Positions 1 to 64,000 of a stretch of DNA of 64,000 bases are shown one piece after another; the stretch's first letter is position 1; every line of letters starts with the position of its first letter. Location: the NCBI GenBank assembly GCA_030835385.1, contig JAURPI010000025.1:124001-188000 (forward strand). Direction: 5' to 3'. The position numbers and the translations under genes were made by a program. The notes beneath the pieces are model-generated. The model did no database searches, was not told the origin of the DNA, and was given only the letters and a program-made list of their open reading frames with translations. This DNA comes from Alphaproteobacteria bacterium. Lineage in GTDB: Bacteria; Pseudomonadota; Alphaproteobacteria; Rhodospirillales; Rhodospirillaceae.

Positions 1-789
1 TCAACCGGGGGATCGCTGGACAATATCAAGTCTGTCGAATCAGGCGCTATGGAGTTGGTGCTATCCCAGGCAGATGTCGCATATTGGTCTTATTACGGTA
101 CCGGCGCCTTTGAAGGCGACAAACCGAGAGGCTCGCTTCGAGCGCTTGCTAAACTGTTCCCTGAAAATATTCATCTCATTGTCCGGGCTGATGCTGGCAT
201 CGCGACCATCAGTGATCTGCGCGGAAAGCGTGTATCTATCGGAGGTCCTGGGTCAGGCTCGCAATTTGACGCCCGTCTTATACTAACGGCCTTTGGACTT
301 CGTTTCTCCGACATGAAGCTAAGTACCATGGACCTGGAGCCATCGGCTCGTGCGTTAACTTCTGGTGAAATCGATGCGTTTTTTATCGTAACCGGAGCGC
401 CTGCACTGGGAGTGCAAGATTTGGCTGAGCGCGTTGACATCAGTTTCGTGCCGATTGAGGGACCAGTCGCCAATCAGATGGCTAGAATTTTCCCGTTCTT
501 TTCCGTGGGGGTCATTCCAGAAGGGGCGTACGGCAGCAATCCTGCAATCTCAACACTTGACGTTGGCGCGCTCTTGATCGGACGAGCCGATATGTCCGAT
601 GACATGGCATATGGCGTAGTCCGAGCGATTTGGCATCCCAACACAGCCCCACTCTTGGCCAACGGTCATCCTCGTGCGGCGCTAATGAAACTCGAACAGG
701 CTACCAAGGGAATTGGGTTCAAGATTCATCCAGGTGCACGGCAGTACTATGTAGAGCAGGGCGTCTTGCCGGCCTTCCCGTCGCCGTAA
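1..789 (+). CDS. TAXI family TRAP transporter solute-binding protein, 5'-truncated by window edge
   Basis: Frame 1 is open from base 1 (STGGSLDNIKSVESGAMELVLSQADVAYWSYYGTGAF...); ISDLRGKRVSIGGPGSGSQFDARLIL typical of TAXI proteins; stop at 787-789. Confidence 0.85.
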   Translation, partial: STGGSLDNIKSVESGAMELVLSQADVAYWSYYGTGAFEGDKPRGSLRALAKLFPENIHLIVRADAGIATISDLRGKRVSIGGPGSGSQFDARLILTAFGLRFSDMKLSTMDLEPSARALTSGEIDAFFIVTGAPALGVQDLAERVDISFVPIEGPVANQMARIFPFFSVGVIPEGAYGSNPAISTLDVGALLIGRADMSDDMAYGVVRAIWHPNTAPLLANGHPRAALMKLEQATKGIGFKIHPGARQYYVEQGVLPAFPSP

Positions 790-856
790 AATGAAAAACA
801 GATTCACCGACCTCAATTCGTAATCTTCGACACCGTCTTCTAAAAAGGCTTTGATC

Positions 857-2251
857 ATGTCTCCACTGCCGCTTGTCGATCCTGATCCTAAGGCAACTCC
901 GCTGACCCTTGTGACCGATAAGGCATTCGGCGCCTGGCGGGATACACAGGGAGATGCTGTTAAGGCATGGCTGTCGACCAACGACTTCTCAGGCAAAGCG
1001 GGTGAGGTTTGTTTGACCCCCCTAGAAGATGGCGCCGTAGGACAAGTCGTTGTTGGCATCGGCGACGGCGCTGACAAATGGGTCGCCGGGCGTTTGGCTC
1101 GCAGCTTGCCTGAGGGTACGTATTGTCTGGAGCAAATCACTGGTATTGAAGATGAGAAAGCTCAGGTTTCTACTTGGTTGGCGCTGTCTTGGTGCTTAGG
1201 TGCGTACACATTCGATCGATACAAATCTGAGTCGCCTACTAACCCATCGAAGTTGGTTTGGCCTGAGGACATTGATCGGGCCTATGTAGAGGGTGCTGCA
1301 CAGGCAACAACCCTTACGAGGGACCTTATCAATACCCCGGCAGAAGATATGGGTCCGGCCGCACTTGCAGCCGCAGCTGAAGAGTTGGCTGACACACATG
1401 GCGCGGCGATCAACATCGTGTTGGGTGACGATTTATTGTCAGAAAATTTTCCTGCTATCCATGCTGTGGGCCGCGCAGCTGATGTTGCACCCAGGTTGAT
1501 CGATTTAACATGGGGCAAAGCGGATGCACCTAAGGTCACATTGGTTGGTAAGGGCGTTTGCTTCGATTCTGGCGGCTTAAATATTAAACCGACAAATGGC
1601 ATGCGCTGGATGAAAAAGGACATGGGCGGCGGCGCAACGGTGCTTGGTCTTGCAGACTGGATAATGCGGGCAAAGCTGTCGGTACGTCTGCGTGTATTGG
1701 TGCCAGCTGTCGAGAACGCCATCTCAGGCAACGCCTTCCGACCAGGAGATGTGGTGCCGACCCGCAAGGGACCGACCATAGAGGTGGGAAATACGGATGC
1801 TGAGGGGCGGGTGGTCTTGGCCGACGCGTTAGCCCTCGCCTGTGAGGAGTCACCGTCCCTATTGATCGATTGTGCGACCCTAACTGGCGCCGCCCGGGTC
1901 GCATTGGGGCCCGACCTGCCGGCCCTGTTTACGCCAGACGACTCTCTCGCTAAGGAGCTGATGAGCGCTGGCATGGCAAACAATGATCCGTTGTGGCGGC
2001 TGCCACTGTGGGCCGGTTACAGGCGATTGATTGAGAGCAAAATTGCTGATGTCAGCAACTCTGGCGAGTCCGGTTTCGCAGGTGCAATTACGGCGGCCCT
2101 GTTCCTAAAGACGTTTGTTAGTGAAGATACACCCTGGGTGCACCTCGATCTATTTGGGTGGAATCCTGACGATAAACCCGGGCGGCCCATGGGCGGAGAA
2201 GCCTATGCGCAAAGGGCGATATTCGAAGTTATTCGCAACCGCTTTGCCTAG
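857..2251 (+). CDS. M17 leucyl aminopeptidase family protein
   Basis: GKGVCFDSGGLNIKP and NTDAEGRVVLADAL signatures of M17 cytosolic aminopeptidases; ATG at 857 likely within ORF 851..2251. Confidence 0.92.
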   Translation: MSPLPLVDPDPKATPLTLVTDKAFGAWRDTQGDAVKAWLSTNDFSGKAGEVCLTPLEDGAVGQVVVGIGDGADKWVAGRLARSLPEGTYCLEQITGIEDEKAQVSTWLALSWCLGAYTFDRYKSESPTNPSKLVWPEDIDRAYVEGAAQATTLTRDLINTPAEDMGPAALAAAAEELADTHGAAINIVLGDDLLSENFPAIHAVGRAADVAPRLIDLTWGKADAPKVTLVGKGVCFDSGGLNIKPTNGMRWMKKDMGGGATVLGLADWIMRAKLSVRLRVLVPAVENAISGNAFRPGDVVPTRKGPTIEVGNTDAEGRVVLADALALACEESPSLLIDCATLTGAARVALGPDLPALFTPDDSLAKELMSAGMANNDPLWRLPLWAGYRRLIESKIADVSNSGESGFAGAITAALFLKTFVSEDTPWVHLDLFGWNPDDKPGRPMGGEAYAQRAIFEVIRNRFA

Positions 2252-5200
2252 GCGGTTTGGTCACCGTCTTTTGCGTTTGGTGCGCCGCGATGTACCGGAA
2301 CTTCAAGCCGGTTGAGCATTTCTTTGGGAACCACTTGCCAAAAATTGCGGACCTCCCGGTCCCAGTTGACCAATATTCGCTCTGCCCAAGCAGAAGACGT
2401 TTCTTTTCTGTGCTCGGTTACGAGATTGCGTAGCATAGCTTCGTAATGACCGACCTCAATACGTTGGTGAATCACCGACTCTGTGTTGACCCGATACTCA
2501 AAGTCTTGGTTACTGTCATAGACAAAGGCCATGCCGCCAGTCATGCCTGCGCCAAAATTTGCTCCGACTGGACCAAGAATAACCACTTGACCACCAGTCA
2601 TATATTCACAGCCATTGGAACCGCATCCTTCGACGACGGCCGTCGCGCCTGAGTTACGCACGCAAAACCGCTCCGCTGCCTGACCGGCTGCAAATAGTTT
2701 TCCGCTTGATGCCCCGTAGAGCACTGTGTTGCCAATAATGGTGTTGAGATGCGGTGGAAACGTCGATGACGTTGTCGGACGAATGACGATGGTTGCACCG
2801 GATAGGCCTTTTCCAACGTAGTCATTGGAATCGCCGAGAACATCCAACTTCAAGCCTTGCACACCGAATGCACCGAGAGACTGACCACAGCTGCCACGCA
2901 TGCGGACCGTAATATGCCCCGGCTGTAATCCGGTCATGCCGTATTTCGTGACGATCTTGTGTGACAGTTTTGTACCGATGGCGCGCTGGGTGTTGTTGAC
3001 GTTATAGGTCAACTGCATTTTTTCGCCGTCTTCCAATGCTGGTGCTGCATCTCTGATCATCTGCGCATCCAGCGTTTCAGACACTTCATTGCGCTCTTCA
3101 GTCATATTGCGCGTGGGTAAACCACCTGAGTCTGGCCGCACCAAAAGTGGGTTGAGATCGAGGTCGTCAAGGTGCGCCGAGCCGCGGCTGACCTGCTGGA
3201 GCAAGTCTGTGCGCCCAATCACATCGTCAAGCGAAGAGAATCCGAGGTCGCCTAGTACATCTCGTACCTCTTCAGCGAGGAAGGTCATCAGGTTGACGAC
3301 TTTCGCAGGCGTGCCGGTGAATTTCTCGCGCAACGCCATGTCTTGTGTGCACACACCAACCGGGCATGTGTTGGAATGGCATTGGCGCACCATGATGCAG
3401 CCCATAGCGATGAGAGAGCTCGTGCCGATGCCAAATTCTTCAGCGCCCATCATTGCCGCCATGACAACATCCCGGCCGGTCTTGAGTCCGCCGTCCGTGC
3501 GCAGTAGAACGCGGTGACGCAAGCGATTGAGTGTCAGCACTTGATGAACTTCGGTGAGTCCCATCTCCCATGGCAGGCCCGCATACTTGATGGAGGTTTG
3601 CGGACTAGCGCCAGTCCCACCTGAGTTTCCGGATATCAGAATTACATCCGCGTTGGCCTTGGCGACTCCCGCCGCGATGGTGCCGATGCCCGTGCGGGAC
3701 ACCAGTTTAACAGTCACACGCGCCTGCGGGTTGATCTGCTTCAGGTCGTAGATCAGTTGGGCTAGGTCTTCGATGGAGTAAATGTCGTGATGGGGTGGTG
3801 GCGAAATCAACATCACGCCTTGAGTCGCATGGCGAAGCTCCGCGATTTCCGCGGTGACTTTAAAGCCTGGTAATTGTCCACCTTCTCCGGGTTTGGCGCC
3901 TTGCGCCACTTTGATTTCAATTTCCCGGCACTGATTTAGATACTCCGCTGTGACACCGAAGCGTCCAGACGCGATCTGTTTAATTGCAGAGTTGGCATTG
4001 TCGCCATTTGGGGCCGGTTTGTAGCGCTTGCGGTCTTCGCCACCTTCGCCAGAATCTGACTTCGCACCTATACGATTCATGGCGATGTTCAGTGTGCCGT
4101 GTGCTTCTGGGCTCAGGGCGCCTAGAGACATGCCTGGAGTGACAAATCGTTTCCGAATTTCTGTGGTTGATTCAACTTTTTCCGGTGGGATTGTTTTATC
4201 CACGGGCCGGAAATCGAGCAAATCACGCAAATTAATCGGGGGCAGTTTGCGCATGCCTTCTGAGTATCGCTGGAAGATTTGGTAGCTGTCTTTTTCGACA
4301 GCGGCCTGCAAAGTATGGATCAATCGTCCATCAAAACTATGGGCGTCTCCAGATTGAGCGCGATACCGATAAAAGCCACCGACCGGCAAAGTGACTACAC
4401 CTGGTCTTTGGGCAAGCCTGTGCTGTGCCTTAACTTTCTTTTGGATGCCCGGCATGCCGATGCCAGATATCCGAGAGGTCATGCCCGGGAAGAATTCAGC
4501 AACCAACGAGCGCGATAAGCCGACGGCTTCAAAATTATAGCCGCCTCGGTAGGAACTGATGACTGAGATGCCCATTTTGGACATGATTTTGCGGAGACCT
4601 TCGTCGATCGCCTTTTTATAACGAGCCATCGTGTCGCTGAGAGAAGCGTCACCAAATAAGCCCTTGGCATGCCTGTCTGCAATTGCTTCTTGTGCCAAGT
4701 AAGCATTGACGGTCGTCGCGCCGACGCCAATAAGAACCGCAAAGTAATGTGTATCAAGACATTCACCCGAGCGGACGTTGAGAGACGTAAACGTCCGTAG
4801 TTTCTGACGCGTCAAATGGGTGTGGACCGCACCGGTCGCCAGAATCATGGGCATAGGCGCGCGATCAGGTCCGACGTTGTAATCCGTTAACACAACATAT
4901 GTGCAGCCACCACGCACAGCGTCTTCGGCTTCTTTTTGAATGCGAGAGACGGCCTTCCGTAGCGCATTCTTTGTCTTACCTGAGGAGTCAAACGTGCAAT
5001 CGATATCGACGGCCTTGTCGCCCATGTGATCCCGCAGCATTTGATACTGCCCATTTGTTAGGACTGGGCTCGGCAACTGCAAGACATCACACTGGCTCGC
5101 ATCGGCATCTAGGATGTTGCCTAAATTGCCGAGACGTGTGTTGAGGGTCATGACCCGCGACTCACGAAGACTGTCGATCGGAGGATTGGTTACCTGGCTG

Positions 5201-6834
5201 AAGTTTTGCCGGAAGAAATTATGCAGTCCTCTGTATTGGTCGGACAGCACGGCAAGCGGCGCGTCATCGCCCATCGAGCCTGTTGCTTCCTTGGCATCAA
5301 CCACCATGGGGTGCAGGATCAACTCAAGATCTTCCATGGTCATCCCATAGGTAACTTGGCGACGACGAAGGTCTTCCGCTGGGAGCGTGCCTGTTTCTGG
5401 AGCCTCGTCCGTGACTTTCGTATCTAGGTGCGTCGTTTTCTTAACCCACTCCTGGTAGGGATGAGCGCTTGCAAGTAGATCTTTGAGTTTTGTGTCGCGG
5501 TGAAACACACCTTCTTGCATATCAATGGCGATCATTTCTCCAGGGCCAACACGCCCCTTTTCGTCAATGTCCGCATTTGGGACGCGCACCATTCCTGTCT
5601 CTGATCCAACAATAAGCAGGCCTGTTTTCGTAAGGGTATAGCGCATCGGTCGCAGGCCGTTGCGATCCATGCCAGCAATGATCCAGCGGCCATCTGTGGC
5701 GCAGATTGCGGCCGGGCCATCCCAAGGTTCCATCACCGCGTTGCAGTATGCAAACAGTGCGCGATGATTATCCGGCATGATCGCGTTCTGACTAATGCTC
5801 TCAGGAATCATCAGTGACTTGGCCATCGCCGCATCTCGACCAGATCGGCAAATTAATTCGTATACGGAGTCCAAGGCAGCTGAATCCGAGCTGCCTTTCT
5901 GAATAATCGGTTTGAGGTCTTCGATGCTGTCGCCAAACAAGTCGGACGCGAGACGGCACTCATGCGCGGTCATCCAGTTGACGTTGCCCAGAAGCGTGTT
6001 GATTTCGCCGTTGTGCGCCAGCATGCGGAACGGCTGAGCTAATCTCCACGTCGGGAAAGTGTTGGTCGAGTACCGTTGATGGTAGATCGCGAAAGACGAT
6101 ACGAACCGCTCATCGAGCAAGTCAGGATAAAATGTCGTCAACTGCTCAGCGAGAAACATACCTTTGTAGATAATGGCACGTCCCGATAGCGAGCAGATGT
6201 AGAAGTCATTGATGGCTTCGTTTATGACCCGTTTCTCAATGCGACGGCGCACCACATACAGATCGCGTTCGAGGGTGTCAGTGTCCAGACCACGGGGGTT
6301 GGATAACATGATTTGTTCGATTTCCGGACGGGTGGCGTTCGCTTTTTCACCAATAACCGAGATGTCGACAGGTACTTGTCGCCAGCCATAAATATTGTAG
6401 CCGGCGGCGAGCACTTCGCTTTCGACAATAGTGCGACAGGTTTCTTGGGCCTCTAAGTCAGATTTAGGCAAGAACACCATACCGACAGCGAGGGTTTCGC
6501 TTTCGGCCAACTCGTGCCCGGTTCGAATGATGTGTTCGCGGAAAAAATCTTGCGGTACCTCGACGTGAATGCCGGCGCCATCACCAGTTTTTCCGTCGGC
6601 GTCAACAGCGCCGCGGTGGTAAAGGACCTTTAGAGCCTCAATCCCGGCGACGACCACATCCCGTCGAGGGGTGCCGTCGATGGACACGACCATGCCGACA
6701 CCGCAGTTGTCATGTTCCCATGCAGGGCTGTAGCTCGACGCGTCTTGCAAGAGCGCGGCGTTGGCCTTCCAATCGCGTACGAAGTCTTCTCCTGACTCTT
6801 CACCCAGAGGAGATGCAATATCTTTCGGTGCCAT
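2248..6834 (-). CDS. gltB: glutamate synthase large subunit
   Basis: 1528 aa; N-terminal HDNCGVGMVV glutaminase domain, central FMN/Fe-S region, C-terminal GXGXG repeat domain; followed by gltD. Confidence 0.98.
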   Translation of the reverse strand: MAPKDIASPLGEESGEDFVRDWKANAALLQDASSYSPAWEHDNCGVGMVVSIDGTPRRDVVVAGIEALKVLYHRGAVDADGKTGDGAGIHVEVPQDFFREHIIRTGHELAESETLAVGMVFLPKSDLEAQETCRTIVESEVLAAGYNIYGWRQVPVDISVIGEKANATRPEIEQIMLSNPRGLDTDTLERDLYVVRRRIEKRVINEAINDFYICSLSGRAIIYKGMFLAEQLTTFYPDLLDERFVSSFAIYHQRYSTNTFPTWRLAQPFRMLAHNGEINTLLGNVNWMTAHECRLASDLFGDSIEDLKPIIQKGSSDSAALDSVYELICRSGRDAAMAKSLMIPESISQNAIMPDNHRALFAYCNAVMEPWDGPAAICATDGRWIIAGMDRNGLRPMRYTLTKTGLLIVGSETGMVRVPNADIDEKGRVGPGEMIAIDMQEGVFHRDTKLKDLLASAHPYQEWVKKTTHLDTKVTDEAPETGTLPAEDLRRRQVTYGMTMEDLELILHPMVVDAKEATGSMGDDAPLAVLSDQYRGLHNFFRQNFSQVTNPPIDSLRESRVMTLNTRLGNLGNILDADASQCDVLQLPSPVLTNGQYQMLRDHMGDKAVDIDCTFDSSGKTKNALRKAVSRIQKEAEDAVRGGCTYVVLTDYNVGPDRAPMPMILATGAVHTHLTRQKLRTFTSLNVRSGECLDTHYFAVLIGVGATTVNAYLAQEAIADRHAKGLFGDASLSDTMARYKKAIDEGLRKIMSKMGISVISSYRGGYNFEAVGLSRSLVAEFFPGMTSRISGIGMPGIQKKVKAQHRLAQRPGVVTLPVGGFYRYRAQSGDAHSFDGRLIHTLQAAVEKDSYQIFQRYSEGMRKLPPINLRDLLDFRPVDKTIPPEKVESTTEIRKRFVTPGMSLGALSPEAHGTLNIAMNRIGAKSDSGEGGEDRKRYKPAPNGDNANSAIKQIASGRFGVTAEYLNQCREIEIKVAQGAKPGEGGQLPGFKVTAEIAELRHATQGVMLISPPPHHDIYSIEDLAQLIYDLKQINPQARVTVKLVSRTGIGTIAAGVAKANADVILISGNSGGTGASPQTSIKYAGLPWEMGLTEVHQVLTLNRLRHRVLLRTDGGLKTGRDVVMAAMMGAEEFGIGTSSLIAMGCIMVRQCHSNTCPVGVCTQDMALREKFTGTPAKVVNLMTFLAEEVRDVLGDLGFSSLDDVIGRTDLLQQVSRGSAHLDDLDLNPLLVRPDSGGLPTRNMTEERNEVSETLDAQMIRDAAPALEDGEKMQLTYNVNNTQRAIGTKLSHKIVTKYGMTGLQPGHITVRMRGSCGQSLGAFGVQGLKLDVLGDSNDYVGKGLSGATIVIRPTTSSTFPPHLNTIIGNTVLYGASSGKLFAAGQAAERFCVRNSGATAVVEGCGSNGCEYMTGGQVVILGPVGANFGAGMTGGMAFVYDSNQDFEYRVNTESVIHQRIEVGHYEAMLRNLVTEHRKETSSAWAERILVNWDREVRNFWQVVPKEMLNRLEVPVHRGAPNAKDGDQTA

Positions 6835-6845
6835 ATTAATCGTCC

Positions 6846-8315
6846 TTAACTGGCTTTACGTAAAGGCGCGGAAGACTTCTTGGCCTTAGCAGTTAAATAT
6901 TTTTCGATACTGGCTGCTGCATCGCGGCCGTCGCGGATCGCCCAAACCACGAGGGAAGCGCCACGGACGATGTCGCCAGCAGCAAACACACCATCCATAT
7001 TGGTCATCAACGTGCGGTAGTCGATCTTGAGGGTGCCCCAGCGAGTCACGCTTAGATCTGGCTCTCCGAATAGACCCGGCAGGTCCTCGGGATCAAAACC
7101 TAGCGCTTCGATAACCAGATCGGCCGGGAGAACGAACTGAGAGCCGTCAATAACTTCAGGTTTGGCGCGACCAGAAGCATCCGGCGTTCCAAGGCGCATG
7201 CGTACCGCGCGCACACCAGTTGCAACATTGTCTTCATTGTGCAAAACGGCTTCTGGCGACGACAGCCAAACAAACTCGACGCCTTCTTCAATGGCGTTTG
7301 TGACTTCCCGTTGGGAACCGGGCATGTTGTCGCGGTCACGGCGATACAGGCACTTTACGGATTTAGCGCCTTGGCGAACGGCAGACCGGACGCAATCCAT
7401 GGCGGTATCGCCACCACCGACCACGACTATGTTTTTACCTTCCGCATTAAGCGTGCCGTCGTCGAATGCTGGGACGGCGTCACCTAAACCTTTGCGGTTA
7501 GAAGCTGTTAGATAAGCCATCGCTGGAAATACGCCAGAGGCCCCAACCCCAGGGTTGGTTAAGGCGCGCGCCTTATAAACACCGGTTGTTACGAGGACAG
7601 CATCATGCTTCTCGCGCAGATCTGAAAAACTAATGTCTTCACCGACATTGATGTTGAGGTGGAATACGACACCCGAATCTTCCAGCAAAGTGGCGCGACG
7701 CTGCACAACTTCTTTCTCGAGTTTAAAATTTGGAATGCCATAGGTAAGCAGTCCGCCGATCCGGTCATACCGATCGTAGATATGAACCGCATAGCCGAGT
7801 TTGCGTAATTCTTCTGCTGCGGCCATGCCGCCAGGTCCGGCGCCAATTATGCCGACAGACTGATCCAATTCTTGAAGTGGAGTGACGGGTTTAACCCATC
7901 CGTTTTCCCACGCCGTATCAGTGATGTATTTCTCAACCGATCCGATGGTCACGGTACCGTGGGTAGACTGTTCCAGCACGCAAGAGCCTTCACACAAACG
8001 ATCTTGCGGACAAATGCGGCCACAAATCTCAGGCATGTTATTGGTCGCTGAGGAAACTGCGTAGGCTTCTTCAAGCCGCCCTTCGGCGGTCAACTTCAGC
8101 CAATCGGGAATGTTGTTCTGAACCGGACAGTGCACTTGGCAGAAAGGAATACCGCACTGCTCGCAGCGGGAGGCTTGATCTCCGGCCTTATCATCAGAGT
8201 ACTGATCATAAATTTCGCCAAAATCCCGGCGGCGGTCTTCAGCCGGCCGCTTGTCGGGCCAATCCTGATCGACCCGGGTAAATTGAAGCATGGGCCGTGA
8301 TTTTTTTTGGCTCAT
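6846..8315 (-). CDS. gltD: glutamate synthase small subunit (NADPH-dependent)
   Basis: CEQCGIPFCQVHCPVQNNIPDWLKL Cys clusters, GAGPGGMAAAEELRKLGY and GGGDTAMDC dinucleotide-binding motifs; likely start MSQKKSRP at 8315 (ORF to 8342). Confidence 0.97.
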   Translation of the reverse strand: MSQKKSRPMLQFTRVDQDWPDKRPAEDRRRDFGEIYDQYSDDKAGDQASRCEQCGIPFCQVHCPVQNNIPDWLKLTAEGRLEEAYAVSSATNNMPEICGRICPQDRLCEGSCVLEQSTHGTVTIGSVEKYITDTAWENGWVKPVTPLQELDQSVGIIGAGPGGMAAAEELRKLGYAVHIYDRYDRIGGLLTYGIPNFKLEKEVVQRRATLLEDSGVVFHLNINVGEDISFSDLREKHDAVLVTTGVYKARALTNPGVGASGVFPAMAYLTASNRKGLGDAVPAFDDGTLNAEGKNIVVVGGGDTAMDCVRSAVRQGAKSVKCLYRRDRDNMPGSQREVTNAIEEGVEFVWLSSPEAVLHNEDNVATGVRAVRMRLGTPDASGRAKPEVIDGSQFVLPADLVIEALGFDPEDLPGLFGEPDLSVTRWGTLKIDYRTLMTNMDGVFAAGDIVRGASLVVWAIRDGRDAAASIEKYLTAKAKKSSAPLRKAS

Positions 8316-8698
8316 GTGTCGGTTTCCTCCTGTCGGCGCCACGTTGGGAAAGGGCGTCGCCGCCCACCTCAGCCTGAGCTACGGCGGATAAATGCTATTT
8401 GGATCGAAAAATGGCCGTTTCTCGGCCGTGTCCGCATCCCCGGAGCTCGTTTATTCGAGCATCGTTCGTTGATTGGTGGTCACTATACCGGGCTAAATCC
8501 GGTCTGGCCATTGAAAATCACTTATAAGGACATAAATACTGACATATTATCTATAAAATTGCGGCGTCCTGCGGTTTTTTCCGCCCGAGGTGCGGGACTC
8601 TCCCAGTTAATTAGTAAACATTTGTGTACTAAACTGCCGCTGTTTGACGAATCAGCCCCGTGATATAACACCGCTGCAGCCGTTATCTGGGGTACGCC

Positions 8699-9502
8699 GT
8701 GGCTTTGACCCAAATTGTTGTGTTGGCCGTCGTCCAGGGCATCACTGAATTTCTACCGATCAGTTCTTCTGGTCACTTGATATTAGTGCCGATCGTTGCC
8801 GATTGGCCCGATCAAGGCCTGCTGCTCGACGTTGCAGTGCATGTCGGCACGTTGGGCGCGGTGATGATCTACTTTTGGCAAGATCTGTTTGTCATGGTGA
8901 CTGGTGTCTACCGCCTGCTCAAAGGGCGCCGCGATCCAGGCGCTCGTCTTGCGGGGCAAGTTGTGGTGGCGACTATTCCCGTGCTTGGTGCTGGTTATCT
9001 ATTTGATGCGTACATAGGGGACGGTCTGCGATCGATCGAAGTCATCGGCTGGGCAACGCTAGGTTTTGGCCTATTGTTGTATGCGGCTGACCGAATGTCT
9101 ATGACCGTTAAAAAACTCGACCATTCCTCTTATCTAGATATTCTGGTGATTGGTGCGGCTCAAATTCTTGCTTTGATTCCCGGGACGAGCCGGTCTGGAA
9201 TTACCATGACAGCCGCCAGGTTTCTTGGATTCGAACGAGCCGAAGCCGCGCGTTTTTCGATGTTGCTGTCGATTCCGACAATCGCTGCGTCAGGTTTGTG
9301 GCTGGGGCTCAATATTTACGAGGCAGATGATCTTACGCTGACGCGGGGCGCTCTCGTTGCCGCTGGGCTTTCTTTTGTAACAGCTATCATTTCCATCGCG
9401 GCGTTGATGGCCTGGCTACAAAGATCATCCTTTACGCCGTTCGTCATCTACCGGGTTATTCTTGGAATCACCCTGCTTGCGTTTGCCTATGGCTGGATTT
9501 GA
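8699..9502 (+). CDS. uppP: undecaprenyl-diphosphate phosphatase (BacA family)
   Basis: VVQGITEFLPISSSGHLIL and PGTSRSGITMTAARFLGF signatures; GTG start. Confidence 0.97.
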   Translation: MALTQIVVLAVVQGITEFLPISSSGHLILVPIVADWPDQGLLLDVAVHVGTLGAVMIYFWQDLFVMVTGVYRLLKGRRDPGARLAGQVVVATIPVLGAGYLFDAYIGDGLRSIEVIGWATLGFGLLLYAADRMSMTVKKLDHSSYLDILVIGAAQILALIPGTSRSGITMTAARFLGFERAEAARFSMLLSIPTIAASGLWLGLNIYEADDLTLTRGALVAAGLSFVTAIISIAALMAWLQRSSFTPFVIYRVILGITLLAFAYGWI

Positions 9503-9523
9503 ATTCAAACCCGAAGGGCAACG

Positions 9524-10504
9524 TTACTGAGTACGCAGTCGCAATTTCTTGCGTTGCTGATAGGGTCTGAACCGGCGCAGGTACGTAGGCACAATGGTTT
9601 CCGCTGTGACGGCTGAAATACCAAGGTCTGACAAGCCCGGCTGAGAGCCGTCGGCAACGTTATCCACTTCCAGCAATTTGACCTGATCTGGCGTCAACAA
9701 GGGTGTCGGCAGGTACTGCAGAAATAGCGCTTGAATGCGGGCCACCCAAAACGGTAATCCACAAATCCATGCGGACCGATCTGTGTATTGGCTAACCATC
9801 TCTAAGATCTCGCGCATGTCGTAAACTGTCGGGCCGACCAACTCATAGGTTTTTCCGCCATGTCCGTCTTCTTGTAGAACCGTAATAGCCGCATCCGCGA
9901 CATCACCCACATAGACAGGCTGGAATTTTGTGCCGCCCCCGCCATCCGCGTGAGGCACGATCTTCGAGTAGTAAGGCAAGACACCGAAAATCCGGGCTAA
10001 ATCTGCAAACATATTAAAGAAGCCATCTTCGGTGCCGAAAATGACACTGGGGCGAAGCAATACTGCTTCGGGAAACGCTTCTAAGACCGCCACTTCCCCG
10101 GCTGCTTTTGATCGTGCATAAGCAGATGACGCATTGAGGTCTGCGCCCAACGCCGAGAGATGAATAAGATTTTTTGCGCCGGCCAGTGCTGCAGCCTTAG
10201 TAATTCGCGCCGCGCCCTGAACATGGATGGCATCGAATGTTCGAGTTCCGCGTTCATAGAGCACCCCAACGCAATTCACGACTGTATCGGCGCCTTCGAC
10301 AGCGCGCGCCACTTCGTCGTCTGAGGTGATGGATGTCGGAATTAAACTGACCTGACCCAGATCTCCACAGGTTTTCAAGAAATATGCTTTCTCTGTGTCT
10401 CGGACAGCGACACGGACCCGTGCCCCAGCGTCAGCGAGGCGGCGCACAATATTGCGTCCGACAAAACCAGAGCCTCCAAAAACTGTGACCAGCCGGTTCT
10501 TCAT
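9524..10504 (-). CDS. NAD(P)H-binding protein, complex I NDUFA9 subunit-like
   Basis: MKNRLVTVFGGSGFVGRNIVRRLADAGARVRVAVRD atypical SDR signature; ATG at 10504 inside ORF 9524..10582. Confidence 0.88.
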   Translation of the reverse strand: MKNRLVTVFGGSGFVGRNIVRRLADAGARVRVAVRDTEKAYFLKTCGDLGQVSLIPTSITSDDEVARAVEGADTVVNCVGVLYERGTRTFDAIHVQGAARITKAAALAGAKNLIHLSALGADLNASSAYARSKAAGEVAVLEAFPEAVLLRPSVIFGTEDGFFNMFADLARIFGVLPYYSKIVPHADGGGGTKFQPVYVGDVADAAITVLQEDGHGGKTYELVGPTVYDMREILEMVSQYTDRSAWICGLPFWVARIQALFLQYLPTPLLTPDQVKLLEVDNVADGSQPGLSDLGISAVTAETIVPTYLRRFRPYQQRKKLRLRTQ

Positions 10505-10760
10505 CGCAGGTCCTTCCGTAAAGCATGTGAGTCGTGTGTCGCGCCAATCTCGACAGTCAAGGGCGTAGGCGGAAGCTCGCATAGTTGCTTTGGTATGGCA
10601 ATAAAACCACTGTCTTGATTGCTCTAGTTATCTGCGATTAGGTGCGGTCACCAACGGTCCAGGAGGGCAGGAAAACAAAGGGTTTCGTTGACAAAGCCAG
10701 GGTGCAGGCTATATCCCTTGCCGCCCCAAGTCCGGGCGCCTTATTAAGGTGTTCGCCTAT

Positions 10761-10847
<87 letters not shown>

Positions 10848-10917
10848 ATACGGGGCACGATTGCGGAAAGCAACACGACTGAACAAGATCAATGACGCGC
10901 GGGTTGCGGGGGGAACG

Positions 10918-11526
10918 ATGACCAATCACGTACATCAGGGCGACTTGCCATCGGGCATTTCTTTTTCTCATGCCGTCGCGGTTGATACAGAAACAATGGG
11001 ACTCAGCGTTGCGCGTGACCGTCTGTGTGTCGTTCAGCTCTCTGGCGGTGATGGCGACAGCCATATCGTGCAAGTGTCAAAACCCTACGACGCACCTAAC
11101 TTGAAGGCATTGTTTACTGACCCAGGGTTGATAAAGATCTTTCACTTTGCTCGTTTTGACTTGGCAATGATTTTGAAACATCTCGGTGTGCGTTGTGAGC
11201 CAGCATATTGCACGCGGACCGTATCAAAATTGTGTAGGACGAATACAGAGCGGCACGGTCTAAAGGATTTGTGCCGTGATTATCTTGGGATTGAAATTTC
11301 CAAGCAGCAGCAATCGTCGGATTGGGCCGCTGAGACCTTGAAACCTGAACAGATCGAGTATGCGGCTGCAGACGTCCTGTATCTTCATCGCCTCAAAGAA
11401 GAAATGGACCGCCTTCTTGATCGCGAGGGCAGGCGTGATCTGGCTGAGGCGTGTTTCCGCTTTCTGCCTGACCGAGCGGCTCTGGACGTTGCAGGCTGGC
11501 CAGATGAGGATATTTTCGCCCACTAG
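10918..11526 (+). CDS. rnd: ribonuclease D-like 3'-5' exonuclease
   Basis: AVAVDTETMGL (DEDD), FHFARFDLAMI, YAAADVLYLHRLKEEM motifs. Confidence 0.9.
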   Translation: MTNHVHQGDLPSGISFSHAVAVDTETMGLSVARDRLCVVQLSGGDGDSHIVQVSKPYDAPNLKALFTDPGLIKIFHFARFDLAMILKHLGVRCEPAYCTRTVSKLCRTNTERHGLKDLCRDYLGIEISKQQQSSDWAAETLKPEQIEYAAADVLYLHRLKEEMDRLLDREGRRDLAEACFRFLPDRAALDVAGWPDEDIFAH

Positions 11527-11710
11527 AATTGCGACCTTTTGGGCTGTTCGTTGACCCGATTCCGCCGAGTCGCCATACTCTCAATTAGGACAAAGGTGGC
11601 ATGTCAGAAGGACATGCCTTTGACAGGGCCGCATCAGCGCCCCACATAACGTGAGGGGTCAAGAAGCTGGCTGCCGCACTCGTAAAGACAGATCGTAATC
11701 GGACCGCCCT

Positions 11711-12709
11711 ATGGCTCCATCACTTCAAGCGACAAAAGTAACTGCCGACCCGGATAGCGGTCAGGCTGATTTGACTGTTGCACGACGCGTTTTAAACCAG
11801 GCGGGTGATGGCTTGTCGATGATGGCCGATGAGCTCGGAGACGAATTTGTTAAATGCATCGAGCTCGTTTCCGGGTTGGATGGCCGGTTAATCGTTTCTG
11901 GCATGGGGAAGAGCGGTCACATCGGCAACAAGATTGCCGCAACGTTGGCCTCGACTGGTACGCCCGCATTCTTTGTTCATCCTGGTGAAGCAAGTCATGG
12001 CGATCTTGGTATGATCGCCGACGGTGACGCCGTCCTTGCCTTGTCGAACAGTGGTGAAACACCAGAGCTGTCCGATCTTGTTTCTTATACACGCCGCTTT
12101 GGCATCCCTTTGATAGGTATGACCGGTAAAAGGAAATCCACCCTGGCGGAGCAATCAGATATTGTTTTGTGTTTGCCCAATATAAACGAGGCCAGCCCGC
12201 ATGGCTCACCGACAACATCAACCACATTGATGATTACTTTAGGAGATGCCCTCGCGGTGGCACTTCTCGAACGACGTGGATTTACTGCGGACGACTACCG
12301 GCTCTTTCACCCAGGCGGCAAGATCGGCAAGAGTTTGTTCAAGGTCGCCGATCTTATGCATAAGGATGATGAAATTCCGCTGACACGTCCCAATTCACTT
12401 ATGAGTGATACCATCCTGACGATGACCGAAAAAACGTTCGGAATAGCGGGGGTGTTGGACACAGCTGGTAAGCTGGCCGGGATAGTCACCGACGGTGATT
12501 TGCGTCGCCATATGGACGGTCAATTGGTCGACATGTCTACTTCCGATGTGATGACGACAAATCCTAAGACCGTCGGACCAAACATGCTTGCTGCGGAAGC
12601 GCTACGCCTGATGAATGAATGGAAGGTCACCTGTCTTTTCGTTGTAGAAGAGGGCACGCCTGTTGGAATTCTAAGGATGCACGACATCCTTCGTGCGGGC
12701 GTTGTATGA
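11711..12709 (+). CDS. kdsD: KpsF/GutQ family arabinose-5-phosphate isomerase
   Basis: GMGKSGHIGNKIAATLASTGTPAFFVHPGEASHGDLGM SIS domain plus two CBS domains; upstream of lptCAB. Confidence 0.95.
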   Translation: MAPSLQATKVTADPDSGQADLTVARRVLNQAGDGLSMMADELGDEFVKCIELVSGLDGRLIVSGMGKSGHIGNKIAATLASTGTPAFFVHPGEASHGDLGMIADGDAVLALSNSGETPELSDLVSYTRRFGIPLIGMTGKRKSTLAEQSDIVLCLPNINEASPHGSPTTSTTLMITLGDALAVALLERRGFTADDYRLFHPGGKIGKSLFKVADLMHKDDEIPLTRPNSLMSDTILTMTEKTFGIAGVLDTAGKLAGIVTDGDLRRHMDGQLVDMSTSDVMTTNPKTVGPNMLAAEALRLMNEWKVTCLFVVEEGTPVGILRMHDILRAGVV

Positions 12710-13407
12710 CGGAGACACGACACAGTTCGATTGAAGTTTCAGCCGACCAAAACACGCCTAGCTCCCGCGGCGCGTGGCAGCCACGCTCGGTAGCGATCCG
12801 AGACTCTGTTGAAAAATACAGCCGGTTTGTTTCCGCAATGAAAGTGGTGTTGCCTAGCGTTGCTGGCCTTTTGTTGGCGCTGGTTATCATTTTGCCGCAA
12901 CTGCGCGGTGAGCCGGAGCAGCTAACGGCTGATATTGCAATCACAACTGATGATGACGGAGGTGCGTTGAGTTTGGTGAACGCTCGCTATCTCGGCACGG
13001 ACACTTCAGGTCAGCCATTCACAGTAACTGCTGAATCAGTACGCGAGGCTGGCGGGGGCGACGACAATATCGACCTCACTGCACCTCAGGCCGACATTAG
13101 CTTAAATGATGGAACCTGGTTAATGGTCGGGGCCGACACCGGGCGCTATCACCGAGAATCACAGACACTTAATTTAGAAGGCGCTGTTAATTTGTTTCAG
13201 GATCAAGGGTATGAGCTCCATACAGAGTCTGCCGTTGTCATGCTCGAACAAGGCGCGGCGACAAGTTCAACGCCGGTACAAACGCAAGGTCCATTTGGAC
13301 GACTTGAATCCCAAGGGTTTGATCTGCAAGACAAAGGCAAAGTTGTGTTCTTTACTGGGCCAGCCAAGCTGGTCCTAGATTCAGCGGGCAATGGTTCAGG
13401 TGGTTAA
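12706..13407 (+). CDS. lptC: LPS export protein LptC-like (YrbK family)
   Basis: ATG at 12706 overlaps the kdsD stop; single TM near N-terminus; position between kdsD and lptA. Confidence 0.85.
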   Translation: MTETRHSSIEVSADQNTPSSRGAWQPRSVAIRDSVEKYSRFVSAMKVVLPSVAGLLLALVIILPQLRGEPEQLTADIAITTDDDGGALSLVNARYLGTDTSGQPFTVTAESVREAGGGDDNIDLTAPQADISLNDGTWLMVGADTGRYHRESQTLNLEGAVNLFQDQGYELHTESAVVMLEQGAATSSTPVQTQGPFGRLESQGFDLQDKGKVVFFTGPAKLVLDSAGNGSGG

Positions 13408-14276
13408 TGAGTATGCGAATTTATAGTCTAATGTTTGCGCTACTTGCCCCGTCAATCGTTCACGCGCAAACCCTGTCCTTTCAACCTGACGACCCCGATA
13501 AGCCTATAGAGATAATCGCGGATCTCGGTATCGAATGGCAGCAAGAGGAAAAGCGGTTTATCGCGCGCGGGTCTGCCAAGGCGATACAAGGTGATGTTGA
13601 AGTATTAGCTGATGAACTGATTGCACATTACCGTGACAAAGAAGACGGTGGAACAGATGTCTATCGCGTTGACGCTTTAGGCCACGTGACCATCAAGTCT
13701 GCTGGGGAAACAGCGACGGGCACCGCTGCGGTGTATGATTTCGAGCAAGCAGTGCTGGTCATGGAGGGGTCGCCGGTCACCTTGGTCACTGTTGATGGCA
13801 CTGTTACGGCATACGACACGCTGCAGTACTGGGAACAAGAAAACGTCGCGGTCGCAGAAGGGAATGCGACGGCTGTGAAGGATGGGCAGAAATTGACCGC
13901 TGACACATTGACGGCGCGCTTTAAAGAGCCTGTCGGAGGATCAGGGAACGCCTCGCCGCAAAGAAGCGGGGAGTTGGACCGTCTCGAAGGGTTTGGCAAT
14001 GTCAGGATGGACAGTAAGGGCGATATTGTGCTCGGTGATCGCGGTCGATATGACCTCAATAGCGGCATTGCAACGTTGGACGGCAACGTACGCATCACCT
14101 CAGACAGCAACCAATTAAGCGGTGGGTTTGCTGTCGTCGACACCAATAGAGGTGTGAGTACGTTATATGCCAGTGCCACCGAGGCCGGTGTGCCTGGGCC
14201 TGGAAAAGCCCCCCGTGTTCGGGCGCTGCTCGTGCCACGTCCAAAAGGGGTCACGAATTCTGCGGATTCAGAGTAG
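13407..14276 (+). CDS. lptA: LPS transport periplasmic protein LptA/OstA family
   Basis: Signal peptide then PIEIIADLGIEWQQEEKRFIARGSAKAIQGDVEVLADEL OstA-like pattern; between lptC and lptB. Confidence 0.9.
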   Translation: MSMRIYSLMFALLAPSIVHAQTLSFQPDDPDKPIEIIADLGIEWQQEEKRFIARGSAKAIQGDVEVLADELIAHYRDKEDGGTDVYRVDALGHVTIKSAGETATGTAAVYDFEQAVLVMEGSPVTLVTVDGTVTAYDTLQYWEQENVAVAEGNATAVKDGQKLTADTLTARFKEPVGGSGNASPQRSGELDRLEGFGNVRMDSKGDIVLGDRGRYDLNSGIATLDGNVRITSDSNQLSGGFAVVDTNRGVSTLYASATEAGVPGPGKAPRVRALLVPRPKGVTNSADSE

Positions 14277-14329
14277 ACTGAGTTGAAGTCACGCCGTTTG
14301 CGACACCGAATGGCTTAGAAAGGTTTTTT

Positions 14330-15109
14330 ATGGCGCCGGATACGGTGGAAAACAGCAATACACCAGATTCGCCAAAAGATGTCAGCGAAGAAGGTTTGAC
14401 GGTTGAGGGTCTTGGAAAGTCCTTCAAAGGCCGACCTGTATTGCGTTCCGTTAGTCTATCTGTACACCGGGGTGAAGCTGTCGGCCTGCTTGGTCCAAAT
14501 GGTGCGGGTAAAACGACATCCTTCTATTGTGTGACAGGTCTTATAAGTCCCGATGAGGGTCAGATATTTCTGGACGGTGAAAATATTACGCCGCTGCCGA
14601 TGTACCGCCGGGCTAGATTGGGGATCGGTTACTTGCCGCAAGAAGCATCGATCTTCCGTGGTATGACCGTTGAGGCAAATATTCGTGCTGTTGCTGAAGT
14701 CATCGAATCTGACAAGGACGCCCAGGACGAATTGGTCGAATCCTTGTTGGACGAATTTAATGTGGCTCACTTGAGGCAGTCGCCCGCTCTAGCACTGTCC
14801 GGTGGCGAGCGCCGCCGGGTCGAGATTGCACGTGCCTTGGCCTCGCGACCAAATTTTCTGCTTTTGGACGAACCGCTTGCAGGCATCGACCCAATCGCTG
14901 TTGCTGACATACGTGACCTTGTGTCCCATCTCAAAGATCGCGGTTTAGGCGTTTTGATTACTGACCACAATGTGCGTGAAACCCTGGACATCATTGATCG
15001 CGCGTACATCCTGCATGAAGGAACGGTGTTGATGGAGGGCGCCCCATCGGAAATCGTGGCCCATGAAGGGGTGCGCCGGGTGTACCTGGGAGAGCGCTTC
15101 AGTCTCTAG
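14330..15109 (+). CDS. lptB: LPS export ABC transporter ATP-binding protein
   Basis: GLLGPNGAGKTTSFYC Walker A, LSGGERRRVEIARALA signature, LLDEPLAGIDP Walker B. Confidence 0.97.
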   Translation: MAPDTVENSNTPDSPKDVSEEGLTVEGLGKSFKGRPVLRSVSLSVHRGEAVGLLGPNGAGKTTSFYCVTGLISPDEGQIFLDGENITPLPMYRRARLGIGYLPQEASIFRGMTVEANIRAVAEVIESDKDAQDELVESLLDEFNVAHLRQSPALALSGGERRRVEIARALASRPNFLLLDEPLAGIDPIAVADIRDLVSHLKDRGLGVLITDHNVRETLDIIDRAYILHEGTVLMEGAPSEIVAHEGVRRVYLGERFSL

Positions 15110-15130
15110 CGACGGGGGAGTCATTTAGAA

Positions 15131-16642
15131 ATGGCCATTGGCCCCCGCTTAGCTCTTCGGCAATCACAAAGTCTAGTCATGACTCCTCAGTTGCAGCAGG
15201 CTATTCGCCTGTTGCAATTGTCCGCCGCTGAACTGGTCGAGTATGTCGACCAGGAATTAGAAACCAATCCGCTATTGGAAAGAGATGAATCAAGCGGTGA
15301 AGGCTCCTTAAATGAGGCGATGGGTAACGCTGATGATCGATCAGAAGAGGGGATGAACATCGTTGATTCGGTCGACGAGCAACCTGATGTAGCGATTGAT
15401 ATTGACGAGGGGTTGACTGAAAACGATGCAGCTTACGACACAGACTCAGATGCCACCGGATCAACCATGGTTAGCGTTGAATCGTCTTCATCCAGTGGCG
15501 GCAGTTTTGATGACATGCAGTCTGACCTCGAACAGACCTTGTCCGAGGCCGAAGATTTAAGAAGCCATCTCGAGGGGCAATTAAGTCTTACGACGATGTC
15601 GGCGTCCGACCGGTTGATCGCAACAGCTTTGATCGACAGCCTCGACGAGAGTGGATATTTGGCCAGTGACTTCGACGCGCTGGCAGATCAGTTGGGTGCG
15701 TCGGTTGAGTCTATTGAATCGGTTCTTGAGACACTTCAAAAGTTCGACCCTGCCGGACTCTTTGCCCGTGACCTGAAAGAATGCCTGGTTCTTCAGCTTC
15801 GGGACCGCAATCGCTATGACCCCGTCATCGGTGCTTTGATCGATAACCTCGATCTGCTCGCCAAGCGTGACTTTGATCAACTCAAGACCCGGTGCAATGT
15901 CGATACAGAAGACTTGAGGGATATGATTGAAGAGGTGCGGGCGCTTGATCCAAAGCCCGCACTTAGGTTTGAAACATCGGTTAGTTATACGGTTATACCA
16001 GATGTTATCATGACCCCGACGCCAGACGGTGGCTGGCGGGTGGAACTCAATGCAGAAACTCTTCCTAAGGTACTGATCAACAATCAGTACTATTCAGAGC
16101 TGAGCCAGTCTGGAACCAGCAAAGAAGAAAAGACGTTCGTTGCTGAAAAATTTCAGTCTGCGACATGGCTAGTGCGCGCATTAGAACAACGAGCAACGAC
16201 CATCCTTAAAGTATCAACCGCTTTGGTTGCCAAACAGGACGCCTTTTTCAGAAAAGGAGTCACTTTTTTAAAGCCGCTTATTCTGAAAGACATTGCAGAG
16301 GATACAGAGCTGCACGAAAGCACCGTCAGCCGTGTCACCAACAACAAGTTTATTGCAACGCCACGGGGTATCTATGAACTGAAGTACTTCTTTAGTCATG
16401 GATTGACCCAGGGGGACGGTGAAGAGGCAACGTCCGCCGAGGCGGTGCGACACCGGATCAAGAAAATGGTCGACGATGAACCGGTCGATGCGGTGTTATC
16501 TGATGATCAAATCGTCGACAAACTACGTCAAAATGGCGTAAAGGTTGCCCGGCGAACGGTTGCTAAGTATCGGGAATCTTTAAAGATTCCTTCGTCAGTA
16601 CAGCGCCGCAGACAAAAAGCAAATGACCTGCCCCCAACATGA
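15131..16642 (+). CDS. rpoN: RNA polymerase sigma-54 factor
   Basis: N-terminal LRQSQSLVMTPQLQQAIRLLQLS and C-terminal ARRTVAKYRESLKIPSSVQRRR RpoN box. Confidence 0.98.
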   Translation: MAIGPRLALRQSQSLVMTPQLQQAIRLLQLSAAELVEYVDQELETNPLLERDESSGEGSLNEAMGNADDRSEEGMNIVDSVDEQPDVAIDIDEGLTENDAAYDTDSDATGSTMVSVESSSSSGGSFDDMQSDLEQTLSEAEDLRSHLEGQLSLTTMSASDRLIATALIDSLDESGYLASDFDALADQLGASVESIESVLETLQKFDPAGLFARDLKECLVLQLRDRNRYDPVIGALIDNLDLLAKRDFDQLKTRCNVDTEDLRDMIEEVRALDPKPALRFETSVSYTVIPDVIMTPTPDGGWRVELNAETLPKVLINNQYYSELSQSGTSKEEKTFVAEKFQSATWLVRALEQRATTILKVSTALVAKQDAFFRKGVTFLKPLILKDIAEDTELHESTVSRVTNNKFIATPRGIYELKYFFSHGLTQGDGEEATSAEAVRHRIKKMVDDEPVDAVLSDDQIVDKLRQNGVKVARRTVAKYRESLKIPSSVQRRRQKANDLPPT

Positions 16643-16925
16643 TGTCGAGGCTTCCTTGACTTGGCATAGGCTCCTGCATATGGTTCGCCGCCTCAGACAA
16701 AGGGGTGGTTAAAATCGTCTGTTAAACGGGCGAAAAAAAGGTCAAGACCAAGTTCTGATAAGAGCGGAAAATTAGACGAAACGAGAGCGTTTCGTAGACC
16801 CCTAAATAAAAATTGAATCGGGAGATATCCCTAGGATCGAAGCACAATTAGTGAATGCCAATACCCCGCACGTTTTCGGGGCAAAACATGGCAAGTGTTA
16901 GATCGGTCTGGGATGTGACTTGGGT

Positions 16926-17384
16926 ATGGAAATCAGAGATTTGTTACAGCCCGATGCTGTAATCACTTTGAAGGCATCGAGTAAGAAGCAAGTGCTACAA
17001 GAAATTGCCAAGAAAGCGGCTGTAGTTACCGGGCTTGGCGAGCGCAAAATTTTTGACACTTTACTCGAGAGAGAGCGGCTTGGCACAACAGGTGTGGGCA
17101 ACGGCATTGCTATTCCACATGGCAAGCTTGCCGAACTCAATGGTTTGTATGGTGTTTTTGCGCGCTTAGAGAAACCTGTCGACTTCGAAGCCATTGACGA
17201 TCACCCGGTCGATCTTATTTTCCTTTTATTGGCTCCCGAGCAAGCTGGTGCTGATCACCTCAAGGCTCTTGCTCGGGTGTCTCGCTTGCTACGTGACCCT
17301 GAGAATTGTGAAAAGTTGCGCGGTGCTGCGAATACCGACGGACTGTATATGGTGCTCATCCAGTCGGAAGCAGAAGCGGCTTAG
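16926..17384 (+). CDS. ptsN: PTS IIA-like nitrogen regulatory protein
   Basis: IPHGKLAELNGLYGVFARLEKPVDFEAIDDHPVDLIFLLLAPE EIIA-Ntr motif; ATG at 16926 (ORF 16920). Confidence 0.95.
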   Translation: MEIRDLLQPDAVITLKASSKKQVLQEIAKKAAVVTGLGERKIFDTLLERERLGTTGVGNGIAIPHGKLAELNGLYGVFARLEKPVDFEAIDDHPVDLIFLLLAPEQAGADHLKALARVSRLLRDPENCEKLRGAANTDGLYMVLIQSEAEAA

Positions 17385-18004
17385 TTTTTCTCTGTTGCCG
17401 CTGGTTGGAATGTCACCCGCGCTTGGTTAATCCGCATTCCTACCGTTATCCAACACATCGCTATAAAAACGTAGGACGCTGGGACAAACCACTCTGGTCG
17501 CGCGCAGACTAGTGCAAAAAATAATATTGTTTCTGTGCCTTCGGCCAACCCGCCAGAATAGAAAAATGACTTCTTGCCCCGATCCTTGGTTTCAACACCG
17601 CGTTTAGCCGCAATAACAGCAAACGCAAGAAACGACGCTCCAGTTCCAATAAAGCTGGCTATAAGAAAGGCTGCAACGACGGCGTTTTCGCGGTCTAAAA
17701 GGGCAAACCCTATGACAACAGTCGCATAGAATATGAAGTCCAATACGATGTCCAAATAGGCGCCGAAATCTGTTTTTTCTGTCGCGCGAGCAATGGCACC
17801 ATCTAACCCATCGGCAACGCGGTTCAGTGCAATGAGAATAAGGGCAACGGTCGGTGCATTAAGGGCCAACGCCGGGAGGGCGCCCACGCCAATAAAAAAG
17901 CCAACCACTGTCATCTTGTTTGCAGTGACCCCGTGCTGCGCCAAAATGCGTCCTGTCCAGTTGATTGGGGGGGCAATCAGACGCACCATGAAGGGATCAA
18001 GCAT
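17381..18004 (-). CDS. CDP-alcohol phosphatidyltransferase family protein
   Basis: RVADGLDGAIARATEKTDFGAYLDIVLDF matches DGxxAR...GxxxDxxxD; multiple TM segments. Confidence 0.9.
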   Translation of the reverse strand: MLDPFMVRLIAPPINWTGRILAQHGVTANKMTVVGFFIGVGALPALALNAPTVALILIALNRVADGLDGAIARATEKTDFGAYLDIVLDFIFYATVVIGFALLDRENAVVAAFLIASFIGTGASFLAFAVIAAKRGVETKDRGKKSFFYSGGLAEGTETILFFALVCARPEWFVPASYVFIAMCWITVGMRINQARVTFQPAATEKN

Positions 18005-18029
18005 AACAATTGTCCAAGGTTAGTTTCGC

Positions 18030-18767
18030 GTGACTAGAGAGTTCTATTCTATCTTATCAAAACTCAAAACGGTGTGTATGGGTGCCGTTTTGGCAGCTGT
18101 GTTGCCAGGGTCTGTGATTGCATTGGATTTGAGTTTTGCGCCCGACCTCAAGTCCGCAGGCTGGCGTGTTCACATACCACGTGGCAAGGACGCTGCTGAA
18201 TTTCTTGTCGACGATGCCGGCCACCTGACCGTACGGGCCAGCGCTCAAGTGGCTTTTCTCTACACCATAGTGCCTGACGACCCACAGCCAGGGCAAACCC
18301 TGTCGTGGTCATGGCGGGTTGATCAAAATTTCCCTGGAACAGATTTGTCAAAACCCGGCTCAGATGACCGCCCCATCGCGGTCCACGTTTACTTTACAGA
18401 TCAAAAAACTGGCCTCTTGAAAAAGCTGGGACGTGGCATGGCGGCTATGTTTGGGGTGCCCGTGTCTGGCCGGGCGATTACTTATATTTGGGGTGGGCGG
18501 CGCCCAGCGCGGACCATGATTCCCAATCCTTTTATGGATGATGGGGAGGGCGTGCTGGTTGTTCAACGGTCACCAATTCTGGCCTCCAACGAAAAATGGA
18601 TCGAGGAAACTGTCGATCTCGCTGCCGACTATCTGGCCGCGTTTGGGGGTGAACCAACGCCGATTAGTGTGGTTGCTATTTCTGCGGACACCGATGATAC
18701 CGGTGCAAAATCACTGTCTCAGGTTCGGGATTTGAGGCTGTTGGGCGGTCTTAACGAGCCTCGTTAA
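18030..18767 (+). CDS. DUF3047-like secreted protein
   Basis: Signal peptide; LSWSWRVDQNFPGTDLSKPGSDDRPIAVHVYF typical of DUF3047. Confidence 0.75.
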   Translation: MTREFYSILSKLKTVCMGAVLAAVLPGSVIALDLSFAPDLKSAGWRVHIPRGKDAAEFLVDDAGHLTVRASAQVAFLYTIVPDDPQPGQTLSWSWRVDQNFPGTDLSKPGSDDRPIAVHVYFTDQKTGLLKKLGRGMAAMFGVPVSGRAITYIWGGRRPARTMIPNPFMDDGEGVLVVQRSPILASNEKWIEETVDLAADYLAAFGGEPTPISVVAISADTDDTGAKSLSQVRDLRLLGGLNEPR

Positions 18768-19656
18768 GGTCCCAATCATAGTCGGTTTTGATTAAACCGA
18801 TCCGGCGATTGATGTTCCGGGCAAGTGTTTTCCGAGCATACTTTAAAAGGTGTTCAAGAACACCTTCGTCGGTACCGCCAAAGTCTTCATCGTACCACTC
18901 ATAGATTTGAGAAATGGTCATGCGTCCACCGACAATAGATACGCCCCGTGAGTTATTAATGAACTTAAATGCGGCGGCCTCTAAGTTGTCTTCCATGTTT
19001 TCTGGTGTGAACGCCTGTGGCCATAGGTCGGGGCATCCTATCGACGCGCAATTGAGGGCGTAGTGGATACGGTTGTCCTCCCATATCGGGCGGAGGATGC
19101 GGTGTTCAATGTCATCTAAGCTGAGGTCGACACCCTCGATTGTTACGAGCTTTTTCCCCCATGGACCTGACGAGAAAAAGCCCGGAGAGATATCGATCTC
19201 GCGGATAGACCTAACAGGGTAGTGCTCAAGCACTGTTCTGACGGTTAGTGCGTTGTACAGATTGATCCAATAGGCCTTTTGTTCATCGCGATTGTAGTTA
19301 CTGATGCCGACAGCTTGGAGAGTGGCGATATACTCCTTTAGGGTCTGCTTGTCCGCTTCGCTTACGGCGCGATAACGAAAGAGGTTGGCCACGGCCTCTG
19401 TCTCGGTCACAACGTCAACGATGGATTGATCCTCAGCGAGATAGATGTCGAGAAAGCTTTGCCAGCGATTGTGACCAATGAACTCCGTTGCTAGTTCGTC
19501 GAAGCCTTCAAATTCATCCATCAAATCAGGTTTGGCCGCCAGCCTAGATTCAAGAGACCCTGTGAAAGCAGAGGCCGGATCTGCGCCGATGCTTGTTCCG
19601 ATCAAGGCCAAAGCTATCAGGACAGAGACAAACAGGGCTTGGCTAGGGCGGGTCAT
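18751..19656 (-). CDS. DUF547 domain-containing protein
   Basis: NRDEQKAYWINLYNALTVRTVLEHYPVRSI and NDRIHYALNCASIGCPDL-type motif characteristic of DUF547. Confidence 0.88.
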   Translation of the reverse strand: MTRPSQALFVSVLIALALIGTSIGADPASAFTGSLESRLAAKPDLMDEFEGFDELATEFIGHNRWQSFLDIYLAEDQSIVDVVTETEAVANLFRYRAVSEADKQTLKEYIATLQAVGISNYNRDEQKAYWINLYNALTVRTVLEHYPVRSIREIDISPGFFSSGPWGKKLVTIEGVDLSLDDIEHRILRPIWEDNRIHYALNCASIGCPDLWPQAFTPENMEDNLEAAAFKFINNSRGVSIVGGRMTISQIYEWYDEDFGGTDEGVLEHLLKYARKTLARNINRRIGLIKTDYDWDLNEAR

Positions 19657-19762
19657 GATTTTCTACGGTCTTTGTGATGGCAGTGGCAAAGCTTATGATC
19701 TGGAAGAGATTGCGCCAAGCCTCATCTGAGTGTTTGTGCTTTGGTCGATGCATAGGAGGTCC

Positions 19763-20083
19763 ATGCTGAAACATGCATTCTGCCAAGAACATCTTATCGC
19801 TGCAGCGGTCTTGGGTGCGGGATTTGCTATTCCAGGCCTGTCCGGAGCTCAACAAGATCCTCTTGCGGCAATATGCCAAGGGTTTCTGTCCTCCTCGGTT
19901 GCACCCGCGCCGGGCAACGCTAACAATCTTTGCGACTGCTTGGTGCGCGAGGTGCAAGCCAATCTTAACACCAATGAAATGCAGGCTTATCAAAGCGCGA
20001 CCCAAGCTGGTCGTGCTCTATCTCGCAGCGTCGATTCTAAAATAACGGCCATAGCGGTAAAGTGCCTGGGGCAGGCTCAATAG
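19763..20083 (+). CDS. hypothetical secreted protein
   Basis: MLKHAFCQEHLIAAAVLGAGFAIPGLSGAQ signal-like N-terminus and Cys-containing mature part; ORF 19730..20083. Confidence 0.5.
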   Translation: MLKHAFCQEHLIAAAVLGAGFAIPGLSGAQQDPLAAICQGFLSSSVAPAPGNANNLCDCLVREVQANLNTNEMQAYQSATQAGRALSRSVDSKITAIAVKCLGQAQ

Positions 20084-20084
20084 A

Positions 20085-21074
20085 TTACGCTGCGGTTTGA
20101 AAAAATTCGTACAAGACGCCGTCCGGTGTACGCACGCTGCAGACCTGAACTTTACCATAAGGGTGTAAGGTTGCCGTACGGATCTGAGACTCTAGTGAAT
20201 ATCCGGCCGCAGTGATGCGGGATGCGGTTTCCGAAACGTCAGCGACAACCCACCGCAAAGCTATGTGACCAAGATTCGGCGGGAGTGCTCGGTCCGATAG
20301 GTCGCGCCCTTCAAGTCCGTTCCATTCTATGAGTTCAACTCGACCATTCTCCCGGTCGACGGCACCAGGTACGCCGCGTGGATGCATGATCGCCGCTTTG
20401 GTTTCAATTTCAGTTGTGAGGTTGCGGGGAAACCCAAAGTTACTGTCCTTTGGCTCCGTGTTGCGTGTGTCGTTGTCGACAAAAGGAATGAACCCCAATG
20501 CATCACGGTGAAAGTCTCGGGTCGCATCCCTATCGCGGACAATTTGCATGCAATTGAAAGGCTGGCTCATGTGGGTGATGTGATTCCAGCCTTCCAGTGG
20601 AGGTTCGACCCGTTCGTACATGCCAAAAGATACGCCATCGGGTCCGCGTAAAATGACATTGGCCAGTGTTCGTCCGTTGTAGTCAAAGGAGATGGGGTCA
20701 GCGACCGCTGTCCAGCCGAAATTTAGAGCTGAGTTAGAAACACCTTGCAGATCCTTTGATCGGACCATCAACGAAAAAATACCACCAGTATCCCAGGGCA
20801 TAGCTCCGGCACGGACACGCTGTTGCTCACCTGTGCCGTCAAAGGCGACAAACCTCACAAATCCTTGGGCTTCGTCGCCGCAGTAAAACAAAGCCTCTTC
20901 ACCTGATGTGGACTCGTTGAGGCTCCACATACTGAGTATGCTCTGATCAACAGGCCCTCGATGCCCAAGTGTCCATCCGCAAACTTGATCCGCCAACATG
21001 CACCACTGGTCCAGGTCGCGGACGAGAGTTACGGCCTCTTTCCAACCACCACCGGCATCCAGTGCGACATTCAT
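20085..21074 (-). CDS. VOC (glyoxalase/dioxygenase-like) family protein, two-domain
   Basis: C-terminal HITHMSQPFNCMQIVRDRDATRDFHRDALGF and GHIALRWVVADVSETASRI VOC repeats. Confidence 0.75.
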   Translation of the reverse strand: MNVALDAGGGWKEAVTLVRDLDQWCMLADQVCGWTLGHRGPVDQSILSMWSLNESTSGEEALFYCGDEAQGFVRFVAFDGTGEQQRVRAGAMPWDTGGIFSLMVRSKDLQGVSNSALNFGWTAVADPISFDYNGRTLANVILRGPDGVSFGMYERVEPPLEGWNHITHMSQPFNCMQIVRDRDATRDFHRDALGFIPFVDNDTRNTEPKDSNFGFPRNLTTEIETKAAIMHPRGVPGAVDRENGRVELIEWNGLEGRDLSDRALPPNLGHIALRWVVADVSETASRITAAGYSLESQIRTATLHPYGKVQVCSVRTPDGVLYEFFQTAA

Positions 21075-21197
21075 CACGATATCCTTCGTTCTTGTTGCTC
21101 AGGTGGTGAGAGTGTGCCCTGTGTGATGATGGGGATCGATCTTTTTTCATTGCTCAACTCTCTATAGGCTGAGGTACACCTAGTAAGGCCAATAAAC

Positions 21198-22289
21198 TTG
21201 TCTACCAATACGAGACTAAATTCTCCGTCTAACAACGATCAGCCGCCGCTAACCCGTAAAGGTGTTGCGCCAATTGCAATGTCATTGGGTGTGGGTGCCA
21301 TCGGTGGCGTGGTTTTTGCGGCCATTGGTGTGCCGTTGGCTTGGATGCTCGGGCCAATGGTGGTGAACATTATTGCTTCGGTCCGCGGTGCTCCTGTGCT
21401 TGTTCCCCATAGTGTGCGGGTTGTCACGTTGTGTGTCATCGGAGTGTTTTTGGGTAGCTCTTTCTCTCCGGACCTTCTGAGCCGCGCGGGTGAGTGGGCA
21501 TTAAGTTTGTCTCTGATGATCTTGTTCATCCCCCTGATCACGGTGATTGCCAGCTATTACTATCAGCGATTTGCCATGTTTGATCCGCCGACGGCGATGT
21601 TTTCTGGTGCACCAGGAACCTTGACGGCGATGGTGATTATTGGCGGGGAATCAGGAGCGGATGAACGCATGATCGCACTGACCCAGGGCTTACGTGTGGT
21701 CATCGTGGTTTTTCTGATGCCGCTGATTGTGACGCTCGCTACGGCAACCGGTCCGTCCAATGCATCTTTTTTGCCTGAAGGCGGTTCTTTCGCATGGTCG
21801 GAAGGAATGCTTCTGTTTATTGCAGCCGCGATAGGATTCGGTCTTGCACGCCTCTTCAATTTGCCAGCATCTGCGATGACGGGCGCGATGCTGGCGTCGG
21901 CCGCCCTTTACCTTTCAGGGCTTGTATCTTGGCGACCACCCGACGTGGCGCTTTGGGTGTGTTTGTGGGTGTTGGGCTCGGCTATCGGCTCTCGCTTCTC
22001 CACCGTAACTGCACAGACATTCTTTCAGGTCAGCCGGCACGCCGTTGCCGCGACAGCAGTCGTGATTAGTGTGTCAGCTTTATTCGCGTGGGTTGTCAGC
22101 GGGCTCACCGGCGTAGCGTTCTTGACCACATTGCTCTCTTTTACACCAGGCGGCGTTGCCGAGATGTGTTTGATTGCCATCGCATTTGATATTGATCCTG
22201 CTTTTGTTGCGGTCCATCACCTTGCGCGGATCGCCATTCTCATCACGGCCGCGCCGCTAGCGGCGAAGTGGCTGGCGCATCGCACGTAG
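21198..22289 (+). CDS. AbrB family membrane protein / transporter
   Basis: Duplicated AbrB-type repeats: GVPLAWMLGPMVVNIIASVRG and LPASAMTGAMLASAALYLSG; TPGGVAEMCLIAIAFDIDPAFVAVHHLARI. TTG start uncertain. Confidence 0.85.
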   Translation: MSTNTRLNSPSNNDQPPLTRKGVAPIAMSLGVGAIGGVVFAAIGVPLAWMLGPMVVNIIASVRGAPVLVPHSVRVVTLCVIGVFLGSSFSPDLLSRAGEWALSLSLMILFIPLITVIASYYYQRFAMFDPPTAMFSGAPGTLTAMVIIGGESGADERMIALTQGLRVVIVVFLMPLIVTLATATGPSNASFLPEGGSFAWSEGMLLFIAAAIGFGLARLFNLPASAMTGAMLASAALYLSGLVSWRPPDVALWVCLWVLGSAIGSRFSTVTAQTFFQVSRHAVAATAVVISVSALFAWVVSGLTGVAFLTTLLSFTPGGVAEMCLIAIAFDIDPAFVAVHHLARIAILITAAPLAAKWLAHRT

Positions 22290-22295
22290 GACGCC

Positions 22296-23201
22296 TTATG
22301 TCTTTCGAGTGTCCCAAGCCGTACGTGCCGAACGGTCTTCAATGCGATGGGTCAATGGGTCGTCCGGGTTATAGGCTTTGCGTTCCTGAAAACCGAATAC
22401 GTTACCTTCAGGGTCAGCGTAATAATTAAGAGATCCGGCTCCCAATGTCAGGGCATTCACGAGTGGTATATCGGCGGCCGTCATCTTTTCAACAAATGCG
22501 TCAAAGTTGTAGCCGCGAAGAATCCAAACGTCGGGCACGTCTTTGCGATCATTTGGAACCGGTCGGATTTTACCACCTGGTTTTAGTTCGAGGGATGTGG
22601 TGCCGCCAAGATGCATGGTGACCCCTTCTGTCCCGTTGTTCTCCAACAAATCGAGACCGACGGTTCTGCAATAAAAGGGGACAAGGCCTTGCGGGTCTGC
22701 GACATGCAAACGTAGCCATCCGATATCTTGAATATCGTTTGGCATGGGTGCTGTGTCGGGCAGCTCGACAACGCCGTCTTGCCATACTTTCTCGGCCTCC
22801 ATATCCGGCGCAAGGTCAGACCCAGACGTCGGCGCCCGAATACCAAAGATGAAACCGTCTGGATCTGAAAAATAAGCGGTTTCGTTGTCGGGCGCTTTGG
22901 ATGGAACAGACGGTGCGCGTGATTCAGCGATGCGGGCACGAACCCTGTCAAAATCTCGTACACGGAAAATTGGCACGACCGGTGCGTCTTCAATCGTCTC
23001 GACGCGTGGGTGTGGTTTGCCCTGCCACATGGTTTCGATAATGGAATACATGCCAGACCAAACCATTATGTTGCGGGCTCGGTCTGTGTCTCGTCGTCTG
23101 AGCTCGGGAAGCCCTATAACATCACGGTAAAATTCCCCTGGCGGCATTGGGTCTTCCGTGCGACGTACGATCCAGCCGAGACATTGAATATGGTCGTTCA
23201 T
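22296..23201 (-). CDS. VOC family protein, two-domain
   Basis: CLGWIVRRTEDPMPPGEFYRDVIGLPE and IGWLRLHVADPQGLVPFYCRTVGLDLLENNG. Confidence 0.8.
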   Translation of the reverse strand: MNDHIQCLGWIVRRTEDPMPPGEFYRDVIGLPELRRRDTDRARNIMVWSGMYSIIETMWQGKPHPRVETIEDAPVVPIFRVRDFDRVRARIAESRAPSVPSKAPDNETAYFSDPDGFIFGIRAPTSGSDLAPDMEAEKVWQDGVVELPDTAPMPNDIQDIGWLRLHVADPQGLVPFYCRTVGLDLLENNGTEGVTMHLGGTTSLELKPGGKIRPVPNDRKDVPDVWILRGYNFDAFVEKMTAADIPLVNALTLGAGSLNYYADPEGNVFGFQERKAYNPDDPLTHRIEDRSARTAWDTRKT

Positions 23202-23332
23202 GTGTGAGCCCTATTTCTTTCCTATTGGGATAGTCTAAGAACACGGAGCGATATGCCCAAGCGGTTTACGCGGCTTGTGGCGATCGAAGACCGCTCTATG
23301 ATCTTTGTGCTACGTGATGAAGGACCGTTTTG

Positions 23333-24727
23333 ATGCCGATTTTGTCTCCACCACCTAAATCTTTTTCGGTGACAGTCCCTGTGCTGATTGTCGGGGGAGG
23401 AGCGTGCGGTTTGACGGCGGCTTTAGCGGCAAGGGGCGAGGGGTCAGAGGTTCTGATCCTAGAGAAGGATACGATCCCACGCGGCACAACGTCAATGTCC
23501 CAGGGCACCATGTGTGCGGCAGGGACCCGGGCCCAGAAAGATGCTGGGATTGAAGATTCGCCAGAGCAATTCTTCGAAGATGTGATGGCAAAGGTTGAGG
23601 GCAAGACCGACCCTGAATTCGTACGTGTCATTACTCGAGAAGCAGCTCCAACCATTGATTGGTTGAGCGCTGATCACGGCATTCCGTTTGCCGTTGATAG
23701 ATCGTGGAACGGATTAGGGCATTCAGTGCAGCGCCTCCATGCGCCACCGGAAAAAACCGGCGAAGATTTGATGGGGCGGCTGTTGCAGGCGGTTGCACGG
23801 GCTGGCGCTGATCTTTTGACGGATGCGACAGTTGTTGATCTCTTCGCTGACGAGTCTGGTCGTGTACTCGGTGTGCGGGTTGAGCGACCAGACGGCAGCC
23901 AGGAAGATATCGGCTGTGATGCGCTTATTCTTGCGACATGCGGGTTTGCGAACAACCCAGACATGATCGCACAGTTTATTCCCGACATGGCTGGGGCGCA
24001 TGTGTTCACATGGGAGAACAGTCAGGGCAACGGCATCCGTTGGGGTTTGGATCTTGGTGCTGCCGTCGCCGACATGACGTCATTCCAGGGCTACGGTGCG
24101 CTCGCGCATCCGCAAGAGATGTTATTCAATTATAACTACGTCATCGACGGTGGAGTGTTGGTTAACAAGCGTGGAGAACGTTTCTCTGATGAAATGGCTG
24201 ATGTCTCGGGACAGGGCGTCAAGGTGATGCGGCAGCCAGACCACGTTGCCTACATGATCTACGATGAGATTCTACACAATAAGTACAAACATCTTCATGA
24301 AACCCGCCAGGCTCTAGAGGTTGGTGCGGTCAAAACGGGCGCATCAGTGTCTGAATTAGCTTCCGCTCTCGATATTCCACAAGACGCACTACAACGAACT
24401 CTTGCTGACCTGGCGGATGCGAAGGCTGGTAAAAGCAATGACGCTTGGGGCCGAGATTTCTTTGGCACTCATGATCTGGCGCCGCCCTATTACGGTATTC
24501 GCGTCACTGGAGCCATCTACCACACCCAAGGGGGCTTAGAGGTGGATGAGAACGCGCAAGTGAAACGAGCGAGCGGTGGCCTGTTGCCTAACTTGTTTGC
24601 AGGTGGCGGTGCCGCGCGAGGTATGAGCGGACCGACCTGTTCAGGTTATATCCCGGCGGCTGGCATCTGTATGGCTATGACCTTGGGGCGTTTGGCGGGC
24701 CAAGCTGCCGCCCGCCTCAATAACTAG
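23333..24727 (+). CDS. FAD-dependent oxidoreductase (fumarate reductase/succinate dehydrogenase flavoprotein-like)
   Basis: VPVLIVGGGACGLTAALAARGEGSEVLILEKD FAD motif; IYHTQGGLEVDENAQV...LFAGGGAARGMSGPTCSGYIPAAGI. Confidence 0.88.
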   Translation: MPILSPPPKSFSVTVPVLIVGGGACGLTAALAARGEGSEVLILEKDTIPRGTTSMSQGTMCAAGTRAQKDAGIEDSPEQFFEDVMAKVEGKTDPEFVRVITREAAPTIDWLSADHGIPFAVDRSWNGLGHSVQRLHAPPEKTGEDLMGRLLQAVARAGADLLTDATVVDLFADESGRVLGVRVERPDGSQEDIGCDALILATCGFANNPDMIAQFIPDMAGAHVFTWENSQGNGIRWGLDLGAAVADMTSFQGYGALAHPQEMLFNYNYVIDGGVLVNKRGERFSDEMADVSGQGVKVMRQPDHVAYMIYDEILHNKYKHLHETRQALEVGAVKTGASVSELASALDIPQDALQRTLADLADAKAGKSNDAWGRDFFGTHDLAPPYYGIRVTGAIYHTQGGLEVDENAQVKRASGGLLPNLFAGGGAARGMSGPTCSGYIPAAGICMAMTLGRLAGQAAARLNN

Positions 24728-24756
24728 CCGCAAAAAACTTCCTATGTGTCGCAGAC

Positions 24757-25108
24757 TTACTGCGCGTCAAATGCCACGCTCAGTTGGTGATGTTGGTTTA
24801 CATTGCTTGGGGTTTCGAACTGCCAGGCCTGCAACGCCATCGCATCTGAAATATCAAACACGTTTTCCGGGCTGGCTGCTAAAACGCACACGTCGCGCAC
24901 ACTGCCATCGGGCCAGAGACGATAATCAAGTAAGACCCAATCCCCACCGATGCGGCTGATTCGTCTGGCGGACCAACGCGGTTGAGGAGGCAACGGATAG
25001 CGTGCGTAAGTAGACGCTCTGAACAACCTCTGTATCACGCAGTTCCGCGTCCGACTGGGCGGAACTCGGATTAATCGTGAGGCCTAAAAATAAGACAGCG
25101 ACTGACAA
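24757..25108 (-). pseudogene. frameshifted secreted protein with TonB C-terminal-like domain
   Basis: Signal peptide MSVAVLFLGLTINPSSAQSDAELRDTEVVQ in one frame, TonB-C-like YARYPLPPQPRW...GDWVLLDYRLWPDGSVRDVCVLAASPENVFDISDAMALQAWQFETP in another frame. Confidence 0.5.
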
Positions 25109-25205
25109 GGCTTAAACGTAAGGGGGTCATGGTGGCGCCCCTTCCGTTGGTCGGCTTAACATCTCCAATCTAAGGCCTGCTGTTATGAAGACGCTAAGCG
25201 TTTAT

Positions 25206-27593
25206 CTATTCTGCAGCGATTGATAACGGAGTTGTTATGCCAACTTGCTGGACAATGACATCGGCGACAGCATCAACGACGGCATTAGTGTCTATGCCAT
25301 GCTCAGCGTACAGTTGGGCAATATTACCGGCTTGACCGAAGCGATCGACACCAAGAACTTCACATCTTTGTCCCATAACCGAACCCAGCCATCCCAAGGC
25401 GAGGGGGTGGCCATCTTGCACGGTGACGAGAGTCGCGTCTGGCGACAGGCCCGACAAAAGACGATCTATTGGACTGCAAGCCCCATGTCGCCCGGCTTTT
25501 CGAGCCTGGGCGGCGGCGGTCCAGCTTGCAAAGAGTCGATCTGGTGAAGTGATGGAGAGTAAGCCGGCGCCGGGAATGTCTTCCCGAATTATGTCAAATG
25601 CAGCCTTGGCTTCCGGCGCGACTACTCCACTATAGGCGATCGCTAATTCTGCACCCGGCTCAGGTTCTACCGCCCAATAAGCACCTGTAAGAATGCCGGA
25701 TTTGAGATCGTTGGTCATGTCGCGGTCTGGTTGTTCGAGAGGGCGGGTCGATAAGCGTAAATAGACCGAGCTACCTTCTGGCTTCTGCATGTGCTCAAAC
25801 CCCCATTCCATAATCGTGGCCAATTCGTCGGCATAAGCGGGTTCAAATGACGCAAGATTGGCATGGCCGATCCCGATCAGCGGTGTGAAGATCGATTGAT
25901 GTGCCCCACCTTCAGGTCCAAGAGAGATGCCACTTGGAGTGGCGACGAGCATAAAGCGAGCATCCTGATAGCAGGCGTAGGTCATGGCATCTAAGCCACG
26001 GGCAATGAACGGGTCGTACAACGTGCCAACGGGCAATAAGCGTTGCTCAAAAAGGTCGTGGGAAAGACCGAGGGCTCCTAGCAATAGAAACAGATTGTTC
26101 TCAGCAATTCCTAATTCGATGTGCTGCCCTTTAGGTTGTTGACTCCATTTCTGCGGGGACGGCACATGCATCTGGCGGAAAATATCTTCCCGCTTCTTGG
26201 TGTGGAACGGACTGCGTTGATTGACCCAACCACCTAGGTTGGTCGATACGGTCACATCAGGTGACGTGGTCACGATATGCTTCGCCATGTCGGAGGTGCC
26301 GCGCCCCAGCATGTTCATAATTTTACCAAAAGCTTCTTGTGTGGATTGGGAGGCGCCCTCGGGCGCTGGTAGTTTAGGCACCGGAAGCGTTGGGACAGTC
26401 TTAGTTCGTTGCTCCCGGGTCACCCGTTTTGCAAATGGGGCATCGGCAAGAAAGGTCTCTAGTTCGCTGGTAGGAATGTCCATGCCCGAAAATTTGTCCC
26501 ACTCCTCACCTTCTTTTACGCCAAGCTCTGCTTGATACTGTTTAATCTGCCCTTCATTCAGAATGCCTGCGTGGTTGTCTTTGTGACCCGCTAAGGGCAA
26601 GCCATATCCTTTAATGGTGTAGGCAATGAAACAGTATGGTTGATCTTTTCCTTCCGCGTCTGCAAATGCTTGCAGGATTGCCTCCATGTCATGACCACCA
26701 AGATTGGTCATAAGGGTGTGTAAGCTGTCATCATCATGTTGGTTGAGAAAAGTCTTGAAACCTTTGGTCCCTTTGAGATCTTTTTGGAGTGCTTCACGCC
26801 ATGCTTTGCCGCCTTGAAAGGTAAGGGCGGAGTAAATCTGGTTCGGGCAGTCGTCGATCCATTTTTTTAGGGCGGGTCCGATTGGTGTCTCAAAGGCAGC
26901 TTGAAGTTTGAGACCATACTTGAGGGCAACAACGTTCCAATTCACGGTAGAGAAGAAGCCGGTGATTCGATTGAAGAGGCGGTCGTTTACAACGCCGTCT
27001 AAACTCTGCCGATTGTAGTCAACAATCCACCAGCAATTACGGACTTCGTGCTTCCAGCCTTCAAGCAAAGCTTCAAAGATATTCCCTTCGTCTAGCTCGG
27101 CATCTCCAAGTAGCCCGATCATGCGTCCCTTAGGTGTATTGCTGTCCACCAACTCATGGGAATGGATGTAATCCTGGACGAGTGATGCAAATAGCGTTTC
27201 GGCAACGCCAAGTCCGACCGAGCCGGTGGAAAAGTCGACGTCTGCTTTGTCTTTTGTTTTCGACGGATAAGGTTGTACGCCACCAAACCCGCGGAAGTTT
27301 TTCAGGCGATCTAACGATTGATTACCAAGAAGATATTGGATGGCGTGGAATACCGGACCTGCATGGGGCTTCACTGCAACACGGTCTTCCGCCCGTAGGG
27401 TGTGCAAAAATAGAGCGGTCATCACGGATACGAGAGAGGCGCACGATGCCTGGTGTCCGCCGACCTTTACGCCGTCTGCCTTGGACCTGGTGGTGTTTGC
27501 CTGATGAATCATCCATGTGGCCAGCCAAAGAATTTTCTTTTCCAGACTTTGAAGGGTCGCGATATCGGCGGCTTTGGTCATCTCTCGCTCCAA
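25206..27593 (-). CDS. transketolase / homodimeric pyruvate dehydrogenase E1-like protein
   Basis: 795 aa; KVGGHQASCASLVSVMTALFLHTLRAEDRVAVKPHAGPVFHAIQYLLG, GLLGDAELDEGNIFEALLEGWKHEVRNCWWIVDYNRQSLDGVV ThDP motif. Confidence 0.88.
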   Translation of the reverse strand: MEREMTKAADIATLQSLEKKILWLATWMIHQANTTRSKADGVKVGGHQASCASLVSVMTALFLHTLRAEDRVAVKPHAGPVFHAIQYLLGNQSLDRLKNFRGFGGVQPYPSKTKDKADVDFSTGSVGLGVAETLFASLVQDYIHSHELVDSNTPKGRMIGLLGDAELDEGNIFEALLEGWKHEVRNCWWIVDYNRQSLDGVVNDRLFNRITGFFSTVNWNVVALKYGLKLQAAFETPIGPALKKWIDDCPNQIYSALTFQGGKAWREALQKDLKGTKGFKTFLNQHDDDSLHTLMTNLGGHDMEAILQAFADAEGKDQPYCFIAYTIKGYGLPLAGHKDNHAGILNEGQIKQYQAELGVKEGEEWDKFSGMDIPTSELETFLADAPFAKRVTREQRTKTVPTLPVPKLPAPEGASQSTQEAFGKIMNMLGRGTSDMAKHIVTTSPDVTVSTNLGGWVNQRSPFHTKKREDIFRQMHVPSPQKWSQQPKGQHIELGIAENNLFLLLGALGLSHDLFEQRLLPVGTLYDPFIARGLDAMTYACYQDARFMLVATPSGISLGPEGGAHQSIFTPLIGIGHANLASFEPAYADELATIMEWGFEHMQKPEGSSVYLRLSTRPLEQPDRDMTNDLKSGILTGAYWAVEPEPGAELAIAYSGVVAPEAKAAFDIIREDIPGAGLLSITSPDRLFASWTAAAQARKAGRHGACSPIDRLLSGLSPDATLVTVQDGHPLALGWLGSVMGQRCEVLGVDRFGQAGNIAQLYAEHGIDTNAVVDAVADVIVQQVGITTPLSIAAE

Positions 27594-27662
27594 ATATTGA
27601 GCGTGAACTGTACAGCAGGCCCCCCGGCAGGTCCTTGCGAACCCTTGCTAAAAAATAGTATT

Positions 27663-27682
27663 TTGAGCAATTATTCGCTCAA
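27663..27682. promoter_or_regulatory. putative Lrp/AsnC-type operator
   Basis: TTGAGCAATTATTCGCTCAA dyad in the divergent intergenic region between the transketolase-like gene and the Lrp gene. Confidence 0.5.
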
Positions 27683-27705
27683 TTAGGATTAAAATATGGT
27701 GATAT

Positions 27706-28194
27706 ATGTCAAATATAGCCCTGGATGAGATTGACCTGCGGCTTCTGAATCACATGCAGGCAGACGCCCGTTTAACAAATGTAGAGTTGGCGGAGCGGAT
27801 TGGGTTGTCGCCCTCGCCCTGCCTCCGGCGTTTGCGCAAGCTCGAAAACGATGGCGTTATTCAGGGCTATATGACCTTTGTGGATCAAACCAAGGTCGGG
27901 CTGCCGGTAAGCGTTTTTGTGAGTGTGGCCTTAAAGGAGCAATCAGAAAAGGCGCTTGAAGAATTTGAAGCCGCTGTTGCCGCACTACCTGAGGTGATGG
28001 AGTGTTACCTTATGACAGGGGCTAGCGATTATCTCATGCGTGTCGTAACTCGAGATCTTGCCGACTATGAGCGGTTTCTCAAAAATCACCTCACACGTAT
28101 TCCGGCTATTGCTAGCATCCAGTCCAGCTTTGCGTTGAAGCAGGTGACTTATAGGACCGCCCTGCCGTTGGATGAGGAAGGGCCGATTTCCTAA
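27706..28194 (+). CDS. Lrp/AsnC family transcriptional regulator
   Basis: LDEIDLRLLNHMQADARLTNVELAERIGLSPSPCLRRLRKLENDGVIQGY HTH plus RAM domain. Confidence 0.97.
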   Translation: MSNIALDEIDLRLLNHMQADARLTNVELAERIGLSPSPCLRRLRKLENDGVIQGYMTFVDQTKVGLPVSVFVSVALKEQSEKALEEFEAAVAALPEVMECYLMTGASDYLMRVVTRDLADYERFLKNHLTRIPAIASIQSSFALKQVTYRTALPLDEEGPIS

Positions 28195-28266
28195 GTCCAT
28201 GCTGGATGCTGGAGGCGCTAGCTTCTAACATGCATGCAGACCGCCTAATCTATTGCGAGGGATGCG

Positions 28267-29886
28267 ATGCAGGGCCTGATGATGAACACGCCTTTACTGA
28301 TCACGTCGCTGATTCAGTTCGCGGCGCAGTATCACGGCGATACGTCAATTGTGACGCGCAGCACCGAAGGTCCAGTTCGCCGTAGTTCCTATGGAGAAGT
28401 ATTTGGCCGAGCGCAGCGCCTCGCCAACGCACTGATCGATTTTGGGATTAGACCCGGAGATCGTATTGCAACTGTCGCCTGGAATACTGATCGGCATATC
28501 GAATTGTACTATGCCATTTCTGGCATTGGTGCGATTTGTCATACGGTCAATCTTCGGCTTGCAGATGCCGAACTGGTCTACATCCTTAATCATGCGGAAG
28601 ACCGTCTGGTCTTTTTTGATACGGATATGGCGGAGACCCTGGCAAGGGTTCAACCACAAACCAAATCTGTCGAACGCTTTGTCGCGATGACCGATGCCGA
28701 ACATCTGCCTGATAAGGGGCCTGAACGCACCATCGATTACGAGGGCTTTATCGCGTCGGCGTCTCCACATCATGAATGGGCAACATTCGACGAAAATACT
28801 GCAGCGTCCATGTGTTACACGTCGGGCACAACGGGTGATCCCAAAGGCGTGCTTTATAGTCACCGAGCGACAGTGTTACATGCGATGGCCAGTTGCTACG
28901 CAAGCACGCTCAACTTGCGAACGGAAGATGTCGTTCTTCCGGTTGTGCCAATGTTTCATGTGAACGCATGGGGAATTCCGTATTCCGCGCCGATAGCCGG
29001 TACTCCACTGGTGATGCCTGGGCCAAAGCTCGATGGTCAAAGTCTATTCGAATTTATGGACGCGGAAGGCGTGACCATGGCGCTGGGCGTACCGACGGTT
29101 TGGATGAGCTTGCTTGATCATATGGACAAGGTAGGGCGCAAGCCGGCCGGGCTAAATAGTGTCGTTATCGGTGGTGCTGCGGCATCAGAAGCGATCATCA
29201 ATCGCTTTGAATTAGACCATGGAGTTACTGTCAATCATGCTTGGGGAATGACCGAGATGAGTCCTCTCGGTGTGGTCAACACTCTGAAGCCAAAGTACCA
29301 AAGCTTGCCGCGTGAACAGCAAATGCCGACCAAACTCAAACAGGGCCGGGCGATCTACGGCGTTGATTTGTGTATCGTCGACGACGATGGCCAGGAATTG
29401 CCACGGGATGGTGAAACTTCCGGGCGCCTACTTGTCAAAGGGCCATGGATCGTAAGTGAGTATTTCAAGGCTGGCGAAAGTGCTTTGACCCCCGAAGGTT
29501 GGTTTGACACCGGCGATATAGCCACCCTTGATCCAGACGGATACATGCTGATCACGGACCGGGCCAAAGACATTATTAAGTCGGGTGGTGAGTGGATCAG
29601 TTCAGTTGGTCTTGAAAATGCTGCCGTCGGCCACCCTGCAATTAAACAAGCGGCGGTTATTGGGGTTGCCCATCCTAAGTGGCTGGAACGGCCCTTGCTG
29701 GTCTGCGTTCCAGTAGGGGAGAATCAACCCGACTTGGCAGAGATCAGAGAGTATTTGGCCGAAAAGGTACCTAAGCTCTGGTTGCCAGATGCCATTGAAT
29801 GGGTTGAGTCATTGCCCATTGGCGCAACGGGGAAGGTGCTCAAGGCCGAATTGCGTAACCGTTTTGCGGGCTATACCGTAGGATAA
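28267..29886 (+). CDS. long-chain fatty acid--CoA ligase (AMP-binding)
   Basis: [68 protein letters not shown]. Confidence 0.95.
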
Positions 29887-30067
29887 ATCGGCACTTTTAA
29901 GGGCGTTTGCGATAAACGAACGCGCCGTATTTGAATGTTGCGCGCCTCTGGCCCGTAATTTAAGCAATTCCTTACGAAATTAAGGCAAAAAAACAACGGG
30001 GAGCCTTGTTGAGTGTCAAAAAGGCACCTGTAAGGCCATCAGGGAACGCCGGAGCAATCGCGACATC

Positions 30068-30187
30068 ATGTTTGGACGCGCCACATTCGAAATGCAGCTA
30101 TTCAAGGATGGCCGGTGGGCCATCAGTGAGGTTGTGAAAAGCGAGGCCGTTGCTCGTAAGAAGGCTGGTGATTCTGGAAGTCAGTGA
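30068..30187 (+). CDS. 39-aa small ORF, hypothetical (possible truncated remnant)
   Basis: ATG..TGA: MFGRATFEMQLFKDGRWAISEVVKSEAVARKKAGDSGSQ; hand-read, not in supplied ORF list. Confidence 0.35.
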   Translation: MFGRATFEMQLFKDGRWAISEVVKSEAVARKKAGDSGSQ

Positions 30188-30234
30188 TTGAGAGTCGGTC
30201 ATGGCAAAAAGTCCTTTATCCGCGTGTCGTATCT

Positions 30235-31050
30235 TTAAAGGTATAATTCAGTAAACGTGCCGTCTACCAGGTGCTGACGAAGCGTGTTTTGCAAATCGAA
30301 CGTGTTCTCATGGGTTAGGGCTAGCTCTGTTGCTGTTCCCAGGGTTTCACCGGATGTAAGGGCGCGGAGCCATATCAATGTTTCCATTGGCACAACGCGC
30401 TGCATCACTGTGTGAGCCGGGCGCAATACAAACCCGCTTTCGGGATGCGAGAAGTCGATCTCAGGTACGCGATCCTGATCTGGCTGATTGACGTGCCATA
30501 GGGTGAAAATAGGGACGTCGGATTCAAGCAATCGAAGAGTCGGGGATACTGAAAACTTTATGTCAGCTATCTGTTCCGCCGGAACCTCAGCTAATCTTTC
30601 AGGGTTCAGGGCGGCGCTGTCGGCGGCAAAATAAGCTTCGACCCGGGTCCATTCCAGGCGTGCAACGTCGGGCAGATATGGCAAATCATTGGCGGGTGCA
30701 AAAGAACTAATAAAATCTGGCAGCGCGTCGCCATACCGAAATAGTGTCGGCTGTTGTGGCGGATGGGTTTTGATGAAGTCCTTCGCTAAGGCCTGAAAGA
30801 ATCGATCTCCGACTATGCGCTGAATTACTGGATAGGCAGCAGATAAAACATCGATCAAACTGTTCAGAGTATTGGCATGGTAAACACCCAATCGGCGTTC
30901 TATTGCACCGCGCGGTGTGGCAACATGTGGCAGCAAGGCCTCCACCGAATTGGTCAAGGCAACGTCTGCGAAGCTTTTCTGAAGGTCATGCAACACGGGA
31001 TGAGCCTTCAGATGAAGAGACCGAATCGATGTGACGCTGCGCGGTCTCAC
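30235..31050 (-). CDS. bufC: DUF2063 protein, BufC/HvfC-like partner of MNIO enzyme
   Basis: LHDLQKSFADVALTNSVEALLPHVATPRGAIERRLGVYHANTLNSLIDVLSAAYPVIQRIVGDRFF DUF2063; adjacent to MNIO gene. Confidence 0.85.
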   Translation of the reverse strand: MRPRSVTSIRSLHLKAHPVLHDLQKSFADVALTNSVEALLPHVATPRGAIERRLGVYHANTLNSLIDVLSAAYPVIQRIVGDRFFQALAKDFIKTHPPQQPTLFRYGDALPDFISSFAPANDLPYLPDVARLEWTRVEAYFAADSAALNPERLAEVPAEQIADIKFSVSPTLRLLESDVPIFTLWHVNQPDQDRVPEIDFSHPESGFVLRPAHTVMQRVVPMETLIWLRALTSGETLGTATELALTHENTFDLQNTLRQHLVDGTFTELYL

Positions 31051-31891
31051 CTTCGCCTAAGAGGACCTCAAGGTCAGGGATGTCTGTGTCCCACTCGATC
31101 AAAGTGGGTCGTGGTCCGAGTTTTTCTAACGCCAGCTTATATAGCGACCAAACTGGATCTGCGACGGTGTCTCCATGGGTATCAATTAAAAGACGATCTT
31201 CTCCATCCCCTTCTAAGGAGTGGCCGGCGAGGTGAATTTCACCCACGGCGTCTCCTGGGATTCCGTCGAGATAGGCAGTCGTATCAAACCCGTTGTTTTC
31301 CGCGCTGACATAAATGTTGTTGACGTCGAGCAGCAGTCCACAGCCGGTTCTTTGGGATAGCGCGGTTAAAAAGTCCCACTCGGTCAAAACTGAGTCCACG
31401 AACGTCAGATAGGAGGATGGATTTTCAACCAGTATTTGCTGTCCTAAGCGCTCCTGAGTCTGATCCACGTTTTGGGCAACAGTGACTAGAGCCTCTTCGG
31501 TGTAGGGAAGTGGCAGTAAGTCGTTCACGTATATGTCGTCGACAACGCTAAAAGATAGGTGTTCGGATACCAGCCCAGGCTCGAAGCGATCGACCAGGGT
31601 GCGCAACGCAGAGAGATGGTCCGCGTCAACGCCCTGCGCAGACCCTAACGATAAACCAACACCGTGGCAGCTGATCGCATAATGCTCACGCACTTGCTCT
31701 AGTTGCGCTATGCGTGGTCCACCAGCGGCAAAAAAATTCTCGCTATGGATTTCTATCCATGCCGCTGACGGCGTTCCAGACGCGAAATCAGACATGTGCG
31801 GATGACGAAGCCCGACTCCTGCTCGCGCAGGAATCGGGCCTGGCCGCACAGAGCGTGTCGAAGGCTGGTCCTGGGGAGGGGGAGAGGTCAC
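30986..31891 (-). CDS. bufB: DUF692/MNIO family protein, BufB-like
   Basis: PARAGVGLRHPHMSDF, WIEIHSENFF, SEHLSFS, LLDVNNIYVSAENNGFD, EIHLAGHS, DTHGDTVADPVWSLY motifs. Confidence 0.93.
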   Translation of the reverse strand: MTSPPPQDQPSTRSVRPGPIPARAGVGLRHPHMSDFASGTPSAAWIEIHSENFFAAGGPRIAQLEQVREHYAISCHGVGLSLGSAQGVDADHLSALRTLVDRFEPGLVSEHLSFSVVDDIYVNDLLPLPYTEEALVTVAQNVDQTQERLGQQILVENPSSYLTFVDSVLTEWDFLTALSQRTGCGLLLDVNNIYVSAENNGFDTTAYLDGIPGDAVGEIHLAGHSLEGDGEDRLLIDTHGDTVADPVWSLYKLALEKLGPRPTLIEWDTDIPDLEVLLGEGETAQRHIDSVSSSEGSSRVA

Positions 31892-31922
31892 CTTCGACGC
31901 TCGGTCAAAACGAAGGGTCGGC

Positions 31923-32228
31923 TTAGCCGGCCTTCATCTTGGCTTCTTCGTTTACGCCTTCGCCGGGCTCAAGATTGCCGCCCATTTCAACGCAGGTGCC
32001 TTCCGCAACAAGTTTCCATTCGCCTTTGTCGAATGCCACCGTGGATTGCCCCGCGCAGGAATGTGTTCCCGCCGCATTGGCGCATCCGTTCTCACCAGCT
32101 TTGGCGACGCCGTAGCATTTTTCTTTTCCGGCGGCTGACGCTGTCGAAGGAACGGTCATGGCGGCCATTGAAACCGCACCGGCAACGGCGGCGGCAAGTG
32201 AAAGCGTAGAGGGCTTGTTGTGTGACAT
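31923..32228 (-). CDS. bufA: DUF2282 bufferin-like precursor peptide
   Basis: Signal peptide followed by four-Cys core EKCYGVAKAGENGCANAAGTHSCAGQSTVAFDKGEWKLVAEGTCVEMGG; directly upstream of MNIO gene. ATG at 32228. Confidence 0.9.
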   Translation of the reverse strand: MSHNKPSTLSLAAAVAGAVSMAAMTVPSTASAAGKEKCYGVAKAGENGCANAAGTHSCAGQSTVAFDKGEWKLVAEGTCVEMGGNLEPGEGVNEEAKMKAG

Positions 32229-32414
32229 AGTGTACTCCATCTATGGTGCCGCAAAGGCGCGGCCTGAAAAGGGGTCTCCTGATCGACGGGTGCTTAGTAA
32301 CCCTCTCGACGTTACCATAATAGAAACGCCGTCGAGATTCGCCAATCACACGCGCGTGAAACGGTCTCACAGACGTGCGAGGAGGTTGGGTAGTGACGGC
32401 TAACGTGTTGGGGA

Positions 32415-32966
32415 TCAATCGGTTTCGAGATTCAATCCAAAGTTCTTACCCATACTATCCAGGTAAAAGGCCATATAACCTTTGATGCCCAACACGGCTG
32501 GGATCGGCGACTCGTAAGCCCACACGGCATTTTCTGCCGACGTGCCATCGATGCTGAGCGACCAGTAAGATGCGTCGCCTTTGTAGGGGCAATGTGTGGC
32601 GTTGTCTGTCCGCGTTAGTAAATCGGTTTTGACGTCGTCCGTCGGAAAGTAAAACACGGGCTCGTGTTTGCGCTCATGTAGTTCAACTGCAGCCGCGCTC
32701 TCAGCGATGATGGTGTCATTCCAAAGCACACGAGCGGTCCCTTCATGAGTATGCAACTTTATTGTATGGGCCGGATCCAATGTGTAATCAGCGAAACGGG
32801 CACGCTGCTCTGCCGAATTTTCTTTCCAGCGATGCATAATGTCTGAGTCTATAGGCTGGTCATTCACAGTGAAGTCTCCTTGATCGAAGGTGAATTCAAC
32901 TTTAACACCATTTGAAGCAGTTTGCGCCGCTTTGCGCCAATATCTGAAAGAATGGAACAAAGGCAA
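32415..32966 (-). CDS. DUF427 domain-containing protein
   Basis: VRVLWNDTIIAESAAAVELHERKHEPVFYFPTDDV...HCPYKGDASYWSL; exact start uncertain. Confidence 0.85.
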   Translation of the reverse strand: MPLFHSFRYWRKAAQTASNGVKVEFTFDQGDFTVNDQPIDSDIMHRWKENSAEQRARFADYTLDPAHTIKLHTHEGTARVLWNDTIIAESAAAVELHERKHEPVFYFPTDDVKTDLLTRTDNATHCPYKGDASYWSLSIDGTSAENAVWAYESPIPAVLGIKGYMAFYLDSMGKNFGLNLETD

Positions 32967-32971
32967 AGAGT

Positions 32972-33547
32972 ATGCCGAAGCGATTGAGATTTATTGTTTA
33001 CAGTGTGTTGCTCGGCCTCTCGGTCTATATGTACACCCTATCAGGACAACGTCCGGTAGAGACCCAGCCACAATCTTCTAGTACGGAGTCTCAACAGACC
33101 ATTCGTGTTGATCCCTTACGCCATACGGCGAGCCTCGGAATCGATCGGGCTGACCTGACTCGGTTTTTTGAGAGATCACCGTTCGAGTTGAGATTCGACT
33201 TTGTTCCTCTTGCTGACGGTCGTTCACGAGTTATTGGCCGTTCGGAAGACGGCCGAACAACTCTCGAACTTATCGGTCCTCCTGAGGGCGTTACGTCTGC
33301 CCATTTGATGACCGCGTTGCCTGAGGATAGCCCACTGGTACGCTTGCGGAATCTCAACGCAGTTTCGCTCCTGGTCGAAATTGCATTAGCGGATTGGGCG
33401 GGCGCTCCCGACTGGGTTGGCACAAATATTGACCGCGCTTTCGGTGGTAATAGTGTGAGCACCCAGACAGTTGGCAAAACAGTGACTATGTCGCGAACGC
33501 CGCAGACCGAAACGCTAGTTGTTACGATTGCAGGTCCGCCACTGTAG
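32972..33547 (+). CDS. hypothetical protein
   Basis: 191-aa ORF with N-terminal hydrophobic segment; no family recognised. Confidence 0.55.
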   Translation: MPKRLRFIVYSVLLGLSVYMYTLSGQRPVETQPQSSSTESQQTIRVDPLRHTASLGIDRADLTRFFERSPFELRFDFVPLADGRSRVIGRSEDGRTTLELIGPPEGVTSAHLMTALPEDSPLVRLRNLNAVSLLVEIALADWAGAPDWVGTNIDRAFGGNSVSTQTVGKTVTMSRTPQTETLVVTIAGPPL

Positions 33548-33551
33548 CTGT

Positions 33552-34403
33552 CTAAGGACTATCCAGAAATTCGACGATAGCTGCAGCCTTGGCCGTCACC
33601 TCTTCGGCAGTTCGCTCCCCAGGTAGAATGGCCTTAACCGAATCTGGGACGAGAGCGGCAGCCTCATCGACGCCGTCTTTAAGTGGATCGGTTTCAGACG
33701 CCGCGCATAAGGTGCGGTGTTGGATAAGCGGCAAACGGTCTCTGTCTGGGTGACGGAAAGCTGCGCGATATCCCTTGTGGTAGGTGGTCAAACCTTTGAG
33801 CACCTCGAGAACGATTTTTTGGATGGCTTCAGGGGGAGGCATGGATGCCGTCGGCTGGCGGAATTCTGGTGACCGCCTGAAATACGGAAAATGCAGAACT
33901 TGATCACGTACAAAATTCCAGGCCCAGATCAAATGTTGACCAAATTCATCCGGCTGAACTTCCGGAGCATAGTTTTCTATGAAATCTTTCTTGTCTTCTG
34001 GAGAGAACATGCCGATGCCGTCGAAGACGAGACGGCGTACGCGATCTGGATAGTGAATGGCCAACTCGCATGCAATGTGTGCGCCGGTGTGGCTGCCGTA
34101 CAGGTCGCATGACTCTATATCCAAAGCATCCATAACTCTGATCACGCTCTCGGCGTAGTCATCGGCGTTCGGTATGTCCTGACTTGGAGGTGGTGAGTCG
34201 CCAAAGCCCAGTGTGTCTGGTGCAATGACGTGTCGTGTTTTGCCTAGTTCTTCCATCAAAGGCACTAAATTGACCGACGACGAAGGTGATGCGTGGATCA
34301 TGTACAATGTGTTGGTTGAGGCATTCGATGAGGTGCCACATTTGCGGTAATGTACTTGCCCTTCGGCAATACGAACGAATGCGCGATCGACGGGTGCGGT
34401 CAT
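33552..34403 (-). CDS. alpha/beta hydrolase
   Basis: MIHASPSSSVNLVPLMEEL, APDTLGFGDSPPP, CDLYGSHTGAHIACELAIHYPDRV nucleophile elbow (GSHTG). Confidence 0.9.
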   Translation of the reverse strand: MTAPVDRAFVRIAEGQVHYRKCGTSSNASTNTLYMIHASPSSSVNLVPLMEELGKTRHVIAPDTLGFGDSPPPSQDIPNADDYAESVIRVMDALDIESCDLYGSHTGAHIACELAIHYPDRVRRLVFDGIGMFSPEDKKDFIENYAPEVQPDEFGQHLIWAWNFVRDQVLHFPYFRRSPEFRQPTASMPPPEAIQKIVLEVLKGLTTYHKGYRAAFRHPDRDRLPLIQHRTLCAASETDPLKDGVDEAAALVPDSVKAILPGERTAEEVTAKAAAIVEFLDSP

Positions 34404-34443
34404 GGCTAGCCCTTTGTTGGTTTATCCTTGTACCCGAAAGAAC

Positions 34444-35142
34444 CTATGGCAATCCGAACGGGATGTTTTCAACAATGCTCATCGGGTCCTTGCGCGAGGC
34501 TTGCATAAGAATGGTAAACGCGCGGATGTGAACCGGTTGGCTGATGGCTGGTTTAGAAAGCGAAGCAACTGCCGCGGCGATATCTGCGCGTTCGTGTTCG
34601 TCCTCAATGCGGTCCGTTGGCGGAATAAAACATCGGAACTCTTTCATCACATAGGGGTATCCCCAGTGTTTCAGCATGCGATTCTGATACACCGTTAGCT
34701 TATCTTTGCAGTATCGGCTGTCAATATCGATCATCAACGGCTGGCGAAACCCCTCGAAGTTGCGGACGCATTCAGCAGTAAGCGCAACCAACTCTCGAGA
34801 TGGAGTGGTCGGTGTAAGTGCAATGAACTTTCCGATGACGTTGGCTTCAAGCTGGGGGATTTCAACTGCTTTCATATATTTATCAAACAACTGAGCTGTT
34901 TCCATGAACGCCGTGTTGGAATCTCTCGGGGTCATTTGGAATGAGGGCTTCAGCACGCCGTGCAGTCCATCTGAACGACGCCAATGGGCAAGCTCCGCGA
35001 GCCGCTCTGGTTTGACACCGCTGACAACTGGTTATTCAGAAAATTGGGACGAGAAAATATCCCACCCCAGCCACATGCGGCCGAAATCTGCCAGAGGGCT
35101 ATCTTTTTCCGGAACATAACTAAGGGCGTAACGGGCAGGCAT
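34444..35142 (-). pseudogene. DUF1045 family protein (phosphonate-associated 2H-type) with in-frame TAA
   Basis: Hand translation from ATG 35142: MPARYALSYVPEKDSPLADFGRMWLGWDIFSSQFSE*PVVSGVKPERLAELAHWRRSDGLHGVLKPSFQMTPRDSNTAF...; stop at 35032-35034; frame otherwise open to 34444. Confidence 0.75.
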
Positions 35143-35285
35143 ATGGGCTTTCCAAGACCAACGATAAACCTTGAGAGTACCGTTAACTTCTAGAAGTGGA
35201 ACCCCTTATGCGCGTTCACCGATATTTCCCCGTAAAAGTCGTGTTGAGCGACGTGGCCGCTCTTACCGGTTTAGAATGAAGAGAA

Positions 35286-35314
35286 AAGGGCCCAGACGGG
35301 GGATTTGGGCCCTT
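35286..35314. terminator. stem-loop (possible terminator)
   Basis: Perfect 9-bp inverted repeat AAGGGCCCA / TGGGCCCTT with 11-nt loop; no strong U tract. Confidence 0.35.
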
Positions 35315-35581
35315 AGCTGCATCCGGCTGCGACGAGGTATTTTTCAGCCGTGTCGAGATCATGTCGGTCAATGCGTTGACGAATTTGACCGTTTAGCGAG
35401 TCTCAATGTTTCATCTTCAACCTCTGCCTTCAATCCACGACCGCGTGAAAGGTGAGGAGCTCCGCCAGGTAAGCAATGGCGTGATGATGTGAAAGACTTG
35501 TTGCAAAGCTTGATTTGACCACATTGTGATCGCGTGTAGACAGGTACCAGTTCAGTTTTCACGGTTCCCGTCGGACCTACT

Positions 35582-37315
35582 ATGTTCTCACCAACTCCTA
35601 CCAGCAACGCCAGCCTGCCAAAACGATTGGCAGACTTTCCGACTCTTCCAGACGCTCTTGATTATGCGGCGCAGGGAGAAACCGGGTTTAATTTTTATTC
35701 TTCTCGGGGACATTTAAATGAGGTTCTGCCGTTCGCTGACCTGAGCGCAAAGGCCCGGGACGTGGCCACGAACCTTTGTGGCGCAGGCATTGTGTCTGGT
35801 GACCGTGTTGCGCTTCTTGCAGAAACGGTGCCTGCGTTTCTCATCGCTTTTTTTGCCTGCCAATATGCTGGTGTTATTCCGGTGCCAATGCCCACGCCCG
35901 TCGCGTTTGGTCGTCGCGATGCGTACGTCGGTCAAATTCGCAATCAAATCACATCGTCTGGCGCGGTCATGGTGATCACGCCGTTGGAATTTATGCCATT
36001 TGTTGAAGAGGCCACCGACGGACTTGATTTGCTGTTGATCGGGACATTGGATGATCTCAGGGCGCAGCCACAGGCTGATGGTCTTAGTGCAGGCGGTCCC
36101 GATGATCTCTGTTATCTGCAATACAGTTCTGGAAGTACGCGCTTTCCAAAGGGTGTGGCGGTAACTCACGACAACCTGATGGCCAATTGTGCTGCCATGA
36201 ACGTGGCGGTCAACGTATCAACTGAGGATCGCGGTGTATCCTGGTTACCGTTTTACCATGACATGGGTTTGGTGGGTTTCATGCTCGGTTGCCTCACCTC
36301 CCAAACAACTGTCGACTTTATTCCGACGGAAGAATTCGCTCGTCGTCCACTCGCCTGGCTCCGGATCATCAGTGAAAATCTGGGCACGATGTCCTACGGC
36401 CCCAGTTTTGGGTACGAGTTATGTAGTCGGAGATTCTCATCATCAAATGCTGCTGCCCCTAACTTAGATTTATCCAGCTGGCGCGTTGCGGGGATAGGCG
36501 GTGAGATGATTAAGCCGCAGGTCATGCACGCGTTTGCAGACTTGTTTAAGCCGTACGGGTTTGCAGATACGGCCTTTAACGCTTCTTATGGCTTGGCTGA
36601 ATGCGTGCTTGGCGTCAGTTTTAGCACGCCAGGGCACGGCATGTTGCTCGACCATATTTCAAAGCAGGAGTTGGGGGACAATCATCGCGCGGTTCCGATT
36701 GATGATGATGGTTCTGGAGCCGGTCGTACCTTTGTGGCCTGTGGTGGCGTGATTGACGGTCATACGGTCGAGATTCGTGATGACGACGGGGCGGTCATGG
36801 CAGAACGGGATATTGGCCGTGTCTTTTTCTCTGGTCCAAGTGTCATGCAAGGATATTTCGGTGATCAAGAGGCAACGGATGCCTGCCTTCAAGATGGGTG
36901 GCTGGATACGGGCGATCTCGGATATTTCTGGGGAGACCAGTTAGTTATTGTTGGGCGATCAAAAGATATGATGATCGTCAATGGACGCAATTATTGGCCG
37001 CAGGATATCGAATGGACCGTTGAACGCATGGACGGCATGAGGTCTGGCGATACCGCTGCATTCACTCTTGAGCAAGACGACGGTAGTGAACAACCAACCA
37101 TACTGGTGCAATGTAGACCCTCTGCCGCGGACATTCGCGAGGCATTGGTCGATGACGTGCGCTCAAGTGTCCAAAATCAAGTTGGATTGGCGTGTGACGT
37201 TATATTGGTGCCGCCGCGGACCTTGCCGAAAACATCATCCGGCAAGTTAGCGCGCGGCAAGGCCAAGGCGAACTTTCTCAGTGGCGAAATCCAACCCTTA
37301 GCCGCGGGCGCGTAG
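35582..37315 (+). CDS. fatty-acyl-AMP ligase, probable sphingolipid acyl-ACP synthetase
   Basis: LCYLQYSSGSTRFPKGVAVTHDNLMANCAAM FAAL signature; LPFYHDMGLVGFML; DTGDLGYFWGDQLVIVGRSKDMMIVNGRNYWPQDIEWT; followed by epimerase, ACP and SPT. Confidence 0.93.
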   Translation: MFSPTPTSNASLPKRLADFPTLPDALDYAAQGETGFNFYSSRGHLNEVLPFADLSAKARDVATNLCGAGIVSGDRVALLAETVPAFLIAFFACQYAGVIPVPMPTPVAFGRRDAYVGQIRNQITSSGAVMVITPLEFMPFVEEATDGLDLLLIGTLDDLRAQPQADGLSAGGPDDLCYLQYSSGSTRFPKGVAVTHDNLMANCAAMNVAVNVSTEDRGVSWLPFYHDMGLVGFMLGCLTSQTTVDFIPTEEFARRPLAWLRIISENLGTMSYGPSFGYELCSRRFSSSNAAAPNLDLSSWRVAGIGGEMIKPQVMHAFADLFKPYGFADTAFNASYGLAECVLGVSFSTPGHGMLLDHISKQELGDNHRAVPIDDDGSGAGRTFVACGGVIDGHTVEIRDDDGAVMAERDIGRVFFSGPSVMQGYFGDQEATDACLQDGWLDTGDLGYFWGDQLVIVGRSKDMMIVNGRNYWPQDIEWTVERMDGMRSGDTAAFTLEQDDGSEQPTILVQCRPSAADIREALVDDVRSSVQNQVGLACDVILVPPRTLPKTSSGKLARGKAKANFLSGEIQPLAAGA

Positions 37316-37325
37316 CGCGCCGGCC

Positions 37326-38270
37326 GTGACCGACCCACTGACCATCGCGATCACCGGGGCCACGGGATTTCTCGGCGGTCACCTCGTGGCGCAAGCACGG
37401 GCCGCTGGTCACCGTGTTCGTGCCTTATCACGCAAGCCGGTGAACACTAACACTAACCAAGATATCGTATGGATCACCGGCGCATTGGAAGATCAAGCCG
37501 CGCTTGAGACCTTGGTTACCGGTGCGGATATTGTGGTGCATGCGGCAGGAGCCATCAAAGCGCTGTCGCGATCTGAATTTTTTCATATCAATAAGGGTGG
37601 AACAGAGGCCGTCGTTCGTGCTGCGTATGCCCAAGGGGTGAAAAGCTTTGTATTGATCTCGTCTCTGGCCGCGCGTGAGCCAACGCTGTCACCCTATGCG
37701 GCAAGTAAACGAGCTGCGGAGTTGGTGGTCGATGACTATGCCGGTCAATTGAACACAATCATTCTTCGCCCGCCGGCCATATATGGGCCAGGCGATGAGG
37801 AGACTGTTAGTCTGTTCCAAATGGCTGTGAATGGATTCATGCTCGCTCCTGGGCACGCTTCTGCGCGCATGTCTCTGGTTCACGTTGGTGATGTCGCTTC
37901 AGCTATTTTGGCGTGTTGTGAACAGCCCCAATTCGAGGTGCTTTTTGAAATCGATGATGGCAAAGATGGCGGGTACCAATGGCGCGATCTGGCAGATGCT
38001 GCCGGTCTGAATGTCGGTCGCCCACTAAAAATTGCTCACCTAGCGGGCGCTGCAGTCTGGTTTATGGGGCTTTTGGGTACGTTAAAGGGCTTGCTGACCC
38101 GGTCTCCCGCTATGTTGACCTTGGCGAAAGTGCCAGAGCTTCGCCATCGTGACTGGGTGGCGAACGCCAAGCGTCCCGCTGGCTGGACCCCAAAGTGGTC
38201 TCTAAAAGACGGCTTCAAAGACGCAATCAATTGGTATTCCTCACAAAATGTTTTGAAACGTTACTTTTAA
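37326..38270 (+). CDS. NAD-dependent epimerase/dehydratase, ceramide-reductase-like (CerR-type)
   Basis: IAITGATGFLGGHLVAQARAAGHRVRALSR; SPYAASKRAAELVV; position between FAAL and ACP/SPT. GTG start. Confidence 0.88.
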   Translation: MTDPLTIAITGATGFLGGHLVAQARAAGHRVRALSRKPVNTNTNQDIVWITGALEDQAALETLVTGADIVVHAAGAIKALSRSEFFHINKGGTEAVVRAAYAQGVKSFVLISSLAAREPTLSPYAASKRAAELVVDDYAGQLNTIILRPPAIYGPGDEETVSLFQMAVNGFMLAPGHASARMSLVHVGDVASAILACCEQPQFEVLFEIDDGKDGGYQWRDLADAAGLNVGRPLKIAHLAGAAVWFMGLLGTLKGLLTRSPAMLTLAKVPELRHRDWVANAKRPAGWTPKWSLKDGFKDAINWYSSQNVLKRYF

Positions 38271-38374
38271 AGTTACTTGTCACTCTTCTGTCATACCTCC
38301 TAGGACTAAAGCGGAAGAGGAGTGGGATGTGAGACTCAGGGCGTCGCTTGTCCCCATATTGAAGGATTAATCAA

Positions 38375-38647
38375 ATGTCGGCTGAACCTAGCGATGGCGC
38401 GTCGCAAGACGTGCGAGCTGCGGTTCTGGAGGTTTTGCAAACTTTCAATAAGACCGGCGTGAACCTTGAGGATGGGACTCGGTTTACAGAAGACCTGAAT
38501 TTCGACTCACTTTTGGTCATGGAGTTCATCGCAGCTCTTGAAGACCGTCTCGATATATCGGTGCCGCTAAACGTGCTTCCGGATATCGAAACTGTGGGGC
38601 AATTGGTCGTCGCGACCGAACAAATTGTTAGGGAAGAACATGGCTGA
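38375..38647 (+). CDS. acyl carrier protein (dedicated, SPT-associated)
   Basis: 90 aa; FTEDLNFDSLLVMEFIAALEDRLDISVPLNVLPDIETVGQLV with DSL phosphopantetheine site; overlaps SPT start. Confidence 0.93.
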   Translation: MSAEPSDGASQDVRAAVLEVLQTFNKTGVNLEDGTRFTEDLNFDSLLVMEFIAALEDRLDISVPLNVLPDIETVGQLVVATEQIVREEHG

Positions 38648-39872
38648 CTTATTTGATCGTTTTGAGTCACTGCTGGCACGCCGAGACTCTTTAGTTGGCG
38701 ATGGGGGTCACGATCCGTTTCAAGTTGAGATGGATGAAGTGCTGTCACAGACCGAAGCCATGATTGGCAATCGTCGCACCATCTTGGCCGGTACCAACAA
38801 TTATCTTGGACTGACGTTTGCGCCAGAGTCATTGCAAGCCGCACATGATGCCCTTGAAGCGGCAGGTACGGGTACCACTGGCAGTCGTGTTGCTAACGGC
38901 ACCTATAGTGGTCACAAGGCATTGGAGCAGGCGTTGTGTTCTTTCCTTGGTAAAGACCACGCCATCGTTTTCTCTACTGGGTATTTAGCCAACCTCAGTG
39001 TCTTGTCGACATTGGTCGGTCCTGACGATTACATCCTTATGGATGCAGACTGTCACGCGAGCATTTATGATGGCGTGCGAATGGGTGACGCTCAGATTAT
39101 TCGATTTAAGCACAACGATGCGGCGGATTTAGATAAGCGGTTGGCGCGCCTCGCGAAGAAGCCGGGCAACAAGCTGATCGTTATTGAAGGTATTTATTCC
39201 ATGCTTGGGGATAAGGCGCCTTTGGATGACATTGTTGCTGTTAAGAAAAAATACGACGACGTATATCTTCTTAGTGATGAAGCGCATTCGCTCGGGGTCC
39301 TCGGTCGTTATGGTCGCGGATTGCCAGAAGAAGCTGACCTCGAAGACGATGTTGATTTTATTGTCGGCACTTTCTCTAAGAGTGTCGGTACCGTTGGCGG
39401 CTTCTGTGTTTCCAGTCACCCACAGTTTGATTTGCTGCGCTTAGCTTGTCGTCCATACATCTTCACAGCCTCCTTGCCGCCATCTGTAGTGGCGTCCGCC
39501 AAAGCGTCTCTGGAGTTAGTTGAAAAAGGTGGCGCGCTGCGCAAACGGTTGATGCGTAATGCGGAGCGCCTTCATTCAGGACTCTCTGCTCTCGGCTTTA
39601 CGCTTGGAGGAGAAATAAGCCCTGTGGTTGCTGTTGTGGCGCCAGAGGTGGAAATCGGTGTGGCGTTTTGGCGCGGACTGATTGACGGTGGTGTTTACGT
39701 CAACCTTGCACTTCCTCCTGCGACGCCACAGAACTTTACGTTGTTGCGGTGCAGTCTCTGTGCCGCTCACACGACGGAGCAGGTCGACCGTATCATCGAA
39801 GTCTTTGCCGATGTGGCCGACTCTCTTGTCATGCTACCGAAGCAACCAAAGAAGAAAGTGGCGCTCGGCTAA
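38640..39872 (+). CDS. spt: serine palmitoyltransferase / alpha-oxoamine synthase
   Basis: NNYLGLTFAPESLQAAHDALEAAGTGTTGSRVANGTYSGHKALEQAL; SDEAHSLGVLGRYGRG; VGTFSKSVGTVGGFC PLP-Lys motif. Confidence 0.93.
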   Translation: MADLFDRFESLLARRDSLVGDGGHDPFQVEMDEVLSQTEAMIGNRRTILAGTNNYLGLTFAPESLQAAHDALEAAGTGTTGSRVANGTYSGHKALEQALCSFLGKDHAIVFSTGYLANLSVLSTLVGPDDYILMDADCHASIYDGVRMGDAQIIRFKHNDAADLDKRLARLAKKPGNKLIVIEGIYSMLGDKAPLDDIVAVKKKYDDVYLLSDEAHSLGVLGRYGRGLPEEADLEDDVDFIVGTFSKSVGTVGGFCVSSHPQFDLLRLACRPYIFTASLPPSVVASAKASLELVEKGGALRKRLMRNAERLHSGLSALGFTLGGEISPVVAVVAPEVEIGVAFWRGLIDGGVYVNLALPPATPQNFTLLRCSLCAAHTTEQVDRIIEVFADVADSLVMLPKQPKKKVALG

Positions 39873-39893
39873 TAGTGTCCGCTGACTGAAGGA

Positions 39894-40805
39894 TTAGTTC
39901 AGTCCACCCTGCCGTTTTATCCTGAACAACAAGCGCAGACCAGTGAGAACCGGGTGTGCCCGATCGCGTTCTGTCAGTTCGACCGCAACGCCTGTATGGC
40001 GTTCAATTTTCCAAGCTGCATAGTCCAGTCCGCTGCGGAATGTGAAAGCTGCTTTGATCAGTCGTAAAACGTTGAGAAACCGCCCCCACCAGCGTCGTGC
40101 CCTCCACGCCCAAACCGCACCCGTGTCAGATTTTGCTTCTACCGTTTGGCCTAGGCCAAGCGTTTCAATGGCTGCGGCGCCAACGCGAATGAATCGATCG
40201 CGTTGGGCATTCACCAACTCTTCCGCTTTAGAAGGCGGTTCAGGCCGTAGTTCTGCCCGGTACGTGGCTTGGAAGGCAGTGATCCACAAATCTTCAATTG
40301 TATAGGGGCCGGCCATTAGCGGTGCCGTTTTCTTGAGGAGTGTTGCCACAGCGCGAGAGAGAGCGTGTTCAACAGTCGTGCGAGCGGCGTCATTATTGGC
40401 ATAAACAATGGCGGCTGGCTGCGCAAAGCGGGCCCACAGGGCCGATGCGAAAGTTGTTTCCGCCGTGCCGCGGGCAAATCCGCCGAGTGTCATTACAGCC
40501 ACTTTGGCGCGGACCACCCGACCGTCGAAGTCGCACTCGTGATAATAGACATTCGGTGACAGAAGGGCACCAAAGGCGGCGCTGACCGGGTTTTTGATCG
40601 CATCGCTGAGGTTGTCAACCAGCACATAGAAGTCGAGCATCAGGTTTTCGTCCGTGCCGAGACGAAGGCAAGACCCATAAAACACAACAGCGCGCACGCT
40701 GGCTCCATAGGTATTTTTTAGATGATCGATCATCGCCTCAGCGGCGGGAAAGGCGGCGACCTGGCTTTCGGATTGTATAAGTGACATCAGAGCCATGGCT
40801 ACCAC
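39894..40805 (-). CDS. nucleotidyltransferase-like protein, probable sphingolipid headgroup function
   Basis: VRAVVFYGSCLRLGTDENLMLDFYVLVDN resembles G-S...D-x-D nucleotidyltransferase pattern; overlaps the lipid kinase gene. Confidence 0.6.
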   Translation of the reverse strand: MVAMALMSLIQSESQVAAFPAAEAMIDHLKNTYGASVRAVVFYGSCLRLGTDENLMLDFYVLVDNLSDAIKNPVSAAFGALLSPNVYYHECDFDGRVVRAKVAVMTLGGFARGTAETTFASALWARFAQPAAIVYANNDAARTTVEHALSRAVATLLKKTAPLMAGPYTIEDLWITAFQATYRAELRPEPPSKAEELVNAQRDRFIRVGAAAIETLGLGQTVEAKSDTGAVWAWRARRWWGRFLNVLRLIKAAFTFRSGLDYAAWKIERHTGVAVELTERDRAHPVLTGLRLLFRIKRQGGLN

Positions 40806-41833
40806 CGTACAAAGCGAAGTGCTTGGTTGCCATCGATGGTGAGAGGTTTGTCCTCGCTGGCATCGTATAATTCGCCATCCAAAGTGTAGCTGCCGTCGAA
40901 GGCGAAGGTGATGGAGGCGGTGCGCCGAACTGTCCGCTTGTTACTTTGTTTTAGTAGGCGTCTCAGCATATTGGGGACGGTCGAAAGAACCGCACCTGCG
41001 CCTGGTCGAAGACTGATGTAGTGGACCGGGCCATCGCCAACTTTCGGGTCGGGGCGCATACCTAGAAGCATTTTATCCATGGTGGTTGCTATCACGACAT
41101 AAAAGCGCCCGTCCTGTTGCCATCCATTCTGTTCGCCGGTCACTTTAATGGTGCCGCCTTGTTTTCCGCCCGTCATTGCACGCCAGAACAAGATGGCCAC
41201 TGCGGCCACATGCGACACCGTATTTGGCCAACCGCGGGGGTAAATGTTTTTACGACAGTAAAGAATGCCATCAACCACATCTGCACCACCGAAAAATGCG
41301 CCGTGGCGTGTCGGTGCCCCATTTTGGTATAGCGCAAGTACGGGCTGAGTGTGAATGGCATTGGCCAGGTTGCCGTTGGCATTTTTCCTGAGAAGAGACG
41401 CGAGGGCTTCGCGCCGATCTCCAGACAGGCTCCAGGCCGCCGCTGTCATGTTCGTTTTGCCGGAAGGCAGTAACGCCAAGACCGGTGGGGAGGTGTAGGG
41501 GCCATCGTTGAGGAGGCCAGAGAACACCAACCCTGCGGTGCCGTCTCCGCCGTCGACCACGAGGGTTTCAATCTCATTGGCAGCGCATTGGGCAAGAATC
41601 GTAGGCACATCGGTGATTTTGTCGATGATGAAATGTTGAACACAGTCATGAGCAGCCACAATATCGTTCAGCCACCCGCGGTCCTGTTGATTGCGGGTGC
41701 TCATATGATTGCTGAGAATGGCGACCGATGGTGGGGGCAAATCACTAGACCTAAGATGGATAGAGAGAGGCTCTACTCGGCTTACATAATGTTTCAAAAG
41801 CTTTGATTTGACGATCTTGAACTTGCCCGCCAT
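40799..41833 (-). CDS. diacylglycerol/ceramide kinase-like (DAGK catalytic domain) protein
   Basis: ETLVVDGGDGTAGLVFSGLLNDGPY GGDGT motif; LLPSGKTNMTAAAWSL; C-terminal FAFDGSYTLDGELYDAS. Confidence 0.82.
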   Translation of the reverse strand: MAGKFKIVKSKLLKHYVSRVEPLSIHLRSSDLPPPSVAILSNHMSTRNQQDRGWLNDIVAAHDCVQHFIIDKITDVPTILAQCAANEIETLVVDGGDGTAGLVFSGLLNDGPYTSPPVLALLPSGKTNMTAAAWSLSGDRREALASLLRKNANGNLANAIHTQPVLALYQNGAPTRHGAFFGGADVVDGILYCRKNIYPRGWPNTVSHVAAVAILFWRAMTGGKQGGTIKVTGEQNGWQQDGRFYVVIATTMDKMLLGMRPDPKVGDGPVHYISLRPGAGAVLSTVPNMLRRLLKQSNKRTVRRTASITFAFDGSYTLDGELYDASEDKPLTIDGNQALRFVRW

Positions 41834-41951
41834 GGTGCGCTGGCTTGGACAGATTCCTCAAAAAAGGCTGGAAAACAGGCCTCGAGGGCGGCTAAGCGCT
41901 GACTCAGGGACCCAAAGGATAGCCGCCGCACACGTGGTGGCTTCGAGATTG

Positions 41952-43193
41952 ATGTTCAAAGCTCTCGACCTCTACCTCTTACGGCAGATCATGCCGACAC
42001 TGCTCGTCACCCTCCTGGTTGCGGCCATAATCTTGCTGCTCGAGCGGATGTTGCGGCTGCTCGATATTGCCGTGGGTAACGGTGTCTCGACCCTGGTTGT
42101 GTTTCAGATGCTGTTTAATTTGATTCCCCACTACATCGGTTTGGCGCTACCCGCTGCTTTGTTTCTGGGGGTGCTACTCGCGTTCCGCAAGCTCTCGTCG
42201 CAGTCTGAATTAGATGCGATTCAATCGTCAGGGATTGGTTTAAGCCGACTCATTCGATGGGCCGTGATATTGGGTCTGTTGATGATGATCTTTAATCTGA
42301 TTCTTGTCGGCTATCTGCAACCGATCAGCCGTTACGCCTATCGCGCTCTTTTGTTCAACGTGACCAGCGGTGTTTTAGAGTCTGGTATTGGCGAGGGCGT
42401 GTTTATGGATCTCCCCAACGGTTACACCCTCCGGGTTGAAGAATCTCGTGGGGCAGGTCGTGAGCTGTTTGGAGTATTTGCTCATCAACAAAAAGAGGAT
42501 GGCACTATCATTACGTTGACCGCGGAGCGAGGGCGCCTAGTCACAGGGGGCGCCGAACGCGCAACCAGTCTCCGTTTGTTCCAAGGTAACCGGTCTGAGT
42601 GGTCGCCGGGCGCAACCTCGGCCGACACAGTAAGCTTCGATGTGTTTGACTGGCCTCTCAATCTAAAAGATCTGATTCGGTTCCGCGTACGAGGTGGTGA
42701 TGAACGAGAGTTGACCTTGGATGAATTGTTGCGTGGTTATGTCGCCAATATGGAGGCGGAACGCACGGGCATCAGGCCTGGTGCAGTGAACCCACAAGAC
42801 AACCCTGAGCAACTGGTGCCACCGGCTGCGGTCGCGGCGGAGTTGCATGGTCGCATTGTCTTTTCGCTATCAATTTTGTTCTTGCCGATGCTGGCGGCCC
42901 CGCTAGGTATAATGACCCATCGGGCAAGCAAATCTTTTGGACTGGTTCTCGGCCTATTAACGTTGGTAGTCTATCACAAGATTCTGGAGTTTAGTGAAGC
43001 CTACGCAACGGTCGGGGGAATGTCGGCTGGGCCGGCCTTGTGGGTGCCCTTTGCCCTCTTTATTGGCGGGACATCATACCTATTTCTCAAGACCGAGATT
43101 GTCGCTGGGGCAACCCCAATGCAACGTCTTGAAGACCGATGGACCAATATGACCGGCGGTCTGATTCGACTGTTCCGCGGCAGCCGCGGCTAG
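41952..43193 (+). CDS. LptF/LptG family permease (LptF-like)
   Basis: MFKALDLYLLRQIMPTLLVTLLVAAIILLLERMLRLLDIAVGNG; HYIGLALPAALFLGVLLAFRKLSSQSELDAIQSSGIGL; ATG at 41952 in ORF 41808. Confidence 0.92.
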   Translation: MFKALDLYLLRQIMPTLLVTLLVAAIILLLERMLRLLDIAVGNGVSTLVVFQMLFNLIPHYIGLALPAALFLGVLLAFRKLSSQSELDAIQSSGIGLSRLIRWAVILGLLMMIFNLILVGYLQPISRYAYRALLFNVTSGVLESGIGEGVFMDLPNGYTLRVEESRGAGRELFGVFAHQQKEDGTIITLTAERGRLVTGGAERATSLRLFQGNRSEWSPGATSADTVSFDVFDWPLNLKDLIRFRVRGGDERELTLDELLRGYVANMEAERTGIRPGAVNPQDNPEQLVPPAAVAAELHGRIVFSLSILFLPMLAAPLGIMTHRASKSFGLVLGLLTLVVYHKILEFSEAYATVGGMSAGPALWVPFALFIGGTSYLFLKTEIVAGATPMQRLEDRWTNMTGGLIRLFRGSRG

Positions 43194-43205
43194 TACTCTA
43201 TTCCC

Positions 43206-44276
43206 ATGATTTTGTCCTGGTATCTCACGAAGGCCTACCTGTCGCGATTCTTTGCATTGCTGCTGGGCTTGGTCGTATTTCTGCAAATGCTAGACCTGCT
43301 GGCCAACGCGGATTCCGTGTTGGACGGTGGTGGTGACCCGGTCGACTCATTGGCGCGCTACATTATGTTGCGGGTGCCGTCGATCATTGAAACTGTTGCC
43401 CCTTTGGCTGCGCTCCTTGGCGGGCTAACGGCGCTGGTAGTTCTGGCCCGCAACAGCGAGATCATTGCTATGCGTGCGGCGGGTCGATCTGTGCTCAGTC
43501 TAGTCGGTGGCCTTGTGGTTGTTGGCATGGTGTTGGCACTCATGCTCTTTGCCTTCTCTGATGGTATAGTCGTGCGTTTCAACGCGCAGCTCGAGGATTG
43601 GAAAAGCACAGGCTACAAGCCTGGCGGTGAAATCGTTGATGGCAGTGAAGCGTGGGTGATTGAAGGTGACACCATCATCCGGGTTGGACACGTTCTACAA
43701 AACGGCGCCGTGCTCAATGACATTCGCCTGTTTCACCAAGGCGACAAAGCGACGGTCGCAGACATTATCAATATTCGTCTCGCGATTTGGGAAGATACTG
43801 GCTGGAACTTGTTCGAGGTGGCGCGTGTTGGTGGCAACGGTGTCGCGACCCCTGTTGGTCAGCCGACGTGGGAAACAAATCTTACGCCCGAAGATTTTAA
43901 CAAGCTCGCCAACCCACCCAGTGAATTGACCTTTGACGAATTAGAGCATTACGTACGCGAGCTCGCTCTCGGGACCCGCCCAGAATATTATTACGATACC
44001 TGGTTACAACGAAAATTGGCTGGACCTGCGGTGTTGGCTCTGATGCCATTGCTAGCGGCCATCGCGGCTTTCGCCCACCACCGTCAAGGTAGCGCTATCT
44101 TGGTTGTGGTCTATGGAATCTCGCTCGGTTTCGTTTTCATCATCACAGACAATATTTTGCTGGCGATGGGGCAGTTCGGCGCTCTGCCGCCGGTCGTGGC
44201 GGCCTGGCTGCCTTTGGCGCTGTTCGGCACCATAGGTTTATGGATTGTGGTAAACTTAGAGAACAGAGGCGCTTGA
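43206..44276 (+). CDS. LptF/LptG family permease (LptG-like)
   Basis: MILSWYLTKAYLSRFFALLLGLVVFLQMLDLL; IIETVAPLAALLGGLTALVVLARNSEIIAMRAAGRSV; 13 bp after LptF-like gene. Confidence 0.92.
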   Translation: MILSWYLTKAYLSRFFALLLGLVVFLQMLDLLANADSVLDGGGDPVDSLARYIMLRVPSIIETVAPLAALLGGLTALVVLARNSEIIAMRAAGRSVLSLVGGLVVVGMVLALMLFAFSDGIVVRFNAQLEDWKSTGYKPGGEIVDGSEAWVIEGDTIIRVGHVLQNGAVLNDIRLFHQGDKATVADIINIRLAIWEDTGWNLFEVARVGGNGVATPVGQPTWETNLTPEDFNKLANPPSELTFDELEHYVRELALGTRPEYYYDTWLQRKLAGPAVLALMPLLAAIAAFAHHRQGSAILVVVYGISLGFVFIITDNILLAMGQFGALPPVVAAWLPLALFGTIGLWIVVNLENRGA

Positions 44277-44363
44277 CCATCTACGTGATATGGCCAGGGG
44301 CTTGCGTTTATGCCGAACCGCGTTAGATACACTCGTATAGCGCGCTGCAAATAGGGAAAGAAC

Positions 44364-45179
44364 ATGGCATTAAAGATCGGCTTTTGGTCCGACCGGGAAT
44401 ACCACTTAGACCGAATGAATCTAGGTGATCTCGCTGCCGCGTACTTTCAATATTACGCCATAGCCGCGTATTTCGCGTTAGCTGCGGTGACAGGCGCCTA
44501 TGCGACTTGGGCTTGGATGAACGGTCTCGCGACCCTGACCGGAATTGCGGGCGCCGTTGTCGCGACGATTCTGATTTACCCATTGGTTTGGTATGTGTTG
44601 CACCGGTGGATTCTGCATTCCAAGTGGATGTGGAAATCCAAGCTTACCGCACCGGTCTGGAAGCGCATTCACTACGATCATCATTCCGATCCAAACAACC
44701 TCAAAGTTTTGTTTGGTGCACTCTATACAACCTTGCCAACCGTCGCTTTGGCTACGGTCCCTTTTGGGTTTGCTCTGGCTGGTTGGCCTGGTGCTGCTGC
44801 GGCTTTATGTGCAGGCGTTCTGCAAACGTGTTTCTACGAGTTTATCCATTGCATCCAGCACTTGGGGTATGTCCCCCAATGGGGCTGGGTTAAGCGCATG
44901 AAGAAGTTGCACATGGCCCACCACTTTCACAATGAGACTGGCAATTTCGGGATCACGAATTATTTGTGGGATCGTGTGCTCGGCACAATGTACGAGCAAA
45001 TTAAATTGCGACCCCGGTCAGAAACAGTGTTTAACCTTGGGTACGATGAAGAGGTAGCAAAGGACTATCCCTATGTGGCCGAGTTGACGCCCAACTGGCC
45101 GCATACCGCTAATCCAGTTCATCGTCAGCGTGAATATGCGCAAGAGTCTGATGATGGCGAACTCGCCCCCTCATCTTAA
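44364..45179 (+). CDS. sterol desaturase / fatty acid hydroxylase family protein
   Basis: Histidine clusters HRWILHS, HYDHHSDP, HHFHNETGNFGITNYLWDRVLGTMYE. Confidence 0.93.
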   Translation: MALKIGFWSDREYHLDRMNLGDLAAAYFQYYAIAAYFALAAVTGAYATWAWMNGLATLTGIAGAVVATILIYPLVWYVLHRWILHSKWMWKSKLTAPVWKRIHYDHHSDPNNLKVLFGALYTTLPTVALATVPFGFALAGWPGAAAALCAGVLQTCFYEFIHCIQHLGYVPQWGWVKRMKKLHMAHHFHNETGNFGITNYLWDRVLGTMYEQIKLRPRSETVFNLGYDEEVAKDYPYVAELTPNWPHTANPVHRQREYAQESDDGELAPSS

Positions 45180-45207
45180 CCGGACCTAACTGGTCACGGC
45201 GTTTTCT

Positions 45208-46359
45208 ATGACAGCATCAGACATCACAGTTCGGCCGGTCACCACGCGTGCGGACCAGGAAGCTTTCTTGGCGTTGCCAGACGCCTTGTTCAGCGATGAT
45301 CCAGTGTGGGTACCGCCGTTGAAAATGATGGTGCGCGACCAATTAAACCCAAAGAAGAATCCTTGGTTTAGTCACGGCGAAGCGCAGTTGTTTCTCGCTG
45401 AACGCAATGGCGCGGTGTTGGGACGACTCTCAGCCCAAGTCGACCGCAGTCACCTTGAGCAACACAATGATGCGACAGGCTTCTTTGGCTTTTTCGACAG
45501 TGTTGAAGAGCAACCGGTAGCAGACGCTTTGTTTGAAGCGGCTGAGAGTTGGCTCAAGGAGCGGGGCATATCCCGTGTGCGCGGGCCATTCAGTCTCAAC
45601 ATCAATGAAGAATCTGGCTTGCTAGTTGAAGGCTTTGAAAGTCCGCCGCGTGTCGCCATGGGCCACGGCCAGCCTTTCTATCAAACACTGGTAGAGGAGG
45701 CTGGATTTGAGAAAGTGCGAGACCTATTCGCGTTCCTAACACCCATGGATACGGCGCTGCCCTACAAACATATAAAGTTGTTGCAACGCTCTATCGACCG
45801 TAATCCGGGCCTCACATTCCGTCATCTCGATCCGAAACACTACGACGAAGATATTCGCATTCTCGTTGACCTGTTCAACGGAGCCTGGGCTGAAAATTGG
45901 GGATTTATTCCCCTAACCGAAGCTGACGCGAAGCATATGGCCAATAAATTCAAGATGATCCTGATTCCAGAGTTGGTCTGGTTTGCGTTCTACGAAGGAA
46001 AGCCGGCCGCAATGGCGGTGGCATTGCCCGACCTTAATGAAATGATCCGTGATCTCGGCGACACCCTGTGGCCTATGGGCTGGATGAAACTGGCGTGGCG
46101 GGTTCTCACCCGCCGCACCTGGTCATCTGGGACGCGGGTTCCACTCATGGGCGTTGCCCCGCGGTTTAAAAACAAACCTCTTGGATCGGTGTTGGGCTTT
46201 ATGGTGATGGATGCGATCCGCCGCGAATCTCTCAAACTCAATATGCCGGTCTGCGAAATGAGTTGGGTGCTGGAAGATAACACCCAAACCCGCCACTCCC
46301 TCGAAACCATCGGTGGCCGGGTCTACAAAACCTACCGGATGTACGAGAAAGCGCTTTAG
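45208..46359 (+). CDS. GNAT-type N-acyltransferase, candidate bacterial ceramide synthase (bCerS-type)
   Basis: DPVWVPPLKMMVRDQLNPKKNPWFSHGEAQLFLAERNGAVLGRLSAQVDRSHLE; RVRGPFSLNINEESGLLVEGF; same neighbourhood as spt/ACP. Confidence 0.8.
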   Translation: MTASDITVRPVTTRADQEAFLALPDALFSDDPVWVPPLKMMVRDQLNPKKNPWFSHGEAQLFLAERNGAVLGRLSAQVDRSHLEQHNDATGFFGFFDSVEEQPVADALFEAAESWLKERGISRVRGPFSLNINEESGLLVEGFESPPRVAMGHGQPFYQTLVEEAGFEKVRDLFAFLTPMDTALPYKHIKLLQRSIDRNPGLTFRHLDPKHYDEDIRILVDLFNGAWAENWGFIPLTEADAKHMANKFKMILIPELVWFAFYEGKPAAMAVALPDLNEMIRDLGDTLWPMGWMKLAWRVLTRRTWSSGTRVPLMGVAPRFKNKPLGSVLGFMVMDAIRRESLKLNMPVCEMSWVLEDNTQTRHSLETIGGRVYKTYRMYEKAL

Positions 46360-46871
46360 CTGATCGTCTGCATGTAGGTCTTCTTCAAGACTTGGAATCC
46401 AGATTTTTCGTACAAACGTGCAGCGACAATATTGAATGCGTAGCTGTCCAGAATCACGCTGTCTGCACGCATGCTTTCTGCCCACGTCTTGACCCTAGCA
46501 ATAAGCTTGCGGCCAATGCCTCTGGGACGGAGAGCTTCCGTTACAACAATTAGATCAATGCGAACTACTCGGTTAGCGGTATGCGCCCGATCTTCTTCAC
46601 GCGCAATTAGATTGGCCTGGATGAATCCCACCACGGCCTGACCAGTTGCGGTTGGGACGACAGCAACATCGAGCAAATAATGTGGATTTTGCAAACATGC
46701 GAAGAAGTCTCGTTCAGCTGGACGGGCATATTCTGCTGTTTTAATTGGCGTGGGGGCATGACGATGATGAAGCGCGTCGGCCTCGGCCACTAAAGCAGCA
46801 TAAACATCGAACTCGTCACCTCTCGCATTGCGAATGAAAATCTCACCACGGGGAAATTTGTTGGTCATCAT
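46356..46871 (-). CDS. GNAT family N-acetyltransferase
   Basis: VVRIDLIVVTEALRPRGIGRKLIARVKTWAESMRADSVILDSYAFNIVAARLYEKSGFQVLKKTYMQ acetyl-CoA motif; ATG MTNKFPRGE near 46871. Confidence 0.9.
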   Translation of the reverse strand: MMTNKFPRGEIFIRNARGDEFDVYAALVAEADALHHRHAPTPIKTAEYARPAERDFFACLQNPHYLLDVAVVPTATGQAVVGFIQANLIAREEDRAHTANRVVRIDLIVVTEALRPRGIGRKLIARVKTWAESMRADSVILDSYAFNIVAARLYEKSGFQVLKKTYMQTIS

Positions 46872-46935
46872 TGTCTTAGTCCTCAAGTCGCACCGCTTGA
46901 GAAAGACGGAGTTTTCAGTGCTATCGAACAAAAAA

Positions 46936-46956
46936 AGCCGCCAATCCCTGGCGGCT
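46936..46956 (-). terminator. intrinsic terminator on minus strand
   Basis: Perfect AGCCGCCA-ATCCC-TGGCGGCT stem-loop; minus-strand transcript reads AGCCGCCAGGGATTGGCGGCTTTTTTT. Confidence 0.8.
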
Positions 46957-46987
46957 GTTTCGATCGCACGAAAACACGGCCCGCGGG

Positions 46988-47035
46988 TTAGTCGAAGGCT
47001 CCGTAATAAAAGACTGTCTGTGCGATATTTTTCAT
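46988..47035 (-). CDS. 15-aa leader-peptide-like ORF (MKNIAQTVFYYGAFD)
   Basis: Hand-translated minus strand ATG 47035 to TAA 46988, followed 32 nt later by the intrinsic terminator. Confidence 0.5.
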   Translation of the reverse strand: MKNIAQTVFYYGAFD

Positions 47036-47142
47036 AACGCCCGCCTTGACGCATGGGGGCTTAGCGAAAGGCAAGGCTGGACTCCTAACTAAATTGTCCG
47101 TACAAATTATATGAAGTAAGACATGCCATTTGGGAGGGCGCC

Positions 47143-47991
47143 ATGGCCTTCGAAGTACGGAAACTGAACCCCACGTTTGGGGCGGAAGTGCTGGGTATTG
47201 ATCTCACCAAAGAGATCACCGCTGACATTCTGGACAAGTTCAAAAGCCTCTGGGCGGAACACCAATTGCTGCTGTTTCGGGGTCAATCCTTGGAAGAAAA
47301 AGATGCGGTGGCGTTCAGCGGCCTGCTTGGAGAGTTGGAAATCCATGTACGCCGCGAGTATCTGTCCCCCGAGAACCCTGAGATCCTTTATGTCTCCAAC
47401 ATGAAGGTTGATGGCAAAGCCATTGGCATTTTGTCCGATACGGAAGTGGGCTGGCACTACGACCAAATTTATCTCCCGCGTCCAGCCGTGGGCTCGTTGC
47501 TCTATGCGGTGACACTGCCGACCAATGGTGGACAAACCTCTTTTGCTGATATGTCTGCGGCTTATGAGTCTTTGTCCGACGACATCAAAGCAACGTTGAA
47601 GGGTCGGAAGGCCGTTCAATCCTACGAAGCGTTCAACAACCAATACAGTGTGCCAACCAACTCGGATCAGAAAAAGCGCACCCCTGATATTGAACAGCCG
47701 GTTATCCGTACTCACCCGATCAGTGGCCGCAAGGCTTTGTATATTTGTCCAGGCATGACCACGCAAATTGTTGGTTTACCAGAGGACGAGAGCCGCGATT
47801 TGCTTGATTACTTGTTTGACTGGAGTGTTAAACCTGAGTTCGTCTACAACCATAATTGGGCGCATGGCGATGCTTTGCTCTGGGATAATGCAGCAACCAT
47901 GCACCGCCGCGAGCCTTTCGACGGCGATGAGGAGCGTTTGATGAAGCGCACCACCATATTGCCGCCCGCTGACCTAGCCGTTCCGGTTTAA
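47143..47991 (+). CDS. TauD/TfdA family Fe(II)/2-oxoglutarate dioxygenase
   Basis: FGAEVLGIDLTKEITADILDKFKSLWAEHQLLLFRGQ; WHYDQIYLPRPA; HNWAHGDALLWDNAATMHRREPF. Confidence 0.95.
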   Translation: MAFEVRKLNPTFGAEVLGIDLTKEITADILDKFKSLWAEHQLLLFRGQSLEEKDAVAFSGLLGELEIHVRREYLSPENPEILYVSNMKVDGKAIGILSDTEVGWHYDQIYLPRPAVGSLLYAVTLPTNGGQTSFADMSAAYESLSDDIKATLKGRKAVQSYEAFNNQYSVPTNSDQKKRTPDIEQPVIRTHPISGRKALYICPGMTTQIVGLPEDESRDLLDYLFDWSVKPEFVYNHNWAHGDALLWDNAATMHRREPFDGDEERLMKRTTILPPADLAVPV

Positions 47992-47994
47992 TCC

Positions 47995-48879
47995 ATGAGA
48001 CCGCACGCCAATCGCACCTATTTGTTCACCCCCGGCAATCATGCCCGCCGGGTCGACAAGGCACTTCAATTGAAAGCTGATGTGGTGATTCTTGATCTTG
48101 AAGACGCCGTGGCGGTCGCGGAGAAAGTCGCCACTCGCGCCATCATCAAAGGCACCTTGGCTAAGCCGAAACAGTGCGCGGTTTATGTACGTGTTAATTC
48201 GTACGACACAGAATTTTGCTATGACGATCTCAGTGGCGTGTTCGGCAAAGATCTCGACGGCATCGTCTTGCCAAAATTGGAAAGTGTTGCCGACTTAAAA
48301 TCAGTCGACAGTATTATGACTGACCTTGAGCGCGAGCATGGCCTCGAGCCAGGATCGGTTGACCTCATGCCCATTATCGAAACCGCCAAAGGCGCAGCGA
48401 CGGTGCGTGACATCGCCCAGGCGGAATCGCGCGTTAAACGCTTGTCGCTCGGGGGTGGGGATTACACCCGTGATCTTGGCATCGAGTGGACCCACGACGA
48501 ACTGGCGTTGTTGCCGGTACGGTCTGAAATGGTTTTGGCGTCTAGATTGGGCGAGCTTGAGCCGCCTATCGATACTGTGTTTCTTCACATCAAAGAGCAT
48601 GACGCCTATCGAGAATCATGTATTCGTGCGCGTGGGCTCGGTTTTCAGGGCAAGCTCTGCATACATCCGGATCAGGTCGATCTGACCAATGATGTGTTTA
48701 CACCGACAGACGAAGTCGTGACCTGGTCTCGGAAAATTGTCGCTGAATTTGAGAAGGCCGAGAAAGACGGAGTCGCATCCATTCAGGTGGACGGCTACTT
48801 TGTCGATTATCCTATAGTTGAGAAGGCTCAGCGCGCGTTGAACATCATTGATGTGCTGAAATCTGTCGGCAAGGCATGA
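47995..48879 (+). CDS. HpcH/HpaI aldolase / CitE-like CoA ester lyase
   Basis: RTYLFTPGNHARRVDKALQLKADVVILDLEDAV; LMPIIETAKGAATVRDIA; FQGKLCIHPDQVD. Confidence 0.95.
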   Translation: MRPHANRTYLFTPGNHARRVDKALQLKADVVILDLEDAVAVAEKVATRAIIKGTLAKPKQCAVYVRVNSYDTEFCYDDLSGVFGKDLDGIVLPKLESVADLKSVDSIMTDLEREHGLEPGSVDLMPIIETAKGAATVRDIAQAESRVKRLSLGGGDYTRDLGIEWTHDELALLPVRSEMVLASRLGELEPPIDTVFLHIKEHDAYRESCIRARGLGFQGKLCIHPDQVDLTNDVFTPTDEVVTWSRKIVAEFEKAEKDGVASIQVDGYFVDYPIVEKAQRALNIIDVLKSVGKA

Positions 48880-48928
48880 GCATCTTCGTGTATACTATGC
48901 GCAATCACGTTCCGGCAGGACACCAGCT

Positions 48929-50482
48929 ATGATCATTGAGTCGACCGCTGCGTATCGGGAGAGCCTGCGGGCTTTTAAGCCTCGTGTGTTCGTCAACGGT
49001 GCTTTGGTGTCGTCAGTAGCCGATGAGCCTTCATTGCAGCCGGGCATCAATGCCATTGGTGTGACGTACGATCTTGCTCAAGACCCCAGTCACGTCCCGC
49101 TCATGACGGCGGTTGAGCAAGAAACTGGCAAGCGCGTAAATCGCAATTTGCACATCGACCGCACCAGTGACGACCTTCTGGCCAAATTGGAGGCCGTGCG
49201 CATCATGTGTCGCGAGGCGGGGTGTGCGCAACGCTACCTAGTTCATGACGCATTCAATGGGTTGTATCAGGCGACCCAGCGTTGTGATGCCGAACATGGC
49301 ACAGAGTATTTTTCGCGCTTTCTAAACTTCATGACCGAAGTCCAGGATGGCGACCAGACCTACGGCGTTGCCATGACCGACGCCAAGGGCGACCGGTCGC
49401 AAAAACCACACAATCAAAAAATCGCGGACAGTTACATCTACGTCGTTGAGAGCCGTGCCGATGGTATTGTCATATCCGGGGCCAAGGCCATCGTCACCGG
49501 TGCACCCTATGTACATGGCTTTATCGTTATGCCGTGTCGGGCGATGACGCCGGACGACGATGCATTTGCAGTTTGTTGTGCCGTGCCGATTGATGCTGAG
49601 GGCATCACGGTTGTCGCACGAGCGGCCGGTCGTCCCGGCGAAGAGGCGGCGGTGTTTTCAAAACACTATGGCCAGACCACAGGCGTTGTGCTGTTCGACA
49701 ATGTGTTCGTGCCTCATGACCGGGTGTTCCTAAATGGCGAAACAGAGTCCGCTGGAGATATCGCGCAAACCTATGCGACCCATCACCGACATTCATGTAT
49801 CGGCGCGCGAGCCGGGTTTGGTGATTTGTTGATTGGCGCCGGCGCGTTGATGATTGAATCCAACGGTTTTGATCCAGAACGCCATACGCATCTTCAAGAT
49901 GACATGGTCGAGCTGATTAAAATTGTCGAAGGGTTTTATGCTACCGGCGTTGCGGCCTCGGCCTATGGCGAAAAAGATGACACGGGCAACATAATGCCTG
50001 AGCCGGTCTTTTCTAATATTGGTAAGTTGTTGCTGGCGACACAAATTTACGACATGCACCGATTGGCACATACGGTTTCAGGCGGGTTAATCGTTGCCTT
50101 ACCGGGCCCTGATGAAGATCACAATCCAGACACTGCGGGCTCATTGGATGCGGTGTGGCAAAGTAACCCGAGTGTACCGGCAGAGCAACGACGACAAACC
50201 GCCCGCCTGATTGAAGATCTCACAGCCTCCCATCAAGGCGGGTGGTACTCGGTCATCTCCTTGCATGGCGGCGGCTCACCAGCAGCGATGAAGCGCGAGA
50301 TTTGGCGTAACTATCCAGTCGGTGAAAAGAAAGAGATCGTACAGCAGCTGATGGATCGCGATCTGATGGAACGTAAAGACGGCAAGCCCGCCGACCGCCA
50401 GCCAGGGCGGTGCTGTACTGTCGGCTGCCGTGTACCTGACTTTTTGCTCGCTGAGTCGTCAGACGAAGACTCCGCCTCCTAG
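48929..50482 (+). CDS. 4-hydroxyphenylacetate 3-hydroxylase (HpaB) family monooxygenase
   Basis: 517 aa; YGVAMTDAKGDRSQKPHNQ, IVISGAKAIVTGAPYVHGFIVMP, FDNVFVPHDRVFLNGE typical of HpaB family. Confidence 0.93.
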   Translation: MIIESTAAYRESLRAFKPRVFVNGALVSSVADEPSLQPGINAIGVTYDLAQDPSHVPLMTAVEQETGKRVNRNLHIDRTSDDLLAKLEAVRIMCREAGCAQRYLVHDAFNGLYQATQRCDAEHGTEYFSRFLNFMTEVQDGDQTYGVAMTDAKGDRSQKPHNQKIADSYIYVVESRADGIVISGAKAIVTGAPYVHGFIVMPCRAMTPDDDAFAVCCAVPIDAEGITVVARAAGRPGEEAAVFSKHYGQTTGVVLFDNVFVPHDRVFLNGETESAGDIAQTYATHHRHSCIGARAGFGDLLIGAGALMIESNGFDPERHTHLQDDMVELIKIVEGFYATGVAASAYGEKDDTGNIMPEPVFSNIGKLLLATQIYDMHRLAHTVSGGLIVALPGPDEDHNPDTAGSLDAVWQSNPSVPAEQRRQTARLIEDLTASHQGGWYSVISLHGGGSPAAMKREIWRNYPVGEKKEIVQQLMDRDLMERKDGKPADRQPGRCCTVGCRVPDFLLAESSDEDSAS

Positions 50483-50521
50483 GCTGGACTTCCGGCTTAT
50501 TTCGCCGCACAACGGCGCTTC

Positions 50522-51337
50522 ATGGAAGAGATTTGGATTCCTTTGATCATTCGGATGATCGTTACTGCGGCTGTGGTCATAGCGGCCACGGCGGTGGCGG
50601 AACGGGTTAGTCCGTTCTACGCCTCGCTTATCGGCGCGTTCCCTACCTCTGCAGGTCCGGCTTACGTGATGCTGGCCCTTAAAGAAGAAGCGGCGTTTGT
50701 TGCCGCAAGCGCTGTCTACAGCATGGCGAGCCTTGCGGCTGTCGCGCCGTTTGTAAGCGTGGTGGTTTGGCTTGCGCCCCTGAGTTCGGTGTTTGTAACG
50801 GTCGGGGGCGGCTTTCTAACCTGGACCGTGTTCGCCGTGCCGATCAGTTTGGTGTCATGGACGCCGATGACCGCGCTACTGATCAATTTGGTTGCCTATC
50901 CCATTTGCTTTTGGCTGACACGCAATCTCGGTCAGGTGCCGCCGACCCTACTACGCAAGCCAGCGCAATGGTATGAACTGCCTGTGCGCGCCTTTGTCGT
51001 GGGCTTGTTTGTTGCGGCTGTTGTGACGGCGTCCAACTTGCTCGGTCCGGTCGCGACAGGATTAGGGGCGGTCTTCCCTATCGTGTTTTTGAGTCTTACC
51101 GCGATTTTGCACATCCGCTTGGGTGGCGCGGCGACAGCGGCGACCATGCATAGTGCATTGCGGGTTGTATCTGGCATGACGTTGGCGCTGATGGTGTTGC
51201 ACTACGGTGTGGTGTGGTGGGGAGAGGCTATCGGTCTCAGTTTATCGCTGGTGGCGTCTATCCTTTGGGCGCTCGCCATGGTCGCGCTTAACATTCGTCG
51301 GACCAATGCGGCGTCAACCACCCGGCTTGTAAGTTAA
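50522..51337 (+). CDS. hypothetical integral membrane protein
   Basis: 271 aa with multiple hydrophobic segments; similar segments FYASLIGAFPTSAGPAYVML and VATGLGAVFPIVFLSL suggest internal duplication. Confidence 0.7.
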   Translation: MEEIWIPLIIRMIVTAAVVIAATAVAERVSPFYASLIGAFPTSAGPAYVMLALKEEAAFVAASAVYSMASLAAVAPFVSVVVWLAPLSSVFVTVGGGFLTWTVFAVPISLVSWTPMTALLINLVAYPICFWLTRNLGQVPPTLLRKPAQWYELPVRAFVVGLFVAAVVTASNLLGPVATGLGAVFPIVFLSLTAILHIRLGGAATAATMHSALRVVSGMTLALMVLHYGVVWWGEAIGLSLSLVASILWALAMVALNIRRTNAASTTRLVS

Positions 51338-51829
51338 ACGCACAACGCCATCGGCGTAGGTCTGGTTGTCTACAAGACTCATGGCCACGAATGTCGCCTT
51401 GCCGGGAAACAATTGAGTCCCGCTGCCCAATGCCACCGGCATCACAAATAAGTCGAGTTGATCAACCGCCCCCGCATCCAAAAAGATACGTTGGGCGACA
51501 CCGCCGCCGACCACCCAGACGTCACCGTCTTCGATCATTTTAAGACGCGGGATCAGTTTGGCCGCATCGTTGACCAGTTTGGCGCCGCCATGGGTCGTGC
51601 TGGTGCCGTTGCGTGAGAGCACGTAGGCTCGCTTGCCCTCATAGGGCCAGTCGCGAAAGGTTCTGGTTTGCTCATATGTCTTGCGCCCCAGCACCACAGT
51701 GCCCACATCGGCGATGAACTCGTCATAGCCGTAGTCCCCTTTGAATCAGTCGAGCCAAGCTACACGACCGTCCGGGGTGGCGATGAAGCCGTCCAAACTG
51801 GCGGCGATATAAAGGCGTATCTTCGGTAT
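51314..51829 (-). pseudogene. RibD C-terminal/dihydrofolate reductase-like protein with in-frame TGA and lost start
   Basis: Upstream frame reads ...(ATA)PKIRLYIAASLDGFIATPDGRVAWLD*FKGDYGYDEFIADVGTVVLGRKTYEQ...; TGA at 51746-51748. Confidence 0.75.
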
Positions 51830-51864
51830 GTCAGGATACTAACGCGAGAGCGGGGATGGGGTTG

Positions 51865-54216
51865 CTAGAGAATTTCCGGCGGCTCAAACACCCGCACAGG
51901 TGGGGCGTCACCCTGGAGTTTCTCAATTTGCACCAAACAGGTTTGGGCGCTGGTGCCTTGAGCAATGGTTGAGGTGCTGGAGTCGTGGGTTAACACATTG
52001 GGATTGCCGTGCACGCAGGTCGCGCCAATTTCGCCCGGCGCCTCCGGGTCGTACCACGCGCCGGTCGACAATTGCAGCACACCGCTCCGCACCTGGTCCG
52101 TCACGACAGCACCCGCCAAACAGGCGCCGCGATCGTTAAACAGGCGGACGATATCGCCTTCTGCTATCCCTCGGGCGCTGGCGTCGTCAGGGTTGATCCA
52201 CACCGGCTCGCGACCTTGGACCTTAGACGCCTGGGAATAGCCGCCGTTGTCATACTGGCTATGCAACCGGGTCGCCGGTTGGTTAGAAATCAAGTGCAGT
52301 GGATACGTTTTTGCTGTGTCACCGCCAAGCCACTCGCTCGGTTCATGCCACACCGCATGGCCGGGCTGACCCGGATCGTTCCAATCTGCGATAGTGTCCG
52401 AAAACAATTCCAACTTACCGGACGGTGTGGCGAGTGGCGCAGAGTCTGGGTTGTCACGGAAGACTTCGAACATGGTGCGTTCCGGGTTTGACGGCCATTC
52501 CAGCATGCCGTCCTCCCAAAAGGTCTCGAAGTCGGGCGTGTTGATGTCTTTGTCGGCGGCGCGACTACAGGTGTCCTCGTACAGCCAGCGCACCCACTCC
52601 ATTTCGGCGCGGCCTTCGGTAAATGCGTCCGCCACTCCAACCCGTTCGGCCACCCCTTTGAAAATATCGTGATCGTTGCGCGCCTCACCAAAAGGCTCTG
52701 CCGCTTTGTGCATGGCCATGATTTGAAGCGATAAACCAGACGCTGTGACGTCGTTGCGCTCTAGAGTCGTTGTCACTGGCAACACTATGTCGGCGTGGCG
52801 TGCCATGGGGTTCCACCAGGCTTCGTTGACGATAATGGTCTCCGGTTTTTGCCAGGCCCGCAGCATGCGGTTGAGGTCTTGGTGATGATGGAACGGATTG
52901 CCGCCGCACCAATACACTAAACGGATGTCAGGGTAGGTGAGCGTTTGGCCATTAAATCGCACGGTGCCACCGGGATTGAGCAGCAGGTCTGAGATGCGCG
53001 ACACGGGTATAAAAGTGCTAACAGGATTTTCACCCTTGGGCAGATGGGCTGGAGCCACCGGCGTGCCTGGACCCCCCATTCCTGCCGCACCCGCGTAGGC
53101 ACAGCCGAAACCGCCACCGGGCAGGCCGATTTGCCCAAGGATTGCGGCTAATGTTAGCGCCATCCAGTAAGTCTGCTCACCGTGATCGGCCCGCTGCATC
53201 GACCAACTAACTGTCACCAGGGTGCGATGTGCCGCCATCTTCCGGGCTAGGGTCTTGATGGTGTTGGCATCCAGTCCTGAAATCTGCGCCGCCCAGTCCG
53301 CATCTTTGGCGATGCCATCGTCTTGCCCGAGGATGTAGGTGATAACTTTTTCGCTGCCGGTGCAGTGGGTCTTTAAAAATTCAGCGTCGTGCAGGTCTTC
53401 CACGAGCAAGGTGTGGGCGAGACCAAGCATCACCGCTACATCACTGCCTGGGTGAGGCGTTAGCCAGGTCGCGTTTAAGAAATCTGCAGCGTCGTTGCTT
53501 ATGGGGCTGATATTGACGATTTCAACGCCGCTGTCTTTGCACCGTTGCAACGCGTCGCGGGCGATATGCCGTCCCAACCCGCCGCCGTGAACCTGCGAGT
53601 TCTTGAGAGCTAGGCCGCCAAAGGCAACGACCAGCTCTGAATGGTCGGCTATGGTGCCCCAGGTGGTGTTCGCGTTGTAGCAGACGTCGGCCCAACTACC
53701 GGCAATGTGGGGGACGATTATTTCTGCTGCGCCCGACGAATAGGTGCCGACGGAATAGGTGTTGCCGCCAAATAAATTGAGGAACCGGCGCATCTGGCTT
53801 TGGGCATGGTGAAAGCGCCCAGCCGACGCCCATCCATATGAGCCGGCGTAAATCGCCTCATTGCCATGGGTGTCTTTCACCCGGTTCAATTCATTGGCGA
53901 CAATGTCCAACGCTTCGTCCCAGCGCACCGCTACGAACGGTTCGGAGCCGCGCCCTGTTACGTTTTTATTCGGGCCTCCGTTTTTGAGGCCGTCGAGCCA
54001 GCCTTTGCGGACCATTGGCTTGGCGATCCGCACGGCATCGTCCTGCGCCTGGGGCATGCCGGGGCCGATTGGCGAGGGGTCCGGATCGCCGGAAAACGGC
54101 TCCATCGCTGTCACTCTGCCGTTAACGACCGTTGCGGTATAGGCGCCCCAGTGGGTCGCGGTGGGCAGATATTTCTCGGCTTTGTTCGCGTGCTTCACAT
54201 CGTCTGGCATGGCCAA
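51865..54216 (-). CDS. molybdopterin-dependent oxidoreductase, BisC/TorZ/DMSO reductase-like
   Basis: TATHWGAYTATVVNGRVTAMEPF, YGWASAGRFHHAQSQMRRFLNLFGG, TVSWSMQRADHGEQTYWM, VYWCGGNPFHHHQDLNRML; no Tat signal seen. Confidence 0.93.
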   Translation of the reverse strand: MAMPDDVKHANKAEKYLPTATHWGAYTATVVNGRVTAMEPFSGDPDPSPIGPGMPQAQDDAVRIAKPMVRKGWLDGLKNGGPNKNVTGRGSEPFVAVRWDEALDIVANELNRVKDTHGNEAIYAGSYGWASAGRFHHAQSQMRRFLNLFGGNTYSVGTYSSGAAEIIVPHIAGSWADVCYNANTTWGTIADHSELVVAFGGLALKNSQVHGGGLGRHIARDALQRCKDSGVEIVNISPISNDAADFLNATWLTPHPGSDVAVMLGLAHTLLVEDLHDAEFLKTHCTGSEKVITYILGQDDGIAKDADWAAQISGLDANTIKTLARKMAAHRTLVTVSWSMQRADHGEQTYWMALTLAAILGQIGLPGGGFGCAYAGAAGMGGPGTPVAPAHLPKGENPVSTFIPVSRISDLLLNPGGTVRFNGQTLTYPDIRLVYWCGGNPFHHHQDLNRMLRAWQKPETIIVNEAWWNPMARHADIVLPVTTTLERNDVTASGLSLQIMAMHKAAEPFGEARNDHDIFKGVAERVGVADAFTEGRAEMEWVRWLYEDTCSRAADKDINTPDFETFWEDGMLEWPSNPERTMFEVFRDNPDSAPLATPSGKLELFSDTIADWNDPGQPGHAVWHEPSEWLGGDTAKTYPLHLISNQPATRLHSQYDNGGYSQASKVQGREPVWINPDDASARGIAEGDIVRLFNDRGACLAGAVVTDQVRSGVLQLSTGAWYDPEAPGEIGATCVHGNPNVLTHDSSTSTIAQGTSAQTCLVQIEKLQGDAPPVRVFEPPEIL

Positions 54217-54275
54217 GTTATAGCGAGTCTTGCCGAACCCGCCTATGCTGTTGGAAATTAATACGGAGGTTTCCC

Positions 54276-54815
54276 ATGCGCAGATTCATAGCTGTTTTTG
54301 CCGTTTTATTGCTGCCCGCACCTGCGGCTGCCGATGGTTATGAAACGGAGCCTGGCTACGCCAGCTTCGCCCGCACAACGATTCTTGCTCGTTATGCTGA
54401 TCTGGAGCCGTCAATCACTTTCTGGCGAGATGTGATGGGATTCACCTATGCCGGTGACCCAAGGCCGACCACGGGTAGCTCTAGCCCAATTGGTTGGGAT
54501 GAGGAGGCGGTTCGTTATTTCACGGCGTTTTCGTCTAAAGGTGGGTCGACTGTTGCCTTGTTAATGATTGAGGACGACCCAGATTTTCCGGCTGTCACGT
54601 TGCCCGAGTCCGGCGCGGCCATTGGTGGATCGGTCTTGGTGCATACGGCAAAGAATCTTGAAGACCTATACAACCGAGCCGTTGCCAACGACGTGACCAT
54701 TCTCAAACCCTACGGACCTTCGGTCACCGGACGTTCCATGCAAATTTATTTGCGTGCGCCAACCGGTCAGCTTGTCGAAATTTATGAGATGATTCCGCAG
54801 CTGGCGGAAGACTGA
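54276..54815 (+). CDS. secreted VOC family protein
   Basis: MRRFIAVFAVLLLPAPAAADG signal peptide; ARYADLEPSITFWRDVMGFTYAGDP; GRSMQIYLRAPTGQLVEIYE. Confidence 0.85.
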   Translation: MRRFIAVFAVLLLPAPAAADGYETEPGYASFARTTILARYADLEPSITFWRDVMGFTYAGDPRPTTGSSSPIGWDEEAVRYFTAFSSKGGSTVALLMIEDDPDFPAVTLPESGAAIGGSVLVHTAKNLEDLYNRAVANDVTILKPYGPSVTGRSMQIYLRAPTGQLVEIYEMIPQLAED

Positions 54816-54827
54816 CACGGGAGTCGA

Positions 54828-55256
54828 ATGATGTCTGATGACTCCCGTGCAGCGGTTCACAAAAGTTTCTGGGTGATCGGTGCCTTTGCACTGGTTTGGA
54901 ACGGCTTGGGGTCAGTCAATTACCTCATTCAAGTGACAGCGGAGTCACTTGATGCGTATCGCGCGGTAGAGCAGGCGATCATCGCTGATCGGCCGGCCTG
55001 GGCGACGGGCGCGTTTGCAGTTGGTGTGTTTGGCGGCACGGTAGGCGCAGTCCTGCTGCTTCTTGGAAAGTCTGTAGCGTTCCACGTGTTTATAGTTTCC
55101 CTCATCGGAGTCGTGGTGTTCACGGTGCATACGTTGAGTTTGGGTCTAGACTTCGGTATCGGTGAGATGGTGGTTATTGTCGCAATGCCGACCGTGGTGG
55201 GTCTTTTGTTCGCTTGGTATGCCAAGTATGCCGAAGGCAAGGGCTGGGTGAGCTAA
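54828..55256 (+). CDS. hypothetical small membrane protein
   Basis: 142 aa, about four predicted hydrophobic segments. Confidence 0.65.
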   Translation: MMSDDSRAAVHKSFWVIGAFALVWNGLGSVNYLIQVTAESLDAYRAVEQAIIADRPAWATGAFAVGVFGGTVGAVLLLLGKSVAFHVFIVSLIGVVVFTVHTLSLGLDFGIGEMVVIVAMPTVVGLLFAWYAKYAEGKGWVS

Positions 55257-55329
55257 AGAGCGGTGGTGCTGAACTAATCCTGAGGTGGTGCGTATAACGA
55301 TAGCAACCGATTTTAATAAGGATTCCGCC

Positions 55330-56073
55330 ATGCGACTCATCCCTTTCGGCCTCATTCTTCTGCTCTTTACTTGTGACGTGCAGTCATCAATCAACGCCCA
55401 GGAGTCTGATGATGTTTACACCTACGGTCGGGCAAATCGAGACGGCATTGGCAAATTCTATATGGGTCGGGAGATTTCTCATGTCATGGGCCATCTTGGC
55501 GCAGGATGGTTGGAACGTATCGACCGGGTGCGCGAGGAACGCACCGACCTATTGATTTTCAATTTGGGTCTTAAGCCTGATTATGTGGTCGCCGATATCG
55601 GCGCGGGGACGGGTTATTTTACATTTCCTGTCAGTGGACGGGTGCCAGACGGTAAGGTATTGGCGGTCGATATCCAGCCCGAGATGCTGTCGATCATCGA
55701 ACAGCGCAAGGCGGCAGGTTTGACGGAGGCCAGCTGGCACAACATCGAGACCGTGCTCGGCACCGAGGACAATCCCAATCTGCCAGAGAATACTATCGAT
55801 TTGATTTTCATGGTCGACGCCTATCACGAGTTTGCTTACCCACGCGAGATGGGTGAAGCCATGGTGCGGGCTTTAAAGCCGGGCGGGCGCATTGCTTTGG
55901 TAGAATACCGGGCGGAAGATCGTAATGTGCCGATCAAACGGCTACATAAGATGTCGGAGGCTCAGTCGCGTAAAGAGATGGAAGCGCTTGGCCTCACCTG
56001 GATAGAAACTAAGGATGTATTGCCGCAGCAGCACCTGATGTTTTTTGAGAAGCTGGTCCAGCCGAGTGGTTAG
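55330..56073 (+). CDS. class I SAM-dependent methyltransferase with signal peptide
   Basis: MRLIPFGLILLLFTCDVQSSINAQ; VADIGAGTGYFTFPVSGRVPDGKVLAVDIQPEML; ALKPGGRIALVEYR. Confidence 0.92.
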   Translation: MRLIPFGLILLLFTCDVQSSINAQESDDVYTYGRANRDGIGKFYMGREISHVMGHLGAGWLERIDRVREERTDLLIFNLGLKPDYVVADIGAGTGYFTFPVSGRVPDGKVLAVDIQPEMLSIIEQRKAAGLTEASWHNIETVLGTEDNPNLPENTIDLIFMVDAYHEFAYPREMGEAMVRALKPGGRIALVEYRAEDRNVPIKRLHKMSEAQSRKEMEALGLTWIETKDVLPQQHLMFFEKLVQPSG

Positions 56074-58463
56074 AATTCCAACTTTAAGCCAATCTGCGGA
56101 AACACACTGAGATCGCCAAATACATTGATGCCCCGTCGTTCATCAAACTCCAAGGAGTCGATGTTGGTGCGGCCATAGGCGTTGATCACATCTAGGAACG
56201 TAATGACGCTTACGCCGCCGATGCGACGGCGATAATCGACCCTCAAGTTGAGGGCGTGGAGATCCCTAAGTCGTTCGGTGTTGTTGGTGGTGATCTCTTT
56301 CGAGAATCTCAGATTATTGGGGTCGTTAAAGATATCCGCGTTGATGATAAATCCATCTGTCGGCCGTCCAGTCGCATACTTCCATTTTGCTGCTACGGCC
56401 CAGCGATCATTAGGTTGCCAGGAAGCGGCGAGAGTGAGGACGTGAGGGCGATGGAAATCTGCGTTATATTCTCCTTCGCCAAAGTTGTCGTCGCGTTTTG
56501 CCCTGGAATAGGAGTAGGCCAATGAGGTCGACCACTCATTCGACATCCGTTTCTGCACAGTGATATCTATTCCAGCGCTATCCCCTGTGCCGTTGTTGAA
56601 GGCCACACCAGAGGTTTCGTCACCTAGCACAATCAGATTGTCTAGGTTTTGGTAGTAGACCTCACCAGCAAGCTTCAGGTCTGGCGTCAGATAGTGCTCC
56701 AGGCCGAGACTAACTTGCTTGGTACGCTCGTTTTCTAGCTGACTGTTGGTGGGGTCGGCCGCTAAATCCAACACCCGAGGAGTTTGATAGAAAATACCGG
56801 CGGTTGCCGACATTCGGGTGGCGCTGCCAACCTGCCAATCAGCGGACAGGCGCGGTGACCATATAGATTCATCAGAAAGACCATCTCGATCAAATCGCAG
56901 CCCGGGGCGCAGCGTGAGATCGCCAAAGAAAAACGCGTGATCAATATATGCGGAGACGCGCGAATCCTTTGCGGCAAAAACTGAATCGATTCGGCTTGGA
57001 GTCAGCACCACGAACTTTTGACTTGGGTCAGCTCTAAAGTCATCCTGATCGTAAACGTACCGAATCCAGTCGCCATCCAAACGCGTATCAAAGTCCAGTT
57101 CTATGCGGGAGTAGCGTGCGCCCAGCGAGAGTGCGCCCCATGGCGTCGGTGTGGTGTAGTCACCGCGCCACCCAATCTCACGCTCATTCTCTGTGAGATT
57201 CAAAATGTTCTCGCGGACTAAAACATCTTCTGGATCTTGTTCGACTCCGGTCAAGTCGGGGAATGCTTCGCCCAATAGGCTTGTCTTGTCGCTGTCTCTC
57301 AGGAACGCAGCATTGGTCAATCGCCCTTCATTGCCGACCAGCCAGGTCCAGGTTAGGCCCAACACCATACTGTCTTGTTCGGTGGTCAGAATTGATGTGT
57401 CCTCGAAATCGTCTGATTCTAAAACGTTTTCGACATCGCGGTTGTAATCTTCGGGTGAATAGAGGGCGAGCAGGGAAACGCTGTGCCGGTCGTTCAAATC
57501 GGTAACGGACTTAAACAACACGTCGGCCAGTTCGGGATCGCCTATGTCCTTTTGGCCAATCACTTTAAATAAATTTCCGAAATCAAAGTAACGCGCTGAA
57601 AGCAATATGCTGGTGTTGGCTGCCACGTAACTGGGACCGTCGTAGGTTAACTCGCCGCCGGCGATATCGACGCGGGCGCTTATGGCCGGCGTGTCTGGAT
57701 TGCCTTCCGCGATATCTAGTTTGAGGAGAGACCCGCTACGCCCACTGTAGGCGGCTTCCCATCCCCCGGCTTGAAACTCTGCGCCGCCGATAATGTTGGG
57801 GGCGAATATGGAAAACCGCCCACCACCGCCAATGTCTTCTTCCTCACCAAGGCTGCGATCAAAGTGAATAACCTTGTCAAATGGAATGCCGTCTATAAGG
57901 ATCAAGTTGTCGCGAGGTCCTCGACCACGCACTGTGAAATTCGAGAACTCACCGGTGTTGGCAACGCCAGGTAGGACGTCAAGGCCACGAAAGATATCGC
58001 CTGCTGTCCCCGCGCCGCGACGAATTTCTTCCCGTCCCAGACGTGTTGCTGTCACCGATCCGAATTGAGTGGCGCCGACAGCTTTGGTGGTCACCAGTAT
58101 TTCATCCAAGGCCAGAGGTTGACGAGCCATCTGAAAGTCGGTGCGCGTCGTTCGTCCGGCAACGGCGCGCACATCAATTTCGAGAGCGTCTAAATACCCT
58201 GGCCGTGTCACACCTAGAGTGTAGAGTCCCTCAGGGACTTTCGTGAAAGTAAAGCTGCCGTCGCTTCCCGTTATGAGCACAATCATTGTGGGCTTATCAA
58301 CATCTGCCAACGTAACTTCGGCCCCGGAGATACTGCGGCCGGATAGGCTGTCGACTATCGTTCCACGAATAGCGCCGCCCTGGCGCTCTTGGGCTTGGGC
58401 AGGGGTAAAAAGAAGCGCGAGGCCAAGTGCCCAGGCTCGAATAACAAACATATAAAATCTCAC
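56070..58463 (-). CDS. TonB-dependent receptor with N-terminal carboxypeptidase-regulatory-like domain
   Basis: IRGTIVDSLSGRSISGAEVTLADVDKPTM...; plug FRGLDVLPGVANTGEFSNFTVRGRGPRDNLILIDGIPFD; C-terminal aromatic F. Confidence 0.93.
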   Translation of the reverse strand: MRFYMFVIRAWALGLALLFTPAQAQERQGGAIRGTIVDSLSGRSISGAEVTLADVDKPTMIVLITGSDGSFTFTKVPEGLYTLGVTRPGYLDALEIDVRAVAGRTTRTDFQMARQPLALDEILVTTKAVGATQFGSVTATRLGREEIRRGAGTAGDIFRGLDVLPGVANTGEFSNFTVRGRGPRDNLILIDGIPFDKVIHFDRSLGEEEDIGGGGRFSIFAPNIIGGAEFQAGGWEAAYSGRSGSLLKLDIAEGNPDTPAISARVDIAGGELTYDGPSYVAANTSILLSARYFDFGNLFKVIGQKDIGDPELADVLFKSVTDLNDRHSVSLLALYSPEDYNRDVENVLESDDFEDTSILTTEQDSMVLGLTWTWLVGNEGRLTNAAFLRDSDKTSLLGEAFPDLTGVEQDPEDVLVRENILNLTENEREIGWRGDYTTPTPWGALSLGARYSRIELDFDTRLDGDWIRYVYDQDDFRADPSQKFVVLTPSRIDSVFAAKDSRVSAYIDHAFFFGDLTLRPGLRFDRDGLSDESIWSPRLSADWQVGSATRMSATAGIFYQTPRVLDLAADPTNSQLENERTKQVSLGLEHYLTPDLKLAGEVYYQNLDNLIVLGDETSGVAFNNGTGDSAGIDITVQKRMSNEWSTSLAYSYSRAKRDDNFGEGEYNADFHRPHVLTLAASWQPNDRWAVAAKWKYATGRPTDGFIINADIFNDPNNLRFSKEITTNNTERLRDLHALNLRVDYRRRIGGVSVITFLDVINAYGRTNIDSLEFDERRGINVFGDLSVFPQIGLKLEF

Positions 58464-58742
58464 TTTGGCCGATGAGCTCGCTAATAGCCGAAAGGCTGTA
58501 GCGGATGATCAGGATTAGACCACGTTCCCAGTTCAATCTTTGACTTGTCTCAATATTACGACCACCTGTCGGTCCGGACCACTAAAAGTATCTGGAGTTC
58601 TACTCAAACTCAGAGCTTGTGACAGGTGGGTTATCGTCTTTTGATTAATCATATAGTGCATGAGGCCGTATTTCGCGAAATCGACTTATCTATTGTTTCC
58701 AGGCGCACTCCCGGCATCTCACGTCGGTTCTGGGAGATATCA

Positions 58743-59762
58743 ATGATTTACAAGATAGCCCAAACGTTCGGTCTTGCTCTCGTGACATTACTTGTCGCCA
58801 GTCAGGTCCATGCGCAGCGTGCGACCCAGGAAGATATTCTCAATCGGTAAGCCGAAGACCTTGCAAACATGTGGGATGGCGCCTTTGACACAGCTAACCA
58901 GGTCAATTTTCAGGAGCGATTTAATCAGCCCGAAGAGGGTTGGGTTGCGCGCCACCACAAGATATTCAAGCGTGTTGACGTGCCTGCATTCGGAAACTAC
59001 GTGGCCTATTTTGAGCAATATGCAGGTGATCCACCGGACGTGCTGGTTCGCCAGCGGCTCTACGTGCATAGTGTCGATGTTGATGCGCAGCAGGTTATCA
59101 CCCAAATCTACGCCTTCCGGGGCGACGATGCTGACAAGGTTGTTGGTGCGCACGAAGACCCAGTAGCACTTGCTCAGTTCGCGCCTGGCATGATGGATAA
59201 GCTGCCTGATGGCTGTGCTATTCGCTAGCAGCCCCGCGGTGAGGTCTTTGTCGGCACCCAGACACCTGATGACTGCCTCTATACGCCTGCGGGATTTGGT
59301 CAGCCGGTGCGGTTGCGAGACACGATTACTCTCACGGCTGACTCTATGACAACTCAAACAGAAATTCTGGCCGAAGACAGCAGCGTCTTGATGGCCAACG
59401 AACTCGGCATAGCTGAGGTGGCACGCAAAGCCCGTGGGTTCACCTGCATGATCCTGGCGCAGAACCCGTCACTCGACGCGCGGTTTGAGCGTTACGCTGG
59501 CATTAGAACACATGATCAAGGCGGCACATTTGATATTTCAACCCAGCACAATCCACCCAAGGATTTGCATGTGCGGTTGCTAAAGATCATCCCGCCGGCG
59601 GGACCTAGTCGTCACACCTTGATTATGCAGTTGACCGAAAAGAACGATTTGTTCCCAACCGCCATGGCCTTTGTCGCCCCCGATGCGCCTCGCGTGGCGA
59701 TCAGTATTGCGGGGGTCGAAGCCAACTGCACGGCCGAGGATGGCGAGGCGGCGCGTTTCTAG
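58743..59762 (+). pseudogene. CpcT/CpeT (chromophore lyase-like) family secreted protein with two in-frame stops
   Basis: Continuous same-frame homologous-looking protein MIYKIAQTFG...ILNR*AEDLANMWDGAFDTANQ...GCAIR*QPRGEVFVGTQTPDDCLYTP...; TAA 58848-58850, TAG 59226-59228. Confidence 0.65.
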
Positions 59763-59772
59763 CCGGGGTCAT

Positions 59773-60771
59773 TTAGCCGTTGGGCAGAAAGATGACTTTA
59801 CCCTTGCGATCTTCCCCTGTTCGAACGGCGTGGGCGAATGCTTCGGCATATTGATCAAGGGTATAGGTGCTCGCAATTGCGGCTTTCAATTCACCACTGC
59901 TGATTTTCCCAGCGAGCATTTCATAGATTCGCGTGATCTCGTTCATGTCCCGTTTGGCTAGGCCACGGCCCGTGCTCATGCCCGTGAGTGTGATGTTGTT
60001 GAAGAACAAGTCGTGGAAGGGAATGCTGCATGGCTCGCCGGAGATAAACCCGTAGTTCACCACTTTGCCGCCGTAATTTAAGCAGCGAGCGATGCGCGTG
60101 GTGCCGTCTCCAGCCACCAAATCAAGGCCGAGCATGAGGTCGGCACCGCCGGTCGCCTCTTTGACTGCGGTAGACAACGTATCGGCGTCGCCCGTATCAA
60201 CCACGCAGGCATCGGCGCCCAGCGCATTTAGTTCATCAAACAAATTTTCGCGCCGAACGACGTTACACGTTTTTATGCCACGTTTCTTGGCCAATACGAT
60301 GAGGTAGCGGCCGCAACTGGAGTTGGCGCCGTTCTGAACAATCCAATCGCCTTCTTTAAGTTCAGCGAAATCTTCTAGAAGGCAGACTGACGTCATGCCG
60401 TTAACCATCATCAGAGCCAGTTGTTCCCGGTCGCCCTCGGGCGCGGGCAGGGTGGTGTCGGCTTTGACGCAGACTTTTTGGGCGAAGGTGCCGGCCCCCC
60501 ACCAAGGGAACGCGCGGTCACCAACTTTGAAATTTGTTACCTCTGACCCGACTTCAACAACGCGCCCGACGCCCTCGTACCCTGGTTGCTTGGGGAGGTC
60601 GTCATGCTTGAAACCTTCATCGCCGCGAAAAAGTTTGATGTCGGCTAGGTGGAGGGCCGAGGCCTCAAGCTCAATTACGACCTCATCGCCAGCGGGTTCC
60701 GGGTCTGGCAGGTCAATGAGTTTGACGACTTCACCAGGGTCGCCATGGGCGACATGTTGCAACGCTTTCAT
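59773..60771 (-). CDS. zinc-type alcohol dehydrogenase/quinone oxidoreductase-like (MDR family)
   Basis: MKALQHVAHGDPGEVVKLIDLPDPEPAGDEVVIELEASALHLADIKLFRG; WIVQNGANSSCGRYLIVLAKKRGIKT. Confidence 0.92.
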   Translation of the reverse strand: MKALQHVAHGDPGEVVKLIDLPDPEPAGDEVVIELEASALHLADIKLFRGDEGFKHDDLPKQPGYEGVGRVVEVGSEVTNFKVGDRAFPWWGAGTFAQKVCVKADTTLPAPEGDREQLALMMVNGMTSVCLLEDFAELKEGDWIVQNGANSSCGRYLIVLAKKRGIKTCNVVRRENLFDELNALGADACVVDTGDADTLSTAVKEATGGADLMLGLDLVAGDGTTRIARCLNYGGKVVNYGFISGEPCSIPFHDLFFNNITLTGMSTGRGLAKRDMNEITRIYEMLAGKISSGELKAAIASTYTLDQYAEAFAHAVRTGEDRKGKVIFLPNG

Positions 60772-60843
60772 TACGACTCCGGAGTTTAGGTTTCTGATAT
60801 CAGCGAAAGCCATAGCACGATATGTGCGATGACCAGTAATCCC

Positions 60844-61836
60844 TTATGGGTTGGCCGACAGACGAGCCAAGGCTTGGTTGAAGGTGTCGTCGTCTACGTT
60901 ACCCCCAGACAACACCAGAGCAACGGTTCTGCCCTTGGCATCGTGAGAGGCGTTGAGCAGAGCTGCGAGAGTAATGGCGCCGCCAGGCTCTAAGCGAATG
61001 CCAAAGACGCGGTGAGCAAAAGAGATGGCATCCATAACATCGTCGTCACACACGGCATATCCCCCGGCCAGGTGTTTGCTGTTTATCTGCCAAGTCAGTT
61101 TTCCCGGTGTGGGGGCGAGTAAGGCGTCACAGATCGAGCCAGCCCGTTTGGAGTTGACGACGCATTGGTCGTTTCCCAAGGACCGGTGGTGGTCATCGAA
61201 GCCCTTTGGCTCGACAACATAAATCTGAGACTCTGGAAAACGTTTGTGTGCAGCCAGGCTGACGCCAGCGAGAAGGCCGCCTCCGGAGGCAGGAACCAGA
61301 ACGTCATCCAGTATCTTTTCTGACTCCACAATTTGGTCAGCCATTTCCAGCCCCGCGGTGCCTTGCCCGCAGATGATGTCGAAGTCGTCATAAGGTGGTA
61401 CGACAACCCGGCTTTCTTCATTTGCTATACGTCGCCCTATTTCCTCCCGGTCATCGGTCTCACGATCGTAGAACACAATCTCCGCCCCATAAGCGCGTGT
61501 GCCATCGAGTTTCGCCTTTGGTGCGTCCGCTGGCATAACAATTTTTGCAGATATGTTGAGGGCTTTGGCTGCAGCCGCTACGCCCTGGGCATGATTGCCG
61601 GTCGACCAGGCGACTACTCCCGCCGTCTGCTCGGATTTGGTAAGTTGTCTGAGTTTGTTCGTCGCGCCGCGGAATTTAAATGAACCAGTCTCTTGTAGGA
61701 ATTCCGCTTTGAGGAAAATTGCTCCGCCAGTGCGATCATCTAACTCTTGGCTGGTTAGCAACGGCGTTTTTATTAGAGATGAAGCGAGTCTGGCGGCAGC
61801 GTCGCGAACATCATCAAAGGTTGGAAGGCGTGTCAT
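60844..61836 (-). CDS. threonine/serine dehydratase, PLP fold type II
   Basis: ETGSFKFRGATNKLRQL PLP-Lys motif; VPASGGGLLAGVSLAA; LVLSGGNVD. Confidence 0.94.
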   Translation of the reverse strand: MTRLPTFDDVRDAAARLASSLIKTPLLTSQELDDRTGGAIFLKAEFLQETGSFKFRGATNKLRQLTKSEQTAGVVAWSTGNHAQGVAAAAKALNISAKIVMPADAPKAKLDGTRAYGAEIVFYDRETDDREEIGRRIANEESRVVVPPYDDFDIICGQGTAGLEMADQIVESEKILDDVLVPASGGGLLAGVSLAAHKRFPESQIYVVEPKGFDDHHRSLGNDQCVVNSKRAGSICDALLAPTPGKLTWQINSKHLAGGYAVCDDDVMDAISFAHRVFGIRLEPGGAITLAALLNASHDAKGRTVALVLSGGNVDDDTFNQALARLSANP

Positions 61837-61899
61837 GGCTCCAGCATATCTCCCCTCTCTAACTCTCTGCTACCTTGACGGACTCCGGGTGCGGCGGTA

Positions 61900-62092
61900 G
61901 GAAGGGTTGAAGTGAAGGTGCGCTCAGTAATGCATTTGTGTGAATGAGCCAAAAGGGAATTCGGTGCGATGCCGAAACTGCCCCCGCAACTGTAAGCGGT
62001 GAGCCTTCCACCAAGAATGCCACTGGGGTTACGGCCCTGGGAAGGTAGGTGGAGTGGCTATGACCCGCGAGTCAGGAGACCTGCCCTCACAG
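61900..62092 (+). promoter_or_regulatory. cobalamin (adenosylcobalamin) riboswitch
   Basis: AAAAGGGAATTCGGTGCGATGCCGAAACTGCCCCCGCAACTGTAAGCGG ... CCACTGGGG...CCCTGGGAAGG ... ATGACCCGCGAGTCAGGAGACCTGCC, canonical B12-box elements; lies upstream of btuB-like gene. Boundaries approximate. Confidence 0.95.
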
Positions 62093-62260
62093 CGTCATCT
62101 ATCCAGTGGGCGGGGTGTTCCAGTGGAGCGGTAATCCGTAGCGGTGACGCGCTTGTGTGGTGTCGTCGTACCGACTGCGGTCTTGGTCTTTTTCGTCCAA
62201 CGATCTCTGTCCCGGTGTTTCGGCGGCGCCTTGAGCGTTAAACCGAAACGGAGACAGACT

Positions 62261-64000
62261 ATGCCTCGTAGACCTATTTTTACTTTCGCTTTTGTCGGCG
62301 CATCTTTGGCGTCCGCCGCCGCATATGCACAAAATCAATCACTTGATATTCAAGATGAAATCATCGTCACAGCTAGTCGTGTGCCGCAGGTTAGGCTTGC
62401 GGTTGGCAGCGCCGTCGATGTACTCAGCGAATCGGATATCAAATCGCGGCAGGAGGCGTTTCTAGGCGATTTGTTGCGCGACTTGCCTGGTTTGGCGGTG
62501 AATCGTTCCGGCCCAGCCGGCGCGTTTACCCAGGTCCGACTGCGGGGGGCCGAGGCCAATCACACTCTCGTGATCATCGATGGCATCGAAGCGGGGGATC
62601 CGTTCAACGCAGGTGAATTTGAATTCGCGCATCTGATGTCAGGAGGTGTGTCACGGGTTGAAGTGTTGCGTGGACCGCAAAGTGCCCTTTGGGGATCAGA
62701 AGCGATCGGCGGTGTGATCAATGTAACCACGGGGCCGTCAAACATTCCTCCAGGTCCATGGGCTGAAGGACTCGCCGAGGGAGGCTCTTTTAGTACGTGG
62801 CAGGGTCGTGCGAGTGCAGGGTCTGGCGGAGCCTGGGGGTCTATCCGAGGTAGTCTCGCTTATGCCGATATTGGAGGCATTTCGGCCTCTCCGTCAGGCT
62901 CAGAGAGAGACGATTACGACAATTTCACAGGGTCCTTGTTCGCGACGTTCAAAATCAATGAAGCGCTTTCGGTTTCGTTGTCCGGTCGACACCTTGCTGC
63001 GACGGCGTCAGAAGATGCGCAGGATTTTATATTTGGATCACCGACTCAAGGCCTAGTGATTGATTCTGACGGAGAGCGTATATCTGATCGCTGGTATGGC
63101 CGGGCGATTGCGGAATTATCCTTGTTGGACGGGCGGTGGGCCCATCAATTGAGTGCTAATTTCACGGACACCCAGAACGAGTCCTTCTCGGGTGGTTTGT
63201 TTGGCTTTGGGTCTGAGGGGCAGAAATGGGATTTGGAGTATCAGACAAACTACGCGTTTGAGTCAGGTGACTCCAACACGCACGCGCTCAGTGCGTTGAT
63301 TGAGTACGAAGATCTTTCGTATGAGAATCGTAGCCCCGGAAGCGGACCAGAGAATCAAAGTCAAACCGGAAAACAAATGTCTGCGGCATTGGAATACAGA
63401 CTCGGTATCGCTGATCAAATTTTCCTGAGTGGTGCTTTTCGCTATGACGACAATGATCGGTTTGATGATGAGGTGACCTACCGGGTAACGGCCGCTTGGG
63501 CTGTCCCAAATTCGGGGCTTAAGTTGCGCGGAAGTTACGGGACCGGTGTCGCCCAACCCAGCTTCTTCGAGTTGTTCGGGTTTAATCCCAACTTCTTTGT
63601 TGGAAATCCAGACCTTCAGCCAGAGTCTTCTGAGGGATGGGACGTCGGAGTTGACTATAGATTTGCCAATGGACACGGCCTAGCGTCTTTGACCTATTTC
63701 GACTCAAACTTGAAAGATGAAATATTCACCGACTTCGGTGTTTTCCCGTTTACGGTCGATAATCGGACGGGCACCAGTAGCCGCGATGGTATTGAGATTT
63801 CGGTCAGAGTTGATCCGATTGATGAGGTGTCACTATCCGCGTCATATAGCTACACAGACGCGAAAGATGACAGCGGTATCAGAGAGCTTCGTCGACCACG
63901 TCATATAGCGATTCTCAATGCGACCTACCGTTTTCTTGATGACCGCGCGGTCATTGATTTCGGCGTCAACTACAACGGCAAGATGCACGACAGCGAGTTC
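62261..64000 (+). CDS. btuB: TonB-dependent vitamin B12 receptor BtuB-like, 3'-truncated by window edge
   Basis: MPRRPIFTFAFVGASLASAAAYAQ signal; DEIIVTASRVPQ TonB box; VRLRGAEANHTLVIIDGIEAGDP; VEVLRGPQSALWGSEAIGGVINVTT; open to window end. Confidence 0.93.
   Translation, partial: MPRRPIFTFAFVGASLASAAAYAQNQSLDIQDEIIVTASRVPQVRLAVGSAVDVLSESDIKSRQEAFLGDLLRDLPGLAVNRSGPAGAFTQVRLRGAEANHTLVIIDGIEAGDPFNAGEFEFAHLMSGGVSRVEVLRGPQSALWGSEAIGGVINVTTGPSNIPPGPWAEGLAEGGSFSTWQGRASAGSGGAWGSIRGSLAYADIGGISASPSGSERDDYDNFTGSLFATFKINEALSVSLSGRHLAATASEDAQDFIFGSPTQGLVIDSDGERISDRWYGRAIAELSLLDGRWAHQLSANFTDTQNESFSGGLFGFGSEGQKWDLEYQTNYAFESGDSNTHALSALIEYEDLSYENRSPGSGPENQSQTGKQMSAALEYRLGIADQIFLSGAFRYDDNDRFDDEVTYRVTAAWAVPNSGLKLRGSYGTGVAQPSFFELFGFNPNFFVGNPDLQPESSEGWDVGVDYRFANGHGLASLTYFDSNLKDEIFTDFGVFPFTVDNRTGTSSRDGIEISVRVDPIDEVSLSASYSYTDAKDDSGIRELRRPRHIAILNATYRFLDDRAVIDFGVNYNGKMHDSEF

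Follow-up and report, generated by a model that had tools for sequence, protein, structure and literature searches.

Phosphosphingolipids can support the survival of Caulobacter without LPS and set its sensitivity to polymyxin; this may also apply to marine relatives. In Caulobacter, ceramide phosphoglycerate (CPG) requires CpgB and CpgC, and the formation of CPG2 involves CpgA, CpgD, CC_1153 and, in part, CC_1158 (PMC11324152, PMC12275187). An activated-ceramide step has already been proposed for CC_1161 (PMC11324152), and the mechanism by which CpgC leads from ceramide-1-phosphate to CPG is described as unidentified (PMC12275187, PMC13228409). The ceramide gene set of E. coli BL21 is treated in the literature as orthologous to that of Caulobacter, YghO and CC_1154 are both listed as the N-acyltransferase gene (PMC9386255), and the order of the CerS and CerR steps is disputed.

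The locus described here comprises ten genes in ~11 kb (35582..46359) of the window, i.e., the whole stretch of 64,000 nucleotides that was analysed, from an uncultured marine alphaproteobacterium. All the ORFs listed in the first-pass annotation sit at the positions and on the strands given there. The annotation had proposed a check of synteny across related genomes, and this revealed that the ten-gene order is identical within the genus and the family, and that similar orders exist throughout the class as well as in Nitrosomonas, Nitrospirales, and other groups. Cultured relatives with the cluster include Pelagibius and Fodinicurvata. Such conservation is far beyond chance. Scans for promoters and terminators gave matches at chance level. 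We consider it probable that the locus serves to make and export phosphosphingolipids and is a reduced form of the Caulobacter type. The system is of a known kind, and the variant is new.

The ceramide backbone genes

The first four genes lie in tandem on the + strand, and their positions, strands, and families agree with the initial description of a FAAL, a CerR-like epimerase, a DSL-motif ACP, and an SPT. The first (35582..37315) encodes a fatty acyl-AMP ligase or acyl-AcpR synthetase of the AasR type, matching NCBIfam NF006624 at 774.6 bits (cut-off 600) and forming a reciprocal best hit with ECD_02851 of E. coli BL21 (44% identity). It is followed by a CerR-type reductase of the extended SDR class (37326..38270; PF01370, Epimerase family; reciprocal best hit ECD_02852, 36%) and by the specialised acyl carrier protein AcpR with its DSL motif (38375..38647; PF00550; reciprocal best hit ECD_02853, 38%). 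The stop of acpR is overlapped by the start of the serine palmitoyltransferase (SPT, 38640..39872), which forms a reciprocal best hit with ECD_02854 (53%).

SPT, KBL, and AONS belong to one superfamily, which leaves room for a locus not devoted to sphingolipids, where the SPT-like enzyme would be KBL, AONS, or a further alpha-oxoamine synthase and would form some other amino ketone. The scores already refute this alternative, to which we give next to no credence. The protein matches the SPT equivalog NF047599 at 621.7 bits (cut-off 500), and it falls below the equivalog cut-offs of KBL (306.7 bits vs 460) and BioF (315.1 vs 426.45). Among PDB entries, it ranks the SPT 2x8u first (E 8.8e-149), before KBL (2.5e-65) and AONS (2.4e-51). 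By these scores it sides with SPT, and the grouping with KBL or AONS that the first-pass annotation named as evidence against an SPT is not seen. The five partner genes, all present and matching the E. coli set, also argue against a different amino ketone.

The fifth ceramide gene closes the locus (45208..46359, + strand). The large GNAT proposed to be a bacterial ceramide synthase is indeed one of the bCerS/YghO type: it and E. coli YghO are reciprocal best hits (38%), it occupies the position of CC_1154 in a Caulobacter-type cluster, it is 45% identical to the copy in Roseomonas, and its structure prediction gives a tandem GNAT fold (best E 6e-15). The five ceramide gene types noted within ~11 kb are therefore all found in 35582..46359, each a reciprocal best hit of the E. 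coli BL21 set, and the assignment of the ceramide backbone is secure. The locus had been called probably complete, which is correct for ceramide but not for the CPG2 headgroup of Caulobacter, as CpgA and CpgD are missing. In the proposed pathway, AasR would load a fatty acid on AcpR, SPT would condense the acyl chain with serine to give 3-oxo-sphinganine, and N-acylation by CerS together with reduction by CerR would yield dihydroceramide.

The kinase and nucleotidyltransferase pair and the headgroup

The pair of genes on the - strand, initially described as a nucleotidyltransferase and a lipid kinase, is now refined to a CpgC/CpgB headgroup module. Both of these CPG/CPG2 pathway genes are present by family and position, and their activities are predicted. 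The putative ceramide kinase CpgB (40799..41833) matches DAGK_cat, finds YegS-type lipid kinases in a profile search, is only 26% identical to the Roseomonas copy, and lies next to CpgC in the family as well as in most relatives. The nucleotidyltransferase (39894..40805), of the CpgC/CC_1161 type and Tam41-like, is 37% identical to its Roseomonas copy. Among 337 genomes of the class, CpgC is present in 37 of the 44 with CerS and in 1 of the 293 without it. Searching Pfam and the PDB with the single CpgC sequence gave no useful match and no Pfam family; a hit to DUF4126 (E 0.016) was discarded. Tam41 was not recovered with a profile of 9 rows; a profile of 62 rows did match it, and a fold search with the AlphaFold model of CpgC also led to Tam41. 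The best 80 of 445 relatives of CpgC were examined, and none of these 80 is from Caulobacter. The orthology of CpgB and CpgC to the Caulobacter proteins is thus a putative one, resting on family, position, and the Roseomonas intermediate.

Tam41 is the mitochondrial CTP-dependent CDP-DAG synthase. CpgC shares with it the fold and the motifs YGS, D, K, R-F-x-x-P, and Y..(D/E)x-R, but identity is only about 17-19%, and the predicted substrate of CpgC is instead ceramide-1-phosphate. A Tam41-like CpgC predicts a CTP-dependent step, in which the enzyme would act with CTP on ceramide-1-phosphate to form a CDP-ceramide intermediate, the end product being a ceramide phosphodiester, most likely CPG. 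We put forward tentatively, at somewhat less than even confidence, that CpgC may be a Tam41-type CTP:ceramide-1-phosphate cytidylyltransferase, that the headgroup would be added via CDP-ceramide, by analogy with CDP-DAG, and that the family's reduced cluster, with CpgB and CpgC but without CpgA and CpgD, would be the minimal natural form of this route. With a kinase/CpgC pair and without the CPG2 genes, the locus offers a compact test case for the headgroup step.

The Tam41-like character of CpgC would also suit a headgroup other than glycerate, if a housekeeping or unlinked CDP-alcohol phosphotransferase placed glycerol, serine, or inositol phosphate on the CDP-ceramide made by CpgC. Three CDP-alcohol phosphotransferases are encoded in the genome; one is of the archaetidylinositol-phosphate-synthase type, below the cut-off. 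However, the cluster lacks a linked dedicated transferase and CPG requires CpgB and CpgC in Caulobacter (PMC11324152), which makes such a headgroup rather unlikely.

The genes for a second phosphoglycerate were searched for in the family and in the genome. CpgA and CpgD are found in none of the 17 clusters of the family, and the genome has neither a CpgA homologue at E 1e-3 nor a genus-conserved homologue of CpgD. A CpgD-like NTP transferase (35%) on contig C38, which adjoins a groEL-like ORF and is not conserved in the genus, was rejected. An unlinked locus carries a CC_1153-like NTP transferase (31%) beside a CC_1166-like flippase; both are homologues at 30-38%, kept in the genus and the family, so the CC_1153-like gene is unlinked and not missing. 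Since it lies beside a flippase in this unlinked locus, the headgroup may be more complex than CPG. Full CPG2 might still be made if unrelated enzymes replaced CpgA and CpgD, for example this NTP transferase and the CDP-alcohol phosphotransferase at 17381-18004, which occurs in 9 of 15 relatives with CpgC and 2 of 46 without it. The latter is absent, however, from two genomes of the same genus with the whole cluster (G005 and G006), so it is only a lead as a headgroup transferase. Considering also the lack of CpgA and of a conserved CpgD, we deem this route to CPG2 unlikely. The headgroup is probably a mono-phosphoglycerate and not that of CPG2.

The hydroxylase and the second LptF/LptG pair

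The fatty-acid hydroxylase of the first-pass annotation (FAH, 44364..45179, + strand) matches PF04116 (FA_hydroxylase) and can be specified as a Scs7-like di-iron enzyme tied to CerS (E 1.3e-9 with Scs7). Its His clusters are invariant across 27 homologues. The assignment to Scs7/FA2H is one of domain similarity and His clusters. In the same 337 genomes, FAH is found in 32 of the 44 with CerS and in none of the 293 others, and it immediately precedes CerS in 28 of these 32. Scs7 is the ceramide fatty acid 2-hydroxylase of yeast. It shares with FAH the hydroxylase domain and the His clusters, whereas FAH lacks a cytochrome b5 domain and has as its partner a ceramide synthase of the bacterial tandem-GNAT type. 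FAH is predicted to be a ceramide N-acyl hydroxylase, i.e., it would hydroxylate the lipid, most likely on the N-acyl chain. We found no description of a Scs7-like hydroxylase beside a bacterial CerS in the open-access literature.

What had been annotated as LptFG-like consists of two proteins, LptF then LptG, forming a second set of these inner-membrane components of the LPS exporter. LptF2 (41952..43193, + strand; PF03739, TIGR04407) has its conserved start at 41952, downstream of the listed ORF start at 41808, and LptG2 (43206..44276, + strand) matches TIGR04408 above the cut-off. Genome search and tree place both as additional to the canonical pair, the other LptF adjoining LptD and the other LptG lying on contig C26. 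The genome has one match to LptC and no second one that would correspond to LptC2 (CC_1168). In the proposed mechanism, LptF2G2 would draw the lipid out toward the outer membrane with energy from a shared LptB, the single LptC providing the link. LptF2G2 may have a housekeeping role. The cited literature holds no demonstration of sphingolipid transport by LptF2G2 in any organism, and one could regard the LptF/LptG and CpgC/CpgB pairs as coincidental neighbours without a role in sphingolipids. Yet their linkage and co-occurrence across the class and beyond make coincidence very improbable, and the locus agrees with the notion that a second LptFG exports sphingolipids. The product is likely an N-acyl-hydroxylated anionic phosphoceramide moved outward by LptF2G2. 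The original proposal of a modified anionic or hydroxylated ceramide that is made and exported is in this way supported as an interpretation, in which we infer the lipid structure and the export.

Comparison with described loci

The E. coli BL21(DE3) cluster yghO-aasR-epi-acpR-spt-lptG-lptF (PMC9386255) has in common with the locus the five ceramide genes and adjacent LptF and LptG, its LptF2 being weakly similar to the one described here. Unlike our locus, it lacks CpgB, CpgC, and the hydroxylase. The cluster on plasmid p1318-4 of Roseomonas marmotae (NZ_CP061095), whose layout follows the published gene order of Caulobacter (PMC11324152), shares AcpR-SPT-CpgC-CpgB-LptF2-LptG2-CerS, with AasR nearby. 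It also holds a flippase, CpgA, a CC_1153-like gene, and CpgD, but lacks FAH. The ceramide/CPG2 locus CC_1168-CC_1152 of Caulobacter crescentus (PMC11324152, PMC12275187, PMC10331486) has the common order AasR-CerR-AcpR-SPT, CpgC-CpgB, LptF2-LptG2, CerS. In contrast to it, the locus described here has no CpgA, CpgD, CC_1158, or LptC2, and its CC_1153-like gene and flippase are unlinked. The N-acyl hydroxylase of Caulobacter is the DesA-type CC_0202, located elsewhere, whereas a Scs7-like hydroxylase precedes CerS here. This hydroxylase family, tied to the bacterial ceramide synthase throughout the class, appears to correspond to the DesA-type enzyme of Caulobacter, to which it is unrelated.

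Ceramide backbone genes and their neighbourhood

The first-pass annotation had proposed a probable complete sphingolipid locus at 35582-46359, and its ten ORFs lie where it placed them. Using Pfam and NCBIfam, the first four genes, all on the forward strand, were assigned to the families fatty acyl-AMP ligase (AasR, 35582-37315), extended SDR (CerR, 37326-38270), ACP (AcpR, 38375-38647), and SPT (38640-39872). CpgC (39894-40805, -) was assigned no family, and the remaining genes matched DAGK_cat (CpgB, 40799-41833, -), LptF (LptF2, 41952-43193, +), LptG (LptG2, 43206-44276, +), FA_hydroxylase (FAH, 44364-45179, +), and, marginally, GNAT (CerS, 45208-46359, +). The neighbours on either side (alpha/beta hydrolase, DUF2282/MNIO operon, small GNAT, TauD, HpcH, and HpaB) are unrelated to the cluster, which sets its limits at about 35.5-46.4 kb. 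Among them, consecutive genes for a small Cys-containing DUF2282 protein, an MbnB/TglH/ChrH-family (DUF692) enzyme, and a DUF2063 protein (30235-32240, -) look like a bufferin-type RiPP operon.

The assignment of the ceramide-backbone genes is close to certain. SPT scores 621.7 bits against NF047599 (cut-off 500), the KBL and BioF models score well below their own cut-offs on the same protein, and solved structures rank as SPT (8.8e-149), KBL (2.5e-65), and AONS (2.4e-51). CerS is the reciprocal best match of E. coli YghO (38% identity), and its predicted structure (pLDDT 87.8) retrieves tandem GNAT proteins (best E 6e-15). Hence, SPT does not group with KBL or AONS, the large GNAT is of the bCerS type, and the annotation of both stands. 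Each of the five backbone proteins has its reciprocal best hit in the E. coli BL21(DE3) yghO-aasR-epi-acpR-spt cluster, to which the search on the E. coli side was confined (SPT 53%, AasR 44%, AcpR 38%, CerR 36%). The E. coli genes spt, aasR, acpR, yghO, and epi have been paired with Caulobacter CC_1162, CC_1165, CC_1163, CC_1154, and CC_1164, and the in vivo activity of E. coli AasR, AcpR, and SPT was demonstrated (PMC9386255). In E. coli BL21, an LptF/LptG pair and a flippase adjoin spt (extracted locus L207:4283-14843), and 4105 of 5426 complete E. coli genomes have close spt matches.

The source assembly comprises 3.28 Mb in 47 contigs. As the first-pass annotation had suggested checking, gene order is conserved: AasR-CerR-AcpR-SPT forward, CpgC-CpgB reverse, and LptF2-LptG2-FAH-CerS forward recur in the genus and family. 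Named relatives, taken from the best 80 of 445 CpgC relatives, are uncultured 'Rhodospirillaceae' MAGs, many with aquatic names, suggesting a marine habitat. One same-genus bin (G004) holds two cluster versions (L007 and L020; CpgC 87% and 71% identical to ours), the second with SPT split across two frames; the bin is probably mixed or misassembled. SPT-CpgC-CpgB-DUF2141-LptF2 clusters of a single type occur on contigs labelled Kuenenia and Rhizobium (L120, L130, L135), labels that look like mis-binning or mis-naming.

CpgC and the expected headgroup

The profile of 62 CpgC sequences matched Tam41 (6ig2, E 2.1e-5), with aligned motifs YGS, D, K, RF..P, Y..(D/E)(I/L)R, and E, and its key columns are invariant. 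For the AlphaFold model (pLDDT 88.9, pTM 0.86), the three highest-ranking PDB matches were all Tam41 (best E 1.4e-7), with moderate overlap (TMq 0.45-0.48), above aminoglycoside nucleotidyltransferases. CpgC is found in 37 of 44 genomes with CerS and 1 of 293 others in a class sample (n=337), which ties it to ceramide. Since Tam41 activates phosphatidate with CTP, the natural prediction is that CpgC would activate ceramide-1-phosphate with CTP; CDP-ceramide as an intermediate is likewise a testable prediction. Previous work pointed out that CC_1161 carries an InterPro domain of CDP-DAG synthases and discussed a possible activation step (PMC11324152), and the mechanism has been described as unidentified (PMC12275187, PMC13228409).

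We took the Roseomonas marmotae plasmid cluster as reference for headgroup genes. Its order (flippase-AcpR-SPT-CpgC-CpgB-CpgA-metallophosphoesterase-DUF2141-HIT-LptF2-LptG2-CerS-NT1153-CpgD-AasR) matches the one published for Caulobacter (PMC11324152). Family, position, and this intermediate suggest that our CpgB and CpgC are orthologous to CC_1160 and CC_1161. All 17 family clusters in which both CpgC and CerS could be seen have CpgB and FAH, and none has CpgA, NT1153 (a CC_1153-like NTP transferase), CpgD, metallophosphoesterase, or HIT; in other groups, 43 of 45 clusters have at least one of CpgA, NT1153, and CpgD. A genome-wide search found no CpgA homologue at E 1e-3, and the only CpgD candidate, an NTP transferase of 35% identity that adjoins a groEL-like ORF and is not conserved in the genus, was rejected. 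In Caulobacter, ceramide phosphoglycerate (CPG) requires CpgB and CpgC, and CpgA, CpgD, and CC_1153 act in forming the diphosphoglycerate CPG2 (PMC11324152, PMC12275187). Given these roles and the missing CpgA and CpgD, the expected product would be CPG or a similar single-step phosphoceramide. The product is very likely a phosphoceramide; its identity as CPG, as opposed to a lipid with a different headgroup, is a testable prediction. Doubt over a single step comes mainly from a surviving NT1153-like gene, divergent from a CC_1166-like flippase (contig C10 of the source genome, L211:6694-9046). This pair, retained in the genus and family, forms a second, unlinked sphingolipid-type locus. One of the genome's three CDP-alcohol phosphotransferases (17381-18004, -, near the lpt operon) is a possible headgroup enzyme, found in 9 of 15 relatives with CpgC and 2 of 46 lacking it; its absence from two same-genus genomes with the whole cluster makes it a lead only.

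Predicted export and hydroxylation

The genome encodes four LptF/LptG-type proteins. The other LptF adjoins LptD and SurA, the other LptG lies on a separate contig, and in a tree (moderate support, some long branches) LptF2 and LptG2 fall among copies from sphingolipid clusters, not with these two. In Caulobacter, a role in carrying sphingolipids was proposed for LptC2, LptF2, and LptG2 (PMC11324152). The single LptC match here lies in the canonical kdsD-lptC-lptA-lptB-rpoN-ptsN operon (11711-17384, +), about 20 kb from the cluster. LptF2G2 would need to share LptC and LptB, and its presumed sphingolipid cargo is testable.

The sole informative PDB match of FAH is Scs7 (E 1.3e-9), and ten His residues are fully conserved across 27 homologues. 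In the same class sample, FAH is found in 32 of 44 genomes with CerS and none of the 293 others, and in 28 of the 32 it precedes CerS on the same strand at a distance of 24-165 bp; the Fisher test of this association treats related genomes as independent. The four CerS genomes of family f38 lack FAH and have a DesA-type desaturase resembling one beside CerS in Sphingomonas; the Caulobacter N-acyl hydroxylase is also DesA-type (PMC11324152). FAH is thus likely an alternative ceramide hydroxylase, and the match to Scs7 favours N-acyl C2 as the putative position. Overall, the locus is a reduced version of an already known type of system, and its hydroxylase is of a different kind.

Follow-up and report, generated by a model that had tools for sequence, protein, structure and literature searches.

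The LptF/LptG pair and the sphingolipid locus

As of 2024, the route by which bacterial sphingolipids arrive at the outer membrane was described as unknown (PMC11324152, PMC11087976), and according to the enzyme-location study of that year no flippase or transporter for these lipids had been identified (PMC11087976). The window (the whole stretch of 64,000 nucleotides that was analysed) is part of contig C13 of a genome of 3.28 Mb in 47 contigs, for which the closest relatives with a name are MAGs of the Rhodospirillaceae. The features of interest are the following:

12619-13407, +, lptC, presumed common to LPS export (PF06835; TIGR04409 39.7 bits, cut-off 38)
13407-14276, +, lptA, presumed shared (PF03968 7.5e-16)
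14330-15109, +, lptB, ATPase presumed shared by both LptFG pairs, the only canonical copy of the genome (TIGR04406 363.9 bits)
35582-37315, +, fatty acyl-AMP ligase in the aasR position (NF006624 774.6 bits)
37326-38270, +, NAD-dependent epimerase/reductase, presumed ceramide reductase CerR (PF01370 2.5e-31; synteny)
38375-38647, +, acyl carrier protein, acpR-like (FDSLLVMEF motif in the translation)
38625-39872, +, spt, serine palmitoyltransferase (NF047599 621.7 bits, cut-off 500)
39894-40805, -, conserved protein without family match between spt and the kinase (position of CC_1161)
40799-41833, -, lipid kinase, presumed ceramide kinase, CC_1160/CerK-like (PF00781 DAGK_cat 2.6e-11)
41952-43193, +, lptF2, LptF-type permease of the sphingolipid-linked clade, 413 aa (PF03739 1.1e-71; TIGR04407; clade 2 in the tree)
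43206-44276, +, lptG2, LptG-type permease of the same clade, 356 aa (PF03739 3e-64; TIGR04408; clade 2 in the tree)
44364-45179, +, fatty acid hydroxylase (PF04116 8e-21)
45208-46359, +, presumed bacterial ceramide synthase (weak GNAT match, PF00583 0.0015)

An earlier note on this DNA had read the ORFs at 41952-43193 and 43206-44276 as an LptF/LptG pair, and both are indeed found there, 12 bases apart. Each covers the whole PF03739 domain (242 and 218 bits, curated cut-off 27.9). A longer start for lptF2 (TTG at 41808) would run into the kinase gene, and homologues start at the ATG at 41952. With the NCBIfam models, LptF2 scored 229.5 bits against TIGR04407 (LptF, cut-off 230) and LptG2 passed TIGR04408 (LptG, an LPS equivalog model) with 270.8 bits against a cut-off of 240; automatic annotation will therefore tend to label both as LPS exporters, and LptG2 will be called one. 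AlphaFold models of both proteins (pLDDT 89 for LptF2 and 91 for LptG2) present a transmembrane bundle with an inserted periplasmic beta-jellyroll. By Foldseek the LptF2 model matches LptF chains of solved LptB2FG structures (E about 1e-16), while a profile of LptG2 matches LptG chains of the PDB (1e-61).

The pair lies, as had been described, between the lipid kinase, which is upstream and divergent, and the fatty acid hydroxylase downstream. The lptC-lptA-lptB block, placed about 27 kb away by the earlier note, is 26.8 kb upstream, and lptD is not adjacent but on contig C32. No ABC ATPase gene was found in the lptF2/lptG2 locus of the window, nor were LptC2 and a linked flippase as in Caulobacter. 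Elsewhere in the window (30235-31891, -), an MbnB/TglH/ChrH RiPP-modifying enzyme (PF05114, 348 bits) adjoins a DUF2063 protein (PF09836), resembling a RiPP-type enzyme pair.

Gene order was studied in 80 LptF2 loci from named records, 47 of which have full flanks. Among these 47, the presumed ceramide synthase is a neighbour of LptF2 in 43, the conserved protein without family match in 42, the kinase in 39, and spt and the hydroxylase in 35 each, so that the location in a spt-ceramide cluster seen in the window is a common feature. The pair was found together with its neighbours many times over, in dozens of named records, and the arrangement is therefore not due to chance. Ten loci of the Marinicaulis/Parvularcula type (L108, L115, L125-L127, L131, L136, L139, L140 and L146) had no match for spt, kinase or ceramide synthase in the fetched flanks; spt may lie elsewhere in those genomes.

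A CpgD-like nucleotidyltransferase is present in 34 of the 80 loci. This enzyme type is required in Caulobacter for ceramide diphosphoglycerate (PMC12275187). On contig C10 the source genome has a CpgD-like relative (31% identity), next to which lies a flippase-family gene with homologues in seven LptF2 loci. Ceramide phosphoglycerate is a plausible substrate of LptF2/G2, given the CpgD-like genes in these loci and the relative on C10 next to a flippase-family gene. Specifically, on C10 (L150:8693-11045) the nucleotidyltransferase is divergent from the flippase-family gene (PF01943), with nitrile hydratase genes nearby, and this region is probably a second sphingolipid island of the source genome. 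In locus L082, lptG2 and the hydroxylase are separated by a flippase-family gene for which BLAST detected no relation to that of the source genome.

A second LptFG pair in the source genome

The earlier note had left two options, a paralogous pair or a sole LptFG common to LPS and sphingolipids. Four PF03739 genes were counted in the source genome, which makes the window pair a paralog and led us to reject the second option. The other pair consists of a canonical lptF, which immediately precedes lptD on contig C32, and a canonical lptG located on contig C26. Concerning LptC, only one PF06835 match was detected in the source genome, at a sensitivity that a divergent LptC2 could escape.

Distribution among Alphaproteobacteria

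The survey comprised 192 alphaproteobacterial genomes, one per species and at least 90% complete; many are drafts, so single absences may be assembly gaps (e.g., lptB in G163 and G173). True serine palmitoyltransferases, scoring 590-676 bits with the next score at 331, were found in 29 genomes. At least four PF03739 genes were counted in 12 of these 29 and in one of the 163 others. Among the spt-lacking genomes, G018 bears a second, very divergent PF03739 pair (L065, C2:499772-501927; 82 and 76 bits), the LptF-like member of which sits on a very long branch in the tree.

The co-occurrence with spt that the earlier note had proposed to check was borne out: LptF2 is present in 27 of the 29 spt genomes and in none of the 163 others (Fisher 7e-31). 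The LptF2 profile gave 425-519 bits in these 27 genomes, all with spt, and 188 bits for the next best, so no spt-lacking genome comes near the group; the high scores are partly by construction, as the profile was built from the same 27 genomes. The LptF2 of the window, used as a single BLAST query among the fetched pairs, scored 137-256 bits with its own clade and at most 105 with canonical sequences, and the split is thus independent of the profile.

Two spt genomes lack LptF2. G064 (96% complete) carries spt, lpxC and only a canonical, lptD-linked LptFG pair. G055 (single contig, 100% complete) carries spt and lacks lpxC, lptF, lptG, lptC, lptD and canonical lptB. These two genomes indicate that spt can occur without LptFG2, which counts against an exporter reading.

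Phylogeny

The LptF tree (62 rows) and the LptG tree (58 rows) each split into a sphingolipid-linked and a canonical clade, separate and supported. The former contains spt genomes only in both trees. In the canonical clade are the spt-lacking genomes that were sampled, together with the second pair of LPS-making spt genomes, and no LPS-less spt genome falls inside it in either tree. When a genome has both spt and lpxC, the canonical pair usually adjoins lptD; the other pair is close to spt in every case in which the contigs make this visible. The window pair belongs to the sphingolipid-linked clade, apart from the lptD-linked pairs and from those of spt-lacking, LPS-only species. The result named in advance as refuting a dedicated exporter, a sole LptFG grouping with canonical LPS LptFG, was therefore not what was found.

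Genomes that lack the lipid A pathway

The survey includes a natural experiment that separates the two substrates: 16 genomes carry spt without lpxC, against 13 with both genes. Both LptFG pairs are present in 12 of the 13 spt genomes with lpxC, G064 having the canonical pair only. Among the 16 without lpxC, LptFG2 is the sole pair in 15, the exception being G055, which has no Lpt genes. LptFG2 is consequently not confined to lipid A-making genomes, as a canonical ortholog would be. In 12 of these 15 LPS-less genomes it lies within 15 kb of spt. The bridge genes are also kept: lptD in all 15, lptB and lptA in 14 each and lptC in 13.

The absence of lpxC could be an assembly artefact, and this was rejected by checking lpxB, as 15 of the 16 genomes lack both genes; G047, with a weak LpxB match, is the exception, so that among the 15 with LptFG2 lpxB is lacking in 14. 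Outside the spt genomes, lpxC is present in 151 of 163. Three spt-lacking genomes without lpxC (G048, G072 and G115) do carry lpxB, and their lpxC was therefore probably missed.

On the joined LptF2-LptG2 tree, which is a gene tree and not a species tree, there are five changes of LPS state, each matched by a change in the canonical pair. A strict independent-pairs test gave five contrasts (p 0.06), too few for a formal test.

These genomes bear directly on whether LptFG2 might be an additional exporter of LPS, serving a variant form or a particular growth condition and placed in the sphingolipid locus by coincidence. Its members do belong to the LptF/LptG superfamily, and LptG2 exceeds the LPS equivalog cut-off. 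Against this, the pair is the only LptFG of 15 spt genomes without lpxC, 14 of them also without lpxB, and it is absent from all spt-lacking genomes, most of which have lpxC. Its role as the sole pair where lipid A genes are missing largely refutes such an exporter, which we regard as very improbable.

Proposed function

Since the lipid A pathway is gone in the LPS-less genomes, the bridge they keep needs another user, and sphingolipid is the candidate. From the data above we infer the substrate, the direction of transport and the use of LptB and the bridge: LptB2-F2G2 probably extracts a ceramide-derived lipid and feeds it to a shared LptC-A-D bridge towards the outer membrane. One LptF2 and one LptG2 would be mounted on an LptB dimer and form the transmembrane part of an ABC extractor. 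The pair would pick up sphingolipid, probably as ceramide phosphoglycerate or a comparable anionic lipid, at the outer leaflet of the inner membrane and pass it onto the common bridge. LPS would be handled by LptF1/LptG1, the canonical pair that this genome encodes on contigs C32 and C26. The dedicated sphingolipid exporter suggested by the earlier note is thus supported, at the level of sequence, by the separate clade, the occurrence in spt genomes only and the sole LptFG of LPS-less spt genomes.

That the cargo is instead another lipid correlated with sphingolipid makers (a glycolipid, a phospholipid or a hydroxylated fatty-acid lipid) seems unlikely. The substrate is deduced from linkage and co-occurrence, and G055 has spt without any Lpt gene, both of which leave room for such a cargo; however, the tight linkage to genes for making and modifying ceramide across many records and the cofitness of Caulobacter CC_1156 with the sphingolipid genes (PMC11324152) argue for a sphingolipid.

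Concerning the ATPase, for which the earlier note had offered LptB or another enzyme, a shared LptB is the simplest reading, because LptF2 and LptG2 each have an invariant coupling-helix glutamate and a genome usually encodes a single canonical LptB. We give little credence to transport of sphingolipid by LptF2/G2 through an ATPase or outer-membrane port of its own. LPS-containing genomes leave room for one, and no canonical LptB is seen in the drafts of G163 and G173, but the locus bears no ABC ATPase gene, and lptB, lptA and lptD persist in LPS-less genomes, where there is no LPS left to carry.

With sphingolipid export through the shared LptB and bridge as the preferred reading, the Lpt bridge (LptB, C, A and D) may be a general conveyor of outer-membrane lipids, on which the substrate is selected by exchangeable pairs of permeases. 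Where LPS was lost, lineages would have kept the conveyor and only the sphingolipid-selecting pair, so that their LptD would insert sphingolipid; we somewhat favor this broader view. The loss of LPS and of canonical LptFG, together with the retention of LptFG2 and lptB/A/C/D, offers a specific answer to the question of sphingolipid transport, and LPS-less spt species would allow work on LptD and LptB with no LPS present.

Comparison with known systems

Compared to canonical LptB2FG (E. coli, Klebsiella, Shigella and other structures), LptF2/G2 has the same fold, periplasmic jellyroll and coupling-helix glutamate, and LptF Arg33 is retained in 25 of 27 LptF2 sequences. It differs in its separate clade, in the LptF2-specific residues Glu31, Tyr61 and Arg247 (80/80 loci) and in LptG2, where the Arg-Arg pair of canonical alphaproteobacterial LptG (at E. 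coli Lys40/Lys41) is lost, the two positions being basic in 1/27 and 3/27. Lys40/Lys41 of E. coli LptG contact LPS (PMC6744409), and the loss in LptG2 is suggestive of a new substrate. It is weak evidence, because this loop aligns unsteadily (a second alignment places it differently) and the E. coli K40E/K41E double mutant grows normally (PMC5548808). A charge argument in E. coli numbering was also tried and kept only as weak, the equivalents of K34 and R136 being acidic or variable in both alphaproteobacterial clades.

In Caulobacter crescentus, Olea-Ozuna et al. (2024) named CC_1168, CC_1156 and CC_1155 LptC2, LptF2 and LptG2 and proposed them as probable phosphosphingolipid transporters (PMC11324152). 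In the literature searched we found no functional test of LptF2/G2, and papers or preprints beyond that search may report one. The source genome resembles Caulobacter in having a second LptF/LptG inside the spt-ceramide cluster, and the presumed orthology to CC_1156/CC_1155 is based on gene order and clade. Unlike Caulobacter, no LptC2 was detected in the source genome, and the flippase-like and CpgD-like genes are on contig C10. The exporter idea is therefore that already proposed for Caulobacter (PMC11324152), of which the window pair is a further case; new here are the phyletic restriction to spt genomes, the division of the trees into two clades, and the retention of LptFG2 together with the bridge in LPS-less genomes.
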